A stretch of 41,102 nucleotides of DNA. Source: Patescibacteria group bacterium. GTDB lineage: Bacteria > Patescibacteriota > Minisyncoccia > Moranbacterales > UBA2206. The notes under the pieces were generated by a model. It did not search any database. It saw only the letters and a program-made list of their open reading frames with translations, and was not told the origin of the DNA. Of the stretch, positions 1-41,102 are shown piece after piece (within the stretch, counting starts at the first letter, position 1; every line of letters starts with the position of its first letter). The DNA lies in assembly GCA_030837625.1 (NCBI GenBank), contig JAUPKF010000007.1, positions 1-41,102 on the forward strand, in the 5' to 3' direction. The translations under genes and the position numbers were made by a program.

Positions 1-2
1 CT

Positions 3-2069
3 TTCTATATCGCAAAAATTTTGGGCTTGTTTATAGTTCTTGTTGGGATTACCGGATTTTCCCACTGGTTCTACGAGTCAGACAAGATGCTGAAGATGGC
101 CAGTAGCGGTCACGGCGGAGGATATTTGGGATATATCGCAGCGTATGCGGCGACAAAATATTTGGGAAACGCCGGGGGCTTGGTGACGATTTTAGCTGTT
201 TTTTTCATCGGCGCGATTATGGCGTTTGATTTTTCCATAATGAGTGTGGCGGATAAATTCAAAAAGAAAGAAACGGAAAATGAAGAAGATGCAGAAGGGG
301 AAAAGTCCGATGAGTTGCCACCGGAGGAGGCGCCTAATAGCGGAGAAGCTTCTGGGGGAGCGAAGGAAATATTTGAAGACCCTAAAAATAACATAAAAAA
401 AGTGGAGTTTGTGGAAGGTCCAGACCAATTTGTTTCCGGTGATTTGGATAAAGATTCCGGAGAATCTGGGATTGTGAGGCGTTCTTTGACTGTCGGGAGA
501 AACAGTCAGAAATATTTGAGCAAGAAAAAAACGGCATCGGAAGAAAAGAGTTGGGAATTCCCCCCATTGGATCTTTTGGAGAAGAGCTCGGGATCGGCTA
601 AAGGAGGAGATACTAACAAGAATGCGGAGATAGTAGAAAAAACGCTGCGTAATTTTGGTATAGAGGTAGAAAGAGGAGACATTCTGACTGGTCCTTCTGT
701 AACGCAGTATAGCTTCCGGCCGGCGGTTGGCGTGAAAATTTCTAAAATTTTGGGATTGCAGAATGATCTGGCGCTTGCCTTAGCGGCTCATCCGATTCGG
801 ATCGAGGCGCCTATTCCGGGAAAATCATTAATTGGAATAGAGGTTCCCAATAAAGTTTCCGCGACAGTAAGGCTAAGGGACATTTTAGAGAGTTCCGATT
901 TTCGTTCCAGAGAATCGGATTTGAATTTGGCTCTCGGGGAGGATGTCAGCGGCCAGTTCATCTTTGGCAATTTGGAAAAAATGCCGCATCTGCTTATTGC
1001 GGGAGCGACGGGGACAGGGAAATCGGTTTCCATAAATTCCATAATTACGACTTTACTGTATCAAAACTCCCCGGAAGAGTTGAAATTCATTATGGTTGAT
1101 CCCAAACGGGTCGAGCTCTCGCTCTATAACGGCATCCCGCACCTTTTGACGGACGTGATAGTGGAAAATGGCAAAGTGGTCAGCGCTCTTCGCTGGGCGG
1201 TTTCTGAAATGGAAAAAAGATATCGGATGCTCCAGGACACCGGTTCGCGCGACATTCTTTCTTACAAAGAAAAACAGAAAGCCGGTAAAAAAATCAAATA
1301 TACCGATCCTGAAACCAAAAAAACGGAAGAACGGGAGATGGAGAATCTTCCCTATATTGTCATAGTGATAGATGAGCTGGCGGATCTTATGGGCAGTCAT
1401 GGTAAGGAGGTGGAAGGGGCGATTGTCAGAATCGCCCAGATGGCCAGAGCGGTGGGGATTCATTTGATACTTTCCACCCAGCGGCCGTCAGTAGAAGTTA
1501 TTACCGGACTTATCAAAGCCAACGTGACTACGCGGGTGGCTTTTCAGGTGGCGACTCAGATCGACTCCAGAACTATTTTGGATATGGCGGGGGCGGAAAA
1601 GCTTTTGGGTAATGGCGACTTGCTTTATCTTTCCGCCAGTTCTCCAAAACCGAAAAGAATCCAAGGCGTGTTTGTCAGCGAGTCGGAAGTCAAACGAGTG
1701 GTGAAATTTATCAAAGACCAAAAAGAAAAAAGAGGAGAGGATGAGATTGGAGAAAATATTGTCGAGAATGTCCAGCGGGACGTTTTCGAATTCAAAAACG
1801 CCGATCAGGAAGTGGGCGAGGATGATATGTACGAGGCGGCCAAGGCTGAAGTGATAAGATCGAAGAAAGCCTCGGCTTCTCTTTTACAAAGACGGCTTAG
1901 AGTGGGATATGCCAGGGCGGCGCGGTTGCTGGATATTTTGGAGGAAAGAGGTATAATCGGCCCGGCCGACGGAGCCAAACCCAGAGAAGTTTTTAGCGCG
2001 GCTGAAGATGTCGTTAACTACGAGAATCCGGTTGGAGACCAACAAGAGAGAGATAAATGGCAAATATGA
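3..2069 (+). CDS. ftsK: DNA translocase FtsK, 5' end outside window
   Basis: FtsK pumps chromosomal DNA through the division septum as a hexameric membrane-anchored ATPase. The reading frame is open to the left edge (no stop from base 3), so the N-terminal membrane segments are cut off by the window; only the last one or two hydrophobic helices are seen, followed by an acidic linker. Numbering from the TTG at 21, Walker A GATGTGKS is at about 328-335, Walker B YIVIVIDELADLM at about 445-457, and STQRPSVEVITGLIKAN follows. The C-terminal part (YEAAKAEVIRSKKASASLLQRRL...RAARLLDILEERGIIGP) is the winged-helix gamma domain that reads KOPS-type sites. The order ftsK-rodZ-recA recalls the ftsK-ymfM-recA region of Firmicutes. 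Confidence 0.95.
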   Translation, partial: FYIAKILGLFIVLVGITGFSHWFYESDKMLKMASSGHGGGYLGYIAAYAATKYLGNAGGLVTILAVFFIGAIMAFDFSIMSVADKFKKKETENEEDAEGEKSDELPPEEAPNSGEASGGAKEIFEDPKNNIKKVEFVEGPDQFVSGDLDKDSGESGIVRRSLTVGRNSQKYLSKKKTASEEKSWEFPPLDLLEKSSGSAKGGDTNKNAEIVEKTLRNFGIEVERGDILTGPSVTQYSFRPAVGVKISKILGLQNDLALALAAHPIRIEAPIPGKSLIGIEVPNKVSATVRLRDILESSDFRSRESDLNLALGEDVSGQFIFGNLEKMPHLLIAGATGTGKSVSINSIITTLLYQNSPEELKFIMVDPKRVELSLYNGIPHLLTDVIVENGKVVSALRWAVSEMEKRYRMLQDTGSRDILSYKEKQKAGKKIKYTDPETKKTEEREMENLPYIVIVIDELADLMGSHGKEVEGAIVRIAQMARAVGIHLILSTQRPSVEVITGLIKANVTTRVAFQVATQIDSRTILDMAGAEKLLGNGDLLYLSASSPKPKRIQGVFVSESEVKRVVKFIKDQKEKRGEDEIGENIVENVQRDVFEFKNADQEVGEDDMYEAAKAEVIRSKKASASLLQRRLRVGYARAARLLDILEERGIIGPADGAKPREVFSAAEDVVNYENPVGDQQERDKWQI

Positions 2070-2070
2070 T

Positions 2071-2147
2071 CATGAAACATGAAACATGAAGCATAGAGCA
2101 GAGAAAGAAAAAATTGTTTCATGTTGCGTGTTTCATGTTGTGTGATT
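2071..2147 (+). repeat. Inverted repeat of 'catgaaa' words between ftsK and rodZ
   Basis: The left arm is tandem copies of CATGAAA (about 2071-2094). The right arm (about 2117-2143) carries the complementary TTTCATG words, giving an imperfect hairpin that ends a few bases before the rodZ ATG at 2148. The same word recurs on one arm only between rpsE and rplO. Confidence 0.7.
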
Positions 2148-3155
2148 ATGAATGGTTTTACCAAGAAAAAAATCGGGACCTTGACACTGGGGGAAAAGTT
2201 GAGGAAGTTCCGTGAGGAAAGAAGGATCTCCCTTGGAGAAGTATCTCGTTGTTCCAGGATAAAAATAGAATATCTTGAATATCTCGAGGAGGGTAATTAT
2301 GATAATCTCCCGGCGGATGTTTATGTTAAAGGATTTCTTAGGAGTTACGCGGAGTTTTTGGGGGTGGACGAGCAGGTTCTTATAAAGCTATATGAAAAGG
2401 AAAAGGGAATCAAAAAAAATATAAAAGGAAGTAGCGAGGATGATAAGGGTAATATGGAGGCGATAAATATTTCTTCTTTTGTCCTTACGCCGAAGAAAAT
2501 TTTTTCAGTTCTCGCAGTCGTAATAACTTTTGCCGGCGTTCTATACCTGTATAAACAAGTGAATTCTTTTGCTAGCAATCCGCGACTGGTAGTCACAAAT
2601 CCTCGAAACAATTCGGAAGTGGAAGGAAATTCAGTGGTGCTGGAGGGTGTTACGGAAAAAGAGGCTAATCTTTTTATTAATGGCCAGCCCATATTGGTTG
2701 ACGATGAGGGCAAGTTTGGGGAGGAAATAACTTTACAATCGGGAGTGAATGTCATTAGCGTCAAGTCGGTGAATAAATTTGAAAAAGAAGCGGTTGAATC
2801 CGTAACGGTAAACTCTAAATATCAGGAGACGGACGGCTCGCTGGGTAATTCTTCTGACGCGGATAATAGAGAAGAATTGGAGAAAACTGGCACTGAAAAC
2901 AATGAAATTCAGATCGAGCTTCGGGTTGACCCGGGGCCGGTATGGCTTTCAATCGAATCTGACGAAAACTTAGTTTTCAGCGGAACAATGTTGACGGGGG
3001 CAACACAGATTTTCAAGGCGCACGAAAAAATAGTGGTGAATTCAGGGCGCGCCAACGCTACTTTTGTCAAATTTAACGGAAAAGATATTGGCGCGCTCGG
3101 CCAGGAAGCAGGAGCGGCTCGGGGAGTGGTGTTTAACAAGGATACTAAGTATTGA
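2148..3155 (+). CDS. rodZ: RodZ-like HTH membrane protein
   Basis: RodZ links the MreB cytoskeleton to the cell-wall elongation machinery. The protein has an N-terminal Xre-type helix-turn-helix (GEKLRKFREERRISLGEVSRCSRIKIEYLEYLEEG, about residues 14-50), one membrane helix (about 118-137), an Ig-like extracytoplasmic domain (about 145-225) and a C-terminal beta domain of RodZ type (VDPGPVWLSIESDENLVFSG). I chose the ATG at 2148, giving 335 aa. An in-frame ATG at 2121 would add nine residues encoded by the hairpin repeat itself and is probably spurious. No Shine-Dalgarno is visible. Whether MreB is present cannot be judged here. Confidence 0.85.
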   Translation: MNGFTKKKIGTLTLGEKLRKFREERRISLGEVSRCSRIKIEYLEYLEEGNYDNLPADVYVKGFLRSYAEFLGVDEQVLIKLYEKEKGIKKNIKGSSEDDKGNMEAINISSFVLTPKKIFSVLAVVITFAGVLYLYKQVNSFASNPRLVVTNPRNNSEVEGNSVVLEGVTEKEANLFINGQPILVDDEGKFGEEITLQSGVNVISVKSVNKFEKEAVESVTVNSKYQETDGSLGNSSDADNREELEKTGTENNEIQIELRVDPGPVWLSIESDENLVFSGTMLTGATQIFKAHEKIVVNSGRANATFVKFNGKDIGALGQEAGAARGVVFNKDTKY

Positions 3156-3160
3156 TTAGT

Positions 3161-3169
3161 TGTGGATAA
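3161..3169 (-). other. Isolated DnaA-box 9-mer
   Basis: TGTGGATAA on plus is TTATCCACA on minus, the exact DnaA-box consensus. It is a single copy just after rodZ, with no cluster of boxes and no dnaA or dnaN nearby, so it does not mark an origin. Confidence 0.3.
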
Positions 3170-3187
3170 ATTCTTATAGAAGCGGGC

Positions 3188-3219
3188 TTGCCAGATTTTT
3201 TCGATAGTGATAAACTATC
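3188..3219 (+). promoter_or_regulatory. recA promoter with overlapping dyad
   Basis: TTGCCA (3188-3193) and TAAACT (3211-3216) are separated by exactly 17 nt. A 6-bp dyad, GATAGT (3203-3208) and ACTATC (3214-3219) separated by 5 nt, overlaps the -10. This is the position of a repressor operator and could be an SOS-type site. The repressor is unknown (inference). The expected leader is about 98 nt and contains a further AGCT/AGCT hairpin. Confidence 0.6.
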
Positions 3220-3320
3220 AGCGTTAGTTAAATTATCACATTGTTAAATTGTTAAAAAGAAAATGGCTAGCTCAGTTTTTTTAGCTATTTAGCTATTTGA
3301 CCATTTATCAATTCAAATGA

Positions 3321-4337
3321 ATGAAAGAGGAAAATGTGAAAAAAGAGGGCGGCAACATTGGAGCAGTGGTGGATGAAATCAGGGAGAAGTTTGGAGAAGG
3401 GGTTATCATGAAATTGGGGGATGTCAAAAAAGTCAACGTGGAGTCAATTCCAACCGGGTCTATTTCTTTGGATTTGGCGTTGGGAATCGGCGGGATTCCG
3501 CGGGGGCGCGTTATTGAAGTGTACGGACCGGAGTCTTCCGGAAAAACGACTCTCACTTTACACATCATAGCCAACGCGCAAAAAGCCGGGGGAACGGCGG
3601 CGTTTATCGATGCCGAGCACGCGATGGATCCGGAATACGCCAGAAAAATCGGAGTGAATGTGAATGATCTTTTGATTTCCCAGCCGGATAACGGGGAACA
3701 AGCTTTGGACATTGTGGAAACACTGGTCAACTCGGGACAGATAGCGGTGATTGTGGTGGACAGCGTGGCAGCCTTGGTGCCGAAAGCGGAAATTGAGGGC
3801 GATATGGGTGACCAGCATATGGGGCGCCAAGCTCGCCTGATGTCGCAAGCGCTTCGCAAACTCACGGCGATTGTCGCCAAGAGCAATTGCACGGTGATTT
3901 TCATCAACCAAATTCGGATGAAAATCGGGGTGGTGTTCGGCAATCCGGAAACTACCACTGGAGGCAACGCGCTTAAATTCTATTGTTCCGTCCGAATAGA
4001 AGTGAGGCGAAGCGCGCAAATCAAAAAGGGCGAGGAGATTGTGGGCAACCGGACAAAAATTAAAATAGTCAAAAACAAAGTCGCTCCGCCGTTTCGAACG
4101 ACTGAATTCGACATTATGTACAACGAAGGAATCAGCGCGGCGGGGGACGCGCTGGATACAGGCGTCAAATATGAAGTGGTCGCCAAAAAAGGCAATTCAT
4201 ATTCATTTGGCGAAGTGAAGCTCGGCACCGGACGCGAAGTCGCCAAGAAGACGCTCAAAGACGACGCCAAATTGATGAAAGAAATTTCCAAAAAAATTTA
4301 TGAGAAAGTAAAAGAGCTGGAAATCGCCGGAGCGTAA
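3321..4337 (+). CDS. recA: Recombinase RecA
   Basis: RecA forms filaments on single-stranded DNA, catalyses strand exchange and drives the SOS response. At 338 aa it has normal family length. Walker A GPESSGKT is at residues 69-76, the IDAEHAMD motif at 96-103, Walker [13 protein letters not shown] at 141-152, and the DNA-binding loops ([19 protein letters not shown] and [28 protein letters not shown]) are intact. The lysine-rich C-terminus lacks the long acidic tail of enterobacterial RecA. The ATG at 3321 is used; an overlapping ATG at 3317 is out of frame. The gene has its own promoter with a palindrome over the -10, which suggests damage-type control. Confidence 0.98.
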
Positions 4338-4340
4338 ACC

Positions 4341-4369
4341 TTGCGGAAAAGGATTTTGTTTGCTAATCT
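4341..4369 (+). promoter_or_regulatory. Weak candidate ndk promoter
   Basis: TTGCGG (4341-4346) and TAATCT (4364-4369) have a 17-nt spacer in the short recA-ndk gap. Both boxes are weak matches; read-through from recA is equally possible. Confidence 0.3.
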
Positions 4370-4409
4370 CAGAAGAGGTATCTAAAAATTAAGAGAACTG
4401 AAAAAGAGT

Positions 4410-5024
4410 ATGGAAAATCATCCATCCAAAGAGAGAACGCTGGTTATAATCAAACCAGACGGAGTGCAAAGAAGTTTGATTGGGGAAATAATCAAGCGTT
4501 ATGAGAGAGTGGGTTTGAAACTGGTAGCTTTGAAGATGCTCATACCTACGGAAGATATGGCTACCAAGCATTATTATGAAGTTGGTGGAGAAGCTTGGCT
4601 GGAAGAAGTCGGGAGAAAAGCCGCCGTTGCTTATGAAAAAAAAGGGCTGAAATCACCTTACCCGACTTTTAAAGATAACGGGATAGCTATTATGAAATCA
4701 AATGCCAAATATTTAAGCTCTGGTCCGGTTATCGCAATGATTTGGCAGGGAAACCAAGCAGTGGGACTGGTGAGAAAAATAACGGGAGGAACAGAGCCTC
4801 TGTCTTCCGATGTGGGTACTATCCGTGGAGATTTAACTTTGGACACTTATCAAATGGCTGATTTGGACCAGAGGAGCATTCGAAATTTGATTCATGCTTC
4901 CGGGTTGGTAGAAGAAGCGGAAAAAGAAATTCCTATCTGGTTTTCCGAAAGTGAAATTTTGAAATACAGGCTTATTCAAGATGAGATTTTGTACGATGTT
5001 AATCTGGATGGAATTCTAGAATAA
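4410..5024 (+). CDS. ndk: Nucleoside-diphosphate kinase with insertion
   Basis: The enzyme transfers the gamma-phosphate of NTPs to NDPs through a phosphohistidine. The family start TLVIIKPDGVQR is at residues 10-21. The catalytic histidine is H162 in RNLIHASG. GTIRGDLTLD is the nucleotide-binding stretch. At 204 aa it is about 60 residues longer than a typical NDK (about 140): there is an insertion at about 60-90 (EAWLEEVGRKAAVAYEKKG...) after KHYYEV, a longer stretch before the active site, and a C-terminal extension after about 180. The core motifs are intact, so it is probably active. It ends just before a strong terminator, so the ftsK-ndk block closes here. Confidence 0.93.
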   Translation: MENHPSKERTLVIIKPDGVQRSLIGEIIKRYERVGLKLVALKMLIPTEDMATKHYYEVGGEAWLEEVGRKAAVAYEKKGLKSPYPTFKDNGIAIMKSNAKYLSSGPVIAMIWQGNQAVGLVRKITGGTEPLSSDVGTIRGDLTLDTYQMADLDQRSIRNLIHASGLVEEAEKEIPIWFSESEILKYRLIQDEILYDVNLDGILE

Positions 5025-5047
5025 ACCTAGCTTTCTTCTTGAACCGC

Positions 5048-5076
5048 AAAACCCTCCTGCTTCCGGGAGGGTTTTT
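5048..5076 (+). terminator. Intrinsic terminator after ndk
   Basis: ACCCTCC (5051-5057) pairs with GGAGGGT (5066-5072), extended by flanking A/T pairs, followed by a T run to 5076. A textbook rho-independent terminator. Confidence 0.9.
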
Positions 5077-5091
5077 GAAACTTATGCGAGA

Positions 5092-5120
5092 TTTACAAGG
5101 GGGCTGTTTTTTGATATAGT
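5092..5120 (+). promoter_or_regulatory. Promoter giving a leaderless or nearly leaderless transcript
   Basis: TTTACA (5092-5097) and TATAGT (5115-5120) have a 17-nt spacer. The expected start point, about 7 nt after the -10, falls on the ATG at 5127. The HATPase mRNA is therefore predicted to be leaderless. Confidence 0.7.
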
Positions 5121-5126
5121 TTTGCT

Positions 5127-5699
5127 ATGGACACAATTTTAGAAAAATTAGCCTATGATTGGATCACTGCGTCAGCCGATGACGTTGATGTTGAGAGTGA
5201 GTATTATTGTCAAACCAGGGATGTTTTTGAGGGAAGAAATGACCGAATGCCTGAAGACCTTATATTAAAAGGAATGGATGAATCACTGGCATATCTTGTT
5301 TATGCGATAGCCGGAGAGCTGGGAAACAATTCTTTCGATCATAATGTCGGCAATTGGCCGGATGTGATGGGAACTTTCTACGCGTTTGATTATGATGGCA
5401 AGAATGGAATATTGGTAATAGCCGATCGGGGTATCGGTGTTTTGGATAGTTTGAGAAAAGCCCTACCAGACCTGAAAGATGCCAAGGAAGCGCTGGAAAT
5501 AGCGTTTACGAAAAAAATTTCCAGTCGGGTTTTGGAGAATAGAGGCAATGGATTGAAGTTTATCAGGGGAAATGTATCGGAAAAAAATCTTACATTAGAA
5601 TTCCTTTCGGGAAACGCCAGAGCGGATATTAATCATGAAATGAAGATAGGCGAAGCCAGTCAGTCCATCAGCGGGTGCTTGGCTGTGTTAAAGTTTTGA
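5127..5699 (+). CDS. GHKL-type ATPase domain protein (anti-sigma/histidine-kinase-like)
   Basis: This 190-aa protein is essentially one HATPase_c fold. The N-box is ELGNNSFDH (64-72), the G1 box is ADRGIGV (99-105, Asp100 contacting adenine), and the G2 box is RGNGLKFI (139-146). There is no membrane segment, dimerisation/phosphoacceptor domain or receiver. It therefore resembles stand-alone anti-sigma-factor or partner-switch kinases rather than a sensor kinase. The next gene, 5 nt downstream, encodes a STAS-like protein, the expected partner class. The pair has its own promoter and is bracketed by terminators, an independent cassette. Signal and target are unknown. Confidence 0.8.
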   Translation: MDTILEKLAYDWITASADDVDVESEYYCQTRDVFEGRNDRMPEDLILKGMDESLAYLVYAIAGELGNNSFDHNVGNWPDVMGTFYAFDYDGKNGILVIADRGIGVLDSLRKALPDLKDAKEALEIAFTKKISSRVLENRGNGLKFIRGNVSEKNLTLEFLSGNARADINHEMKIGEASQSISGCLAVLKF

Positions 5700-5704
5700 A
5701 AAAT

Positions 5705-5986
5705 ATGAAAATTGAAATTGCAAAATACGGAGATAAACTCGTTTCTCGTCCAGCCGGAAGAGAGGCATATTTGGCTATGGAGTCATATATTTTAAAAGAT
5801 TTGCCGGAGGATGAACCGATAGAAATAGATTTTTCCGGAGTAAAAGCGCTGACTCCATCTTGGGCGGACGAGGTCGTCACTAAAATTGCCGAAAGGTTCA
5901 AAAACGTTAAACTTCTCAATACAGAAAATATGACCGTTCAAGCGACGCTCAGGACTTTGCGGGAGTATTCGGATTTGAAGATATAG
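5705..5986 (+). CDS. STAS-like DUF4325-type protein
   Basis: A 93-aa protein beginning MKIEIAKYGDKLVSRPAGREAY, with the beta-alpha pattern of STAS-like DUF4325 proteins: IEIDFSGVKALTPSWADEVVTKI (about 39-61), then VKLLNTENMTVQATLRTLREY. The region 'DFSGVKALTPSWADE' matches the family hallmark of an aspartate-rich strand followed by a serine/threonine switch segment. I chose the ATG at 5705, 5 nt after the stop of the HATPase gene; an upstream GTG at 5675 would overlap that gene. Together they plausibly form a kinase/anti-kinase partner switch (inference). A terminator follows at 6018. Confidence 0.75.
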   Translation: MKIEIAKYGDKLVSRPAGREAYLAMESYILKDLPEDEPIEIDFSGVKALTPSWADEVVTKIAERFKNVKLLNTENMTVQATLRTLREYSDLKI

Positions 5987-6017
5987 GAATTGAAAAATAG
6001 TTACGTGGTTATTGTTT

Positions 6018-6042
6018 ACTGCCTTTCTGCAAGGCAGTTTTT
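6018..6042 (+). terminator. Terminator of HATPase/STAS cassette
   Basis: ACTGCCTT (6018-6025) pairs perfectly with AAGGCAGT (6031-6038) around a 5-nt loop, followed by a T run. Confidence 0.9.
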
Positions 6043-6060
6043 GCCTTAATCTTGAAAAAT

Positions 6061-6099
6061 AAAAAAGCCCGGGAGCGTCGCAATGGACGTGCCCGGGGC
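6061..6099 (-). terminator. Terminator of the minus-strand Cys-rich gene
   Basis: On the minus strand a GC-rich stem (GCCCGGG at 6067-6073 with CCCGGGGC at 6092-6099, plus an inner CGTC/GACG pairing) is followed by six T. It closes the gene at 6162-6356, which is read from the right. Confidence 0.85.
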
Positions 6100-6161
6100 G
6101 GATTATGTAGCGAAAGAACTTTTGTAAGACAGGTCGCGCGATCCACAGAATTCTTAGATCT

Positions 6162-6356
6162 TTAGTACTGACTGTGACTACGCTCCCATTTCCATAGACA
6201 TCGCAGAGAGCAAAAGCAATACTGACCACCTTCCTCATCTATAGGCTCAACAGTGGTCCTCTGCCCGCACCCATCGCATACCCATCCCTCTTCACTTTTG
6301 TTCTTAACAGTGATTGTGATTTCAACATTATTGATGATTATCTTCTGCGTTGACAT
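6162..6356 (-). CDS. Small Cys-rich (zinc-knuckle-like) protein, 64 aa
   Basis: I do not recognise the family. The first half is a basic strand-rich segment (MSTQKIIINNVEITITVKN). The second has WVCDGCG (C27, C30) and YCFCSLRCLWKW (C47, C49, C53), a spacing consistent with a four-cysteine zinc site. It is a real gene: it has a perfect Shine-Dalgarno AAAGGAGGT just upstream of the ATG (minus strand, 6358-6367 region), a TTGACT-N17-TATACT promoter and its own terminator. The strong ribosome site is unusual here, since nearly all neighbours lack one. It is transcribed divergently from the TrmB-like gene, so the two may be co-regulated (inference). Confidence 0.8.
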   Translation of the reverse strand: MSTQKIIINNVEITITVKNKSEEGWVCDGCGQRTTVEPIDEEGGQYCFCSLRCLWKWERSHSQY

Positions 6357-6415
6357 AATACCTCCTTTTTTTATTCGGTCTTTGAGGTTCGTTCATAATC
6401 CTATCGTAACAAGAC

Positions 6416-6444
6416 AGTATAGCGTGAGATGAAATAAAAGTCAA
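6416..6444 (-). promoter_or_regulatory. Promoter of the Cys-rich gene
   Basis: On the minus strand TTGACT (6444-6439) and TATACT (6421-6416) have a 17-nt spacer, giving a leader of about 50 nt with a perfect Shine-Dalgarno. Confidence 0.8.
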
Positions 6445-6525
6445 ATAAAACGAGTTAATAAAATTACATAAAAAAGCTAAAACAAAGCAAAAAATAGGAT
6501 AAATTATAACTTATCATCAAAAATA

Positions 6526-6554
6526 TTGACTAAAACGTGAAAAGGGGGTATAAT
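6526..6554 (+). promoter_or_regulatory. Promoter of the TrmB-like gene
   Basis: TTGACT (6526-6531) and TATAAT (6549-6554) with a 17-nt spacer, near consensus. The leader is about 24 nt and contains AAGGG 8-9 nt before the ATG at 6585. Confidence 0.85.
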
Positions 6555-6584
6555 GGAAAAAAGGCTTGAAAAAGGGATAATTTT

Positions 6585-7442
6585 ATGAATCTAGTCGAAT
6601 CATTGAAAAACCTGGGGCTGAACGAAAAAGAGGCTAAAGTATATTTGGCGCTTTTGCAGTTGGGGAAAACGACAGCTTACAACGTAGCGGTTAAATCCGG
6701 CCTGAAAAAACCGACCACCTACGTTATTTTGGGGCAGTTGGTGGAAAAAGGGTTTGTCTATAACATCCCGCGGGCGAAAAAACAACTCTTCGTGGCCGAA
6801 TCGCCGGAGGAATGTTTTGCTATCGCCAAAGAAAGGCTGCATTTCTCCGAGAAGAATCTGCCGGAACTGTTGGCGATGGAGAAAGGGAAGAAAAATAAAG
6901 TTAATGTGTCGTATTATGAAGGTTTGGGCGGAATCAGGGAGTCGTACGGAAAATTGATCAAGGTGATGCGCAAAGTTCCCTTTGAGAAACGAAATTTTGT
7001 GGGATTTTACGCCAAGACGGATAATTTGGAAGACGACCTTAATAAATATTTCGATGAAGTTACGGCGGAACTGGCGAAGTATAAAATTCAAAGAAAGGGC
7101 ATAACCACGTATAACGATCTTATCGCCAAAAAGTATTTAAACGCGTTGGGGAAATATAGCGTGTCGGAAATGAAAGCTTTGCGCGAAGAAAAATATTCCA
7201 GCTATATTTCCATAGAGATTTTTGCTGGACGCTTTGTTCATATTTTGTCGCAACGCAATTTGCAATCCATCATCATCGAAGATGCCGATATCGCCGACGT
7301 TATGCGGCAGATCTTTGAGATGGTTTGGGAGTTGGTGGAGAAGGATAGGGAGAATTATTTGAAGTTTTCGTCTGTACTCGATTCGAATGATGCGGGGATA
7401 AGCCATGTTCAAGAACAACGCGGTTCAAATCTGGAGACTTGA
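6585..7442 (+). CDS. TrmB-family winged-helix transcriptional regulator
   Basis: This 285-aa protein starts with a TrmB-type winged helix (LGLNEKEAKVYLALLQLGKTTAYNVAVKSGLKKPTTYVILGQLVEKGFV, about 10-60). A C-terminal ligand/effector-like region follows (about 100-260), containing VSYYEGLGGIRESYGKLI, typical of TrmB proteins in archaea and CPR bacteria. Family members mostly respond to sugars, but no sugar gene sits beside it, so the ligand is unknown. It has a near-consensus promoter and stands alone. The first residues and a weak AGGG support the ATG at 6585. The last about 20 residues are low-complexity polar and run into a repeat region. Confidence 0.8.
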   Translation: MNLVESLKNLGLNEKEAKVYLALLQLGKTTAYNVAVKSGLKKPTTYVILGQLVEKGFVYNIPRAKKQLFVAESPEECFAIAKERLHFSEKNLPELLAMEKGKKNKVNVSYYEGLGGIRESYGKLIKVMRKVPFEKRNFVGFYAKTDNLEDDLNKYFDEVTAELAKYKIQRKGITTYNDLIAKKYLNALGKYSVSEMKALREEKYSSYISIEIFAGRFVHILSQRNLQSIIIEDADIADVMRQIFEMVWELVEKDRENYLKFSSVLDSNDAGISHVQEQRGSNLET

Positions 7443-7509
7443 ACCGACGAGAGGAAACTACGAAGTGGATACGAATCTACGAACAGGGAGATAAGAGAGA
7501 AAAAACAAG

Positions 7510-7654
7510 TGTCATTCCGAGCGAGCGTAGCGAGTCGAGGAATCTAGTAACGATTATTGTTAGGTTTTCCTATAAATAGTAAATCTTTCGACTGTCGTTG
7601 TCAGATCCCTCGACTGCGTTCCGATGATTACATCGAAACTTCGCTCGGGATGAC
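7510..7654. repeat. Long imperfect inverted repeat, 'gtcattccgag' type
   Basis: The left arm (7510-7545) begins GTCATTCCGAGCGAGCG and ends GAGGAATCT. The right arm (7602-7654) begins AGATCCCTCGACTGCG and ends TTCGCTCGGGATGAC. This word family is widespread in environmental bacterial genomes as a short palindromic repeat (from memory). A related half-copy (TCATCCTGAGCGTAGCG) lies at 28671-28710. It fills the tail-to-tail gap between the TrmB-like gene and rpmB; I see no gene in 7443-7726. Confidence 0.7.
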
Positions 7655-7685
7655 AATTTTTTTAACCAATCTTTACTAAAAGTAA

Positions 7686-7711
7686 AAAACTCCCGATTGT
7701 TCGGGAGTTTT
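7686..7711 (-). terminator. Bidirectional terminator between trmB-like gene and rpmB
   Basis: AAAACTCCCGA (7686-7696) pairs perfectly with TCGGGAGTTTT (7701-7711) around TTGT. On the minus strand it ends in a run of T and terminates rpmB; on plus it can also stop transcripts from the TrmB-like gene. Confidence 0.9.
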
Positions 7712-7726
7712 CTTTGAAGAGAGATT

Positions 7727-7906
7727 TTATTTGGTGGCGCGCTTGGAAGCGGTTTTGACGCATCTGGCGCAAACCTTTTTCTTTTGACCGTCAATTTTTT
7801 TGCTTTGCAAATTGATGGCGAATTTTCGAAGGGTTTTGACGTTGGAATGGCTGACCTTGTTTCCGGTTTGGGATCCGCGGCCGCAAACATCGCAGGTTCG
7901 AGACAT
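7727..7906 (-). CDS. rpmB: Ribosomal protein bL28
   Basis: L28 is a small structural protein of the 50S subunit. The 59-aa protein begins [22 protein letters not shown], the family signature, and retains a C..C (DVCGR) and C..C (VCARC) zinc-ribbon pair. I chose the ATG at 7906 because the family starts there; the longer frame to 7948 runs through the hairpin repeat. It stands alone on the minus strand. The same repeat family that precedes S10-cluster genes sits 9 nt upstream of its start, flipped with the gene. Confidence 0.95.
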
Positions 7907-7915
7907 AGAAATAAT

Positions 7916-8010
7916 CCGATGCGAATCTACGAATGAAAGCGAATTCACGAATCTACGAATAGTTTTTAGGCTTTATTCGTAGATTCGAATGCATTCGTAG
8001 ATTCGAATCG
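7916..8010 (-). repeat. 'tacgaat' leader hairpin, rpmB copy
   Basis: Read on the minus strand, the 5' arm has CGAATCTACGAATG-CATTCGAATCTACGAAT words. The 3' arm contains the diagnostic TTCGTGAATTCG and ends ATCGG, 9 nt before the ATG. The asymmetric words occur in the same order relative to the gene as in the S10-cluster copies, so orientation follows the gene. Confidence 0.85.
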
Positions 8011-8014
8011 CGTA

Positions 8015-8043
8015 TTGATTTATTACGAAATATACGTTAACAT
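8015..8043 (+). promoter_or_regulatory. Candidate promoter of the M50 protease gene
   Basis: TTGATT (8015-8020) and TAACAT (8038-8043) with a 17-nt spacer, directly after the rpmB leader hairpin. Moderate match. Confidence 0.4.
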
Positions 8044-8113
8044 ACAAAAGTAATATTAGCAAGAAAACCCGCGAAAGCAGAGCGAATGCCAACTAATAGG
8101 AGCAAATAAAATT

Positions 8114-8803
8114 ATGTTGAACGAAGCAGTTTTAATAGTGTTTTTTATAGCTATTCTTTTATATTCGGTAATTATTCACGAAGTCTTTCACGGTGTGGCG
8201 GCTTTGTGGCTGGGGGATATGACGGCCAAGTACGCCGGCAGGCTTACCGCTAATCCTTTCAAACATTTGGATTTTTTTGGTTCGTTTATAGCGCCTCTTT
8301 TTATGTACCTGTCGCTTGGCTTCGCTTTCGGCTGGGCCAAGCCCGTTCCATATAACCCCTATAATTTGAAAGATCAGAAATGGGGACCGGCGCTGGTGGC
8401 TTTGGCGGGTCCCGGGATAAATATTGTCGTCGCCCTGGTTGCGGCCATTGCTGCCAGACTCATAAGTTTGCCGCTTGGCTTAAAAAGGGATATTATAAAC
8501 ACATTCAACGAATGGTCGGATGTCGCCGGAACGATAGCCGGAGCGCCGGGGGCGATATTTTACGAACTGTTGATAATGGTTGTTATTATAAATGTTTTTC
8601 TGGCCTTCTTTAACCTGATTCCCATTCCTCCGCTGGACGGATCCAAATTGTTGTTTTCTGTTTTACCGATCAAGGTTGAGACGCAAGCGATGCTGGAGCA
8701 ATTCGGTTTTGTGCTGCTTTTAGTTCTGATTTTGTTCTTTTCCGGACCATTGAGATTGTTTTTAGGATTGGCGCTGAATTCATTTCTAAGTATCGCCATT
8801 TGA
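8114..8803 (+). CDS. Site-2-protease-type M50 zinc metalloprotease
   Basis: An intramembrane metalloprotease of the compact bacterial S2P/YwhC type, which cleaves membrane-spanning substrates. The zinc motif HEVFH is at residues 22-26 in the first membrane helix. The second ligand motif is NLIPIPPLDGSKLL (167-180, Asp175). At 229 aa with about five or six hydrophobic segments it matches the minimal family with no PDZ domain. AGGAG at about 8098-8102 is a plausible ribosome site 11 nt before the ATG. The substrate is unknown. Its stop codon overlaps the -35 box of the following str-operon promoter. Confidence 0.9.
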   Translation: MLNEAVLIVFFIAILLYSVIIHEVFHGVAALWLGDMTAKYAGRLTANPFKHLDFFGSFIAPLFMYLSLGFAFGWAKPVPYNPYNLKDQKWGPALVALAGPGINIVVALVAAIAARLISLPLGLKRDIINTFNEWSDVAGTIAGAPGAIFYELLIMVVIINVFLAFFNLIPIPPLDGSKLLFSVLPIKVETQAMLEQFGFVLLLVLILFFSGPLRLFLGLALNSFLSIAI

Positions 8804-8828
8804 CATAATTTCAAATATTGTATAAGAT
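8800..8828 (+). promoter_or_regulatory. str operon (rpsL-rpsG-fusA) promoter
   Basis: TTGACA (8800-8805) and TAAGAT (8823-8828) with a 17-nt spacer. The -35 overlaps the stop codon of the M50 gene. The predicted start (about 8835) lies at the base of the hairpin at 8834-8859. The same TTGACA/TAAGAT pair drives the orphan at 22999. Confidence 0.8.
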
Positions 8829-8833
8829 AATTC

Positions 8834-8859
8834 CACTGGCCAAATCTGGCAGTGTTTTT
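8834..8859 (+). terminator. Terminator-like hairpin at the start of the rpsL leader
   Basis: CACTGGCCA (8834-8842) pairs with TGGCAGTG (8847-8854) with one bulge, followed by five T. It may terminate the M50 transcript. Because it starts at the predicted transcription start of the str operon, it may also cap or attenuate that mRNA. Confidence 0.65.
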
Positions 8860-8885
8860 GTTTAGCTCTACGAAAGTGGTTGCGA

Positions 8886-9040
8886 CCCCGCACCAAATTC
8901 CGAAGGAGATATTTTCTGAAAATATAGTTAATCTCTCGGAATCGCCTGCGGCTTAATTATTGCTAGTTGTAAATTTATTTTGTGAATTGGTGCGGGGCGC
9001 TCAATTTTGTTCCTGCTCACTACGTTCACAGACAAAATTG
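8886..9040 (+). repeat. Multi-stem leader element before rpsL (C family, copy 1)
   Basis: The outer stem is CCCCGCACCAA (8886-8896) with TTGGTGCGGGG (8987-8997), 11 perfect pairs. An inner stem pairs ATTCCGA with TCGGAAT and is followed by the conserved block GGAATCGCCTGCGGCTTA. A second hairpin pairs CAATTTTGT (9002-9010) with ACAAAATTG (9032-9040), ending 2 nt before the GTG start. Confidence 0.85.
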
Positions 9041-9042
9041 GC

Positions 9043-9462
9043 GTGCCGACAATCAACCAACTCAAACGAAGACCGCGCAAGTCAGGAGCGAAAAAATCGA
9101 AGTCCCCGGCTTTTAAGCATGTGTTTAACACTTTGAAAAACAAGCCGGTGTCCACCGGCAGTCCGTTCAAGCGGGGAGTTTGCATCAAGGTTTCCACCAC
9201 TACGCCGAAAAAACCGAACTCGGCTTTGCGAAAAATTGCCAGGGTCAAGCTGACCAATGGAATGGAAGTGACCGCTTACATCCCCGGCATTGGACACAAC
9301 CTTCAGGAACACTCTATCGTGATGATTCGGGGCGGCCGGGTAAAAGACCTTCCGGGAGTGCGGTATCACATAGTCCGAGGAGTGCTCGATAGCGCCGGAA
9401 CGGCCAATCGGAAACAGGGAAGAAGCAAATACGGAGCGAAAAGGGAGAAAAGTAAAGAGTAA
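9043..9462 (+). CDS. rpsL: Ribosomal protein uS12
   Basis: S12 sits at the decoding centre of the 30S subunit. I place the start at the GTG at 9043, giving [21 protein letters not shown], because uS12 proteins begin M-PTINQL. The upstream TTG frame at 9007 reads through the leader hairpin. The 139-aa protein holds the conserved [13 protein letters not shown] (decoding loop with the streptomycin-contact lysine) and [13 protein letters not shown] plus [15 protein letters not shown] short insertion ([23 protein letters not shown]) lengthens the N-terminal region. First gene of the str operon. Confidence 0.97.
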
Positions 9463-9484
9463 ATTTATATTTAAGGCAGTATAA

Positions 9485-9637
9485 CCCCGCACCAATTCCG
9501 AAGGAAGCACCAGCTTTATGTGAATCTTTTGTCACGGAATCGCCTGCGGCTTAGTTTATAAGTAGTAGAAAATTTTGCGGGTGAATTGGAGCGGGGTGCT
9601 CATTTTTGTTCCCGCTCGTACCTCGCGGACAAAAATG
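9485..9637 (+). repeat. Multi-stem leader element before rpsG (C family, copy 2)
   Basis: CCCCGCACCAATTC (9485-9498) pairs with GAATTGGAGCGGGG (9583-9596) with one mismatch. The conserved block CGGAATCGCCTGCGGCTTAG is present at about 9536-9555. The last hairpin pairs CATTTTTGT (9601-9609) with ACAAAAATG (9629-9637), 2 nt before the ATG at 9640. The two arms of that last stem differ from the rpsL copy by a compensated A-T change. Confidence 0.85.
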
Positions 9638-9639
9638 GC

Positions 9640-10107
9640 ATGCCACGACGTAAACGAGTATACAAGAAAACAGCCAAAGTTGATCCGAAATACGGCAATT
9701 TGTTGGTGGGAAAATTTGTCGGCAACATTATGCTGGAAGGAAAGAGATCGACGGCGGAAAGAATAATTTATGACGCTTTTGACGCCATTCATTTGCGCAC
9801 CAAAAAGGGCGGACTAAATGTCTTTGAACAGGCTATTAAGAATGTTTCTCCCTTGGTTGAACTTAAATCACGAAGAGTGGGAGGCGCCAACTATCAGGTG
9901 CCGGTTCCGGTGGCGGGAGAAAGAAGAGTGACTTTGGCGATTCGCTGGATAAAGAAAGCCATGAATACCAAAAAAGGCAAAAAAACAGCCGAGAAACTGG
10001 CGGATGAACTTATCGACGCGTCCAACAAAACCGGAGTAGCCATCAAAAAAAGAGAAGATGTTCACCGGATGGCGGAAGCGAATAAGGCGTTCGCGCACTT
10101 CGCGTAA
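9640..10107 (+). CDS. rpsG: Ribosomal protein uS7
   Basis: S7 nucleates assembly of the 30S head and contacts E-site tRNA. The protein (155 aa) starts MPRRKRVYKKTAKVDPKYGN and carries the conserved FVGNIMLEGKRSTAERIIYDAF and ANYQVPVPVAGERRVTLAIRWI segments and the C-terminal KREDVHRMAEANKAFAHF helix. The ATG at 9640 fits the family start; the upstream frame is leader hairpin. The stop codon TAA is the first base triplet of the next intercistronic repeat. Confidence 0.97.
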   Translation: MPRRKRVYKKTAKVDPKYGNLLVGKFVGNIMLEGKRSTAERIIYDAFDAIHLRTKKGGLNVFEQAIKNVSPLVELKSRRVGGANYQVPVPVAGERRVTLAIRWIKKAMNTKKGKKTAEKLADELIDASNKTGVAIKKREDVHRMAEANKAFAHFA

Positions 10108-10108
10108 G

Positions 10109-10208
10109 TTACGAACTACGAAATAAGCGAACTACGAAAAACTTGAATAGGGAATTATAGGGATATCTTCTTTGATGTTTCGTAATTCGTCTATTTCGTA
10201 GTTCGTAA
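10109..10208 (+). repeat. 'gaactacgaaa' intercistronic hairpin before fusA (B family, copy 1)
   Basis: The left arm (10109-10140) starts TTACGAACTACGAAATAAGC. The right arm (10178-10208) ends TTTCGTAGTTCGTAA. About 28 of 31 positions are complementary. It starts immediately after the rpsG stop codon and ends 9 nt before the preferred fusA start. Confidence 0.9.
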
Positions 10209-10217
10209 ATGACAATT

Positions 10218-12308
10218 ATGCCGCGGCAGTATCCAATCGAAAAAACTAGAAATATAGGCATCATCGCTCATATTGACGCTGGGAAGACGACCACTACCGA
10301 GCGTGTTTTGTTTTATACCGGAATCACCCACAAGATCGGAGAAGTACATGAGGGAGCGGCGACGATGGACTGGATGGAGCAGGAGAAAGAGCGGGGAATA
10401 ACCATTACTTCGGCCGCGACGACTTGTTATTGGAAAGAGCATCAGATCAACATTATTGACACTCCGGGACACGTGGACTTTACGGTGGAAGTGGAGCGGT
10501 CGCTACGTGTTCTTGACGGAGGCGTGGTGGTTTTTGACGGCAAGGAAGGCGTGGAGCCGCAGTCGGAAACAGTTTGGCGCCAAGCCGACAAATACAGCGT
10601 TCCTCGAGTTTGCTTTATCAATAAAATTGACAAAGAAGGAGCGGATTTCTATTACGCCCTGAAAACCATTTGGGATCGATTGACTCCCAACGCGGTGGCG
10701 GTGCAGATTCCCATCGGCGAGCGGGGAGATTTCGCGGGCGTGGTGGATCTCATCAAAATGAAAGCCTATACTTTTTCCGGAGAGATGGGTGAAAAGGTGA
10801 TCGAAGGGGAAGTGCCGGCGGAACTTTTGGACAAAGCCAAAGAGTGGCGGGACAAAATGGTAGAAAAGGTTTCCGAAACGGATGATAAATTGATTGAAAA
10901 ATATTTAGGCGGCGAAGAAATCAGCGAGGCGGAATTGAAAGCCGCTATTCGAAAAGGAGTCATTGACACTACACTGGTGCCGGTTTTTACCGGAACGGCG
11001 CTTCGCAACAAGGGCGTGCAGCTGGTGCTGGACGCGGTGGTGGATTATCTGCCGTCGCCATTGGATGTGCCGGCAATCAAAGCCACTGATGTTAAAGATG
11101 AAACAAAAGAAGTGGAGGTTAAATATGAGGATAACGCGCCTTTTGCCGCTTTGGCTTTCAAGGTGGCGACCGATCCGTTCGTGGGTCAGCTGACTTTTTT
11201 CCGGGTTTATTCGGGAACGCTCAAAGCCGGATCGTATGTTCTTAATTCTTCCAAGGGAGAAAAAGAAAGAGTGGGCAGAATTTTGCAGATGCATTCCAAT
11301 CATCGGGAAGAAATAGATGAAATTTATACCGGCGGAATTGGGGCTTTGGTGGGAATGAAAAATACGACTACTGGAGATACACTTTGCGATCCGGATAAGC
11401 CGGTACTCTTGGAATCGATTACTTTTCCCGAGCCGGTTATTTCCATCGCGGTAGAGCCGAAAACTAAAGCTGACCAGGAGAAAATGGGGATGGCTCTTCG
11501 CAAACTGGCAGAAGAGGATCCGACTTTCAAGGTTAGGACTGACGAAGAAACTGCCCAGACGATTATTTCCGGAATGGGTGAGCTTCATTTGGATATTATT
11601 GTCGATCGGATGAAACGGGAATTTAAAGTCGAAGCTAATATCGGTCAGCCGCAGGTGGCTTATCGTGAAACAATCAAAGCCAAGGCGGAGGCCGAAGGAA
11701 AGTATATCAAGCAATCCGGCGGGCGCGGACAGTACGGCCATTGTTGGGTTAGAGTGGAGCCGCAAGAACCGGGAGCCGGATTTGAATTTGTGGATGAAAT
11801 CAAAGGCGGCGTCATTCCGCAGGAATATATCAAACCGATTGAAAAAGGAATCGAAGACGCGATGGATTCGGGCGTGGTGGCGGGATATCCGATGGTGGAT
11901 GTCAAAGCGACAGTGTATGACGGATCATTTCACGAGGTGGATTCTTCGGAGGCGGCTTTCCGTATCGCCGGCTCTATGGCGTTCAAAGAAGCGTCGCGCC
12001 GCGCCAACCCGATTATCTTGGAACCGATTATGAAAGTGGTGGTGACTACTCCGGAGAATTTTATGGGCGACGTTGTGGGAGATTTAAATTCCAAGCGGGG
12101 AATCATCCGCGAGATGAACGACCGCGGCGAAGGCAATGCCCGCGTCAAAGAAATTGAAGCGGAAGCGCCACTAGCCTCAATGTTCGGCTACGCGACCCAG
12201 CTTCGTTCTATGACCCAAGGCCGCGCCAACTACACGATGGAATTCGCCCATTACGCCGAAGTTCCAAAAAACGTGGCGGAAGAAATCACCAGTGGGGGGA
12301 AGAAATAA
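10218..12308 (+). CDS. fusA: Elongation factor G
   Basis: EF-G is the GTPase that translocates tRNA and mRNA on the ribosome and helps recycle it. From the ATG at 10218 the protein is 696 aa. GTPase motifs: AHIDAGKT (17-24), the switch region [17 protein letters not shown] (81-85) and NKID (135-138). Domains II-V are complete, including the domain IV stretch [20 protein letters not shown]. An ATG three codons upstream (10209) also fits, but [12 protein letters not shown] matches the usual M-ARQ-PLEKTRN start. The operon ends here: a purine-rich tail and a terminator follow, and tuf is absent from its usual place. Confidence 0.97.
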
Positions 12309-12380
12309 GAAGAAAGAAGTGAGAAGAAAGAGGAAAGAAGGAAGAGGAAAGAGGAAAGAAGCAGGAAGTAAGAAGCAAAA
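12306..12380 (+). repeat. Purine-rich low-complexity tract after fusA
   Basis: About 75 nt of short repeats of GAAGAAAGA/GGAAAGA begin inside the fusA stop codon. There is no matching pyrimidine arm, so this is a one-armed relative of the word repeats seen elsewhere. Confidence 0.6.
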
Positions 12381-12398
12381 ATGTTATTTTGATAGGAG

Positions 12399-12429
12399 AG
12401 CAGTCTGGTCTATATCAGGCTGTTTTTTT
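12399..12429 (+). terminator. Terminator of the str operon
   Basis: CAGTCTG (12401-12407) pairs with CAGGCTG (12416-12422, one G-T pair) and is followed by seven T. Confidence 0.8.
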
Positions 12430-12701
12430 GTTTATGGTTGTTTCTGGTTAAATTAATTGGGTTGCATACAAGTTATCCACAGTTTTCCGTGAAAAAAGAG
12501 AATTACTTTTTTCAGATGAGAAACCAACATAAAATTTCGCCAAATAGTTCAATTCAAATAACGCCGAAAAATCCAAAGATTATTTTTTATGTCTCGGTAA
12601 TAAAATTGTGATAAAAAGGCTATAACAAAGCAAATATCTAGATATTTCGGAGTATTTTACGTTACCTATATACCGCGGGTGTTTTTTTTGCTATTTTTTA
12701 C
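12430..12701. other. AT-rich intergenic stretch, no gene seen
   Basis: Between the str terminator and the giant-gene promoter I see no coding region. It holds one perfect DnaA-box 9-mer (TTATCCACA, 12473-12481) and a weak dyad AAAAAAG/CTTTTTT near 12494-12516. Nothing else was recognised. Confidence 0.4.
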
Positions 12702-12730
12702 TTAACATAAAACAAAATTTGTGGTATAGT
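12702..12730 (+). promoter_or_regulatory. Promoter of the giant surface-protein operon
   Basis: TTAACA (12702-12707) and TATAGT (12725-12730) with a 17-nt spacer; predicted start about 12737. Confidence 0.75.
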
Positions 12731-12749
12731 TAAAGGGCTAGTAAGGGGT

Positions 12750-12782
12750 GAGGACAAGAGTTTTTCTCTTGCCCTCGTTTTT
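12750..12782 (+). terminator. Attenuator-like hairpin in the giant-gene leader
   Basis: GAGG-A-CAAGAG (12750-12760) pairs with CTCTTG-C-CCTC (12766-12776) around TTTTT, with one A-C mismatch, then a T run to 12782. It has the shape of an intrinsic terminator but lies downstream of the promoter and about 50 nt before the coding start, so it would act as an attenuator. Confidence 0.65.
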
Positions 12783-12832
12783 AATTTAAAAGCGAAAAAC
12801 AGTGTAAAAAAGAGCAAAAATACCGAAAAACA

Positions 12833-15800
12833 GTGAAAAGAAACCAAAAACAAAAAGAAAATTCTGTCAAAAAGGAAAAATCAATCTTCCAGAACGTTTT
12901 TGTCAGAAAAAAAATATTTACTTTGCCAGAAAAAGTTTTTCATTTGGACTCCGCGGAGCTTTTTGATGATTATTTGTCATGGGGAGTAGAGGATAAAAAG
13001 AAGCTTGGCCGGGAATACGGTCGGATTGCTTTCTGGGAAGGAATTTTCAACAAAATAAAGTCTTTTTCAAAAAGCATTTTGCTTTTTTCTTTCAAATCAG
13101 CTTATCGCTTGGTGATCTTCGTTTTGGTCTTGGTTTTGATTTACCAGTCTTTCCCGGGCGCGCTTTCCGCTCCGCAATCACGTGTTGTTACAACCAAGTC
13201 GGAATGGGATATGGGAGCGCTTACAGGCGTCACCTCAGACACTTCTCAAAATTCAATTCAGCTTAGTCCTAACGGCGGTTGGACGGAACGGGTTTTAGCT
13301 TCTCCTCGCGATACGATTTCCTATGGAAGCGCGTCTGTTATGGCGGGAAATTATCTTTATGTGATGCGGGGTTATTCCGACAAAGTTTTTTGGCGCTATG
13401 ACACGGTTAATAACAAGTGGGAAACAATGCCCGATCTTCCTCAGCCGGCTTATTATGGGGCGGATATGACTTTTATCCCCGGAGCTCAGGCGGGAACCGG
13501 AAAGATTTATGCGATTTTTGGCGGTTATTCCCAAAAGTTCTATGAATTTAATATCATAACCCAACAATGGACTCGTCTTCCCGATCTTAGCGATTCCACT
13601 TATACTGGTTCGGCTATTGAAAATGACGGAACGGATATCTATTTCTTGCGTGGCAATACCAGCACCGGCTTTTATAAATTTTTTGTAAATGCGAGTCGTC
13701 CCTATTGGAAGGACCTTTCCGCTGTGACAGCGAACGTCAACACAGGAGGCGATTTGGTTTATGGTCATGACGGGTATATGTATGTGACTCAAGGCAATAC
13801 GACTGTGAACTTTTATCGCTTCACGCTTCCGGCGGATGAAGAAGATATGGGTTCTTGGACAACTATGGCGAGTATCACCGCGACTTACACTTTTGCTGGC
13901 GAACAAAGGGGAGTGTATTGGGACAGCGGGACTGGATCGGCTAAGTATCTATATTTTTTGCGTTCCAATGGAAACACCACGATGCATCGTTATCAGATTA
14001 CTTGTGATGATGGCACGACAGGCTCCTGCGCCGGACAAAAAGATACTTGGTTAATCATTGCTGAAGCCGTGCCCGGCCCGGTCAATTATACTTCTTTGAC
14101 TTATAACGCGACAGATGGAAATTTTTACGCGGTTAGGGGGAATAATGGAGGTACGGCCACTGGAGATCTTTGGAAATTTGATCCGGATGGGACATTGGGT
14201 CAGCAGTGGCTTGGACTAAAAAATGTTCAAGATGGATCCGGAACGTTGCGGCCGGTCAACACCGGAAGCGATCTGATTTGGAACGGCGATACGTCTAGCA
14301 ACAAAGTTTACGCTATTTCCGGAGGAGCTACTTCTTATTTCAATCTCTTTGATACTGCTAACAATTTGTGGGCCACAAAAGCGGCGCCCTCGCCGGGAAT
14401 AACGGCTGACGTGACGGGAACATACAAAAAAAGCGCCACGCCGCTAACTGTTCCTGATTATCTGTATTTTCCTCGGGGAAACGCATCAAACACGATTTAC
14501 AGGTTTAACGAAGGTCTTCCTTCCGCGCCTAATCCGGTATGGGAAACGTTAAATCCGAGCGGACTGGGCAATATTGGCGTTGGCGGAGGCGTTATATACA
14601 ACGGATCTAAATTCTATGTTCTTCTGGGTGGAGCGTCTAATTATTTTTATGATTGTGGTGCTGATTTTTCCTCTTGTACGAGAGACAGTATTCCTGACTT
14701 GAGGGTAGATAATGTTAATTATTTTCCCTACACTGGAGCTAGAATGGTTTCTGCCGGGACATATTTTCCAGGAGACTCGAATAGTACTGACATATATGCC
14801 ACTATAGGAGATGGGGAAACCACTTTTCTCAAATATTCCGGCGGAGCTTGGAGCAAAATGGCTTCTACTCCCTTTACTCAATATTACGGAACGAGTTTAA
14901 CCTATTATGCGGGAAAAATATATGCTTTGGCTGGGTATTATAAAGATGAAATATGGGAATATGACATTTCTGCCGATAAATGGATAAAGATGCCTAATAA
15001 CCAAAAATATATTTATGGCCGTGGCCCATGGCAAGGCGCCAACATTGAATATGGTGGAAACAGCGCCATGCTTGCCACGATAGGAATGGGGCTTTCGGAT
15101 ATGTGGAAATTCGATATCGGAGCAACTAATTTTTCAACTACTCCCGGTACCTATGTAAGTGAAGTGATGGATCTTTCTAATGTAGGTGAATGGAGCGGTT
15201 TTAGCGCCCATATATTGAAGCCAGCTAATACAAATCTGACATTTGAAACCATGACGAGCTCGGACAATGTTAGTTGGCCGGGAAGCTGGAGCAGTGTTTC
15301 CAATATAAGTGAGTCTGGAGGGGTTTTTAGCGCCGACATTGATTCGGATGAGAATCGCTATGTAAAAGTAAGAATAACTCTCACTTCGTCCAACGGGGCA
15401 GATACGCCAACAGTCTATGATTATTCGGTTTCTTACACGGTTAGCGGGGTAAAGCCTCAAAATCCAAACAGTATCTCAGGATCATCCCAGCAAACCGGCG
15501 GTACGGCTCTAATATCGGGGATAGAAAATAGTTATACTTATGAACACCCATATTTTTCTTGGTTGGGGGCGACGCATAATGGTTCGGGAATTGCCGGTTA
15601 TTATGTTTGCTTTGACACTGATGAGAATTGTGTCGAGCCGGTAATTAATGGCGGCCATTGGTCGTTTCAATCCGGATTTACTTACACCGCGACCACTCCG
15701 CTTAAGACGGGAACTTATCATTTGAAAATCAAGACAAAAGACGGCAATGGAAATATCTCTGACGCAATTTGGGATGCCTTTACTTATCAATACGATGGAG

Positions 15801-18800
15801 TTTCAACAGATGAAGAAACTGATCCGCTTTCTAAAACTAGGACCTCAGCGGATGATTTTAACGATGGAGATTTGGAAGCCACGGCGGTTTCCGGCTCCGG
15901 AAACGATGCTTCGCTTCGATTGGCGGCTGTTTCCGGATTTTGGAATCAGAATCGTTTAAGTGTCATTACTCCCGGAACAGTTTATCAAGCGGGAGAATTG
16001 TCTTTGGGAAGATGCAAAGACGATGCTGATGTTACGCCGCCCTATTCGTTCAATGATAATCATTGTCTTTATACTATGGTGGGGAATAATACGACTAATT
16101 TCTACCGTTATGAAATTGAAACGGATACTTGGACTACGAGAACGGTTACTCCCTACAACACCAATACGGGAGCGGCCTTAGTGGAGGGGCCGGAAGGTTA
16201 TCTTTATGCTGTTCGAGGAACAGGAAATGCCATTCCTGTTAATGCCGCGGCTTTTTGGATGTATGATATTGTCAACAACTCCTGGGTTGATTTGGGAAAT
16301 GCTCCCAAAAGTTTCGCGGCGGGAAGTAATTTGTCTTATGACGGCCGTTATATTTATGCCACACCGGGGGCGGAAGACACCTTTTATATTTATGATACTT
16401 GCAACGGAGAGGATGTTTGCAACTCGGGTTGGAAAAACCCTTATACTCCGAGCTCTGTGCCGAATGTTGATTTTGACAATCCAAGTACTACCAACGGTCA
16501 GTTTACCGGAGAGGGAGCTGACTCGGTTTATGACGGCCGGAACAATGTTTATATGATTCAAGGAAGCCAATTTTCTTATTTTACCAAATATTCCATCGCT
16601 GATGATGCCGAGCACGAAGAAACCAGAAACACCTGGACGCCGCTTATGCCGGCTCCGGAAGGATTTTATTACGGCGGCAGTCTGACTTACGACAGTGTGA
16701 CGAACGCCATTTATGCTATTGCCGGAAATAACGCGTTGACTAACAATTCCAAGCAAGCTTTTTTGAAATATGATATTGAAACAGACACCTGGTCAGCTCT
16801 CCCTGACGCGCCGACGCTCATCACGCAATCAGGCGCCTCGCTTTCAGTTTATGACGGCTACATTTATTTTTTGAGGGGCAGCAATACAAATTTGATGTAT
16901 CGCTTTAATATCGCGGAAAATAGTTGGGAACTTCCCAATCGCGGTTTTTTCGGCCAGGAAATTCCTAAAGGAAATGTTACTACAGTAGATAGTTACTTTA
17001 ACTACGGCGCGGGAACTTTTTTAGCTCCTGACGCTAGCAATAATCTGTATATTATAAGGGGTGATTATGATAATACGTTTGGAAGATATGATGTAGAATC
17101 AGGATCTTTCACTGATCTCAAGCGTCTTCCTATGGGAGCGGTGAACGGAGCTAGTATCTCCTATGGTCAGGATGAAAATAATGCCGCGGTAATTTATTAT
17201 GTGCCTGGTCCAATAAGAGCCACTCGAACCGTCGGGGATACAAAAAACCCTTATTTTTACAAGTATATCATTAGCACCGATACTTGGGAGGAAATTACCG
17301 ATCGTCCGCCGGCCAAAGTAGCGGCCGGATCCTCAATGGCCTTTGACAGCGTTAATGAATATTTATACCTGACGCAAGGGGGGACTACGGCGATGTACAG
17401 GTATGATGTCAACGGAGGAGGGGCTTCAAAATGGTCAACAGTCTCAGCTACTGGCGCGTGTTCAAGCGGGGCCGGCTCAAAAATACTTTATACCAACAGC
17501 GCTGTTTATCGCATCCAAGCCGGGGGTAATGCGTCCTTTTGCAAATTTAACGGAAGCGCTTGGTCGACTCTCAAAGTTCTCCCCGCAGTCGCTAACACAG
17601 GCGCGTCTATTTTCGATGGAAAAGATGGATATGTATATGTTGCTCGAGGAGCGGATAGCTCCGACTATTATCGTTATGCTGTAAGCCAACTGGATCCTCC
17701 TAACGATGTATGGGAAACTTTATCAACGACATCTATAAATAAGATTCCAGCTAATGTTAACACTGGAGGAGTGGGAGGAAATCTGTCTAATCGTAACTGG
17801 CTTATTCCTGGTGCGGGAACCAACACTTTCGCGAATGGCCTTTACAGCTACGTTGTCGGATCAGCAACTAATCAAACTGGATTTTCTAAAACAGGAACAT
17901 ATACTTCAGACGTGATAGATCTGGAGGATGAACCTTATCGCTTTGCCAATTTGACGGTCAATTATGTGTTACCCGATTCAAGCGCTGATTTTCTGGCTAT
18001 CGAAACCAGAACTTCCGCTACCGGATCTTTGGCGCAAGAAGACGAGGACGAGTGGACCAGCTGGAACGCTGTTTCTAATGAACATGTTTTTGCCGACAAA
18101 CATACTTTTTCGATCAACTCTGATACTGAGAGATACATTCAAGTTCGAATGAGTTTTTCCTCTTCTGACCAGATTTTTTCTCCGCGCGTGGATGACTATG
18201 CAGTTTATTATTATCAGGATGTTGAGCAGCCGAATGCTCCATCTGAAGTGACGGCCTATAGGTCGAATCAAAAGCCGCTGCCGGCAATTACGAATTTAAC
18301 TGATCCGGAACATCCGACCGGACAGGACTGGTTTGGAGATGAAACCCCGTACTTTGAGTGGCCGGCAGCAGGAGATCCAAACGGGGCAAGCGATAACCCG
18401 GATCCGGGCGGATCGGGAATCGCCGGATATTATGTATGTTTCGGCGAAGAGGCTGATTGTCCCGACGCGATATTGAACGGAGAATTTCAAACCGGCAATA
18501 GTTTTACGGCTCCGGCTCTTTCCTCGGAAGAAGATAGCGGGGAAAAATATTATTTGAAAATCTCAGCCATAGATAACGCCGGCTTGGCTTCTGAAAGTTA
18601 TACCGGTTTTATATATCAATTTGACAGAACCCCTCCAGGTCTCCCGACTAATATCAACGCTTCTCCAGCGTCTTATTCTTCAGTCAGCGAGTTTACTTAT
18701 AGTTGGGACAGTAATGCGAGTGACACTCATTCAGGCATTTTGAAATTCCAGTATCGTCTTGGCAATGAGTCAGAAGAGACTTGGCACGATATTGGCGGAT

Positions 18801-20776
18801 CGGAAGTTCTCTCTCAAGTTGTCGAACCCTACCAGCCTAACGAGAATTATTTTTATTTGAAAGTCTTGGACAAGGCGTACAATGAAACAGTGTCATTGCC
18901 GAGAAGCTTTTTTTGGAGCGGCGGTCCGGCTTCCCCGCCGACTAATCTTAGGGTCAATCCTTCCAATGAAGATAATGTCACCAACTCGTTTACTTTTGAA
19001 TGGGATATTCCTGATTCATACGCTGGCGATGCGGATAATATTACCTATTTTTACTCAGCCAATTATCTTCCGACTCCGTTCAATACAGTTGAAACAACCG
19101 CGAAATCAGCCGGACCTGGACCGTTCGCGACGCAGTTTGGGCAAAATACAATGTATGTGGTGGCGATGAGCGAGGGAGGAAGCAAGGGAAATCCAAATGA
19201 TGTGGATTGGGAAAATCCAGCCAAGGTTTATTTTTACGCCAGAACAACAGCTCCTGGTCCGCCGATTAATAATCAGATTTTTGACACTTCCGACCGGGAG
19301 TCGGCTGAGTATAGCGTGGCGGTAAAATGGAGCGTGCCGGAAAGCTATGATTCGGCAAACTTTGCGGGCTACACTATATATAGAGCAACCGATCCAGCTA
19401 CTGCTATGGATGAATATGAGGAAGTGGCGACCACAACAGGAACGGCTTATGTTGATACTGAATTGGAAAGCAAGCCTTACTATTATTATGTGCGTTCGCG
19501 AGATAGAACTAATAATCTTTCTATTCCGACTTCAGTGCTTTCTATGACTCCGACTGGACGCTACACGACTGCTCCGCTTATCGTGGATGAGCCGGCTGTT
19601 ACAGTGGAATCTTTCGCGGCGACTATTGTCTGGTCAACTAATAGAGAAGCAAGTTCCTTTGTAGAATATGGAACGTCTTCCGATTTAGATAAAACAAACG
19701 GACAAGTAGATAGCGTTATATCGCATACGGTAGAGTTGACAGGATTGGAGGCTGCCACAAAATATTATTACAAGGTAAAATATATCGATCCGGATGGAAA
19801 CATCGGAACTTCAGAAGCGGATATTTTCACTACTAATGATCCGCCGACTATTTCTGATGTGGTTACTTCTGACGTTGGACTCAATAGCGCCAATGTTTCT
19901 TGGAAAACCAACATGAGCGGAGTCTGTACTTTGCAATATGGAGAGGGAAGTTTTACCAACTCAGTGGAGGAGAGCGCCGGCGGGACAACGCATATCCAAA
20001 AAATCTCTAATCTAAAGTCAGCTACAAGTTATATTTATCAAATTGAGTGTGTGGACGCTGATCTGAATAACTTCAGTTCGGATCAGTATGCTTTTACTAC
20101 TCTTGAACAGCCGATGGTCGCTGATTTCGCTGTTCAAAATAAAGAGAATGTGGATATTCCAACCATTGAAGTTACTTATAATACTACTCATGCCACGACT
20201 ACGCTTGTAAAATTCAAGGGCGCCGGCGAAGGATCATATCACAACTATCTTATTTCTGATTTGGCGACTGAACACAAAGCTACTATCGAAGGCCTCGATC
20301 CGGCTGTCGAATATGAGGTTGTTGCAAGTGGAATTGACGCTAACGGGGTGGAGGCGTTGCCACAATCGTCTAGGGTGACTACTCTTACAGACAGCCGTCC
20401 GCCGGGGGTGGTTGTTAACAGGGCTGTTGGGAGGGTTGTGGGCAGAGGAAAAGACTCAAGAGCCAATTTGTATGTTAAAATAGAAACAGATGAAATTACG
20501 GCAGTGAAAATACTTTTTGGCAAGGGAACAATTCTTAGCAATTTTGAGCAAAGCACCGGAGTGGATCCTTCCAACACTTACCATTTAATTACCATCCCGG
20601 TTGATTCGGGGCAAGTGTACAGTTATGTCGCGGAAGCAGTGGACGAGGCTGGCAACAAGACCATCAGCAGATCAGTGACGGTTGTAGTAGAAGATGCCAA
20701 AGAGAACGCGACAGAAATTGTCGTTAATACTTTCAGCAGCAAGTTTGGTTGGGTAACAAAATTATGGCAACGTTAG
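12833..20776 (+). CDS. Giant membrane-anchored kelch/Ig/FN3 surface protein, 2647 aa
   Basis: The name of the protein is unknown. Residues 1-89 are basic and cytoplasmic. A hydrophobic anchor (about 92-112, LVIFVLVLVLIYQSFPGALSA) may be a signal anchor or a cleaved signal. About 120-770 are kelch-like repeats with a recurring Y-LRG-t--fyrYd---W--l pattern, presumably beta-propellers. About 772-870 is a beta-sandwich-like domain (YVSEVMDLSNVGEWSGF) and 873-990 an Ig-like domain (GSGIAGYYVCFDTDENC). The same trio then repeats: propeller about 1030-1680, sandwich 1683-1794 (YTSDVIDLEDEPYRFANL), Ig 1797-1935 (GSGIAGYYVCFGEEADC). Several Ig/FN3 domains follow to the C-terminus, without LPXTG. The start is GTG at 12833, the only candidate in the open frame, with no Shine-Dalgarno. 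Likely a long cell-surface stalk for adhesion or host contact (inference). Confidence 0.85.
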   Translation: MKRNQKQKENSVKKEKSIFQNVFVRKKIFTLPEKVFHLDSAELFDDYLSWGVEDKKKLGREYGRIAFWEGIFNKIKSFSKSILLFSFKSAYRLVIFVLVLVLIYQSFPGALSAPQSRVVTTKSEWDMGALTGVTSDTSQNSIQLSPNGGWTERVLASPRDTISYGSASVMAGNYLYVMRGYSDKVFWRYDTVNNKWETMPDLPQPAYYGADMTFIPGAQAGTGKIYAIFGGYSQKFYEFNIITQQWTRLPDLSDSTYTGSAIENDGTDIYFLRGNTSTGFYKFFVNASRPYWKDLSAVTANVNTGGDLVYGHDGYMYVTQGNTTVNFYRFTLPADEEDMGSWTTMASITATYTFAGEQRGVYWDSGTGSAKYLYFLRSNGNTTMHRYQITCDDGTTGSCAGQKDTWLIIAEAVPGPVNYTSLTYNATDGNFYAVRGNNGGTATGDLWKFDPDGTLGQQWLGLKNVQDGSGTLRPVNTGSDLIWNGDTSSNKVYAISGGATSYFNLFDTANNLWATKAAPSPGITADVTGTYKKSATPLTVPDYLYFPRGNASNTIYRFNEGLPSAPNPVWETLNPSGLGNIGVGGGVIYNGSKFYVLLGGASNYFYDCGADFSSCTRDSIPDLRVDNVNYFPYTGARMVSAGTYFPGDSNSTDIYATIGDGETTFLKYSGGAWSKMASTPFTQYYGTSLTYYAGKIYALAGYYKDEIWEYDISADKWIKMPNNQKYIYGRGPWQGANIEYGGNSAMLATIGMGLSDMWKFDIGATNFSTTPGTYVSEVMDLSNVGEWSGFSAHILKPANTNLTFETMTSSDNVSWPGSWSSVSNISESGGVFSADIDSDENRYVKVRITLTSSNGADTPTVYDYSVSYTVSGVKPQNPNSISGSSQQTGGTALISGIENSYTYEHPYFSWLGATHNGSGIAGYYVCFDTDENCVEPVINGGHWSFQSGFTYTATTPLKTGTYHLKIKTKDGNGNISDAIWDAFTYQYDGVSTDEETDPLSKTRTSADDFNDGDLEATAVSGSGNDASLRLAAVSGFWNQNRLSVITPGTVYQAGELSLGRCKDDADVTPPYSFNDNHCLYTMVGNNTTNFYRYEIETDTWTTRTVTPYNTNTGAALVEGPEGYLYAVRGTGNAIPVNAAAFWMYDIVNNSWVDLGNAPKSFAAGSNLSYDGRYIYATPGAEDTFYIYDTCNGEDVCNSGWKNPYTPSSVPNVDFDNPSTTNGQFTGEGADSVYDGRNNVYMIQGSQFSYFTKYSIADDAEHEETRNTWTPLMPAPEGFYYGGSLTYDSVTNAIYAIAGNNALTNNSKQAFLKYDIETDTWSALPDAPTLITQSGASLSVYDGYIYFLRGSNTNLMYRFNIAENSWELPNRGFFGQEIPKGNVTTVDSYFNYGAGTFLAPDASNNLYIIRGDYDNTFGRYDVESGSFTDLKRLPMGAVNGASISYGQDENNAAVIYYVPGPIRATRTVGDTKNPYFYKYIISTDTWEEITDRPPAKVAAGSSMAFDSVNEYLYLTQGGTTAMYRYDVNGGGASKWSTVSATGACSSGAGSKILYTNSAVYRIQAGGNASFCKFNGSAWSTLKVLPAVANTGASIFDGKDGYVYVARGADSSDYYRYAVSQLDPPNDVWETLSTTSINKIPANVNTGGVGGNLSNRNWLIPGAGTNTFANGLYSYVVGSATNQTGFSKTGTYTSDVIDLEDEPYRFANLTVNYVLPDSSADFLAIETRTSATGSLAQEDEDEWTSWNAVSNEHVFADKHTFSINSDTERYIQVRMSFSSSDQIFSPRVDDYAVYYYQDVEQPNAPSEVTAYRSNQKPLPAITNLTDPEHPTGQDWFGDETPYFEWPAAGDPNGASDNPDPGGSGIAGYYVCFGEEADCPDAILNGEFQTGNSFTAPALSSEEDSGEKYYLKISAIDNAGLASESYTGFIYQFDRTPPGLPTNINASPASYSSVSEFTYSWDSNASDTHSGILKFQYRLGNESEETWHDIGGSEVLSQVVEPYQPNENYFYLKVLDKAYNETVSLPRSFFWSGGPASPPTNLRVNPSNEDNVTNSFTFEWDIPDSYAGDADNITYFYSANYLPTPFNTVETTAKSAGPGPFATQFGQNTMYVVAMSEGGSKGNPNDVDWENPAKVYFYARTTAPGPPINNQIFDTSDRESAEYSVAVKWSVPESYDSANFAGYTIYRATDPATAMDEYEEVATTTGTAYVDTELESKPYYYYVRSRDRTNNLSIPTSVLSMTPTGRYTTAPLIVDEPAVTVESFAATIVWSTNREASSFVEYGTSSDLDKTNGQVDSVISHTVELTGLEAATKYYYKVKYIDPDGNIGTSEADIFTTNDPPTISDVVTSDVGLNSANVSWKTNMSGVCTLQYGEGSFTNSVEESAGGTTHIQKISNLKSATSYIYQIECVDADLNNFSSDQYAFTTLEQPMVADFAVQNKENVDIPTIEVTYNTTHATTTLVKFKGAGEGSYHNYLISDLATEHKATIEGLDPAVEYEVVASGIDANGVEALPQSSRVTTLTDSRPPGVVVNRAVGRVVGRGKDSRANLYVKIETDEITAVKILFGKGTILSNFEQSTGVDPSNTYHLITIPVDSGQVYSYVAEAVDEAGNKTISRSVTVVVEDAKENATEIVVNTFSSKFGWVTKLWQR

Positions 20777-21603
20777 AAAAAAACGAGGACGGTGAATCTG
20801 TAAAGAACCAGTCTGTTTTTGATGAAGAGAAAATTCTAGGCGAAGTCACTAATCTGTCTTCGGCTTTTGATCATCGCGCTAAGGGAGATGCGGTAGTGAG
20901 AGTTAAGGATGTTTATAAAGATTTTGTTTTAGGAACAAATGTTATCAACATCCTGAAGGGGGTCAGTGTTGATATAAAAAGAGGAGAATTTGTTATGCTT
21001 ATGGGGCCGTCCGGCTGCGGTAAATCAACTTTGCTTCATGTAGTTTACGGCCTCGAGCCCCCTACTCAGGGGTCGGTTCATGTTGAGGATGAGAGTATAT
21101 GGGATCATAGCAAGAGTTGGCGCGCTTTTTTTAGAAATCAGTATATTGGATTTATTCCTCAACAAGCTTTTTGGGTTAAGTCCCTGTCGGTAATCGAAAA
21201 TGTCGCTATCCCGGGGTTTATTGGAGGGCGGGGATATCGAGAGTCTGTAGAGAGGGCTTACAAGATGTTGGAAGTTGTTGGAATGAAAGATTGGGCGCAC
21301 TATCGTCCGTTTGATCTTTCCGGAGGGCAACAACAGAAAGTAGCTTTTGCCCGATCTCTTTTGCTTAATCCGAAGTTCATCATTGCGGATGAACCGACGG
21401 GAAACTTGGATCAAAAATCAGGCATCCAGCTTATGGATTTAATCAAAAGATTTAATGAGAAATTCGGAATTACTGTTCTCATGGTGACGCATAATCCGGA
21501 CCAGGTGCATTATGCCTCACGAATCGTAAAAATGGTTGATGGTCGAGTTCTTTCCGATCTGACTGATCGGGCTGATATTGACACGGTAAAAAATGAAGCT
21601 TAA
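20764..21603 (+). CDS. ABC transporter ATP-binding protein, MacB/LolD type
   Basis: The ATPase subunit (279 aa) has Walker A GPSGCGKST (81-89), Q-loop region FIPQQAF, signature LSGGQQQ (185-191), Walker B FIIADEPTGNLD (205-216) and H-loop VTHNPD (241-246). The LNPKFIIADEPTGNLD wording is typical of the MacB/LolD/FtsE clade, which drives mechanotransmission rather than classic import. The N-terminal 40 residues are an extra polar extension. I chose the ATG at 20764, which overlaps the giant gene by 13 nt and implies translational coupling; a TTG at 20749 is also in frame. The next gene, its permease, overlaps by 11 nt. Confidence 0.93.
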   Translation: MATLEKNEDGESVKNQSVFDEEKILGEVTNLSSAFDHRAKGDAVVRVKDVYKDFVLGTNVINILKGVSVDIKRGEFVMLMGPSGCGKSTLLHVVYGLEPPTQGSVHVEDESIWDHSKSWRAFFRNQYIGFIPQQAFWVKSLSVIENVAIPGFIGGRGYRESVERAYKMLEVVGMKDWAHYRPFDLSGGQQQKVAFARSLLLNPKFIIADEPTGNLDQKSGIQLMDLIKRFNEKFGITVLMVTHNPDQVHYASRIVKMVDGRVLSDLTDRADIDTVKNEA

Positions 21604-22921
21604 TTTTTTTTCCAAGAAGAACAAATCTTTGCCTGGCCATGTTTTTCGGGATGAGGATACGGACTACGCTACGGATAAAAGACCCAAGGAAACTTGGCAG
21701 GAGAGGCACACAGGACTCAGTTTTTCTATGATTTTTTATATAAGCTGGAAAAACCTCAGAGTTAGCCGAACCAGATCAGTTCTTACAATTGGCGGAGTGG
21801 CCCTGGGTATCGGGATCATAACGTTTCTTTTAAGTCTGGGTTTTGGAGTCCAAAGAATGATTGTTGAAGAGGTGACAAAAAATAATCCGGTAGATATTAT
21901 CGACGTGAGCAGCGGAAATTTAGACAACTTCGTTACTCTGAACGACGAATCTGTTGAAAAGATAATGAATATAGAAGGTGTGAAGAGTGTGGAGAGGCGG
22001 GTTAATACGGGAGGGAAGATAATTCTTGGAGAGTCTCAAACCGATGTTGTTATTTATGGGACAACGGTGGGTTTTCTGGATATGCTGAAAATAAACTACT
22101 CGTCAAACGGAGGGAAATTTTCTAATGAAGAAAACGGCGCTATCATTTCCGATCGCTTGGCGAGTCTTTTGGGTTTTGATAACCCGATAGACGCGATTGG
22201 AAAAAATGTCTTTTACAATATTGCTCTGACCAGAGATGTCAGTTCAAAAATCAACGAGGAAAAAATAGCGGAGAATAATGAAACAATTGTTACTGCGGTA
22301 GTCTCTGGTTCCGACAGCGCTTTTATTTATCTTCCATTTAAAATACTTGGAGACACTTTTGGAGTAGATTCCGCCCAAGAAGGCAAGGTAGTGGCGGAAG
22401 AAATGGGTAAATTCAATAATATTAAGCAACAGCTGGAGCAAATGGGTTTTATCGCTGACAGCATAAATGATTTAATTGTGGATATTAATAGTTTCTTCAC
22501 AACGGTACGGGCTATCTTGGTGGTTTTCGGCATAATTATCATGTCAATTTCTGTTATGGGAATGCTTAACACTTTGAGCGTTTCTCTTTTGCAAAGGACT
22601 AAAGAGATTGGAATATTGAAGGCGTTAGGAACTAAAAGAGCTGATGTTTTCAAGATGTTTGTTCTCGATTCGATAGTTATAAGTTTCATTGGGGGAATTT
22701 TGGGATTTCTGGGCGGATACGGACTCGCGTTGTTGGCGAATAAGGCGATGATCATTTTGGGGCATAAAATGGGAGCGGATTTAAGCTATTTTGTCTATAT
22801 TCCTTCAACTTTTGTTATCATGATAGGCGCTTTCATAGTTTTCCTGGGCATAGCCACCGGAATCATGCCGGCTTTTCGAGCTTCTAAGATTCATGCGTTG
22901 GAAGCTTTGAGATATGAGTAG
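21593..22921 (+). CDS. MacB/FtsX-type ABC permease
   Basis: The 442-aa membrane subunit has the four-helix MacB layout: a cytoplasmic N-terminus, TM1 about 62-86 (LTIGGVALGIGIITFLLSLGFGV), a large extracytoplasmic MacB-PCD domain (about 90-300), then three C-terminal helices (about 303-326, 350-382, 402-427) with the FtsX motif RTKEIGILKALGTKRADVFKMF. MacB-class transporters move substrates across or out of the outer leaflet. Coupling to the giant surface protein suggests a role in its export, release or folding (inference). Its start overlaps the ATPase stop (ATGAAGCTTAA). Confidence 0.9.
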   Translation: MKLNFFSKKNKSLPGHVFRDEDTDYATDKRPKETWQERHTGLSFSMIFYISWKNLRVSRTRSVLTIGGVALGIGIITFLLSLGFGVQRMIVEEVTKNNPVDIIDVSSGNLDNFVTLNDESVEKIMNIEGVKSVERRVNTGGKIILGESQTDVVIYGTTVGFLDMLKINYSSNGGKFSNEENGAIISDRLASLLGFDNPIDAIGKNVFYNIALTRDVSSKINEEKIAENNETIVTAVVSGSDSAFIYLPFKILGDTFGVDSAQEGKVVAEEMGKFNNIKQQLEQMGFIADSINDLIVDINSFFTTVRAILVVFGIIIMSISVMGMLNTLSVSLLQRTKEIGILKALGTKRADVFKMFVLDSIVISFIGGILGFLGGYGLALLANKAMIILGHKMGADLSYFVYIPSTFVIMIGAFIVFLGIATGIMPAFRASKIHALEALRYE

Positions 22922-22929
22922 CGGAAAAT

Positions 22930-22958
22930 TTGACATTAGCATTTATCTGCGGTAAGAT
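22930..22958 (+). promoter_or_regulatory. Promoter of the 92-aa orphan
   Basis: TTGACA (22930-22935) and TAAGAT (22953-22958) with a 17-nt spacer, 9 nt after the permease stop. The same box pair is found before rpsL. Confidence 0.75.
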
Positions 22959-22998
22959 TTTTTTGAGGAGCGGAAAGTAAATTATTTTTTGCAATATC

Positions 22999-23277
22999 AT
23001 GTTGGACAAGAAACTCAAGGAAGCGCTGGAACTTTTGGGCGGAAAGGCGGTGTTGGAAGACCAGGGGAAGTATTTTGTTCTCTTGACGCTCAAGGAATTT
23101 CGAAAAATCAAGCAGGAAGGGCTGGAGGGCTTGACAAAGCAGGAGTTGGTTGATAAGATTAACAACGATATTGCGAGTTGGAAATTCTCCCAGGAAAAGG
23201 ACAAAATGGACCGGATTGACCTGGAGGAGATTGGGGAAATCAAAGACGAAGAAGTGAGATACGAGAAAACGGTGTAG
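22999..23277 (+). CDS. Hypothetical 92-aa charged protein
   Basis: I do not recognise this protein. It is highly charged (Lys/Glu-rich), predicted mostly helical, with a central strand-like patch KYFVLLTLKEFRKIKQEG. That patch vaguely recalls the dimerisation segment of Phd/YefM antitoxins, but no toxin gene adjoins it, so this is weak. It has its own TTGACA-N17-TAAGAT promoter and no Shine-Dalgarno. It lies between the giant-protein operon and tuf, and its stop overlaps the tuf promoter region. Confidence 0.65.
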   Translation: MLDKKLKEALELLGGKAVLEDQGKYFVLLTLKEFRKIKQEGLEGLTKQELVDKINNDIASWKFSQEKDKMDRIDLEEIGEIKDEEVRYEKTV

Positions 23278-23279
23278 AT

Positions 23280-23308
23280 TTGCCAGAAACGAACGCTCGC
23301 AGTATACT
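23280..23308 (+). promoter_or_regulatory. tuf promoter
   Basis: TTGCCA (23280-23285) and TATACT (23303-23308) with a 17-nt spacer. The leader of about 120 nt has three small hairpins (CGTAA/TTACG, CCGCC/GGCGG, CGTAAATATTTACG). The -35 is the same TTGCCA as recA. Confidence 0.75.
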
Positions 23309-23435
23309 ATTTTTAGGATACATAATAAAATTTAATAACTAATTCGTAAAACATTACGGATCCCGCCTTGCTTTGGGCGGGCGCTCTGGGTTTTCCCGGA
23401 AGCAAAGCGTAAATATTTACGGTAAAATTAAAAAA

Positions 23436-24629
23436 ATGGCAGCAGAAAAATTCGAACGAACTAAGCCTCATGTCAATGTCGGAACAATCGGCCACGTTGA
23501 CCATGGAAAAACCACCCTTACGGCGGCGATTTTGCACGTTTTGAGCTTTTTAGGACAGGCCAAAGAAAAGGGCGTGGATGAAATTGACAAGGCTCCGGAA
23601 GAACGGGAGCGTGGAATCACCATCGCGACGGCTCACTGCGAGTATGAATCGGAAAAAAGACACTATGCTCACGTAGACTGCCCGGGACATGCTGATTATA
23701 TCAAAAACATGATTACCGGAGCGGCTCAGATGGATGGCGCGATTTTGGTGGTAGCGGCGACTGATGGTCCTATGCCGCAGACTCGCGAGCACATTGTTTT
23801 GGCCAAGCAGGTAGGTGTTCCTGAAATCGTGGTGTTTTTGAATAAGGTTGATATGGTGGATGATCCGGAACTGGTGGAGTTGGTGGAAGCGGAAGTCCGC
23901 GAACTTTTAACAAAATATGAATTTGACGGCGATAATGCTAAAATTATCCGCGGTTCGGCGCTCAAGGCGCTTGAATCCAAGTCGGTCGATGAAGAGGCGG
24001 CTAAGCCGGTGTTGGAACTGATGGCGGCTTTGGACGAAAAAATACCAGAGCCGGTTCGAGAAATCGACAAGGATTATTTGATGCCGATTGAAGATATTTT
24101 CTCTATTGAAGGCCGCGGTACAGTGGTGACTGGGAGAATCGAGCGGGGTATGGTGAATATTAATGATGATGTAGAAATCGTGGGACTTCGTCCGACTCAG
24201 AAGACTACCGTTACTGGAATCGAAATGTTCAATAAATCTCTTGACAAAGGCCAGGCGGGAGATAATGCCGGAGTTTTGCTTCGAGGAACCAAGAAGGAAG
24301 ATGTGGAAAGAGGACAGGTTTTGGCCAAGCCCGGCTCCATTACTCCTCACACTGAATTTGAAGCTCAAGTTTATATCTTGAGCAAGGAGGAAGGCGGGCG
24401 GCACACTCCATTTTTCAAGGGATATAAGCCTCAATTTTATGTTAGAACGACTGACGTGACTGGAGAAGTAATATTGCCGGAAGGAACTGAAATGGTTATG
24501 CCTGGCGATACTATCAGCTTCGCCGTAAAATTGATTGCTCCCGTGGCTATGGAAGATGGAATGAAGTTCGCCATCCGAGAAGGAGGCCGGACTGTCGGTG
24601 CCGGAGCGGTGACTAAAATTATAAAATAA
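23436..24629 (+). CDS. tuf: Elongation factor Tu
   Basis: EF-Tu delivers aminoacyl-tRNA to the ribosome as a GTP complex. The ATG at 23436 gives 397 aa starting [20 protein letters not shown]; the longer frame from 23373 reads through the leader. Motifs: GHVDHGKT (19-26), [20 protein letters not shown] and NKVD. Domains II and III are complete to the typical C-terminal [18 protein letters not shown]. It is the only tuf seen. It is separated from fusA by the 11-kb accessory block and has its own promoter and weak terminator. Confidence 0.97.
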
Positions 24630-24641
24630 GTTTTTCCTTAG

Positions 24642-24670
24642 AACCCGTTTCTTCTTGGAGGCGGGTTTTA
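24642..24670 (+). terminator. Weak terminator after tuf
   Basis: AACCCG (24642-24647) pairs with CGGGTT (24662-24667), followed by four T. It may allow partial read-through to rpsJ. Confidence 0.55.
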
Positions 24671-24686
24671 TAGGGTAAATTTAAGG

Positions 24687-24773
24687 TTACGAAATACGAA
24701 ATTAACGAACTACGAAAATACGAAAAAATATTAACATGAGAGTTTCGTATTTCGCTCGTTTCGTAGTTCGTAA
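24687..24773 (+). repeat. 'gaactacgaaa' hairpin before rpsJ (B family, copy 2)
   Basis: The left arm (from 24687) is TTACGAAATACGAAATTAACG plus further CTACGAAA words; the right arm (24743-24773) ends TTTCGTAGTTCGTAA. It is 15 nt upstream of the rpsJ ATG. Confidence 0.85.
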
Positions 24774-24788
24774 AAGTTTAAAAATTAG

Positions 24789-25118
24789 ATGGCTATCAGG
24801 AACGAAGAAGAAGCAAAACCAAGAATAAGGATAAAGATCAAGGCGTACGACCATAAGATTATTGATCAATCGGCCAAGCAAATAGTCGAAAACGCCTTGC
24901 GTTCCGGAGCTGTCATATCTGGGCCGGTTCCTTTACCTACCGAAATTCGGAAATATACCGTGAACAAATCAACGTTTGTTTTTAAAGACGCCCGTGACCA
25001 GTATGAAATGCGGATCCACAAAAGGTTGATTGACATATTAAGCCCGACTCCTAAGACTATAGACAGTTTAACCAATCTTGATTTACCGGCGGGAGTGGAT
25101 ATTGAAATTAAAATGTAG
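24789..25118 (+). CDS. rpsJ: Ribosomal protein uS10
   Basis: S10 is a 30S head protein that also binds NusB/NusG in antitermination. The 109-aa protein has [24 protein letters not shown] and [21 protein letters not shown], followed by the family [14 protein letters not shown]. The N-terminus [10 protein letters not shown] is a few residues longer than usual. First gene of the S10 cluster. Confidence 0.97.
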
Positions 25119-25120
25119 CA

Positions 25121-25206
25121 TGCGAATAGCGCGCTACGAATGCGCCCATACGAATCATCCCTCAGACTTTTCGTAGCATTCGTATGTAATTCGTAGATTC
25201 GTATCG
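25121..25206 (+). repeat. Divergent 'tacgaat' hairpin between rpsJ and rplC
   Basis: The left arm contains GCTACGAATGCGCCCATACGAAT. The right arm has TTCGTAGCATTCGTATG and TTCGTAGATTCGTATCGC. It begins 2 nt after the rpsJ stop. It is a diverged copy that does not share the invariant 3' arm of the main family. Confidence 0.65.
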
Positions 25207-25220
25207 CTTATTCTAGTTAA

Positions 25221-25308
25221 AGTCCCCGCCTTAGGCGGAGATACTCAACTAGCCAGAGAGCTTAAACTTTTTATAAAGTTTCTGACTGGCTTGGTAGCCC
25301 GTTTTTTT
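25221..25308 (+). promoter_or_regulatory. rplC leader: two hairpins and a T run
   Basis: A small stem CCGCC/GGCGG (25226-25238) precedes a longer hairpin, AGCCAG (25251-25256) with CTGGCT (25286-25291) and AAACTTT (25264-25270) with AAAGTTT (25275-25281). GGTAGCCCG and seven T (25302-25308) end 14 nt before the rplC ATG. The shape suggests transcription attenuation, possibly by a ribosomal protein (inference). Confidence 0.5.
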
Positions 25309-25322
25309 ATTTTTCGAAAAGC

Positions 25323-25883
25323 ATGAAATTTATACTCGGTAAAAAGTTGGGAATGACCACGATATACGATCAAGGAAAAGCGCTGAACGTGACTTTGGTT
25401 GAATGCGCGGAAAACGCAGTTTCGCTTTTGCGAAGCGAGGAAAAGGACGGGTATAAAGCAGTGGCGCTGGAAAGGCCGAAAACAGCCAAAAGGAAAATGA
25501 TAAAGGAATTTAGAATTACAGAGGATTCTGAATTGAAGAAGGGCGATAAAGTGGATGTTTCTATTTTTGAGATCGGGGATAAGGTTAATATGAGTGGGAT
25601 AACTAAGGCGAAGGGATTTCAGGGCGTAGTGAAGAGGCATGGTTTCAAGGGTTCTCCGGCCAGTCATGGCCACAAACATGATCTTCGCGCTCCAGGTTCT
25701 ATTGGAGCGGGATTCCCTGAACACGTGATCAAGGGAAAGAGAATGGCCGGTAGAATGGGTGGCAAGCGCGCCACTGGTAGGAACATTGAGATTGTTTATA
25801 TAGACAAAGAGAAAAACGTCTTGGGGCTTAAAGGCGCTGTGCCGGGAATTCCGGGAAACATTGTAGAGATTGTAAGTTTATAA
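25323..25883 (+). CDS. rplC: Ribosomal protein uL3
   Basis: L3 helps shape the peptidyl-transferase centre. The protein (186 aa) starts MKFILGKKLGMTTIYDQGKAL and has the family GITKAKGFQGVVKRHGFKGSPASHGHK and IGAGFPEHVIKGKRMAGRMGG blocks. It is shorter than the typical 205-210 aa because of a trimmed central region. rplD starts 4 nt after its stop. Confidence 0.97.
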   Translation: MKFILGKKLGMTTIYDQGKALNVTLVECAENAVSLLRSEEKDGYKAVALERPKTAKRKMIKEFRITEDSELKKGDKVDVSIFEIGDKVNMSGITKAKGFQGVVKRHGFKGSPASHGHKHDLRAPGSIGAGFPEHVIKGKRMAGRMGGKRATGRNIEIVYIDKEKNVLGLKGAVPGIPGNIVEIVSL

Positions 25884-25887
25884 ATCG

Positions 25888-26520
25888 ATGAAGATAGAGA
25901 TATATAACATAGACGGCAAGAAAGTGGAGGATGTTGAAGTTTCCGATTCTGTTTTCGGATTGCCTGAAAATGATGAACTGTTGCATCAGGTTTATGTGGC
26001 TTTGTCGGCCAATCAGAGGCAGGTTTTGGCTCATACTAAAACCAGAGGGGAACGGGCTGGATCAGGAATCAAGCCGTGGCGGCAAAAAGGAACCGGGCGA
26101 GCCAGAGTCGGTTCAGTTCGAACGCCGGTTTGGAGAAAAGGAGGCATTGTTTTTGGGCCAAGAAACGATAGAAATTTCAAGCAGAAGATTAACAAAAAGA
26201 TGAACGAAAAAGCGATTCTGTTAGCTTTGAGCGGGAAATTGAAAGACGGACAGATTAAAATTGTGGACAAATTTGATTTTTCCGAAAAGAAAACTAAAAC
26301 GGTGGTTAAGGTCATAACTAATTTGGAAATGAAAGGAAGAACGCTGATGGCTTTTTCCGAAGGAGAAAAGGAGTTGAGAATAGCCAGCAGGAATATAAAA
26401 ACAGTTAAAAATATTTTAACCAGCCAGTTGAATGTTTTGGATATCTTAGATAACAAGAGTTTGCTTTTTACCAAAGAATCTGTTAAATATTTAGAAGAAA
26501 AATATGGCCAGCGGAAGTAA
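25888..26520 (+). CDS. rplD: Ribosomal protein uL4
   Basis: L4 lines the polypeptide exit tunnel and, in many bacteria, represses its own operon. The tunnel-loop signature THTKTRGERAGSGIKPWRQKGTGRARVGS appears here as AHTKTRGERAGSGIKPWRQK at about 50-69, followed by TPVWRKGGIVFGP. The length is 210 aa. Its 3' end overlaps the rplW start by 17 nt, which implies coupled translation. Confidence 0.97.
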   Translation: MKIEIYNIDGKKVEDVEVSDSVFGLPENDELLHQVYVALSANQRQVLAHTKTRGERAGSGIKPWRQKGTGRARVGSVRTPVWRKGGIVFGPRNDRNFKQKINKKMNEKAILLALSGKLKDGQIKIVDKFDFSEKKTKTVVKVITNLEMKGRTLMAFSEGEKELRIASRNIKTVKNILTSQLNVLDILDNKSLLFTKESVKYLEEKYGQRK

Positions 26521-26806
26521 CCCAATTGCATACAAGACAATTGTTGAGCCCTGGATCACGGAAGCGGCGACAGAAATGGCGGCTTTGAACAAGTATGTTT
26601 TTAAGGTTTTTAATGAGGTTGGCAAGAATCAGATTAAGTTGGCAGTGGAGGAATTATATAAAGTGAAAGCAGTTTCAGTTCGTACAATAAATGTTCCGGG
26701 GAAGAAGAGAGCTCGGGGCAGAATAGTTGGGCGAAAGGCGGGGTATAAAAAAGCGATTGTAACATTAAAAGAAGGTGACAGTATTGATATATTTGGAAAT
26801 AAATAA
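26504..26806 (+). CDS. rplW: Ribosomal protein uL23
   Basis: L23 stands at the exit-tunnel mouth and docks trigger factor and SRP. The 100-aa protein has the family [48 protein letters not shown] pattern and the [21 protein letters not shown]-like basic loop. The initiating ATG lies within the end of rplD. Confidence 0.95.
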
Positions 26807-26808
26807 TT

Positions 26809-27642
26809 ATGGCAATCAAAGTTTACAAACGGAATACTGCCGGGAGAAGAAATATGTCTGTAGTGAAGGCTGCTATTGATGTTGCTAAAAAGCCGGAAAA
26901 ATCATTGCTTGCTAAAATTACCAAGAAGGCCGGGAGATCTGGAGGAAAGATATCCGTTAGACATCAGGGAGGTGGACACAAGAGAAGGTATCGACTAGTG
27001 GATTTCAAACAAGATAAATTTGGTGTCCCGGGAATAATAGTAGCAATCGAAAAAGACCCGATGAGAAGCGCCTTCATTGCCTTGGTTAATTATAAAGATG
27101 GAGAAAAACGGTATATTTTGGCTACCGAAGGAATGAAAAAGGGGAAGGAAATTGTCTCCGGCGAAAGTGCTTCCATAAAAGCCGGGAATAGAACTAAAAT
27201 CAAAAACATTCCGACGGGAACTGTTATCTCAAACATAGAACTGTTTCCAGGGAAAGGTGGCCAAGTCGTCAGAAGCGCCGGATCGGGAGCAGTGCTTACC
27301 GCCACGGAAGGAGAGAAGGCGCAAGTGAAAATGTCTTCCGGAGAAATCAGGTTGGTCAGCAGCGAATGTTATGCTACGATAGGACAAGTCAGTAATTTTG
27401 AACATAGCTCGATTAACATAGGAAAAGCGGGAAAATCCAGATGGCTTGGCAGAAGGCCGGCAGTGCGGGGATCAGCTATGAATCCGGTGGATCATCCTCA
27501 TGGAGGCGGCGAGGGCCGCCAGGGAATCGGACTTAAGCATCCGAAGACTCCTTGGGGCAAACCGGCGCTTGGCAAAAAAACCAGAAAGAAGAAAAAATAT
27601 AGTAATAAGTTTATAATCAAGAAAAGAAGCAAACGAAAATAA
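26809..27642 (+). CDS. rplB: Ribosomal protein uL2
   Basis: L2 is a universal 50S protein needed for subunit association and peptidyl transfer. The 277-aa protein has [21 protein letters not shown] near the N-terminus and the catalytic-region motif [13 protein letters not shown] near the C-terminus with its key histidine. It starts 2 nt after rplW. The downstream 106-nt gap to rpsS is filled by a hairpin repeat. Confidence 0.97.
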
Positions 27643-27644
27643 TT

Positions 27645-27741
27645 CCGATGCGAATCTACGAATGACATTCGAATCTACGAATCTACGAATACGCGAATGA
27701 AAAATTCGTGAATTCGGATACATTCGTTGATTCGAATCGGT
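27645..27741 (+). repeat. 'tacgaat' intercistronic hairpin before rpsS (A family)
   Basis: The 5' arm is CCGATGCGAATCTACGAATG plus CATTCGAATCTACGAATCTACGAAT. The 3' arm holds ATTCGTGAATTCGGATACA then TTCGTTGATTCGAATCGG, ending 7-8 nt before the ATG at 27749. About 80% of 38 positions pair. Confidence 0.9.
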
Positions 27742-27748
27742 ATAGCAT

Positions 27749-28090
27749 ATGACACGAAGTTTAAAAAAGGGGCCTTTCGTCGATGAGAGGCTGATAAAAA
27801 AGATTCAAAATAAGAAGCCGGAAGATAAGAGTATTATCAAGACCTGGCTTCGCGCTTCAGTCATTTCTCCCGAAATGATCGGGTTTACGTTCGGAGTGCA
27901 TAACGGCAAGGATTTCATATCAGTTTTTGTTACGGAAGAAATGGTAGGACACCGCTTGGGGGAATTCTCTCCAACCAGAAAGTTTGTCCGGCATGGAGGA
28001 AAGATGCAAAAAGAAATAGAGCAGGCTTCGAAGCAGAAAGAGTTGGATGCGGCCAAAGCGGCCAAAGCGGCGGATACCAAGAAAAAGTAA
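27749..28090 (+). CDS. rpsS: Ribosomal protein uS19
   Basis: S19 is in the 30S head and contacts tRNA in the A and P sites. The 113-aa protein has [42 protein letters not shown] and [19 protein letters not shown]. About 20 residues of Lys/Ala/Glu-rich tail ([23 protein letters not shown]) extend beyond the usual end. Confidence 0.97.
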
Positions 28091-28112
28091 TACGCGAAAT
28101 AAGGCAAAGATT

Positions 28113-28673
28113 ATGAAAGTCAGAGCAAGTCTAAAAAGCATAAGAATAGCGCCGAGAAAAGTGCGGCTTTCCGCGGATCTCATAAAAGGTTTGAACGTTA
28201 AGGATGCCTTGAGTCAATTGGATAATACAGTGAAGGGAGTCAATGAGAGTTTTAAAAAGCTTTTGGAGAGTGCGATTGCTAATGGAGAAAATAATTTGGG
28301 AGTGGATAAAGATAATATGTATGTTTTTGACATAATAGTCGGTGCCGGCCCGTCTCTCAAGAGATGGATGCCTAAAGCTTTCGGAAGAGCCGGAAGAATT
28401 CTCAAGAGAACCTCGAAAGTTGAAATAGTTTTGGAAGAGAGAGAAGAAGGCAAGAACCGGAAGAGTAAGGATCAGCTGGAAAAAGAAAGAAAAGAAAGGC
28501 AGAAAGAAAGAGAGAGAATTGAGAAAGAAAGGGAAAAAGCGGAACAGGAGGAGAAAGAAAGCGGAGCGCCGAAAGCGGAAAAGATTGAAGATAAGAGGGA
28601 AGATGACGCTAGGAAGAAAGAAAATAAGACGAAAAATTGGACAAATAGGATATTTAGAAGGAAATCAATGTGA
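28113..28673 (+). CDS. rplV: Ribosomal protein uL22 with charged C-terminal extension
   Basis: L22 lines the exit tunnel and its loop reaches the tunnel wall. The ATG at 28113 begins MKVRASLKSIRIAPRKVRLSADLI; an upstream frame from 28047 overlaps rpsS and is not used. The core ends near residue 110 (GRAGRILKRTSKVEIVLEE). About 75 further residues are an almost pure Lys/Arg/Glu helix (KERKERQKERERIEKEREKAEQEE) ending NWTNRIFRRKSM. Typical bacterial L22 has about 110 aa. The TGA stop is the first triplet of the following palindromic repeat. Confidence 0.93.
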   Translation: MKVRASLKSIRIAPRKVRLSADLIKGLNVKDALSQLDNTVKGVNESFKKLLESAIANGENNLGVDKDNMYVFDIIVGAGPSLKRWMPKAFGRAGRILKRTSKVEIVLEEREEGKNRKSKDQLEKERKERQKERERIEKEREKAEQEEKESGAPKAEKIEDKREDDARKKENKTKNWTNRIFRRKSM

Positions 28674-28710
28674 CGCGAAGCGTCATCCTGAGCGTAGCGA
28701 AGGATCTCGC
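28671..28710 (+). repeat. Half-copy of the 'gtcattc/cctgagcg' palindromic repeat
   Basis: GACGC-GAA-GCGTC (28672-28684) is a perfect small hairpin, followed by TCATCCTGAGCGTAGCGAAG and GATCTCGC. Related to the longer repeat at 7510. It supplies the rplV stop codon. Confidence 0.6.
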
Positions 28711-28733
28711 AAGGTAATCTCGTGTTGCTGGCT

Positions 28734-28976
28734 ATCCCGCACCAAATTCCGAAAGAAGTTTATGTTAAAGAGAAAGCTTACTTCACGGAATCGCCTGCGG
28801 CTTAGTTTTAAGATAACAGAAAGTATAATTTGCGAATTGGTGCGGGATGCTCAATTTTGTGGCTACTCGCCCGCCCCCACACCAATTTCATTATTTATTA
28901 ATAGACAATTTCTTGAAGCTATCCTCAGTACTAATTTAGTAAAATTGGTGTGGGGGCAAGCTCGCAGACAAAATTG
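28734..28976 (+). repeat. Multi-stem leader element before rpsC, with a nested insertion (C family, copy 3)
   Basis: ATCCCGCACCAA (28734-28745) pairs perfectly with TTGGTGCGGGAT (28837-28848). The conserved CGGAATCGCCTGCGGCTTAG is present. The last stem CAATTTTGT (28852-28860) with ACAAAATTG (28968-28976) is interrupted by a nested 14-bp perfect hairpin, CCCCCACACCAATT (28874-28887) with AATTGGTGTGGGGG (28943-28956). The last stem still ends 2 nt before the ATG. Confidence 0.85.
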
Positions 28977-28978
28977 GC

Positions 28979-29623
28979 ATGGGACATAAAGTTAATCCAA
29001 CTGGGTTTCGCATAGGAATTACCGAGAGCTGGAAATCCAAGTGGTTTGGAAAAAAAGAATACAAGGAAAACCTGAAGCAGGATATCGAGCTTCGAGTGGC
29101 CATAATGAAGAAGTGGAAGCAGGCGTCTATTTCAGGTGTTGTGTTGGAGCGATCTGCCAAGATGATTCGGATAATCATAAAGACTGCCCGCCCTGGAGTT
29201 CTGATTGGTCGAGGAGGAAGCGGAATCGAAGATGTTAAACATTATATTGAAAATAATTTTTTTAAAAGAGACAGGTCAATAAATTTGAAATTAGAGGTTC
29301 AAGAGATAAAAAATTCGGAAGAGGATGCGACAGTTGTTGCGCAGAATATGGCTGAACAGATAGAGAAAAGAATGCCTTTTCGTAGGATTATGAAATCTAT
29401 GGCTGAGCAGGTGATGAAGAGCGGCACAATTAAGGGGGTAAAGCTGGAGATGTCAGGAAGATTAGGAGGCGCTGAAATGTCTCGGCGAGAGTGGATGTCG
29501 AAAGGAACGCTGCCTTTGCACACGTTGCGGGCGGACATCGATTTCGCCAGAGCGACCGCGTACACGACATATGGAACGATAGGAATAAAAGTTTGGTTGT
29601 ATAAAGGAGAAGTGTTTGAATAA
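28979..29623 (+). CDS. rpsC: Ribosomal protein uS3
   Basis: S3 is at the mRNA entry channel of the 30S subunit. The 214-aa protein has MGHKVNPTGFRIGITESW, a KH domain with KTARPGVLIGRGGSGIEDV, and the C-terminal GRLGGAEMSRREWMSKGTLPLHTLRADIDF. The ATG at 28979 is fixed by the family start. Confidence 0.97.
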   Translation: MGHKVNPTGFRIGITESWKSKWFGKKEYKENLKQDIELRVAIMKKWKQASISGVVLERSAKMIRIIIKTARPGVLIGRGGSGIEDVKHYIENNFFKRDRSINLKLEVQEIKNSEEDATVVAQNMAEQIEKRMPFRRIMKSMAEQVMKSGTIKGVKLEMSGRLGGAEMSRREWMSKGTLPLHTLRADIDFARATAYTTYGTIGIKVWLYKGEVFE

Positions 29624-29703
29624 CGCATAACGCATAACGCATAACGCATAACGCATAACGTGAACGGGGTAAAGTACGTTCCACGCTACGCGCTATACGT
29701 TCC
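29624..29703 (+). repeat. Five tandem 'cgcataa' units plus inverse arm, rpsC-rplP
   Basis: Five exact copies of CGCATAA (29624-29658) start directly after the rpsC stop. The right arm (about 29677-29703) is an imperfect inverse of the array: ACGTTCCACGCTACGCG then CTATACGTTCC. The folded structure ends next to the rplP start. Confidence 0.85.
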
Positions 29704-29712
29704 ATGATTCGC

Positions 29713-30123
29713 ATGTTGATGCCACGTAAAGTAAAACATAGAAAGATCCAAAGAGGCGGGAGCATCCGAGGAAATGCCAATCGCGGGAGCGAGATTAGCT
29801 TTGGCAGTTTTGGCCTTAAATCCACTGGTTCCAGTCTGGTTTCTTCGCGGCAGATTGAAGCGGCGAGGAGAGCGATGACAAGATACATCCAAAGGGGTGG
29901 AAAAATATGGATAAGAATATTTCCTGATAAACCGATGACTAAAAAGGGGGATGAAACCCCGATGGGCAAGGGAAAAGGAGCGGTGGATCATTTTGTGGCT
30001 GTCGTAAAGCCGGGAAGAATTTTATTTGAAATGGATGGTGTGAAGAAAGAAATTGCTAAAGAGGCTATGCGCTTAGCGGCGTATAAACTGAATGTAAAAA
30101 CCAGGTTTGTTGTTAAGAACTAA
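29713..30123 (+). CDS. rplP: Ribosomal protein uL16
   Basis: L16 organises the A-site region of the 50S subunit. The start ATG at 29713 gives [16 protein letters not shown], the family start; an ATG at 29704 would add MIR from the repeat arm. The 136-aa protein contains [30 protein letters not shown] and [19 protein letters not shown]. Confidence 0.97.
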
Positions 30124-30137
30124 TAACGAAACAAAAC

Positions 30138-30344
30138 ATGAAGGCGAAAGAATTGAGAGAAAAAGAAATAGAAGGGCTTACAAAACTTCTGGCGGAAAAA
30201 AGAGACTCCGTTAGAAAAGCTCGGTTTGAAGTTGCTGCGAAGCAGGCAAAGAATACCAAACTTATCGGGAATGAGAAAAAAGATATCGCAAGAATCCTGA
30301 CGCTGATCCGGGAGAAACAAGGTGAAGCTAAACTTATAGTATAA
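30138..30344 (+). CDS. rpmC: Ribosomal protein uL29
   Basis: L29 is a small two-helix protein near the exit tunnel. The 68-aa sequence MKAKELREKEIEGLTKLLAE...RKARFEVAAKQAKNTKLIGNEKKDIARILTLIREKQ matches the family layout. It lies 14 nt after rplP with no repeat in the gap. Confidence 0.93.
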   Translation: MKAKELREKEIEGLTKLLAEKRDSVRKARFEVAAKQAKNTKLIGNEKKDIARILTLIREKQGEAKLIV

Positions 30345-30360
30345 GGAATATTAAAAGATT

Positions 30361-30609
30361 ATGGAAAAAAATTCTACGAATAACAAAATATCAGCCAGGA
30401 AAAAGGGGGTTGTTGTGAGTGATAAATCCGACAAGACTATCGTTGTTGCCGTGGAAAGCTTTAAAACGCATCCTAAGTATCTCAAGAAGATCAAGTCCAC
30501 GAAAAAATACAAAGTTCACGATGAAGAGAATAAATACAAGGTTGGAGACGTGGTGGAAATTGTTCCGACAAAGCCGATGAGCAAGGATAAATATTATAAG
30601 GTAGCATGA
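30361..30609 (+). CDS. rpsQ: Ribosomal protein uS17
   Basis: S17 binds 16S rRNA helix 11 as an early assembly protein. The 82-aa protein has RKKGVVVSDKSDKTIVVAVESFKTHPKYLKKIKSTKKYKVHDEENKYKVGDVVEIVPTKPMSKDK, compressed from the full family motif but with all strands present. AAGGA lies about 15 nt upstream, a weak ribosome site. Confidence 0.96.
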   Translation: MEKNSTNNKISARKKGVVVSDKSDKTIVVAVESFKTHPKYLKKIKSTKKYKVHDEENKYKVGDVVEIVPTKPMSKDKYYKVA

Positions 30610-30610
30610 T

Positions 30611-30706
30611 CCGATGCGAATCTACGAATGACATTCGAATCTACAAATCTACGAATATACGAATAAAAAATTCGTGAATTCGGATACATTCGTTGATTCG
30701 AATCGG
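30611..30706 (+). repeat. 'tacgaat' intercistronic hairpin before rplN (A family)
   Basis: It starts one base after the rpsQ stop. The 5' arm has CCGATGCGAATCTACGAATG and further CTACAAAT/CTACGAAT units. The 3' arm is the invariant TTCGTGAATTCGGATACA and TTGATTCGAATCGG, ending 7 nt before the rplN ATG. Confidence 0.9.
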
Positions 30707-30713
30707 TAAATAT

Positions 30714-31079
30714 ATGATACAGGCCGAATCAAAATTGAAAGTAGCTGATAACTCTGGAGCTAAAATCATCGAATGCTTCAAGGTTTTGGGCGGATCAAAA
30801 AGAAGGTTTGCCGGAATCGGAGATATTGTGGTGGCTTCCGTGAAATCGGCCGAGCCGCGGGGAATGGTGAAAAAAGGCGACAAGGTGCGGGCGGTCATTG
30901 TCAGGCAAAGAAAAGAATTGCGAAGAAAGGACGGTTCGTATATTCGGTTTGATGAAAACGCGGCGGTGATATTGGAAGGAAAAGAGCCGAAGGGGACAAG
31001 AATTTTTGGTCCGATTGCCAGAGAAATACGAGATAAAGGATATAATAAGATTGTTTCACTGGCACCGGAAGTATTATAA
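30714..31079 (+). CDS. rplN: Ribosomal protein uL14
   Basis: L14 forms an intersubunit bridge and contacts the GTPase-factor region. The start [28 protein letters not shown] fixes the ATG at 30714; a longer frame runs into the repeat. 121 aa, complete to [13 protein letters not shown]. Confidence 0.97.
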
Positions 31080-31080
31080 A

Positions 31081-31170
31081 CGCGATGCGAATCTACGAAT
31101 AACATCCGAATCTACGAATGCTGCGAATAAAAAATTCGTGAATTCGGATACATTCGTTGATTCGAATCGG
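31081..31170 (+). repeat. 'tacgaat' intercistronic hairpin before rplX (A family)
   Basis: It starts right after the rplN stop with CGCGATGCGAATCTACGAAT, has one fewer 5' unit than the rpsS copy, and keeps the invariant 3' arm ending at 31170, 11 nt before the ATG. Confidence 0.9.
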
Positions 31171-31181
31171 TAAATGAATTT

Positions 31182-31487
31182 ATGAGAATTAAGAAAAATG
31201 ACATAGTTAAGATGATAGCGGGAAAGGATCGCGGAAAGACGGGCAAGGTTTTGCGTGTGTTGCCGAAAGACAAGAAAGTCGTTGTTGAGGGTTTAAATAT
31301 CGTTAAGAAACATACCCGTCCGAGAAGAGAAGGAGAAAAAGGCCAAAGAGTGGAAATTCCGAGAGGAGTGACGGTTTCCAATATGGCCTTGGTCTGTCCA
31401 AAGTGCGGAAAAGCCTCCAGAACCGGGTATAAGGTTACAGAAAAGATCAAAGTCAGGATATGCAAAAAGTGCGGAGCAGAAGTATAA
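31182..31487 (+). CDS. rplX: Ribosomal protein uL24
   Basis: L24 starts assembly of the 50S subunit. The KOW motif MIAGKDRGKTGKVLRVLPK is near the N-terminus. A C-terminal zinc ribbon CPKCGKASRTGYKV...ICKKCG is present, as in many bacterial L24 proteins. 101 aa; ATG at 31182 (31174 is out of frame). Confidence 0.97.
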   Translation: MRIKKNDIVKMIAGKDRGKTGKVLRVLPKDKKVVVEGLNIVKKHTRPRREGEKGQRVEIPRGVTVSNMALVCPKCGKASRTGYKVTEKIKVRICKKCGAEV

Positions 31488-31576
31488 CGCGATGCGAATC
31501 TACGAATGACATTCGAATCTACGAATATGCGAATAAGAAATTTGTGAATTCGGATACATTCGTTGATTCGAATCGG
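31488..31576 (+). repeat. 'tacgaat' intercistronic hairpin before rplE (A family)
   Basis: It starts directly after the rplX stop with CGCGATGCGAATCTACGAATG. The 3' arm carries one change (TTTGTGAATTCGG) and ends CGAATCGG, 8 nt before the ATG at 31585. Confidence 0.9.
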
Positions 31577-31584
31577 TAAATAAT

Positions 31585-32124
31585 ATGAGTATTAGGGAAA
31601 AATACAAGAAAGAAGTCGTGTCTGATTTGAAAAAGAAACTGGGTTTCAAGAACGATTTGGAGGCGCCTAAAATCGAGAAGGTTGTTGTTAACGTCGGGAT
31701 TGGAAAGTTCATCAAAGACTCCGGTATGGTCAACGATATTATGGAATCGCTTAAGACAATTACCGGTCAAAAGCCTCTCATGACCAAGTCCAAGAAATCA
31801 ATTGCCGGTTTTAAGATCCGGGAAGGTCTTGAGGTGGGTATGAAGGTTACATTAAGAGGAAGAAGAATGTGGGATTTCATTGAGAAGTTAGTTGGATCGG
31901 CCATTCCTCGAGTTAGGGATTTCCAGGGGATAAAAGAATCCGCGGTTGACAGCAGTGGCAATCTCAATCTGGGGATAAAGGAGCACCTGATATTTCCCGA
32001 AATTCTTCCTGAGCAGGTAAAGAATATTTTCAGTTTTGAAGTTAATATAACTACCAGTGCCAAAAGTAGAGAAGCAGGAACGGCATTTTTTAGGGCGTTG
32101 GGATTTCCGATAGAGAAAAAGTGA
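31585..32124 (+). CDS. rplE: Ribosomal protein uL5
   Basis: L5 binds 5S rRNA in the central protuberance. The 179-aa protein contains APKIEKVVVNVGIGKF, MTKSKKSIAGFKIREGLEVGMKVTLRGRRMWDFIEKL and the C-terminal VNITTSAKSREAGTAFFRALGFP. Complete. Confidence 0.97.
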   Translation: MSIREKYKKEVVSDLKKKLGFKNDLEAPKIEKVVVNVGIGKFIKDSGMVNDIMESLKTITGQKPLMTKSKKSIAGFKIREGLEVGMKVTLRGRRMWDFIEKLVGSAIPRVRDFQGIKESAVDSSGNLNLGIKEHLIFPEILPEQVKNIFSFEVNITTSAKSREAGTAFFRALGFPIEKK

Positions 32125-32125
32125 A

Positions 32126-32180
32126 GTCCTTACGAATTACGAATTTTTACGAATGTACGAAAAAAAATGGTAATTCGTAG
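32126..32180 (+). repeat. Short 'tacgaat' hairpin before rpsN (A-family relative)
   Basis: TACGAATTAC (32131-32140) pairs with GTAATTCGTA (32170-32179). It lacks the invariant 3' arm, and about 37 nt separate it from the ATG. It may be a decayed copy. Confidence 0.7.
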
Positions 32181-32216
32181 TCCGGGATTGAATTAAAAGC
32201 TATAAACAATATTAGT

Positions 32217-32402
32217 ATGGCAAAGAAGTCGACAGAAGCAAGAGCAAGAAAAAAACCAAAGTTTTCCACCCGAATTGTCAGGCGTTGTTGGAGGTGCGGA
32301 AGAAAACATGGATACATGAGGCAATTTGATATTTGTCGAATATGTTTTAGGGAGTTGGCTGGTACTGGCCAGATTCCGGGAGTTAAGAAATCTAGTTGGT
32401 AA
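32217..32402 (+). CDS. rpsN: Ribosomal protein uS14, zinc type
   Basis: A short 61-aa S14 with two CxxC pairs ([24 protein letters not shown]), the zinc-binding form, and the usual C-terminus [11 protein letters not shown]. rpsH follows after 7 nt. Confidence 0.97.
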
Positions 32403-32409
32403 AATATTT

Positions 32410-32811
32410 ATGGATACCGTAGCACAAATGTTGACTAAAATAAGAAACGCCCAGATGGCTGGCAAGGAAGAAGTCGCGGTTAGCGCTTCCAAGTTGAAGA
32501 TGGCTATCGCGAAAATTCTTGAAAAGGAAGGTTTTATTGAGAAAGTGGTTCAAATAGAGGACGGGAAGTTTTCTAATATCATAATGAAACTTAAGTATTT
32601 CAAGATTTCTGGCACCAAGAGAATCCCAGCTATCCAGGGAATAAAGAGGAAAAGTAAGCAAGGACAGAGACAATATGTTAAGAATAAGGAATTAAAAAGT
32701 GTAAAAAACAATTTTGGCTTGGCGATAATTTCTACCCCCCAGGGAGTTATGACGGGAAAAGAATCGAGAGAGAAAGGGCTGGGAGGGGAGTTTATTTGCG
32801 AAGTCTGGTAA
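32410..32811 (+). CDS. rpsH: Ribosomal protein uS8
   Basis: S8 binds the central domain of 16S rRNA. The start ATG at 32410 gives MDTVAQMLTKIRNAQMAGKEEV; an upstream frame overlapping rpsN is not used. The C-terminal LAIISTPQGVMTGKESREKGLGGEFICEVW is diagnostic. 133 aa. Confidence 0.97.
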   Translation: MDTVAQMLTKIRNAQMAGKEEVAVSASKLKMAIAKILEKEGFIEKVVQIEDGKFSNIIMKLKYFKISGTKRIPAIQGIKRKSKQGQRQYVKNKELKSVKNNFGLAIISTPQGVMTGKESREKGLGGEFICEVW

Positions 32812-32814
32812 TAA

Positions 32815-32912
32815 CGCGATGCGAATCTACGAATGACATTCGAATCTACGAATCTGCGAATGACGCGAATAAAAAATTCGTGAATTCGGATACATTCGTT
32901 GATTCGAATCGG
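32815..32912 (+). repeat. 'tacgaat' intercistronic hairpin before rplF (A family)
   Basis: It starts CGCGATGCGAATCTACGAATG 3 nt after the rpsH stop. The 5' arm has an extra CTGCGAATGACGCGAAT unit; the 3' arm is invariant and ends 8 nt before the ATG. Confidence 0.9.
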
Positions 32913-32920
32913 TAAATGAT

Positions 32921-33469
32921 ATGAGTAAAATCGGGAAAAAATCAATAGTGATTCCGGAAGGCGTGGAAGTGAAAATTGACGACAAGCGGAATGTCGAAAT
33001 CAAGGGACCTAAAGGGGAGCTTGGTTTGAAATTGTACAAGGAAATCGATTTGGAAATCGAGGGCAAGGAAATTCTGGTGAGAAAGTCGGAAAAATTCAAA
33101 GAAGCTAACGCGTTTTGGGGTTTGACACGAGCACTCATAAATAATATGGTCACGGGTGTGAGCGCGGGTTATGAAAAGAAGTTGGAACTCAAAGGCGTAG
33201 GTTTTAGAATGTCGCTTCAAGGAAAAAAACTGGTTATGGCGCTTGGATTTTCCCACCCGGTTGAAATAGAAGTTCCGGAAAGCATAACGGCAAAGGTTGA
33301 GGAAAATAACATCCTCTCGATCTCGGGAATTGACAAACAATTGGTGGGGCAATTTGCCGCCAACGTGAGAGCGCTGAAAAAAGTCGAGCCCTATAAAGGA
33401 AAAGGATTCAGATACACGGACGAGCAAGTTCGAAGAAAAGTGGGAAAGAAGGCGGGTACAGCGAAATAG
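32921..33469 (+). CDS. rplF: Ribosomal protein uL6
   Basis: L6 has two related domains and contacts the sarcin-ricin loop. The protein (182 aa) begins MSKIGKKSIVIPEGVEVKI and ends with the family RALKKVEPYKGKGFRYTDEQVRRKVGKKAG. Confidence 0.97.
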   Translation: MSKIGKKSIVIPEGVEVKIDDKRNVEIKGPKGELGLKLYKEIDLEIEGKEILVRKSEKFKEANAFWGLTRALINNMVTGVSAGYEKKLELKGVGFRMSLQGKKLVMALGFSHPVEIEVPESITAKVEENNILSISGIDKQLVGQFAANVRALKKVEPYKGKGFRYTDEQVRRKVGKKAGTAK

Positions 33470-33472
33470 TAA

Positions 33473-33577
33473 CGCGATGCGAATCTACGAATAACATCCG
33501 AATCTACGAATCTACAAATATGCGAATATGCGAATGAAAAATTCGTGAATTCGGATACATTCGTTGATTCGAATCGG
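33473..33577 (+). repeat. 'tacgaat' intercistronic hairpin before rplR (A family)
   Basis: It starts CGCGATGCGAATCTACGAAT 3 nt after the rplF stop and is the longest copy (extra CTACAAATATGCGAATATG unit). The invariant 3' arm ends CGAATCGG, 7 nt before the ATG. Confidence 0.9.
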
Positions 33578-33584
33578 TATATTT

Positions 33585-33932
33585 ATGAAAACAAGCAGGA
33601 ACAATTTAAGATTGCATAGAAAAAGAAGGATAAAGGCCAAGGTTTTTGGTACAGCTGAAAGACCCAGACTTTGTGTTTTTCGAAGCCTTCAAAATATTTA
33701 CGCCCAGATGGTGGATGACGCTGAGGGGAAGACTTTGGTTTTTGCCAGCCTTAAAAATATAAAAAAATCCAAAAATAACGTCGAAGGAGCGAAAGAGCTG
33801 GGAAAAATTATTGCCAAAGCGGCTGCGGGAAAAAAGATAAAAGAAATTGTTTTTGATAGGTCGGGTTATAAATATCACGGAAAAGTGAAAGCGCTCGCGG
33901 AAGGAGCGCGAGAAGGCGGACTTAAATTCTAA
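33585..33932 (+). CDS. rplR: Ribosomal protein uL18
   Basis: L18 holds 5S rRNA in the central protuberance. From the ATG at 33585 the protein is 115 aa with [32 protein letters not shown]-like core ([13 protein letters not shown]) and [26 protein letters not shown]. The TAA stop starts a B-family repeat. Confidence 0.97.
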
Positions 33933-33933
33933 G

Positions 33934-34019
33934 TTACGAACTACGAAATAAGCGAACTACGAAAAAATGCGGGGAAAATCTGGAGATGTTTCGTAGTTAG
34001 TTTATTTCGTAGTTCGTAA
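33934..34019 (+). repeat. 'gaactacgaaa' intercistronic hairpin before rpsE (B family, copy 3)
   Basis: The left arm is identical to the fusA copy over more than 30 nt counting the shared TAAG stop context (TAAGTTACGAACTACGAAAT). The right arm ends TTTCGTAGTTCGTAA, 8 nt before the ATG. Confidence 0.9.
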
Positions 34020-34027
34020 ATAATATT

Positions 34028-34549
34028 ATGGCTAGAGACAATAAAAGATTCAAGACCAAGCGCGAGAAGCCGGAGTATGACCAGAAGCTTTTAGATTTGG
34101 CGAGAGTGACTCGCGTGGTGAAAGGCGGACGGCGTTTTCGATTTCGCGCGACTTTGGTTATTGGCAACCGAAAAGGGAAAGTTGGCGTGGGAGTAGGAAA
34201 AGGAGCGGATGTTTCGGACGCGATAAAAAAAGCTTTTGATGATGCCAAGAAGAATATGATAACAGTTGGTTTGAGTAAAAATACCATCGCTCACGATGTT
34301 TATTGCAAAAAAGGAAGTGCTAAGATAATTTTGAAACCGGCGCCGGTCGGAAGAGGAATCGTGGCGGGAGGAGCGGTAAGAGCCGTGGTTGATTTTGCCG
34401 GTATCAAAGATATCGTTTCAAAATCTCTGGGAACGGCCAATAAGCTGAACGTTGCCAGAGCGGCAATCGCGGCCTTGCAAATGTTGGAAGGATCAAAGTT
34501 GAAAGCGGAAAAAATGGGGAGAGCACATAATATGAAACATGAAGCATAA
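34028..34549 (+). CDS. rpsE: Ribosomal protein uS5
   Basis: S5 is at the mRNA entry and helps decoding accuracy. It contains VTRVVKGGRRFRFRATLVIGN, KVGVGVGKGADVSDAI and the GSAKIILKPAPVGRGIVAGGAVRAVVDFAG stretch. 173 aa. The last residues NMKHEA and the stop come from the CATGAAA-type repeat that follows, so the C-terminus has been rewritten by the repeat. Confidence 0.96.
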   Translation: MARDNKRFKTKREKPEYDQKLLDLARVTRVVKGGRRFRFRATLVIGNRKGKVGVGVGKGADVSDAIKKAFDDAKKNMITVGLSKNTIAHDVYCKKGSAKIILKPAPVGRGIVAGGAVRAVVDFAGIKDIVSKSLGTANKLNVARAAIAALQMLEGSKLKAEKMGRAHNMKHEA

Positions 34550-34566
34550 AACATGAAACAAATAGC
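34531..34566 (+). repeat. 'catgaaa' words overlapping the rpsE end
   Basis: ATGAAACATGAAGCATAAAA and CATGAAAC words span the rpsE stop and reach the rplO start. Only one arm is present. Related to the ftsK-rodZ repeat. rpmD would be expected in this gap but is absent. Confidence 0.7.
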
Positions 34567-34977
34567 ATGAATATTAATGACTTAAAATTGAATAACAAGC
34601 GGAAGAAGCGGAAGACGATCGGGCGGGGCGGGAAGAAAGGCACTTATTCCGGACGAGGCAACAAAGGGCAAAAAGCCCGAAGCGGCGGGAATGTTAATCC
34701 TCTTTTTGAAGGCGGACGTTCGACTTTGGTGGATCATATGAAAAAGAAGCGCGGGTTTACTTCAAGGAAGGCTAAAAAAGTTATCGTAAAGTTTTCCGAA
34801 TTGGCGAAAAAGTTTGAGAACGGCGCCAAGATTACAGTGGAAGATTTGGTAAAAAACAACTTGGTTAAGAAAGTCGATGCTCCACGGGGCGTAAAAATCC
34901 TCGGTCCGGCTGATGGGAAAACAAAGTTTGCTTTTGAAGAAAAAATCTTTTTGTCGAAATCAGTAGAAAAAAAATAA
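34567..34977 (+). CDS. rplO: Ribosomal protein uL15
   Basis: L15 is a late-assembly 50S protein. The glycine/arginine-rich N-terminus (KRKTIGRGGKKGTYSGRGNKGQKARSGG) and the L15 C-terminal core are intact. 136 aa. It directly follows rpsE, without rpmD (uL30). Confidence 0.96.
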   Translation: MNINDLKLNNKRKKRKTIGRGGKKGTYSGRGNKGQKARSGGNVNPLFEGGRSTLVDHMKKKRGFTSRKAKKVIVKFSELAKKFENGAKITVEDLVKNNLVKKVDAPRGVKILGPADGKTKFAFEEKIFLSKSVEKK

Positions 34978-34989
34978 GTTAGTCTGTAT

Positions 34990-35035
34990 ACCTACGAAAG
35001 TACAAAATCGTACAAAAATACAAAAGTACAAAAAT
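34990..35035 (+). repeat. One-armed 'tacaaaa' word repeat after rplO
   Basis: CTACGAAAGTACAAAATCG then TACAAAAATACAAAAGTACAAAA. The same words form a full hairpin between adk and map, but here no complementary arm is seen. Confidence 0.6.
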
Positions 35036-35110
35036 TCTGGTGAAGTTTTTTGAAAAGTAATAACGAAAAGTTGGAATTGGGCGAAACGATTATCAATAAA
35101 GGAGGATATA

Positions 35111-35350
35111 ATGAGAAAACAGGCAGCTATTTTTGCTGTAACATTTTTTGTTTACGGCCTTCTGTTTTTTCCAACCTTGGGTTTTTCCGGTGACAGAGGC
35201 ATGATAGCTCTTTCTTGCGCAACCGTGTTTATCGTTGTGTACTTCTCGGAGTTCAGTAAGCTTCGAGAAAGGCTGTTAACTTTTTTTGTTATGACCCTGA
35301 CAGCGGGGATAATCGGATACTTGTTGTCTTATTGTATATGGGGGGTATAA
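35111..35350 (+). CDS. Small hypothetical membrane protein, 79 aa
   Basis: I do not recognise the family. Three hydrophobic segments are seen: about 5-24 (AAIFAVTFFVYGLLFFPTLG), 31-47 (IALSCATVFIVVYFSEF) and 55-77 (LLTFFVMTLTAGIIGYLLSYCIW), with a short basic loop KLRERL. The Shine-Dalgarno AAAGGAGGA (about 35098-35106) is strong, unlike the ribosomal genes on either side. It sits between rplO and secY, where no gene is usual. The end of the gene holds the putative secY promoter. Confidence 0.75.
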   Translation: MRKQAAIFAVTFFVYGLLFFPTLGFSGDRGMIALSCATVFIVVYFSEFSKLRERLLTFFVMTLTAGIIGYLLSYCIWGV

Positions 35351-35351
35351 T
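35324..35351 (+). promoter_or_regulatory. secY promoter inside the end of the small membrane gene
   Basis: TTGTCT (35324-35329) and TATAAT (35346-35351) with a 16-nt spacer. The -10 overlaps the upstream stop codon. Confidence 0.5.
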
Positions 35352-35361
35352 GTATTCGTTC

Positions 35362-35385
35362 GGAGAGGAATGCCCATGCCTCTCC
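35362..35385 (+). promoter_or_regulatory. Hairpin in the secY leader
   Basis: GGAGAGG (35362-35368) pairs perfectly with CCTCTCC (35379-35385) around a 10-nt loop, 20 nt before the secY ATG. There is no T run directly after it, so it is a structural leader rather than a clear terminator. Confidence 0.5.
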
Positions 35386-35404
35386 CCAGTTCTAACTTTT
35401 TGTT

Positions 35405-36676
35405 ATGTTTGATAAACTTATTCAAATCTTCAAAATAAAAGAACTTCGGAATAAGATATTTTTTATTCTGGCGCTTTTGGTGGTTTTCCGTTTGGCGGCC
35501 AATATTCCCATTCCGGGCGTGGATCAGGAACGTTTGCGGGATTTTTTTCAAAATAACGAATTTTTCGGTTTGCTCAATCTTTTTTCCGGTTCCGGGCTTT
35601 CTAGCATTTCGATCGTGATGCTGGGAGTGGGGCCGTACATCACCGCTTCGATTATTATGCAGTTGATGACGATGATCATTCCGCGGCTGGAGCAAATTTA
35701 CAAAGAAGAAGGCGAAGCCGGGCGGCAAAAATTCAACCAATGGACGCGTTGGCTGACCGTGCCGCTGGCGGCTATGCAGACTTTCGGGATGACGGCGCTT
35801 TTTCGCAGCCAGGGAATTTTAGGCGCGGCGGGGGCGTTCGAGATCGCTTCGATGATAATCATCGCCGTGGCCGGTACGGTTTTTCTTATGTGGCTGGGCG
35901 AACTTATCACTGAAAAGAAAATCGGCAATGGAGTATCTCTGGTAATTTTCGCCGGAATCGTGTCCGGAATTCCTTCGGCGGTTTCGCAGATTATGGCGAC
36001 TTGGGATTCTTCCCAATTTTTCACTTATCTTATTTTTCTCGCTATCATAATCGCTTCCGTGGCTGCGGTGGTTTTCATCACCGAGGGGCAAAGAAATATT
36101 CCAGTTTCCTACGCCAAGCGGATTCGGGGCAACAAAATGTACGGCGGGACATCCACTCATCTGCCTCTTCGTATCAATCAAGCCGGAGTGATCCCGATTA
36201 TTTTCGCGATGTCGATTATGCTCTTCCCCGGGATGGTCGCTAACTTTTTGGCGGGGGCGGGAAATCAGACAGTGGCGGGAATCGCCCAATTTATCACTAA
36301 CATTTTCCAAAATCAGTTTTTTTACGGCTCGATGTATTTCATCCTGGTCGTAGCCTTCACTTATTTCTACACGGCGGTGGTTTTTGATCCGCACAAAATC
36401 GCCGAGTCTTTGCAAAAACAAGGCGGATATATTCCGGGAATCCGGCCGGGACACACCACGGCGGAATATCTTTATAAAATTATGAATCGGGTAACCCTTT
36501 CTGGTGCCGCTTTTTTGGGGCTGATTGCGGTTTTGCCTTTTATCGTTCAAGCTTTCACTAGCATCGGTTCGGTGACCGTCGGCGGAACGGGACTGCTCAT
36601 TGTTGTGTCCGTGGTGATTGAAACTATCAAGCAGGTGGAAGGGCAACTTGTCATGCGCGATTATGAGGGGTTCTAA
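35405..36676 (+). CDS. secY: Protein translocase subunit SecY
   Basis: SecY is the membrane channel of the Sec pathway. The 423-aa protein has ten predicted helices. Family motifs: PIPGVDQERL near the first helix, the SISIVMLGVGPYITASIIMQL plug/TM2 region, and the cytosolic loops with QKFNQWTRWLTVPLA and the conserved RGNKMYGGTSTHLPLRINQAGVIPIIFA. It ends QLVMRDYEGF, typical of SecY. adk and map follow, the usual spc-operon order. Confidence 0.97.
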   Translation: MFDKLIQIFKIKELRNKIFFILALLVVFRLAANIPIPGVDQERLRDFFQNNEFFGLLNLFSGSGLSSISIVMLGVGPYITASIIMQLMTMIIPRLEQIYKEEGEAGRQKFNQWTRWLTVPLAAMQTFGMTALFRSQGILGAAGAFEIASMIIIAVAGTVFLMWLGELITEKKIGNGVSLVIFAGIVSGIPSAVSQIMATWDSSQFFTYLIFLAIIIASVAAVVFITEGQRNIPVSYAKRIRGNKMYGGTSTHLPLRINQAGVIPIIFAMSIMLFPGMVANFLAGAGNQTVAGIAQFITNIFQNQFFYGSMYFILVVAFTYFYTAVVFDPHKIAESLQKQGGYIPGIRPGHTTAEYLYKIMNRVTLSGAAFLGLIAVLPFIVQAFTSIGSVTVGGTGLLIVVSVVIETIKQVEGQLVMRDYEGF

Positions 36677-36725
36677 ATTCAGTGCGATTGTTGTAGCAAG
36701 ATATTTGCATTTGAGTTGGATGCTC

Positions 36726-36830
36726 AAATTTCTAATTTCTAATTCCTAATTTCTAATAAAATTTCCAATGTCCAATTTTGAAATTAGGCATTTTATTAGG
36801 TGAATTAGAAATTAGGTGAATTAGAAATTC
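36726..36830 (+). repeat. 'aatttcta' inverted repeat between secY and adk
   Basis: The left arm (36726-36761) is AAATTTCTAATTTCTAATTC and CTAATTTCTAATAAAA. The right arm (36791-36830) is TTTTATTAGGTGAATTAG and AAATTAGGTGAATTAGAAAT. It ends about 60 nt before the adk ATG, so it does not abut the start. I see no gene in 36677-36891. Confidence 0.8.
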
Positions 36831-36891
36831 TGCAGAAGAAAACCTGATTAATTTCTAAGATTTTTGTTATATTTCTAAAGATTATTAAAAT

Positions 36892-37545
36892 ATGAATCTT
36901 GTTATTTTGGGTCCGCAGGGGTCGGGGAAAGGAACGCAGGCGGAAAAGTTGGCGCAAAAATTTGATCTAGAGCACATTGATATGGGCAAATTTTTGCGTG
37001 AAGTGGCCGTTTTAGGATCGCCGTTAGGAAAAGAAATACACGAAATAATAAATGTCCGAAAGGAGTTGGTTGACGATAAAATTCTGAAAAAAGTATTGCA
37101 CCTGAAGCTTCAAGATTTGTCGAGAGAAAAAGGGATTATTTTTGATGGAGTACCGAGAAAACAAGATCAACTAGAATATTTTGAAGCGGCAATGGTTGAA
37201 TTTGGCAGACATATCGATAAAATTATTTACATTAAGTTGTCGGAAAAAGAATCGGTTGAAAGAATTTCCAAGAGGCGTATTTGCGACAAATGCAAAAAAG
37301 TTTATATTTTCGGCAGGGATATAGAGAGGGAAGATGAAAAATGCCTTGATTGTAATGGAAATATTATTCACAGAATTGACGACACGCCGGAAGGAGTGAA
37401 AAAACGGCTGGGGATATTTGAAACCGAAACAATGCCGATTGTCGAATATTATAAAAAACAAGGCAAGACTATTGAGATTAGTGGCGGGCAGGGGGTTGAG
37501 AAAGTTTTTGAAGATATTTTAGGGGAGCTGGGGGATATTGAATAG
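36892..37545 (+). CDS. adk: Adenylate kinase, zinc-lid type
   Basis: The enzyme interconverts ATP + AMP and 2 ADP. The P-loop GPQGSGKGT is at residues 7-15, and the AMP-binding and FDGVPRKQDQ motifs are present. The lid carries four cysteines (C131, C134, C151, C154) as in zinc-binding adenylate kinases. The lid-hinge RIDDTPEGVKKRL is at about 161-173. Length 217 aa, normal. It follows secY as in most bacteria. Confidence 0.95.
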   Translation: MNLVILGPQGSGKGTQAEKLAQKFDLEHIDMGKFLREVAVLGSPLGKEIHEIINVRKELVDDKILKKVLHLKLQDLSREKGIIFDGVPRKQDQLEYFEAAMVEFGRHIDKIIYIKLSEKESVERISKRRICDKCKKVYIFGRDIEREDEKCLDCNGNIIHRIDDTPEGVKKRLGIFETETMPIVEYYKKQGKTIEISGGQGVEKVFEDILGELGDIE

Positions 37546-37554
37546 ATTGTTTTC

Positions 37555-37648
37555 CCTACGAAAGTACAAAAGGCATACAAAATTACAAAAGTACGAAAAC
37601 CAAGTTTTGTATTTTTGTACTTTTGTAAAATTTTGTAATTTTGTAGGT
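37555..37648 (+). repeat. 'tacaaaa' inverted repeat between adk and map
   Basis: The left arm has CCTACGAAAGTACAAAAGG and CATACAAAATTACAAAAG. The right arm (about 37602-37648) has GTTTTGTATTTTTGTAC and TTTTGTAATTTTGTAGG. It ends 2-3 nt before the map ATG. Confidence 0.85.
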
Positions 37649-37650
37649 GT

Positions 37651-38406
37651 ATGATTATAACTAAAACCGAAAAAGAAATAGAGGCGATGCGAGCGGGAGG
37701 CAAGATTCTGGCGGGGATTATGGCTGAGATTGGAAGGAATATCGTTCCCGGGCAAAACACGCATACGATTGACCAGCTGGCGAGAAAGCTGGTTTTTGAT
37801 AATGGCGGAATTCCGATTTTCGAAGGTTACGGCACGCCTCCGTTCCCGTCCAGTGTGTGCGTTTCCATCAATTCCGAAGTGGTTCACGGCATTCCAAGGC
37901 GTGACAGGATTATTCAAGATGGCGACATTGTGAAAATCGATATCGGAATGAAATGGGGAGGGATGATAACGGATATGGCGAGAACATTTGAAGCGGGAAA
38001 AGTCAGCCCGACGGCGCGAAAACTCGTCAACGCTACGCGCGAAAGCTTGGACAAGGGAATTGAGGAAATAAAAGCCGGAGCGAAGTTGAGCCAATACTCA
38101 ATCGCGGTGGACAGTTATGTCCGGTCGCATGGTTTTTCAACGGTGCGCGAACTGGTGGGACACGGCGTAGGAAGAGAACTTCATGAAGATCCGCAGATTC
38201 TTAATTATAAAGCCAAGGGAAAGGATATTATTTTGAAAGAAGGCATGACGTTGGCGCTGGAGCCGATGATTAACGAGGGAACGCATTATATAAAGCTGAT
38301 GAGTGACGGTTGGACATACGCCACTAAAGACGGGAAATTAAGCGCGCACTTTGAAGATACAGTGGTGGTGAAAAAGGGCGGGTGTGAGATAATAACCCGA
38401 ATATAA
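37651..38406 (+). CDS. map: Methionine aminopeptidase, type I
   Basis: The enzyme removes the initiator methionine. All five metal ligands are visible: D97 (KIDIG), D108 (TDMART), H171 (GHGVGRELHEDP), E204 (LALEPM) and E235 (AHFEDTV), plus catalytic H79 (SEVVHGIP). 251 aa, no N-terminal extension. Follows adk in the usual order. Confidence 0.97.
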   Translation: MIITKTEKEIEAMRAGGKILAGIMAEIGRNIVPGQNTHTIDQLARKLVFDNGGIPIFEGYGTPPFPSSVCVSINSEVVHGIPRRDRIIQDGDIVKIDIGMKWGGMITDMARTFEAGKVSPTARKLVNATRESLDKGIEEIKAGAKLSQYSIAVDSYVRSHGFSTVRELVGHGVGRELHEDPQILNYKAKGKDIILKEGMTLALEPMINEGTHYIKLMSDGWTYATKDGKLSAHFEDTVVVKKGGCEIITRI

Positions 38407-38427
38407 ATTCCCAATTTCAAAATTCCA

Positions 38428-38880
38428 ATGTCAAATAAAGTCCTAAATCTAAATAGTGAAATCCGAGCAACTCGTTATCTGGGGATAGATTATGGCAAGT
38501 CCAGGGTCGGTTTGGCTGTGGCGGATGGCGAAACGGGAATGGCTTTCGTCTATGGCACGCTGGATAACGATAAAGACTTTTTGAATAATCTTTTGGAAAT
38601 AATAAACAAAGAAAAAATAACCCAGGTTGTTATTGGCATCCCATCTTATATTAACAGAAAAGAGGTGCAATACGACGGAGAGAAATTAGGAAAGATGATA
38701 AAAGAAGCGCTTCCACGGGTGGAAATAGAATATCAGAACGAAATGTTTACCACCAAAATGGCGCAATATAATTTGATTGAAAGGGGAGTAAAAGGCGTCA
38801 AAAAGCATGATGACGAGGAAGCGGCGAGGATAATTCTGCAAAGCTGGCTGGACGGGAAGCGCGTAACACGTAACACGTAA
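38428..38880 (+). CDS. ruvX: Holliday-junction resolvase-like RuvX/YqgF
   Basis: RuvX/YqgF is an RNase H-fold nuclease involved in 16S pre-rRNA processing. YLGIDYGKSRVGLAVAD (17-33) is the first catalytic motif, and QVVIGIPSYINRKE (about 71-84) and DDEEAARIILQSWL (about 127-140) are the others. The family usually has about 135-140 residues. The C-terminal KRVTRNT and the TAA stop come from the tandem CGTAACA repeat that follows. Confidence 0.93.
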   Translation: MSNKVLNLNSEIRATRYLGIDYGKSRVGLAVADGETGMAFVYGTLDNDKDFLNNLLEIINKEKITQVVIGIPSYINRKEVQYDGEKLGKMIKEALPRVEIEYQNEMFTTKMAQYNLIERGVKGVKKHDDEEAARIILQSWLDGKRVTRNT

Positions 38881-38966
38881 CACGTAACACGTAACACGTA
38901 ACACGTAACACTGAGAACCTTAGCGGACGTATTTTTTGTTGCATGTTTCATGTTTTGTGTTGCGTG
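38862..38966 (+). repeat. Seven 'cgtaaca' tandem units with inverse arm, ruvX end
   Basis: Seven exact 7-nt units (38862-38910) begin inside ruvX. About 40 nt later, words on the other strand (GCATGTTTCATG, GTGTTGCGTG at about 38941-38966) form a partial inverse arm. Confidence 0.8.
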
Positions 38967-38990
38967 AAATTGTGCTACAATTAAACAAAG

Positions 38991-39100
38991 CCCCGCACCA
39001 TTTCCGAAAGAAATAATATGCTGTGTAAAATTGTTCTCACGGAATCGCCTTCAGCTTAGATAATTTTAGACAGGAACTATTTTTTGTGAATTGGTACGGG
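38991..39100 (+). repeat. C-family leader before the glycosyltransferase gene (degenerate copy)
   Basis: CCCCGCACCATTTCCGAAAG (38991-39010) and GAATTGGTACGGG (39088-39100) form a weaker outer stem. CACGGAATCGCCTTCAGCTT is the conserved block with two changes. The final CAATTTTGT/ACAAAATTG hairpin is missing, and 36 nt separate the element from the ATG. Confidence 0.75.
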
Positions 39101-39136
39101 ACAAGTCTAAAAATTAATAAAAGTTAAAAAATCCAT

Positions 39137-39883
39137 ATGGAACAGAAACCATATCTGTCGGTGATTATAACGGCTTACAAAGAGGAGGAAAGATTGCCCA
39201 AAAACCTTCTTGAGTGCGAAAAATATTTTAGCGACAAAAATTACACCTATGAGGTTATCGTCATAGTTGACGGCTCTCCGGACAGAACCGCTGAAATAGC
39301 CAGGGGATTTCAAAATAAATTCAAAAATTTTAAAGTTATCGATAATCCGGTGAATCATGGCAAAGGTTATATTGTGCGTCAAGGACTGCTTGAAGCTAAG
39401 GGGGAATATAGATTGTTTTTTGACGCGGACGGTTCTACAGCAATAAATCATCTGGATTCACTTTTGCCTGAATTTAAAAATGGTTATGATGTGGTGATTG
39501 GCTCGAGGGATATCGAAGGCGCTTATGTTCAAGTGCATCAAGCCAAGTATAAGGAAATAATGGGCGATATGGGTAACTGGCTGATTCGAATAGTTCTTGG
39601 ACTCTGGAGTTATCCGGACACGCAATGTGGATTCAAGATGCTCACGGCCAAGGCGGCCGAGGAAGTGGCTAGTCGGATGGTGGTGGATCGATTTGGTTTT
39701 GATTTTGAGCTCTTAATTCTTGCCAAAAAGTTGGGATTCAAAATCAAGCAAATGCCGGTTCGCTGGCTGAACGAAGAAGGCTCAACGGTGACGCTCGCCG
39801 GTCCGAACGGGTATTTTCAGGTGATTTTGGATTTATTTAAGACAAGAATGAGATTGTGGAGCGGAGCGTATAAAATAAAATAA
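39137..39883 (+). CDS. GT2-family glycosyltransferase (dolichyl/undecaprenyl-phosphate-sugar synthase-like)
   Basis: The 248-aa single-domain protein has a GT-A fold: LSVIITAYKEEERL (7-20), VIVIVDGSPDRTAEIA (40-55), and the metal motif FFDADGST with DAD at 96-98. QCGFKML and the C-terminal VRWLNEEGSTVTL are typical of ALG5/DPM-like transferases that make lipid-phosphate sugars. No membrane helix is seen, so it acts at the inner face on a lipid carrier (inference). The next gene is galT-like, suggesting a shared sugar route. Confidence 0.85.
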   Translation: MEQKPYLSVIITAYKEEERLPKNLLECEKYFSDKNYTYEVIVIVDGSPDRTAEIARGFQNKFKNFKVIDNPVNHGKGYIVRQGLLEAKGEYRLFFDADGSTAINHLDSLLPEFKNGYDVVIGSRDIEGAYVQVHQAKYKEIMGDMGNWLIRIVLGLWSYPDTQCGFKMLTAKAAEEVASRMVVDRFGFDFELLILAKKLGFKIKQMPVRWLNEEGSTVTLAGPNGYFQVILDLFKTRMRLWSGAYKIK

Positions 39884-39914
39884 GCGTGATTGTGGCAAAG
39901 GGATATCTATAGAA

Positions 39915-40937
39915 ATGGAGGAAGAAACAAAAAATAAAACAAAATTGTCCGAGTTGCGCCGAGATATTGTGACCGGAGACTGGGTGGTGATCGCCACAGG
40001 GAGATCGAAAAGACCGGAAGAATTTGCAAGCAATAAAAGGGCGGAAATTGCCGAAGATAAAAGCAAGGCTTGTTTATTTTGCGATCCGGTGGCCAGCGGC
40101 CAGGAAAAGGATGTCTTGATTTATGAAAAAGCGGACGGCGATTGGAGTCTTCGCGTTTTTCCTAATAAATACCCGGCTTTTTCCCGGCCGGTCGGTGGAA
40201 CGGTAAAACATCAGGAAGACGGCCCGTATTTCCGGATGGATAGCGTCGGATATCATGAAGTTATAGTGACGCGAAGCCATGAAAAACAAATCGCGCAACT
40301 GGATAGCTTGGAGGTGGCGGAGCTGGTTGACGCCTATCAGTCGAGATACATCGATCTGATGAATAAAAAAAGCGTCAATTATATCGACATATTTCATAAT
40401 CATGGCAAAGAAGCCGGCGCGTCGATTGCTCATCCGCACTCCCAGTTGATGGCCATACCGGTTGTTTCCCCCTATGTAAACCTGGAATTAAATGGTTCCG
40501 AAGAATACCATAAATCCAACAAGCATTGTGTTTACTGTGCGATGATTGAATGGGAGGAAGATGACAGAAAGAGAGTCGTCTTTGAAAATGATAATTTTCT
40601 GGTGTTTTGTCCGTTTGCCTCCCGGGCGGCTTTTGAAACCTGGGTGATTCCTAAAAAACATACCCCGTATTTCGAAAGGATTTCCGAGAGCGAAAAAATA
40701 GCCTTAGGCGAAGCTCTTCAGACGGCAGTCAACAAGATTTGGCGGGCATTGGGCGACCCGGCGTATAACTTTTATATTCATACTGCGCCTTGCGACGGCA
40801 AAGATTATCCGCATTTCCATTGGCATATCGAAATTTTGCCCCGTACCTCCGTTTGGGCGGGATTCGAACTCTCGACTGGCGTGGAGATATCGACGATTGA
40901 GCCGGAAAAAGCGGCGGACTTCTTGCGAAGTAAATAA
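39915..40937 (+). CDS. galT: Galactose-1-phosphate uridylyltransferase family (GalT-like)
   Basis: The HIT-superfamily nucleotidyltransferase transfers UMP between UDP-glucose and galactose-1-phosphate through a histidine intermediate. The active-site motif HPHSQ is at 173-177. Zinc-ligand cysteine pairs are at C53/C56 (CLFC) and C205/C208 (CVYC). The C-terminal HFHWHIEILPR is a second HIT-like motif. 340 aa, complete. The protein may act on a related sugar 1-phosphate; the start at 39915 has no clear Shine-Dalgarno. It and the glycosyltransferase 31 nt upstream likely form a unit. Confidence 0.88.
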   Translation: MEEETKNKTKLSELRRDIVTGDWVVIATGRSKRPEEFASNKRAEIAEDKSKACLFCDPVASGQEKDVLIYEKADGDWSLRVFPNKYPAFSRPVGGTVKHQEDGPYFRMDSVGYHEVIVTRSHEKQIAQLDSLEVAELVDAYQSRYIDLMNKKSVNYIDIFHNHGKEAGASIAHPHSQLMAIPVVSPYVNLELNGSEEYHKSNKHCVYCAMIEWEEDDRKRVVFENDNFLVFCPFASRAAFETWVIPKKHTPYFERISESEKIALGEALQTAVNKIWRALGDPAYNFYIHTAPCDGKDYPHFHWHIEILPRTSVWAGFELSTGVEISTIEPEKAADFLRSK

Positions 40938-40975
40938 CAAATTCAAAATCACAAATTCCAAATAATGTCAAAATC
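40938..40975 (+). repeat. One-armed 'aaattc' low-complexity tract after galT
   Basis: CAAATTCAAAATCACAAATT plus CCAAATAATG-like words right after the galT stop. A similar short AATTCC word sits between map and ruvX (38407-38427). No second arm. Confidence 0.4.
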
Positions 40976-40994
40976 CACGTAATAGCCCAATAGC

Positions 40995-41044
40995 TTGGAA
41001 ACGTTTTCCGGTGTAGAATAACCGGTTAAAACTAACGTTTCCAA
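40995..41044 (+). repeat. Perfect 11-bp inverted repeat before the final reading frame
   Basis: TTGGAAACGTT (40995-41005) pairs perfectly with AACGTTTCCAA (41034-41044). An inner TTTTCCGGT/ACCGGTTAAAA extends the stem. The stem ends 2 nt before the ATG at 41047. This may be an insertion-sequence end or a leader hairpin. Confidence 0.65.
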
Positions 41045-41046
41045 AT

Positions 41047-41102
41047 ATGTATACAACCAACCCTCAAATGCCAAGACTGCGAGCCAAAGCAGTCAATATG
41101 GT
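41047..41102 (+). CDS. Start of a probable IS481-like transposase (cut by window end)
   Basis: Only 18 codons are visible: MYTTNPQMPRLRAKAVNM. The 'TTNPxMPRxRxxAV' opening recalls the helix-turn-helix start of IS481-type transposases that I remember from CPR genomes. Without the DDE domain this stays a suggestion. The inverted repeat directly upstream would suit an element border. Confidence 0.45.
   Translation, partial: MYTTNPQMPRLRAKAVNM

Follow-up and report, generated by a model that had tools for sequence, protein, structure and literature searches.

A Hairpin before rpmB as a Probable Copy of a Dispersed Palindromic Repeat Family in Moranbacteria

The hairpin in front of rpmB in the window (the whole 41,102-nt stretch of DNA analyzed here) is probably one copy of a dispersed palindromic repeat family spreading in Moranbacteria genomes, a family of the same kind as the Rickettsia palindromic elements (RPEs) and not a ribosomal leader. 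We observed its copies dispersed over the host genome, mostly flush between a stop and a start codon, tolerated in frame within protein genes, and subject to turnover between sister species.

The Element Upstream of rpmB

A hairpin had been described ahead of rpmB on the minus strand, oriented to the gene and 9 nt from its ATG, and both position and fold confirmed it. We delimited a 97-nt imperfect palindrome on the minus strand at positions 7916–8012, with a 9-nt gap (7907–7915) to the ATG at 7906, a predicted folding energy of –41.4 kcal/mol (z = –5.4), and a covariance-model score of 97.6 bits on this strand and 75.7 bits on the other. The outer arms are CGATTCGAATCTACGAATG and CATTCGTAGATTCGCATCG and the inner arms CGAATCTACGAAT and ATTCGTAGATTCG, with TGAATTCG as the spacer. 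The asymmetric word said to lie in the gene-proximal arm, TTCGTGAATTCG, was located there, at 7940–7951 of the minus strand; with at most two mismatches allowed, the window holds 44 occurrences of it, whereas shuffled sequences gave an expected 6.9 and never reached 44.

The preliminary description took this hairpin for the same element as that of the S10 operon. Kinship at the level of the family held, but identity did not: the S10 copies have GATGCG in the left arm, an extra base after the first arm, and TTG in the last unit, and since these marks are absent from the rpmB copy, its sequence assigns it to a different subfamily.

The gene behind the element, rpmB (ribosomal protein bL28, 59 aa; 7730–7906, minus strand), was recovered in 33 of the 37 genomes searched. 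A pattern scan placed a terminator-like hairpin after it (7684–7713, minus strand), which, as a consensus match only, would mark rpmB as its own transcription unit. On the other side, a block at 8013–8060 separates the element from a divergent M50-peptidase gene, an upstream neighbor that makes rpmB exceptional among the copies. The block is almost identical in the sister species (G001), whereas the adjoining element differs, and other relatives carry a AATAAATCAA block. We presume it to be the promoter or leader region of rpmB, the promoter being only inferred because the pattern scan gave no sigma-70 consensus match within 8013–8060. In that case, rpmB would be a single-gene unit with the element at the downstream end of its presumed 5′ leader. 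Elsewhere in the window, positions 12833–20776 hold one open reading frame of 2,647 aa.

Copies across the Genome and within Protein Genes

The host genome, from Candidatus Moranbacteria, is 967 kb long and contains 33 exact matches to the 13-mer ATTCGTGAATTCG, with 0 for the reversed control. Using a covariance model built from an alignment of 20 copies and counting as strong those scoring at least 75 bits, we found 35 distinct strong copies of 84–151 nt; weaker matches exist, and most of those inspected are other repeat families. The element is built of CGAAT/ATTCG units, and its outer arms of 18–19 pairs form terminal inverted repeats, as in MITEs. Variation in the arms falls mainly at mismatched positions, with no compensated pairs within the genome, which fits recent copying. 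Between genera, compensated pairs are few and the covariation weak, with 88.8% of the aligned cells paired in comparison with 87.8% after shuffling. So little covariation points to recent copying and away from a strictly selected fold; as evidence of selection as RNA, covariation was rejected.

Outside the host, a scan of 84,980 species genomes with a 19-base pattern returned mostly records of Moranbacteria and other candidate phyla, and none from Rickettsia. A viral origin was rejected, with no match in viral contigs, and so was a known RNA family: no Rfam model matched at its gathering score, and the best subthreshold matches were plant and animal microRNA precursors, which we attribute to the hairpin shape only.

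One copy (C23:33276–33380) lies inside uvrD and leaves the reading frame intact. In the alignment of PcrA to UvrD, only a few PcrA residues separate query residues 80 and 115, the residues of the element being skipped, and the spacer is at least 16 residues shorter in 15 of the 21 readable relatives. The same loop holds an in-frame insert akin to the CGAAT family, DANLRMKSESANDSNERVRSALFAYE, in a further relative (G003, locus L267) and a repeat-like insert of another family, PSPQPSPDYGRGG, in the sister species; it is possibly an insertion hot spot. The host UvrD (L098, G000:C23:31200–35500) has a further insert-like stretch, LQITNYKLQINSKYKIQNSKL, which resembles a translated AAATTACAAATT-word repeat. 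A copy in the sister species lies in frame within dnaG, where a solved primase aligns to residues 1–191 and 221–383 with the element between, and another relative (G014) has a copy in frame within miaA. The uvrD and dnaG copies are antisense to the gene and translate as [DN]xNxR...DSNR; the opposite strand contains stop codons.

Search for a Mover

The genome has one rve-type and two Y1 transposases, and no DDE_3, DDE_Tnp_1, or reverse transcriptase (RVT_1) gene was found in it. Copies of the family were found neither beside the rve-type gene nor beside the Y1 genes (L031 and L032, checked within 1.5 kb). A weak model match next to the rve-type transposase on contig C17, considered as a terminal repeat, belongs to another word family: it is a ACGAACTACGAAA-family hairpin (2032–2119 of locus L081, G000:C17) that directly follows the stop codon of that transposase, apparently within its insertion sequence. 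The flanks at rplN are compatible with a duplicated TAA, and TAA stands on both sides of some copies and not of others. An IS630-type, TA-targeting MITE was rejected, as DDE_3 is absent and TA flanks are inconsistent. Two points therefore count against the dispersed-repeat reading itself: a target-site duplication is not established, and no mover is linked to the copies among the transposase families searched.

Given the Y1 genes, one alternative is REP/REPIN mobilization by a RAYT, an IS200-like Y1 transposase. GTAG is present in the arm units, and REPs are dispersed palindromes known to lie in part within replication and repair genes (PMC3733652), which fits the copies in uvrD and dnaG. However, no copies flank a RAYT, the element measures 84–151 nt in place of 20–40, and GTAG is internal, with no tag at the foot. 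On either side of the fully read Y1 gene (L031, G000:C26:299–3646) there are instead GGGGTCAGGTACC repeats, which are similar to the GGGGWSAS ends described for TIRYT genes (PMC3733652). We consider REP/REPIN origin highly improbable.

Turnover between Related Genomes

The S10 operon proteins of the window are mostly 90–98% identical to those of the sister species, and the intergenic sites differ. The covariance model placed six plus-strand copies in the operon. Three of the seven window sites are empty in the sister species, those at the rplB/rpsS (27644–27740), rpsQ/rplN (30610–30706; empty in several other relatives, too), and rpsH/rplF (32815–32912) junctions. At rplN/rplX (31081–31170), rplX/rplE (31488–31576), and the rpmB leader, the sister species has hairpins of unrelated sequence, and at rplF/rplR (33473–33577) a shorter, different repeat. 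Its genome contains four strong copies, and genomes of the taxonomic family have from 0 to several dozen matches, both strands counted. Three sites are common to the two genomes, namely rpoB/rpoC, the HIT gene, and C24:8056, whose equivalent in G001 is on C37; the more distant G011 has the yqeY site in common with the host. Together, the common and differing sites indicate that the repeat family predates the species split and has moved since. Among relatives with a readable rpmB leader, most have a hairpin touching the ATG, of several unrelated sequences, and some have none.

Hairpins of this kind are not limited to one family. Among the same-direction spacers of 40–300 nt in genome stretches not picked for this element, 26 of 58 fold with z < –2. 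The folding spacers represent several unrelated families, whose words include ACGAACTACGAAAT, TTCACCTAATTCACCTAA, AAATTCCAAATTACAAAT, AACATGAAACATGAAAC, and AACGCATAACGCATAACG, the last from the window. In every family, degenerate tandem words make up two arms on either side of a unique loop, and the hairpin usually extends from a stop codon to near the next start. The window has hairpins of other word families at rplR/rpsE (33938–34018, TTACGAACTACGAAAT), rplE/rpsN (32130–32190, TTACGAATTACGAATTTTTACG), and rpsC/rplP (29622–29710, AACGCATAACGC). The rplV/rpsC spacer (28680–28970) is about 300 nt long and has the inverted stretches CCCGCACCAATTCCG and AATTGGTGCGGG, a position occupied in the sister species by a short hairpin from a different family.

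These patterns could also arise from immobile hairpins that slippage and template switching repeatedly build anew at the junctions themselves, with each lineage writing its own word into both arms. Such a process would account for the common design of all families, whose arms are degenerate tandem words of 7–9 nt with complementary partners and a unique loop, and for close relatives having different sequences at the same junction. It is nevertheless improbable, as 35 copies of one family at unlinked genes, with common loop-proximal detail, need copying between sites, and the empty sites are clean.

Placement between Stop and Start Codons

The element had been tied to gene starts rather than to one DNA strand, and the strong copies bore this out. 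Copies adjoin gene starts on both strands, and among the 34 intergenic ones, a start codon lies 0–11 nt beyond one end in 31 and the preceding gene's stop codon 0–5 nt before the other end in 30, both being flush in 27. The copies thereby occupy otherwise short spacers between same-direction genes. In a 170-kb sample, only 219 of 38,243 intergenic nucleotides lie in spacers below 40 nt, a share so small that length alone cannot account for the flush placement, although the argument holds to an order of magnitude only: genes were called with our own simple codon-usage caller, and other repeats occupy many of the longer spacers.

The proposed comparison of orientation across all genomic copies gave a match with the adjacent gene in 24 of the 31 orientable cases and a mismatch in 7 (binomial p = 0.003). 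Leaving out the six S10 copies gave a match in 18 of 25 (p = 0.043); the p values are optimistic because the copies share descent. The orientation is thus biased and not strict.

A further claim, that the element is linked to ribosomal proteins, was not supported. Ribosomal genes are downstream of 9 of the 34 intergenic copies, and six of these nine form the S10 cluster with its common subfamily marks; the other 25 copies precede other genes, including rpoC, ssb, lexA, typA, yqeY, HIT, response-regulator, and pilus genes. Outside the cluster, 3 of 28 copies precede ribosomal genes (p = 0.16, assuming 5% of genes to be ribosomal), and the enrichment thus arises only through the local S10 cluster. 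The in-frame copies in uvrD, dnaG, and miaA and the other hairpins, or none, at the rpmB and S10 sites of the sister species speak against the link as well. A ribosomal-protein leader was rejected as a general account, as most copies precede other genes and the rpmB and S10 sites are not kept in the sister species.

The same placement raises the alternative of a working cis-acting RNA element, in which a hairpin just before the start aids or controls translation and the sequence is free as long as the hairpin abuts the start. In this low Shine–Dalgarno host, it might couple termination to reinitiation, direct processing of the RNA into a near-leaderless message, or bind a regulator. The constant distance to the start codon and the orientation bias favor such a role, as do the hairpins of unrelated sequence directly before rpmB in most relatives with a readable leader and the few compensated pairs between genera; Shine–Dalgarno-like words before the starts show no excess (17 of 97 against 16 of 97 control stretches), which is in line with it, too. 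However, sites at rpsS, rplN, and rplF are empty within the same genus, several relatives lack a hairpin before rpmB, about a quarter of the orientable copies are reversed, copies occur within coding sequences, and the near equality of real and shuffled pairing indicates little selection for pairing. On balance, we regard the cis-acting role as possible but unlikely. Even so, the 24:7 bias and the hairpins before rpmB in most readable relatives exceed the needs of a purely passive parasite.

Discussion

Under the preferred reading of a dispersed repeat, the family would spread by copying through a putative mover, and selection would remove most insertions elsewhere, leaving those between a stop and a start to survive. 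When transcribed, the element is expected to fold, the feet of the hairpin standing 0–5 nt after the stop and 0–11 nt before the start. Looped out in this way, the hairpin could keep stop and start close enough for a ribosome that has just terminated to go on to the next start; we infer that stop–start insertions survive because they interfere little with translation of the downstream cistron. This looping out between the two codons is probably why the element is tolerated. The preferred orientation appears to have stop codons in the arms, and the copies in uvrD and dnaG would be read from the other, open strand.

A reading that draws on both repeat turnover and function is that Moranbacteria keep hairpins before many starts as a sequence-free translation device, supplied by the turnover of unrelated palindrome families. 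We find this doubtful; if true, selection would see fold and place and not letters.

The noteworthy part is the sequence-swapping occupation of stop–start junctions. The open literature searched, with subscription papers largely outside its scope, gave no description of it or of repeats of this kind in Moranbacteria or candidate phyla. In a reduced genome, palindromic repeats have invaded even the operons that are packed most tightly and are most essential, with turnover between sisters whose ribosomal proteins are near identical. If the insertions are neutral, they show how a hairpin can harmlessly enter a stop–start junction or the coding sequence of a helicase or primase; if they have a use, this phylum can exchange its translation signals wholesale. 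Either way, annotators should avoid calling such repeats regulatory leaders of the downstream gene.

Among known systems, the closest likeness is to the RPEs, palindromes of about 100–150 bp that occur in several families per genome, both in intergenic regions and in frame in unrelated protein genes, in reduced genomes (PMC10969869). The element here is similar in size, in its many copies, in the copies in frame within uvrD, dnaG, and miaA, and in its reduced genome, and neither has a linked mover (PMC10969869). It differs in belonging to another phylum, in having, as far as seen, another sequence (the two are likened as a kind), and in the placement of most copies flush between stop and start, with few inside genes. 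The prokaryotic MITEs Correia/NEMIS, RUP, and ERIC are likewise short, palindromic, nonautonomous, and intergenic; for the present family, neither a cognate transposase, among the transposase families searched, nor a target-site duplication could be demonstrated. REP/REPIN elements with their RAYTs are alike in dispersal and in copies within repair and replication genes, whereas length, the position of GTAG, and the lack of a REPtron set our element apart. Autogenous ribosomal-protein leaders are also structured RNAs before ribosomal genes, but the element precedes many unrelated genes and matches no Rfam family at gathering score. In Beggiatoaceae, TAACTGA repeats lie a few nucleotides before starts, also in ribosomal operons, and the intergenic regions concerned contain few ribosome binding sites (PMC4679880). 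The Beggiatoaceae repeats are heptamers in direct orientation and the element here is a palindrome, but the two are alike in their place before starts.

Follow-up and report, generated by a model that had tools for sequence, protein, structure and literature searches.

Genomes of Candidatus Moranbacteria carry a mobile sequence unit that ends in a predicted hairpin at the start codon and is found in front of more than 30 genes that are unrelated to one another. As we propose it, the unit (~155 nt) would consist of P1, an element of ~110 nt with a 13-bp inverted repeat and an asymmetric conserved block, and of HP2, a second hairpin of ~45 nt whose 3' arm contains or abuts the start codon. We give an even chance to the reading that the unit is a mobile leader of a new, MITE-like kind and that HP2 governs the accessibility of the start codon, the effect on translation being inferred. 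Comparison of the copies bears out a covarying fold, a register with the start codon, compensation in the hairpin arms and mobility of the unit, whereas transcription of every unit and an influence of HP2 on initiation or translation would follow only by inference.

The window analysed here, a stretch of 41,102 nucleotides, contains four copies. Allowing up to three mismatches, the block GGAATCGCCTGCGGCTTA occurred at 8938, 9536, 28787 and 39041, all on the + strand, where 0.02 occurrences were expected, so that the shared block described in the initial annotation was recovered; the four copies are members of one ~110-nt element family. A protein database check of the products 3' of the copies gave S12, S7, S3 and a family 2 glycosyltransferase, in agreement with the annotated rpsL, rpsG, rpsC and glycosyltransferase genes. 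In the rpsL copy, P1 spans 8886..8997 (arms 8886-8900 and 8984-8997, with one bulged A) and includes the conserved block CGGAATCGCCTGCGGCTTA at 8937..8955; HP2 follows at 8999..9042, with 5' arm GCTCAATTTTGT and 3' arm ACAAAATTGGC, and the GTG start lies immediately 3' at 9043. The rpsG copy is arranged likewise, with P1 at 9485..9596, HP2 at 9598..9639 (GCTCATTTTTGT/ACAAAAATGGC) and then the ATG at 9640. In the rpsC copy, P1 occupies 28735..28846 and HP2 28849..28978, where the 5' arm (28849-28860) and the 3' arm (28968-28978) are separated by a nested repeat of CCCCCACACCAATTT/AAATTGGTGTGGGGG type (about 28875-28954); the ATG follows the 3' arm at 28979. The fourth copy, 5' of the glycosyltransferase gene (ATG at 39137), consists of P1 at 38991..39100 without a second hairpin. 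Thus the hairpin that had been described as ending 2 nt before the start stands at rpsL, rpsG and rpsC, with GTG or ATG starts, but at rpsC it reaches the start only across the nested insert. The rpsG arms CATTTTTGT/ACAAAAATG are, as had been noticed, a compensated version of the rpsL and rpsC arms CAATTTTGT/ACAAAATTG. The nested rpsC repeat has related arms; an insert similar to it is present in the groEL HP2 of genome G023 (L151), and short relatives of ~65 nt occur elsewhere (L306).

The rpsL leader folded better than its shuffles (z -4.2). A likely rpsL promoter (TTGACA, 17 nt, TAAGAT), recognised from sequence, lies 5' of the element at 8800..8828 on the + strand, and five relatives have a TTGACA-type promoter at the corresponding position, whether they carry the element or not; the element would therefore fall in the 5' UTR. 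Between this promoter and the element, at 8833-8862, a hairpin is followed by T-rich sequence (CTGGCCAAATCTGGCAGTGTTTTTG), and similar GCTAG..CTAGC-TTTTTT sequences occupy the same place in relatives; this hairpin is possibly an rpsL attenuator. The window also contains an open frame of 2647 codons at 12833-20776.

In the source genome, a core can be recognised in 10 copies, and the covariance model gives ~18. At least one P1 copy was found in 34 of 55 related genomes, with a maximum of 29 per genome, and copy number was patchy: in genus g9, one genome had nine copies and six had none. Matches of the exact 20-mer core among 84,980 genomes fell in Moranbacteria/Moraniibacteriota MAGs and in some unnamed or Patescibacteria MAGs. 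The exact core was also present on a contig labelled Methylococcus sp. STC_26 (L218), which is probably mis-binned Moranbacteria DNA. Searches of IMG/VR and of phage and plasmid collections returned no match, and an origin from a virus, phage or plasmid was rejected on this basis. Similarly, no Rfam family matched at the gathering score and a relaxed threshold gave only a chance-level match, which ruled out a known Rfam family; a literature search found no description of such a repeat in Candidatus Moranbacteria. The structural survey below covers about 125 copies from 27 genomes, a subset of all copies.

P1 is closed by the 13-bp inverted repeat CCCGCACCAATTC/GAATTGGTGCGGG, in which 7 of 13 pairs showed two-sided changes, and its covariation exceeded that of both shuffles and slid controls. 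The pairs also exchanged in the larger set, at stem position 8 (C-G 87, T-A 21, A-T 8) and position 13 (C-G 104, T-A 19). This supports the outer stem CCCCGCACCAATTC/GAATTGGTGCGGGG of the initial annotation, which was present in all four window copies. The inner ATTCCGA/TCGGAAT stem fared differently: it showed no two-sided change and no covariation, and was rejected. Instead, the TTC of its 5' half pairs with GAA in the 3' arm of the outer stem, and C-G/U-A exchanges there show full compensation. The conserved block, GGAATC-GCC-NNN-GGC-TTA, lies asymmetrically within P1. Its conservation was confirmed. The initial annotation described it as unpaired, but GCC-NNN-GGC may fold into a hairpin of 3 bp, the loop of which varies (TGC, TTC, TAC, TCC or TAAC) and the stem bases of which are nearly invariant. 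An extra stable stem in the variable loop or in the AT-rich tail was discarded as weak (mean z -0.93 and 0.23, respectively). Unmatched cells in P1 were C.A/A.C in 33 cases and G.U in 11 (22 vs 9 genus-by-position events). Selection acting on the sense RNA predicts the opposite. The covariation of P1 and HP2 may have DNA-level causes.

A second hairpin was scored in 99 of the 125 surveyed copies, a few of these being chance duplexes beside copies without a true HP2, and about three quarters of the surveyed copies had HP2 in a fixed register with the next start codon. HP2 has the consensus RYGCTCATTTTTGT-AGCTGCTCG..CTCGCAG-ACAAAAATGGC and a predicted stability of -13 to -17 kcal/mol. Among 57 distinct sequences, 12 of 15 pairs showed two-sided changes, and 88 compensated cells were counted against 16.8 in shuffles (0/500); more than 25 different 9-bp arms occurred, each perfectly complementary. 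Covariation was thus far above background for both P1 and HP2, as a structured leader predicts. Most changes in HP2 were full exchanges between A-U and U-A, and intermediates were scarce, a pattern that templating at the DNA level could also produce. Among 30 fetched loci matching the HP2 pattern, P1 or a P1 remnant stood directly 5' in every case, indicating that P1 and HP2 behave as one unit; HP2 as an independent repeat was rejected on the same observation. At L039, L044, L045, L070, L127 and L162, other GC-rich hairpin repeats are inserted in HP2 at the same inner spot, where the 5' arm gives way to the inner stem.

HP2 copies are oriented toward the start of a co-directional gene, and in a first tally 42 starts lay at one position in the 3' arm while 21 began 2 nt past it; a second tally with eleven more copies gave 54 starts inside the arm and 31 at most 6 nt past it. 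Where the start lies past the arm, the ancestral arm would bear a spurious out-of-frame ATG. This ATG was lost in 29 of 39 such copies, having become TTG, AAG, TCG, GTC, GAG, ATA or ATT, and most of the copies that had lost it showed a matching change in the 5' arm. In the rpsL copy of genome G020, the 5' arm is atypical: its sequence, TTGGCATTTTGT, matches ATGCCAA, the native start of the coding region. The register, the loss of the ATG and the compensation in the arms are hard to explain unless pairing at a translated start is under selection.

The genes behind the P1+HP2 unit were named by eye from conserved N-termini, and only those of the window by database. They include the ribosomal protein genes rpmA, rplK, rplC, rplM, rplX, rpsL, rpsG, rpsC, rpsN and rpsU, as well as secY, secE, nusG, nusB, groEL, groES, dnaJ, gyrB, tsf, smc, mreB, mraZ, murA, galU, gap, pyk, glyS, hypA and hypC, and their functions span translation, chaperones, the cell wall, gyrase and hydrogenase maturation. 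Only 4 of the 30 starts examined in the window had an SD-like motif. The window is rich in operons and also contains no fewer than two further families of palindromic repeats, of ATTCGTAGATTCG and TTACGAACTACGAAA type, whose ends fall within a few nucleotides of start codons, at 27640-27742, 30606-30708, 31077-31175, 31480-31586, 32811-32917 and 33469-33582, with a further set at 10104-10213, 24683-24775 and 33930-34021. Hairpins against start codons look like a general habit of the source genome.

The distribution of the copies indicates that the P1+HP2 unit is mobile: it is patchy, copied between genes and polymorphic between congeners. The nearest relative of a unit lay in the same genome for 18 of 73 units (3.7 by chance) and in the same gene of another genome for 10 of 73 (2.1 by chance), which points to both spread and inheritance. 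In G007, the hypA and hypC units have P1 sequences that are 98% identical and identical HP2 sequences between unrelated flanks, with the right edge exactly at the ATG. Within genus g17, some species have the unit at orthologous sites where others lack it, and the unfilled sites often hold other palindromes. P1 has also entered coding sequence. In murB of genome G001, it lies in frame behind ATGAAAAGTCAA with CAA on both sides, while the source-genome murB has no element; a source-genome ABC transporter gene has the same 5' region and P1 as this murB. At these in-frame sites (L091:1484-1700, source genome C18; L140:1492-1710, G001 C14), an N-terminal extension of ~40 residues, MKSQPPTNS..RERIGGGQ, precedes the ABC transporter protein and MurB. 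A gene that by eye resembles thiI contains, near 630-770 of L305 (G034 C74), a shorter in-frame element of this arm type. Copies without HP2 stand 5' of -35 boxes or promoters, or inside reading frames, some of them just 5' of -35 boxes and flanked by TTGA on both sides; P1 alone therefore need not act as a leader. At L013, L009, L010, L154 and L311, P1 copies without HP2 are followed just 3' by TTATCCACA, a DnaA-box consensus, and then by promoter-like sequence. The CAA at murB and the TTGA by -35 boxes may be target-site duplications; over all copies, a 3-nt signal for such duplications was not significant.

In several respects the family resembles MITEs: it is shorter than 600 bp, has terminal inverted repeats, is non-coding except for the subfamily read through in two genes, and is dispersed in multiple copies with filled and unfilled orthologous sites. 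Y1_Tnp genes were present in 28 of 34 genomes with the element and 6 of 21 without it (p=1e-4, without phylogenetic correction), yet the ~3-kb loci of the two Y1 transposase genes in the source genome held no element, where REP repeats would flank the Y1/RAYT gene. Mobilisation by RAYT was rejected, the association across genomes having no counterpart in adjacency in the source genome. As for the placement of copies, most lie at gene starts, so that neither of the two outcomes named in the initial annotation as refuting a structured leader was observed.

It is possible, though rather doubtful in our view, that the unit is a purely selfish palindrome. P1 and HP2 would then be a DNA transposition substrate whose hairpins are recognised by a putative transposase, surviving where the start stays intact, and the pairing of HP2 would be kept or re-templated for transposition rather than for gene control. 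This is the main rival. In its favour, other palindrome families occupy the same spacers and mismatches in P1 are C.A rather than G.U; the patchy copy number and spread between genes, the insertions of other repeats nested in HP2 loops, the P1 copies inside the murB and ABC transporter frames and the association with Y1_Tnp fit it as well. However, transposition alone would not lead one to expect the exact register with the start, nor that spurious ATGs are removed while the arms compensate. Copies of HP2 are also oriented toward co-directional starts. Nor has any transposase been tied to the family: an arm search in six genomes found no autonomous transposon with the same ends, and G023 (23 copies) and G016 (13 copies) have no Y1_Tnp.

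Two further readings keep a role in the RNA. The one, which we judge quite improbable, gives the 5' arm of HP2 two alternative partners: the start region, in the closed state, and a start-like ATGGC immediately to the left of P1, in the open state (P0). Co-transcriptional folding or a P1-binding factor would then turn translation on. In the 12 nt to the left of P1, such an ATGGC occurs in 19 of 94 copies, as against 18 of 2256 background windows, and it accompanies 17 of 57 GCTCAT-arm copies but none of 18 GCTCAA-arm copies; the pairing of left flanks with their own HP2 arm is also stronger than with swapped arms (-5.90 vs -5.44 kcal/mol, 0/300). Against this, most copies have no left motif, the energy gain is small and the stability of HP2 would probably far exceed that of P0. 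The motif could instead be left over from insertion at start codons, yet tsf has a TGGCTA left end with a start other than ATGGC; a simple target-site duplication of ATGGC was rejected on this case and because the hypA and hypC left flanks in G007 share only TAT. The other reading, a leader responsive to a ribosomal protein or ligand, was that of the initial annotation and is very improbable. It draws on the three of four window copies that precede ribosomal protein genes, which are also frequent among all downstream genes. Yet the more than 30 downstream genes are unrelated, hypA, hypC, gyrB, smc, galU and pyk among them, where a ribosomal-protein leader would precede the operon of its binding protein and a riboswitch would join one aptamer to one pathway; this diversity makes a specific leader of either kind unlikely. 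Furthermore, the unit is mobile, copies without HP2 sit 5' of -35 boxes or inside reading frames, neither rRNA mimicry nor pathway coherence was seen, no Rfam family matched, and one of the two stems proposed in the 110-nt element fails covariation.

Ribosomal-protein leaders and translational riboswitches are structured 5' leaders with the start codon in or beside a hairpin, and each serves one operon or pathway. P1+HP2 shares the structure and the position of the start; it differ­s in preceding more than 30 different genes and in being mobile. REP/BIME repeats with RAYT transposases are intergenic palindromes in which the REP is short. The Moranbacteria family is likewise intergenic and palindromic, and genomes that bear it more often hold Y1_Tnp genes, but its element is asymmetric, 110 nt long and joined to a start-codon hairpin, with no copy beside the Y1 genes of the source genome. 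The BOX/RUP repeats of Streptococcus pneumoniae are closer in being MITE-like in size, mobile and co-transcribed with genes, with terminal inverted repeats that pair in the predicted RNA fold (PMC3049150). They are over-represented between convergent genes (PMC3049150), whereas most Moranbacteria copies lie in exact register with a start codon, and a shift of the start is accompanied by compensation in the hairpin. Rickettsia palindromic elements (RPE) are also palindromes of ~100-150 bp, some of them in frame in unrelated genes (PMC10969869), as here in murB and the ABC transporter gene; the likeness drawn here is one of anatomy, and most Moranbacteria copies are noncoding and end at a start codon. 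In the same source, the Correia elements of Neisseria appear as MITEs immediately 5' of genes, like the Moranbacteria unit, with post-transcriptional effects reported via paired terminal repeats (PMC10969869). A start-codon hairpin is not among the features described for them there, and they belong to another lineage and differ in sequence. Register with the start codon and compensation at the start set the unit apart from BOX/RUP, Correia elements and RPE.

In the mobile-leader reading that we favour, the P1+HP2 unit would spread whole to new genes and form the end of their 5' UTR. HP2 would stay paired at the new gene and set the access of the ribosome to the start codon, in a genome with few SD motifs, while P1 would serve as a stability element or a binding site. 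A stable hairpin would inhibit any highly expressed gene whose start it covers, unless some factor opens it. A bolder form of this reading, which we think unlikely, sees the unit as a transposable switch of translation. Ribosomal, chaperone, gyrase, secretion and hydrogenase genes would all receive the same start-codon hairpin together with an upstream decoy that resembles a start, and would make up a genome-wide translation regulon that differs between close relatives. The bacterial MITE-like repeats of the papers cited here act on genes via promoters, protein-binding sites or RNA cleavage. If the mobile-leader reading is true, mobile DNA in Candidatus Moranbacteria would rewire translation by a new route, a travelling start-codon hairpin whose pairing is re-made when the start moves.
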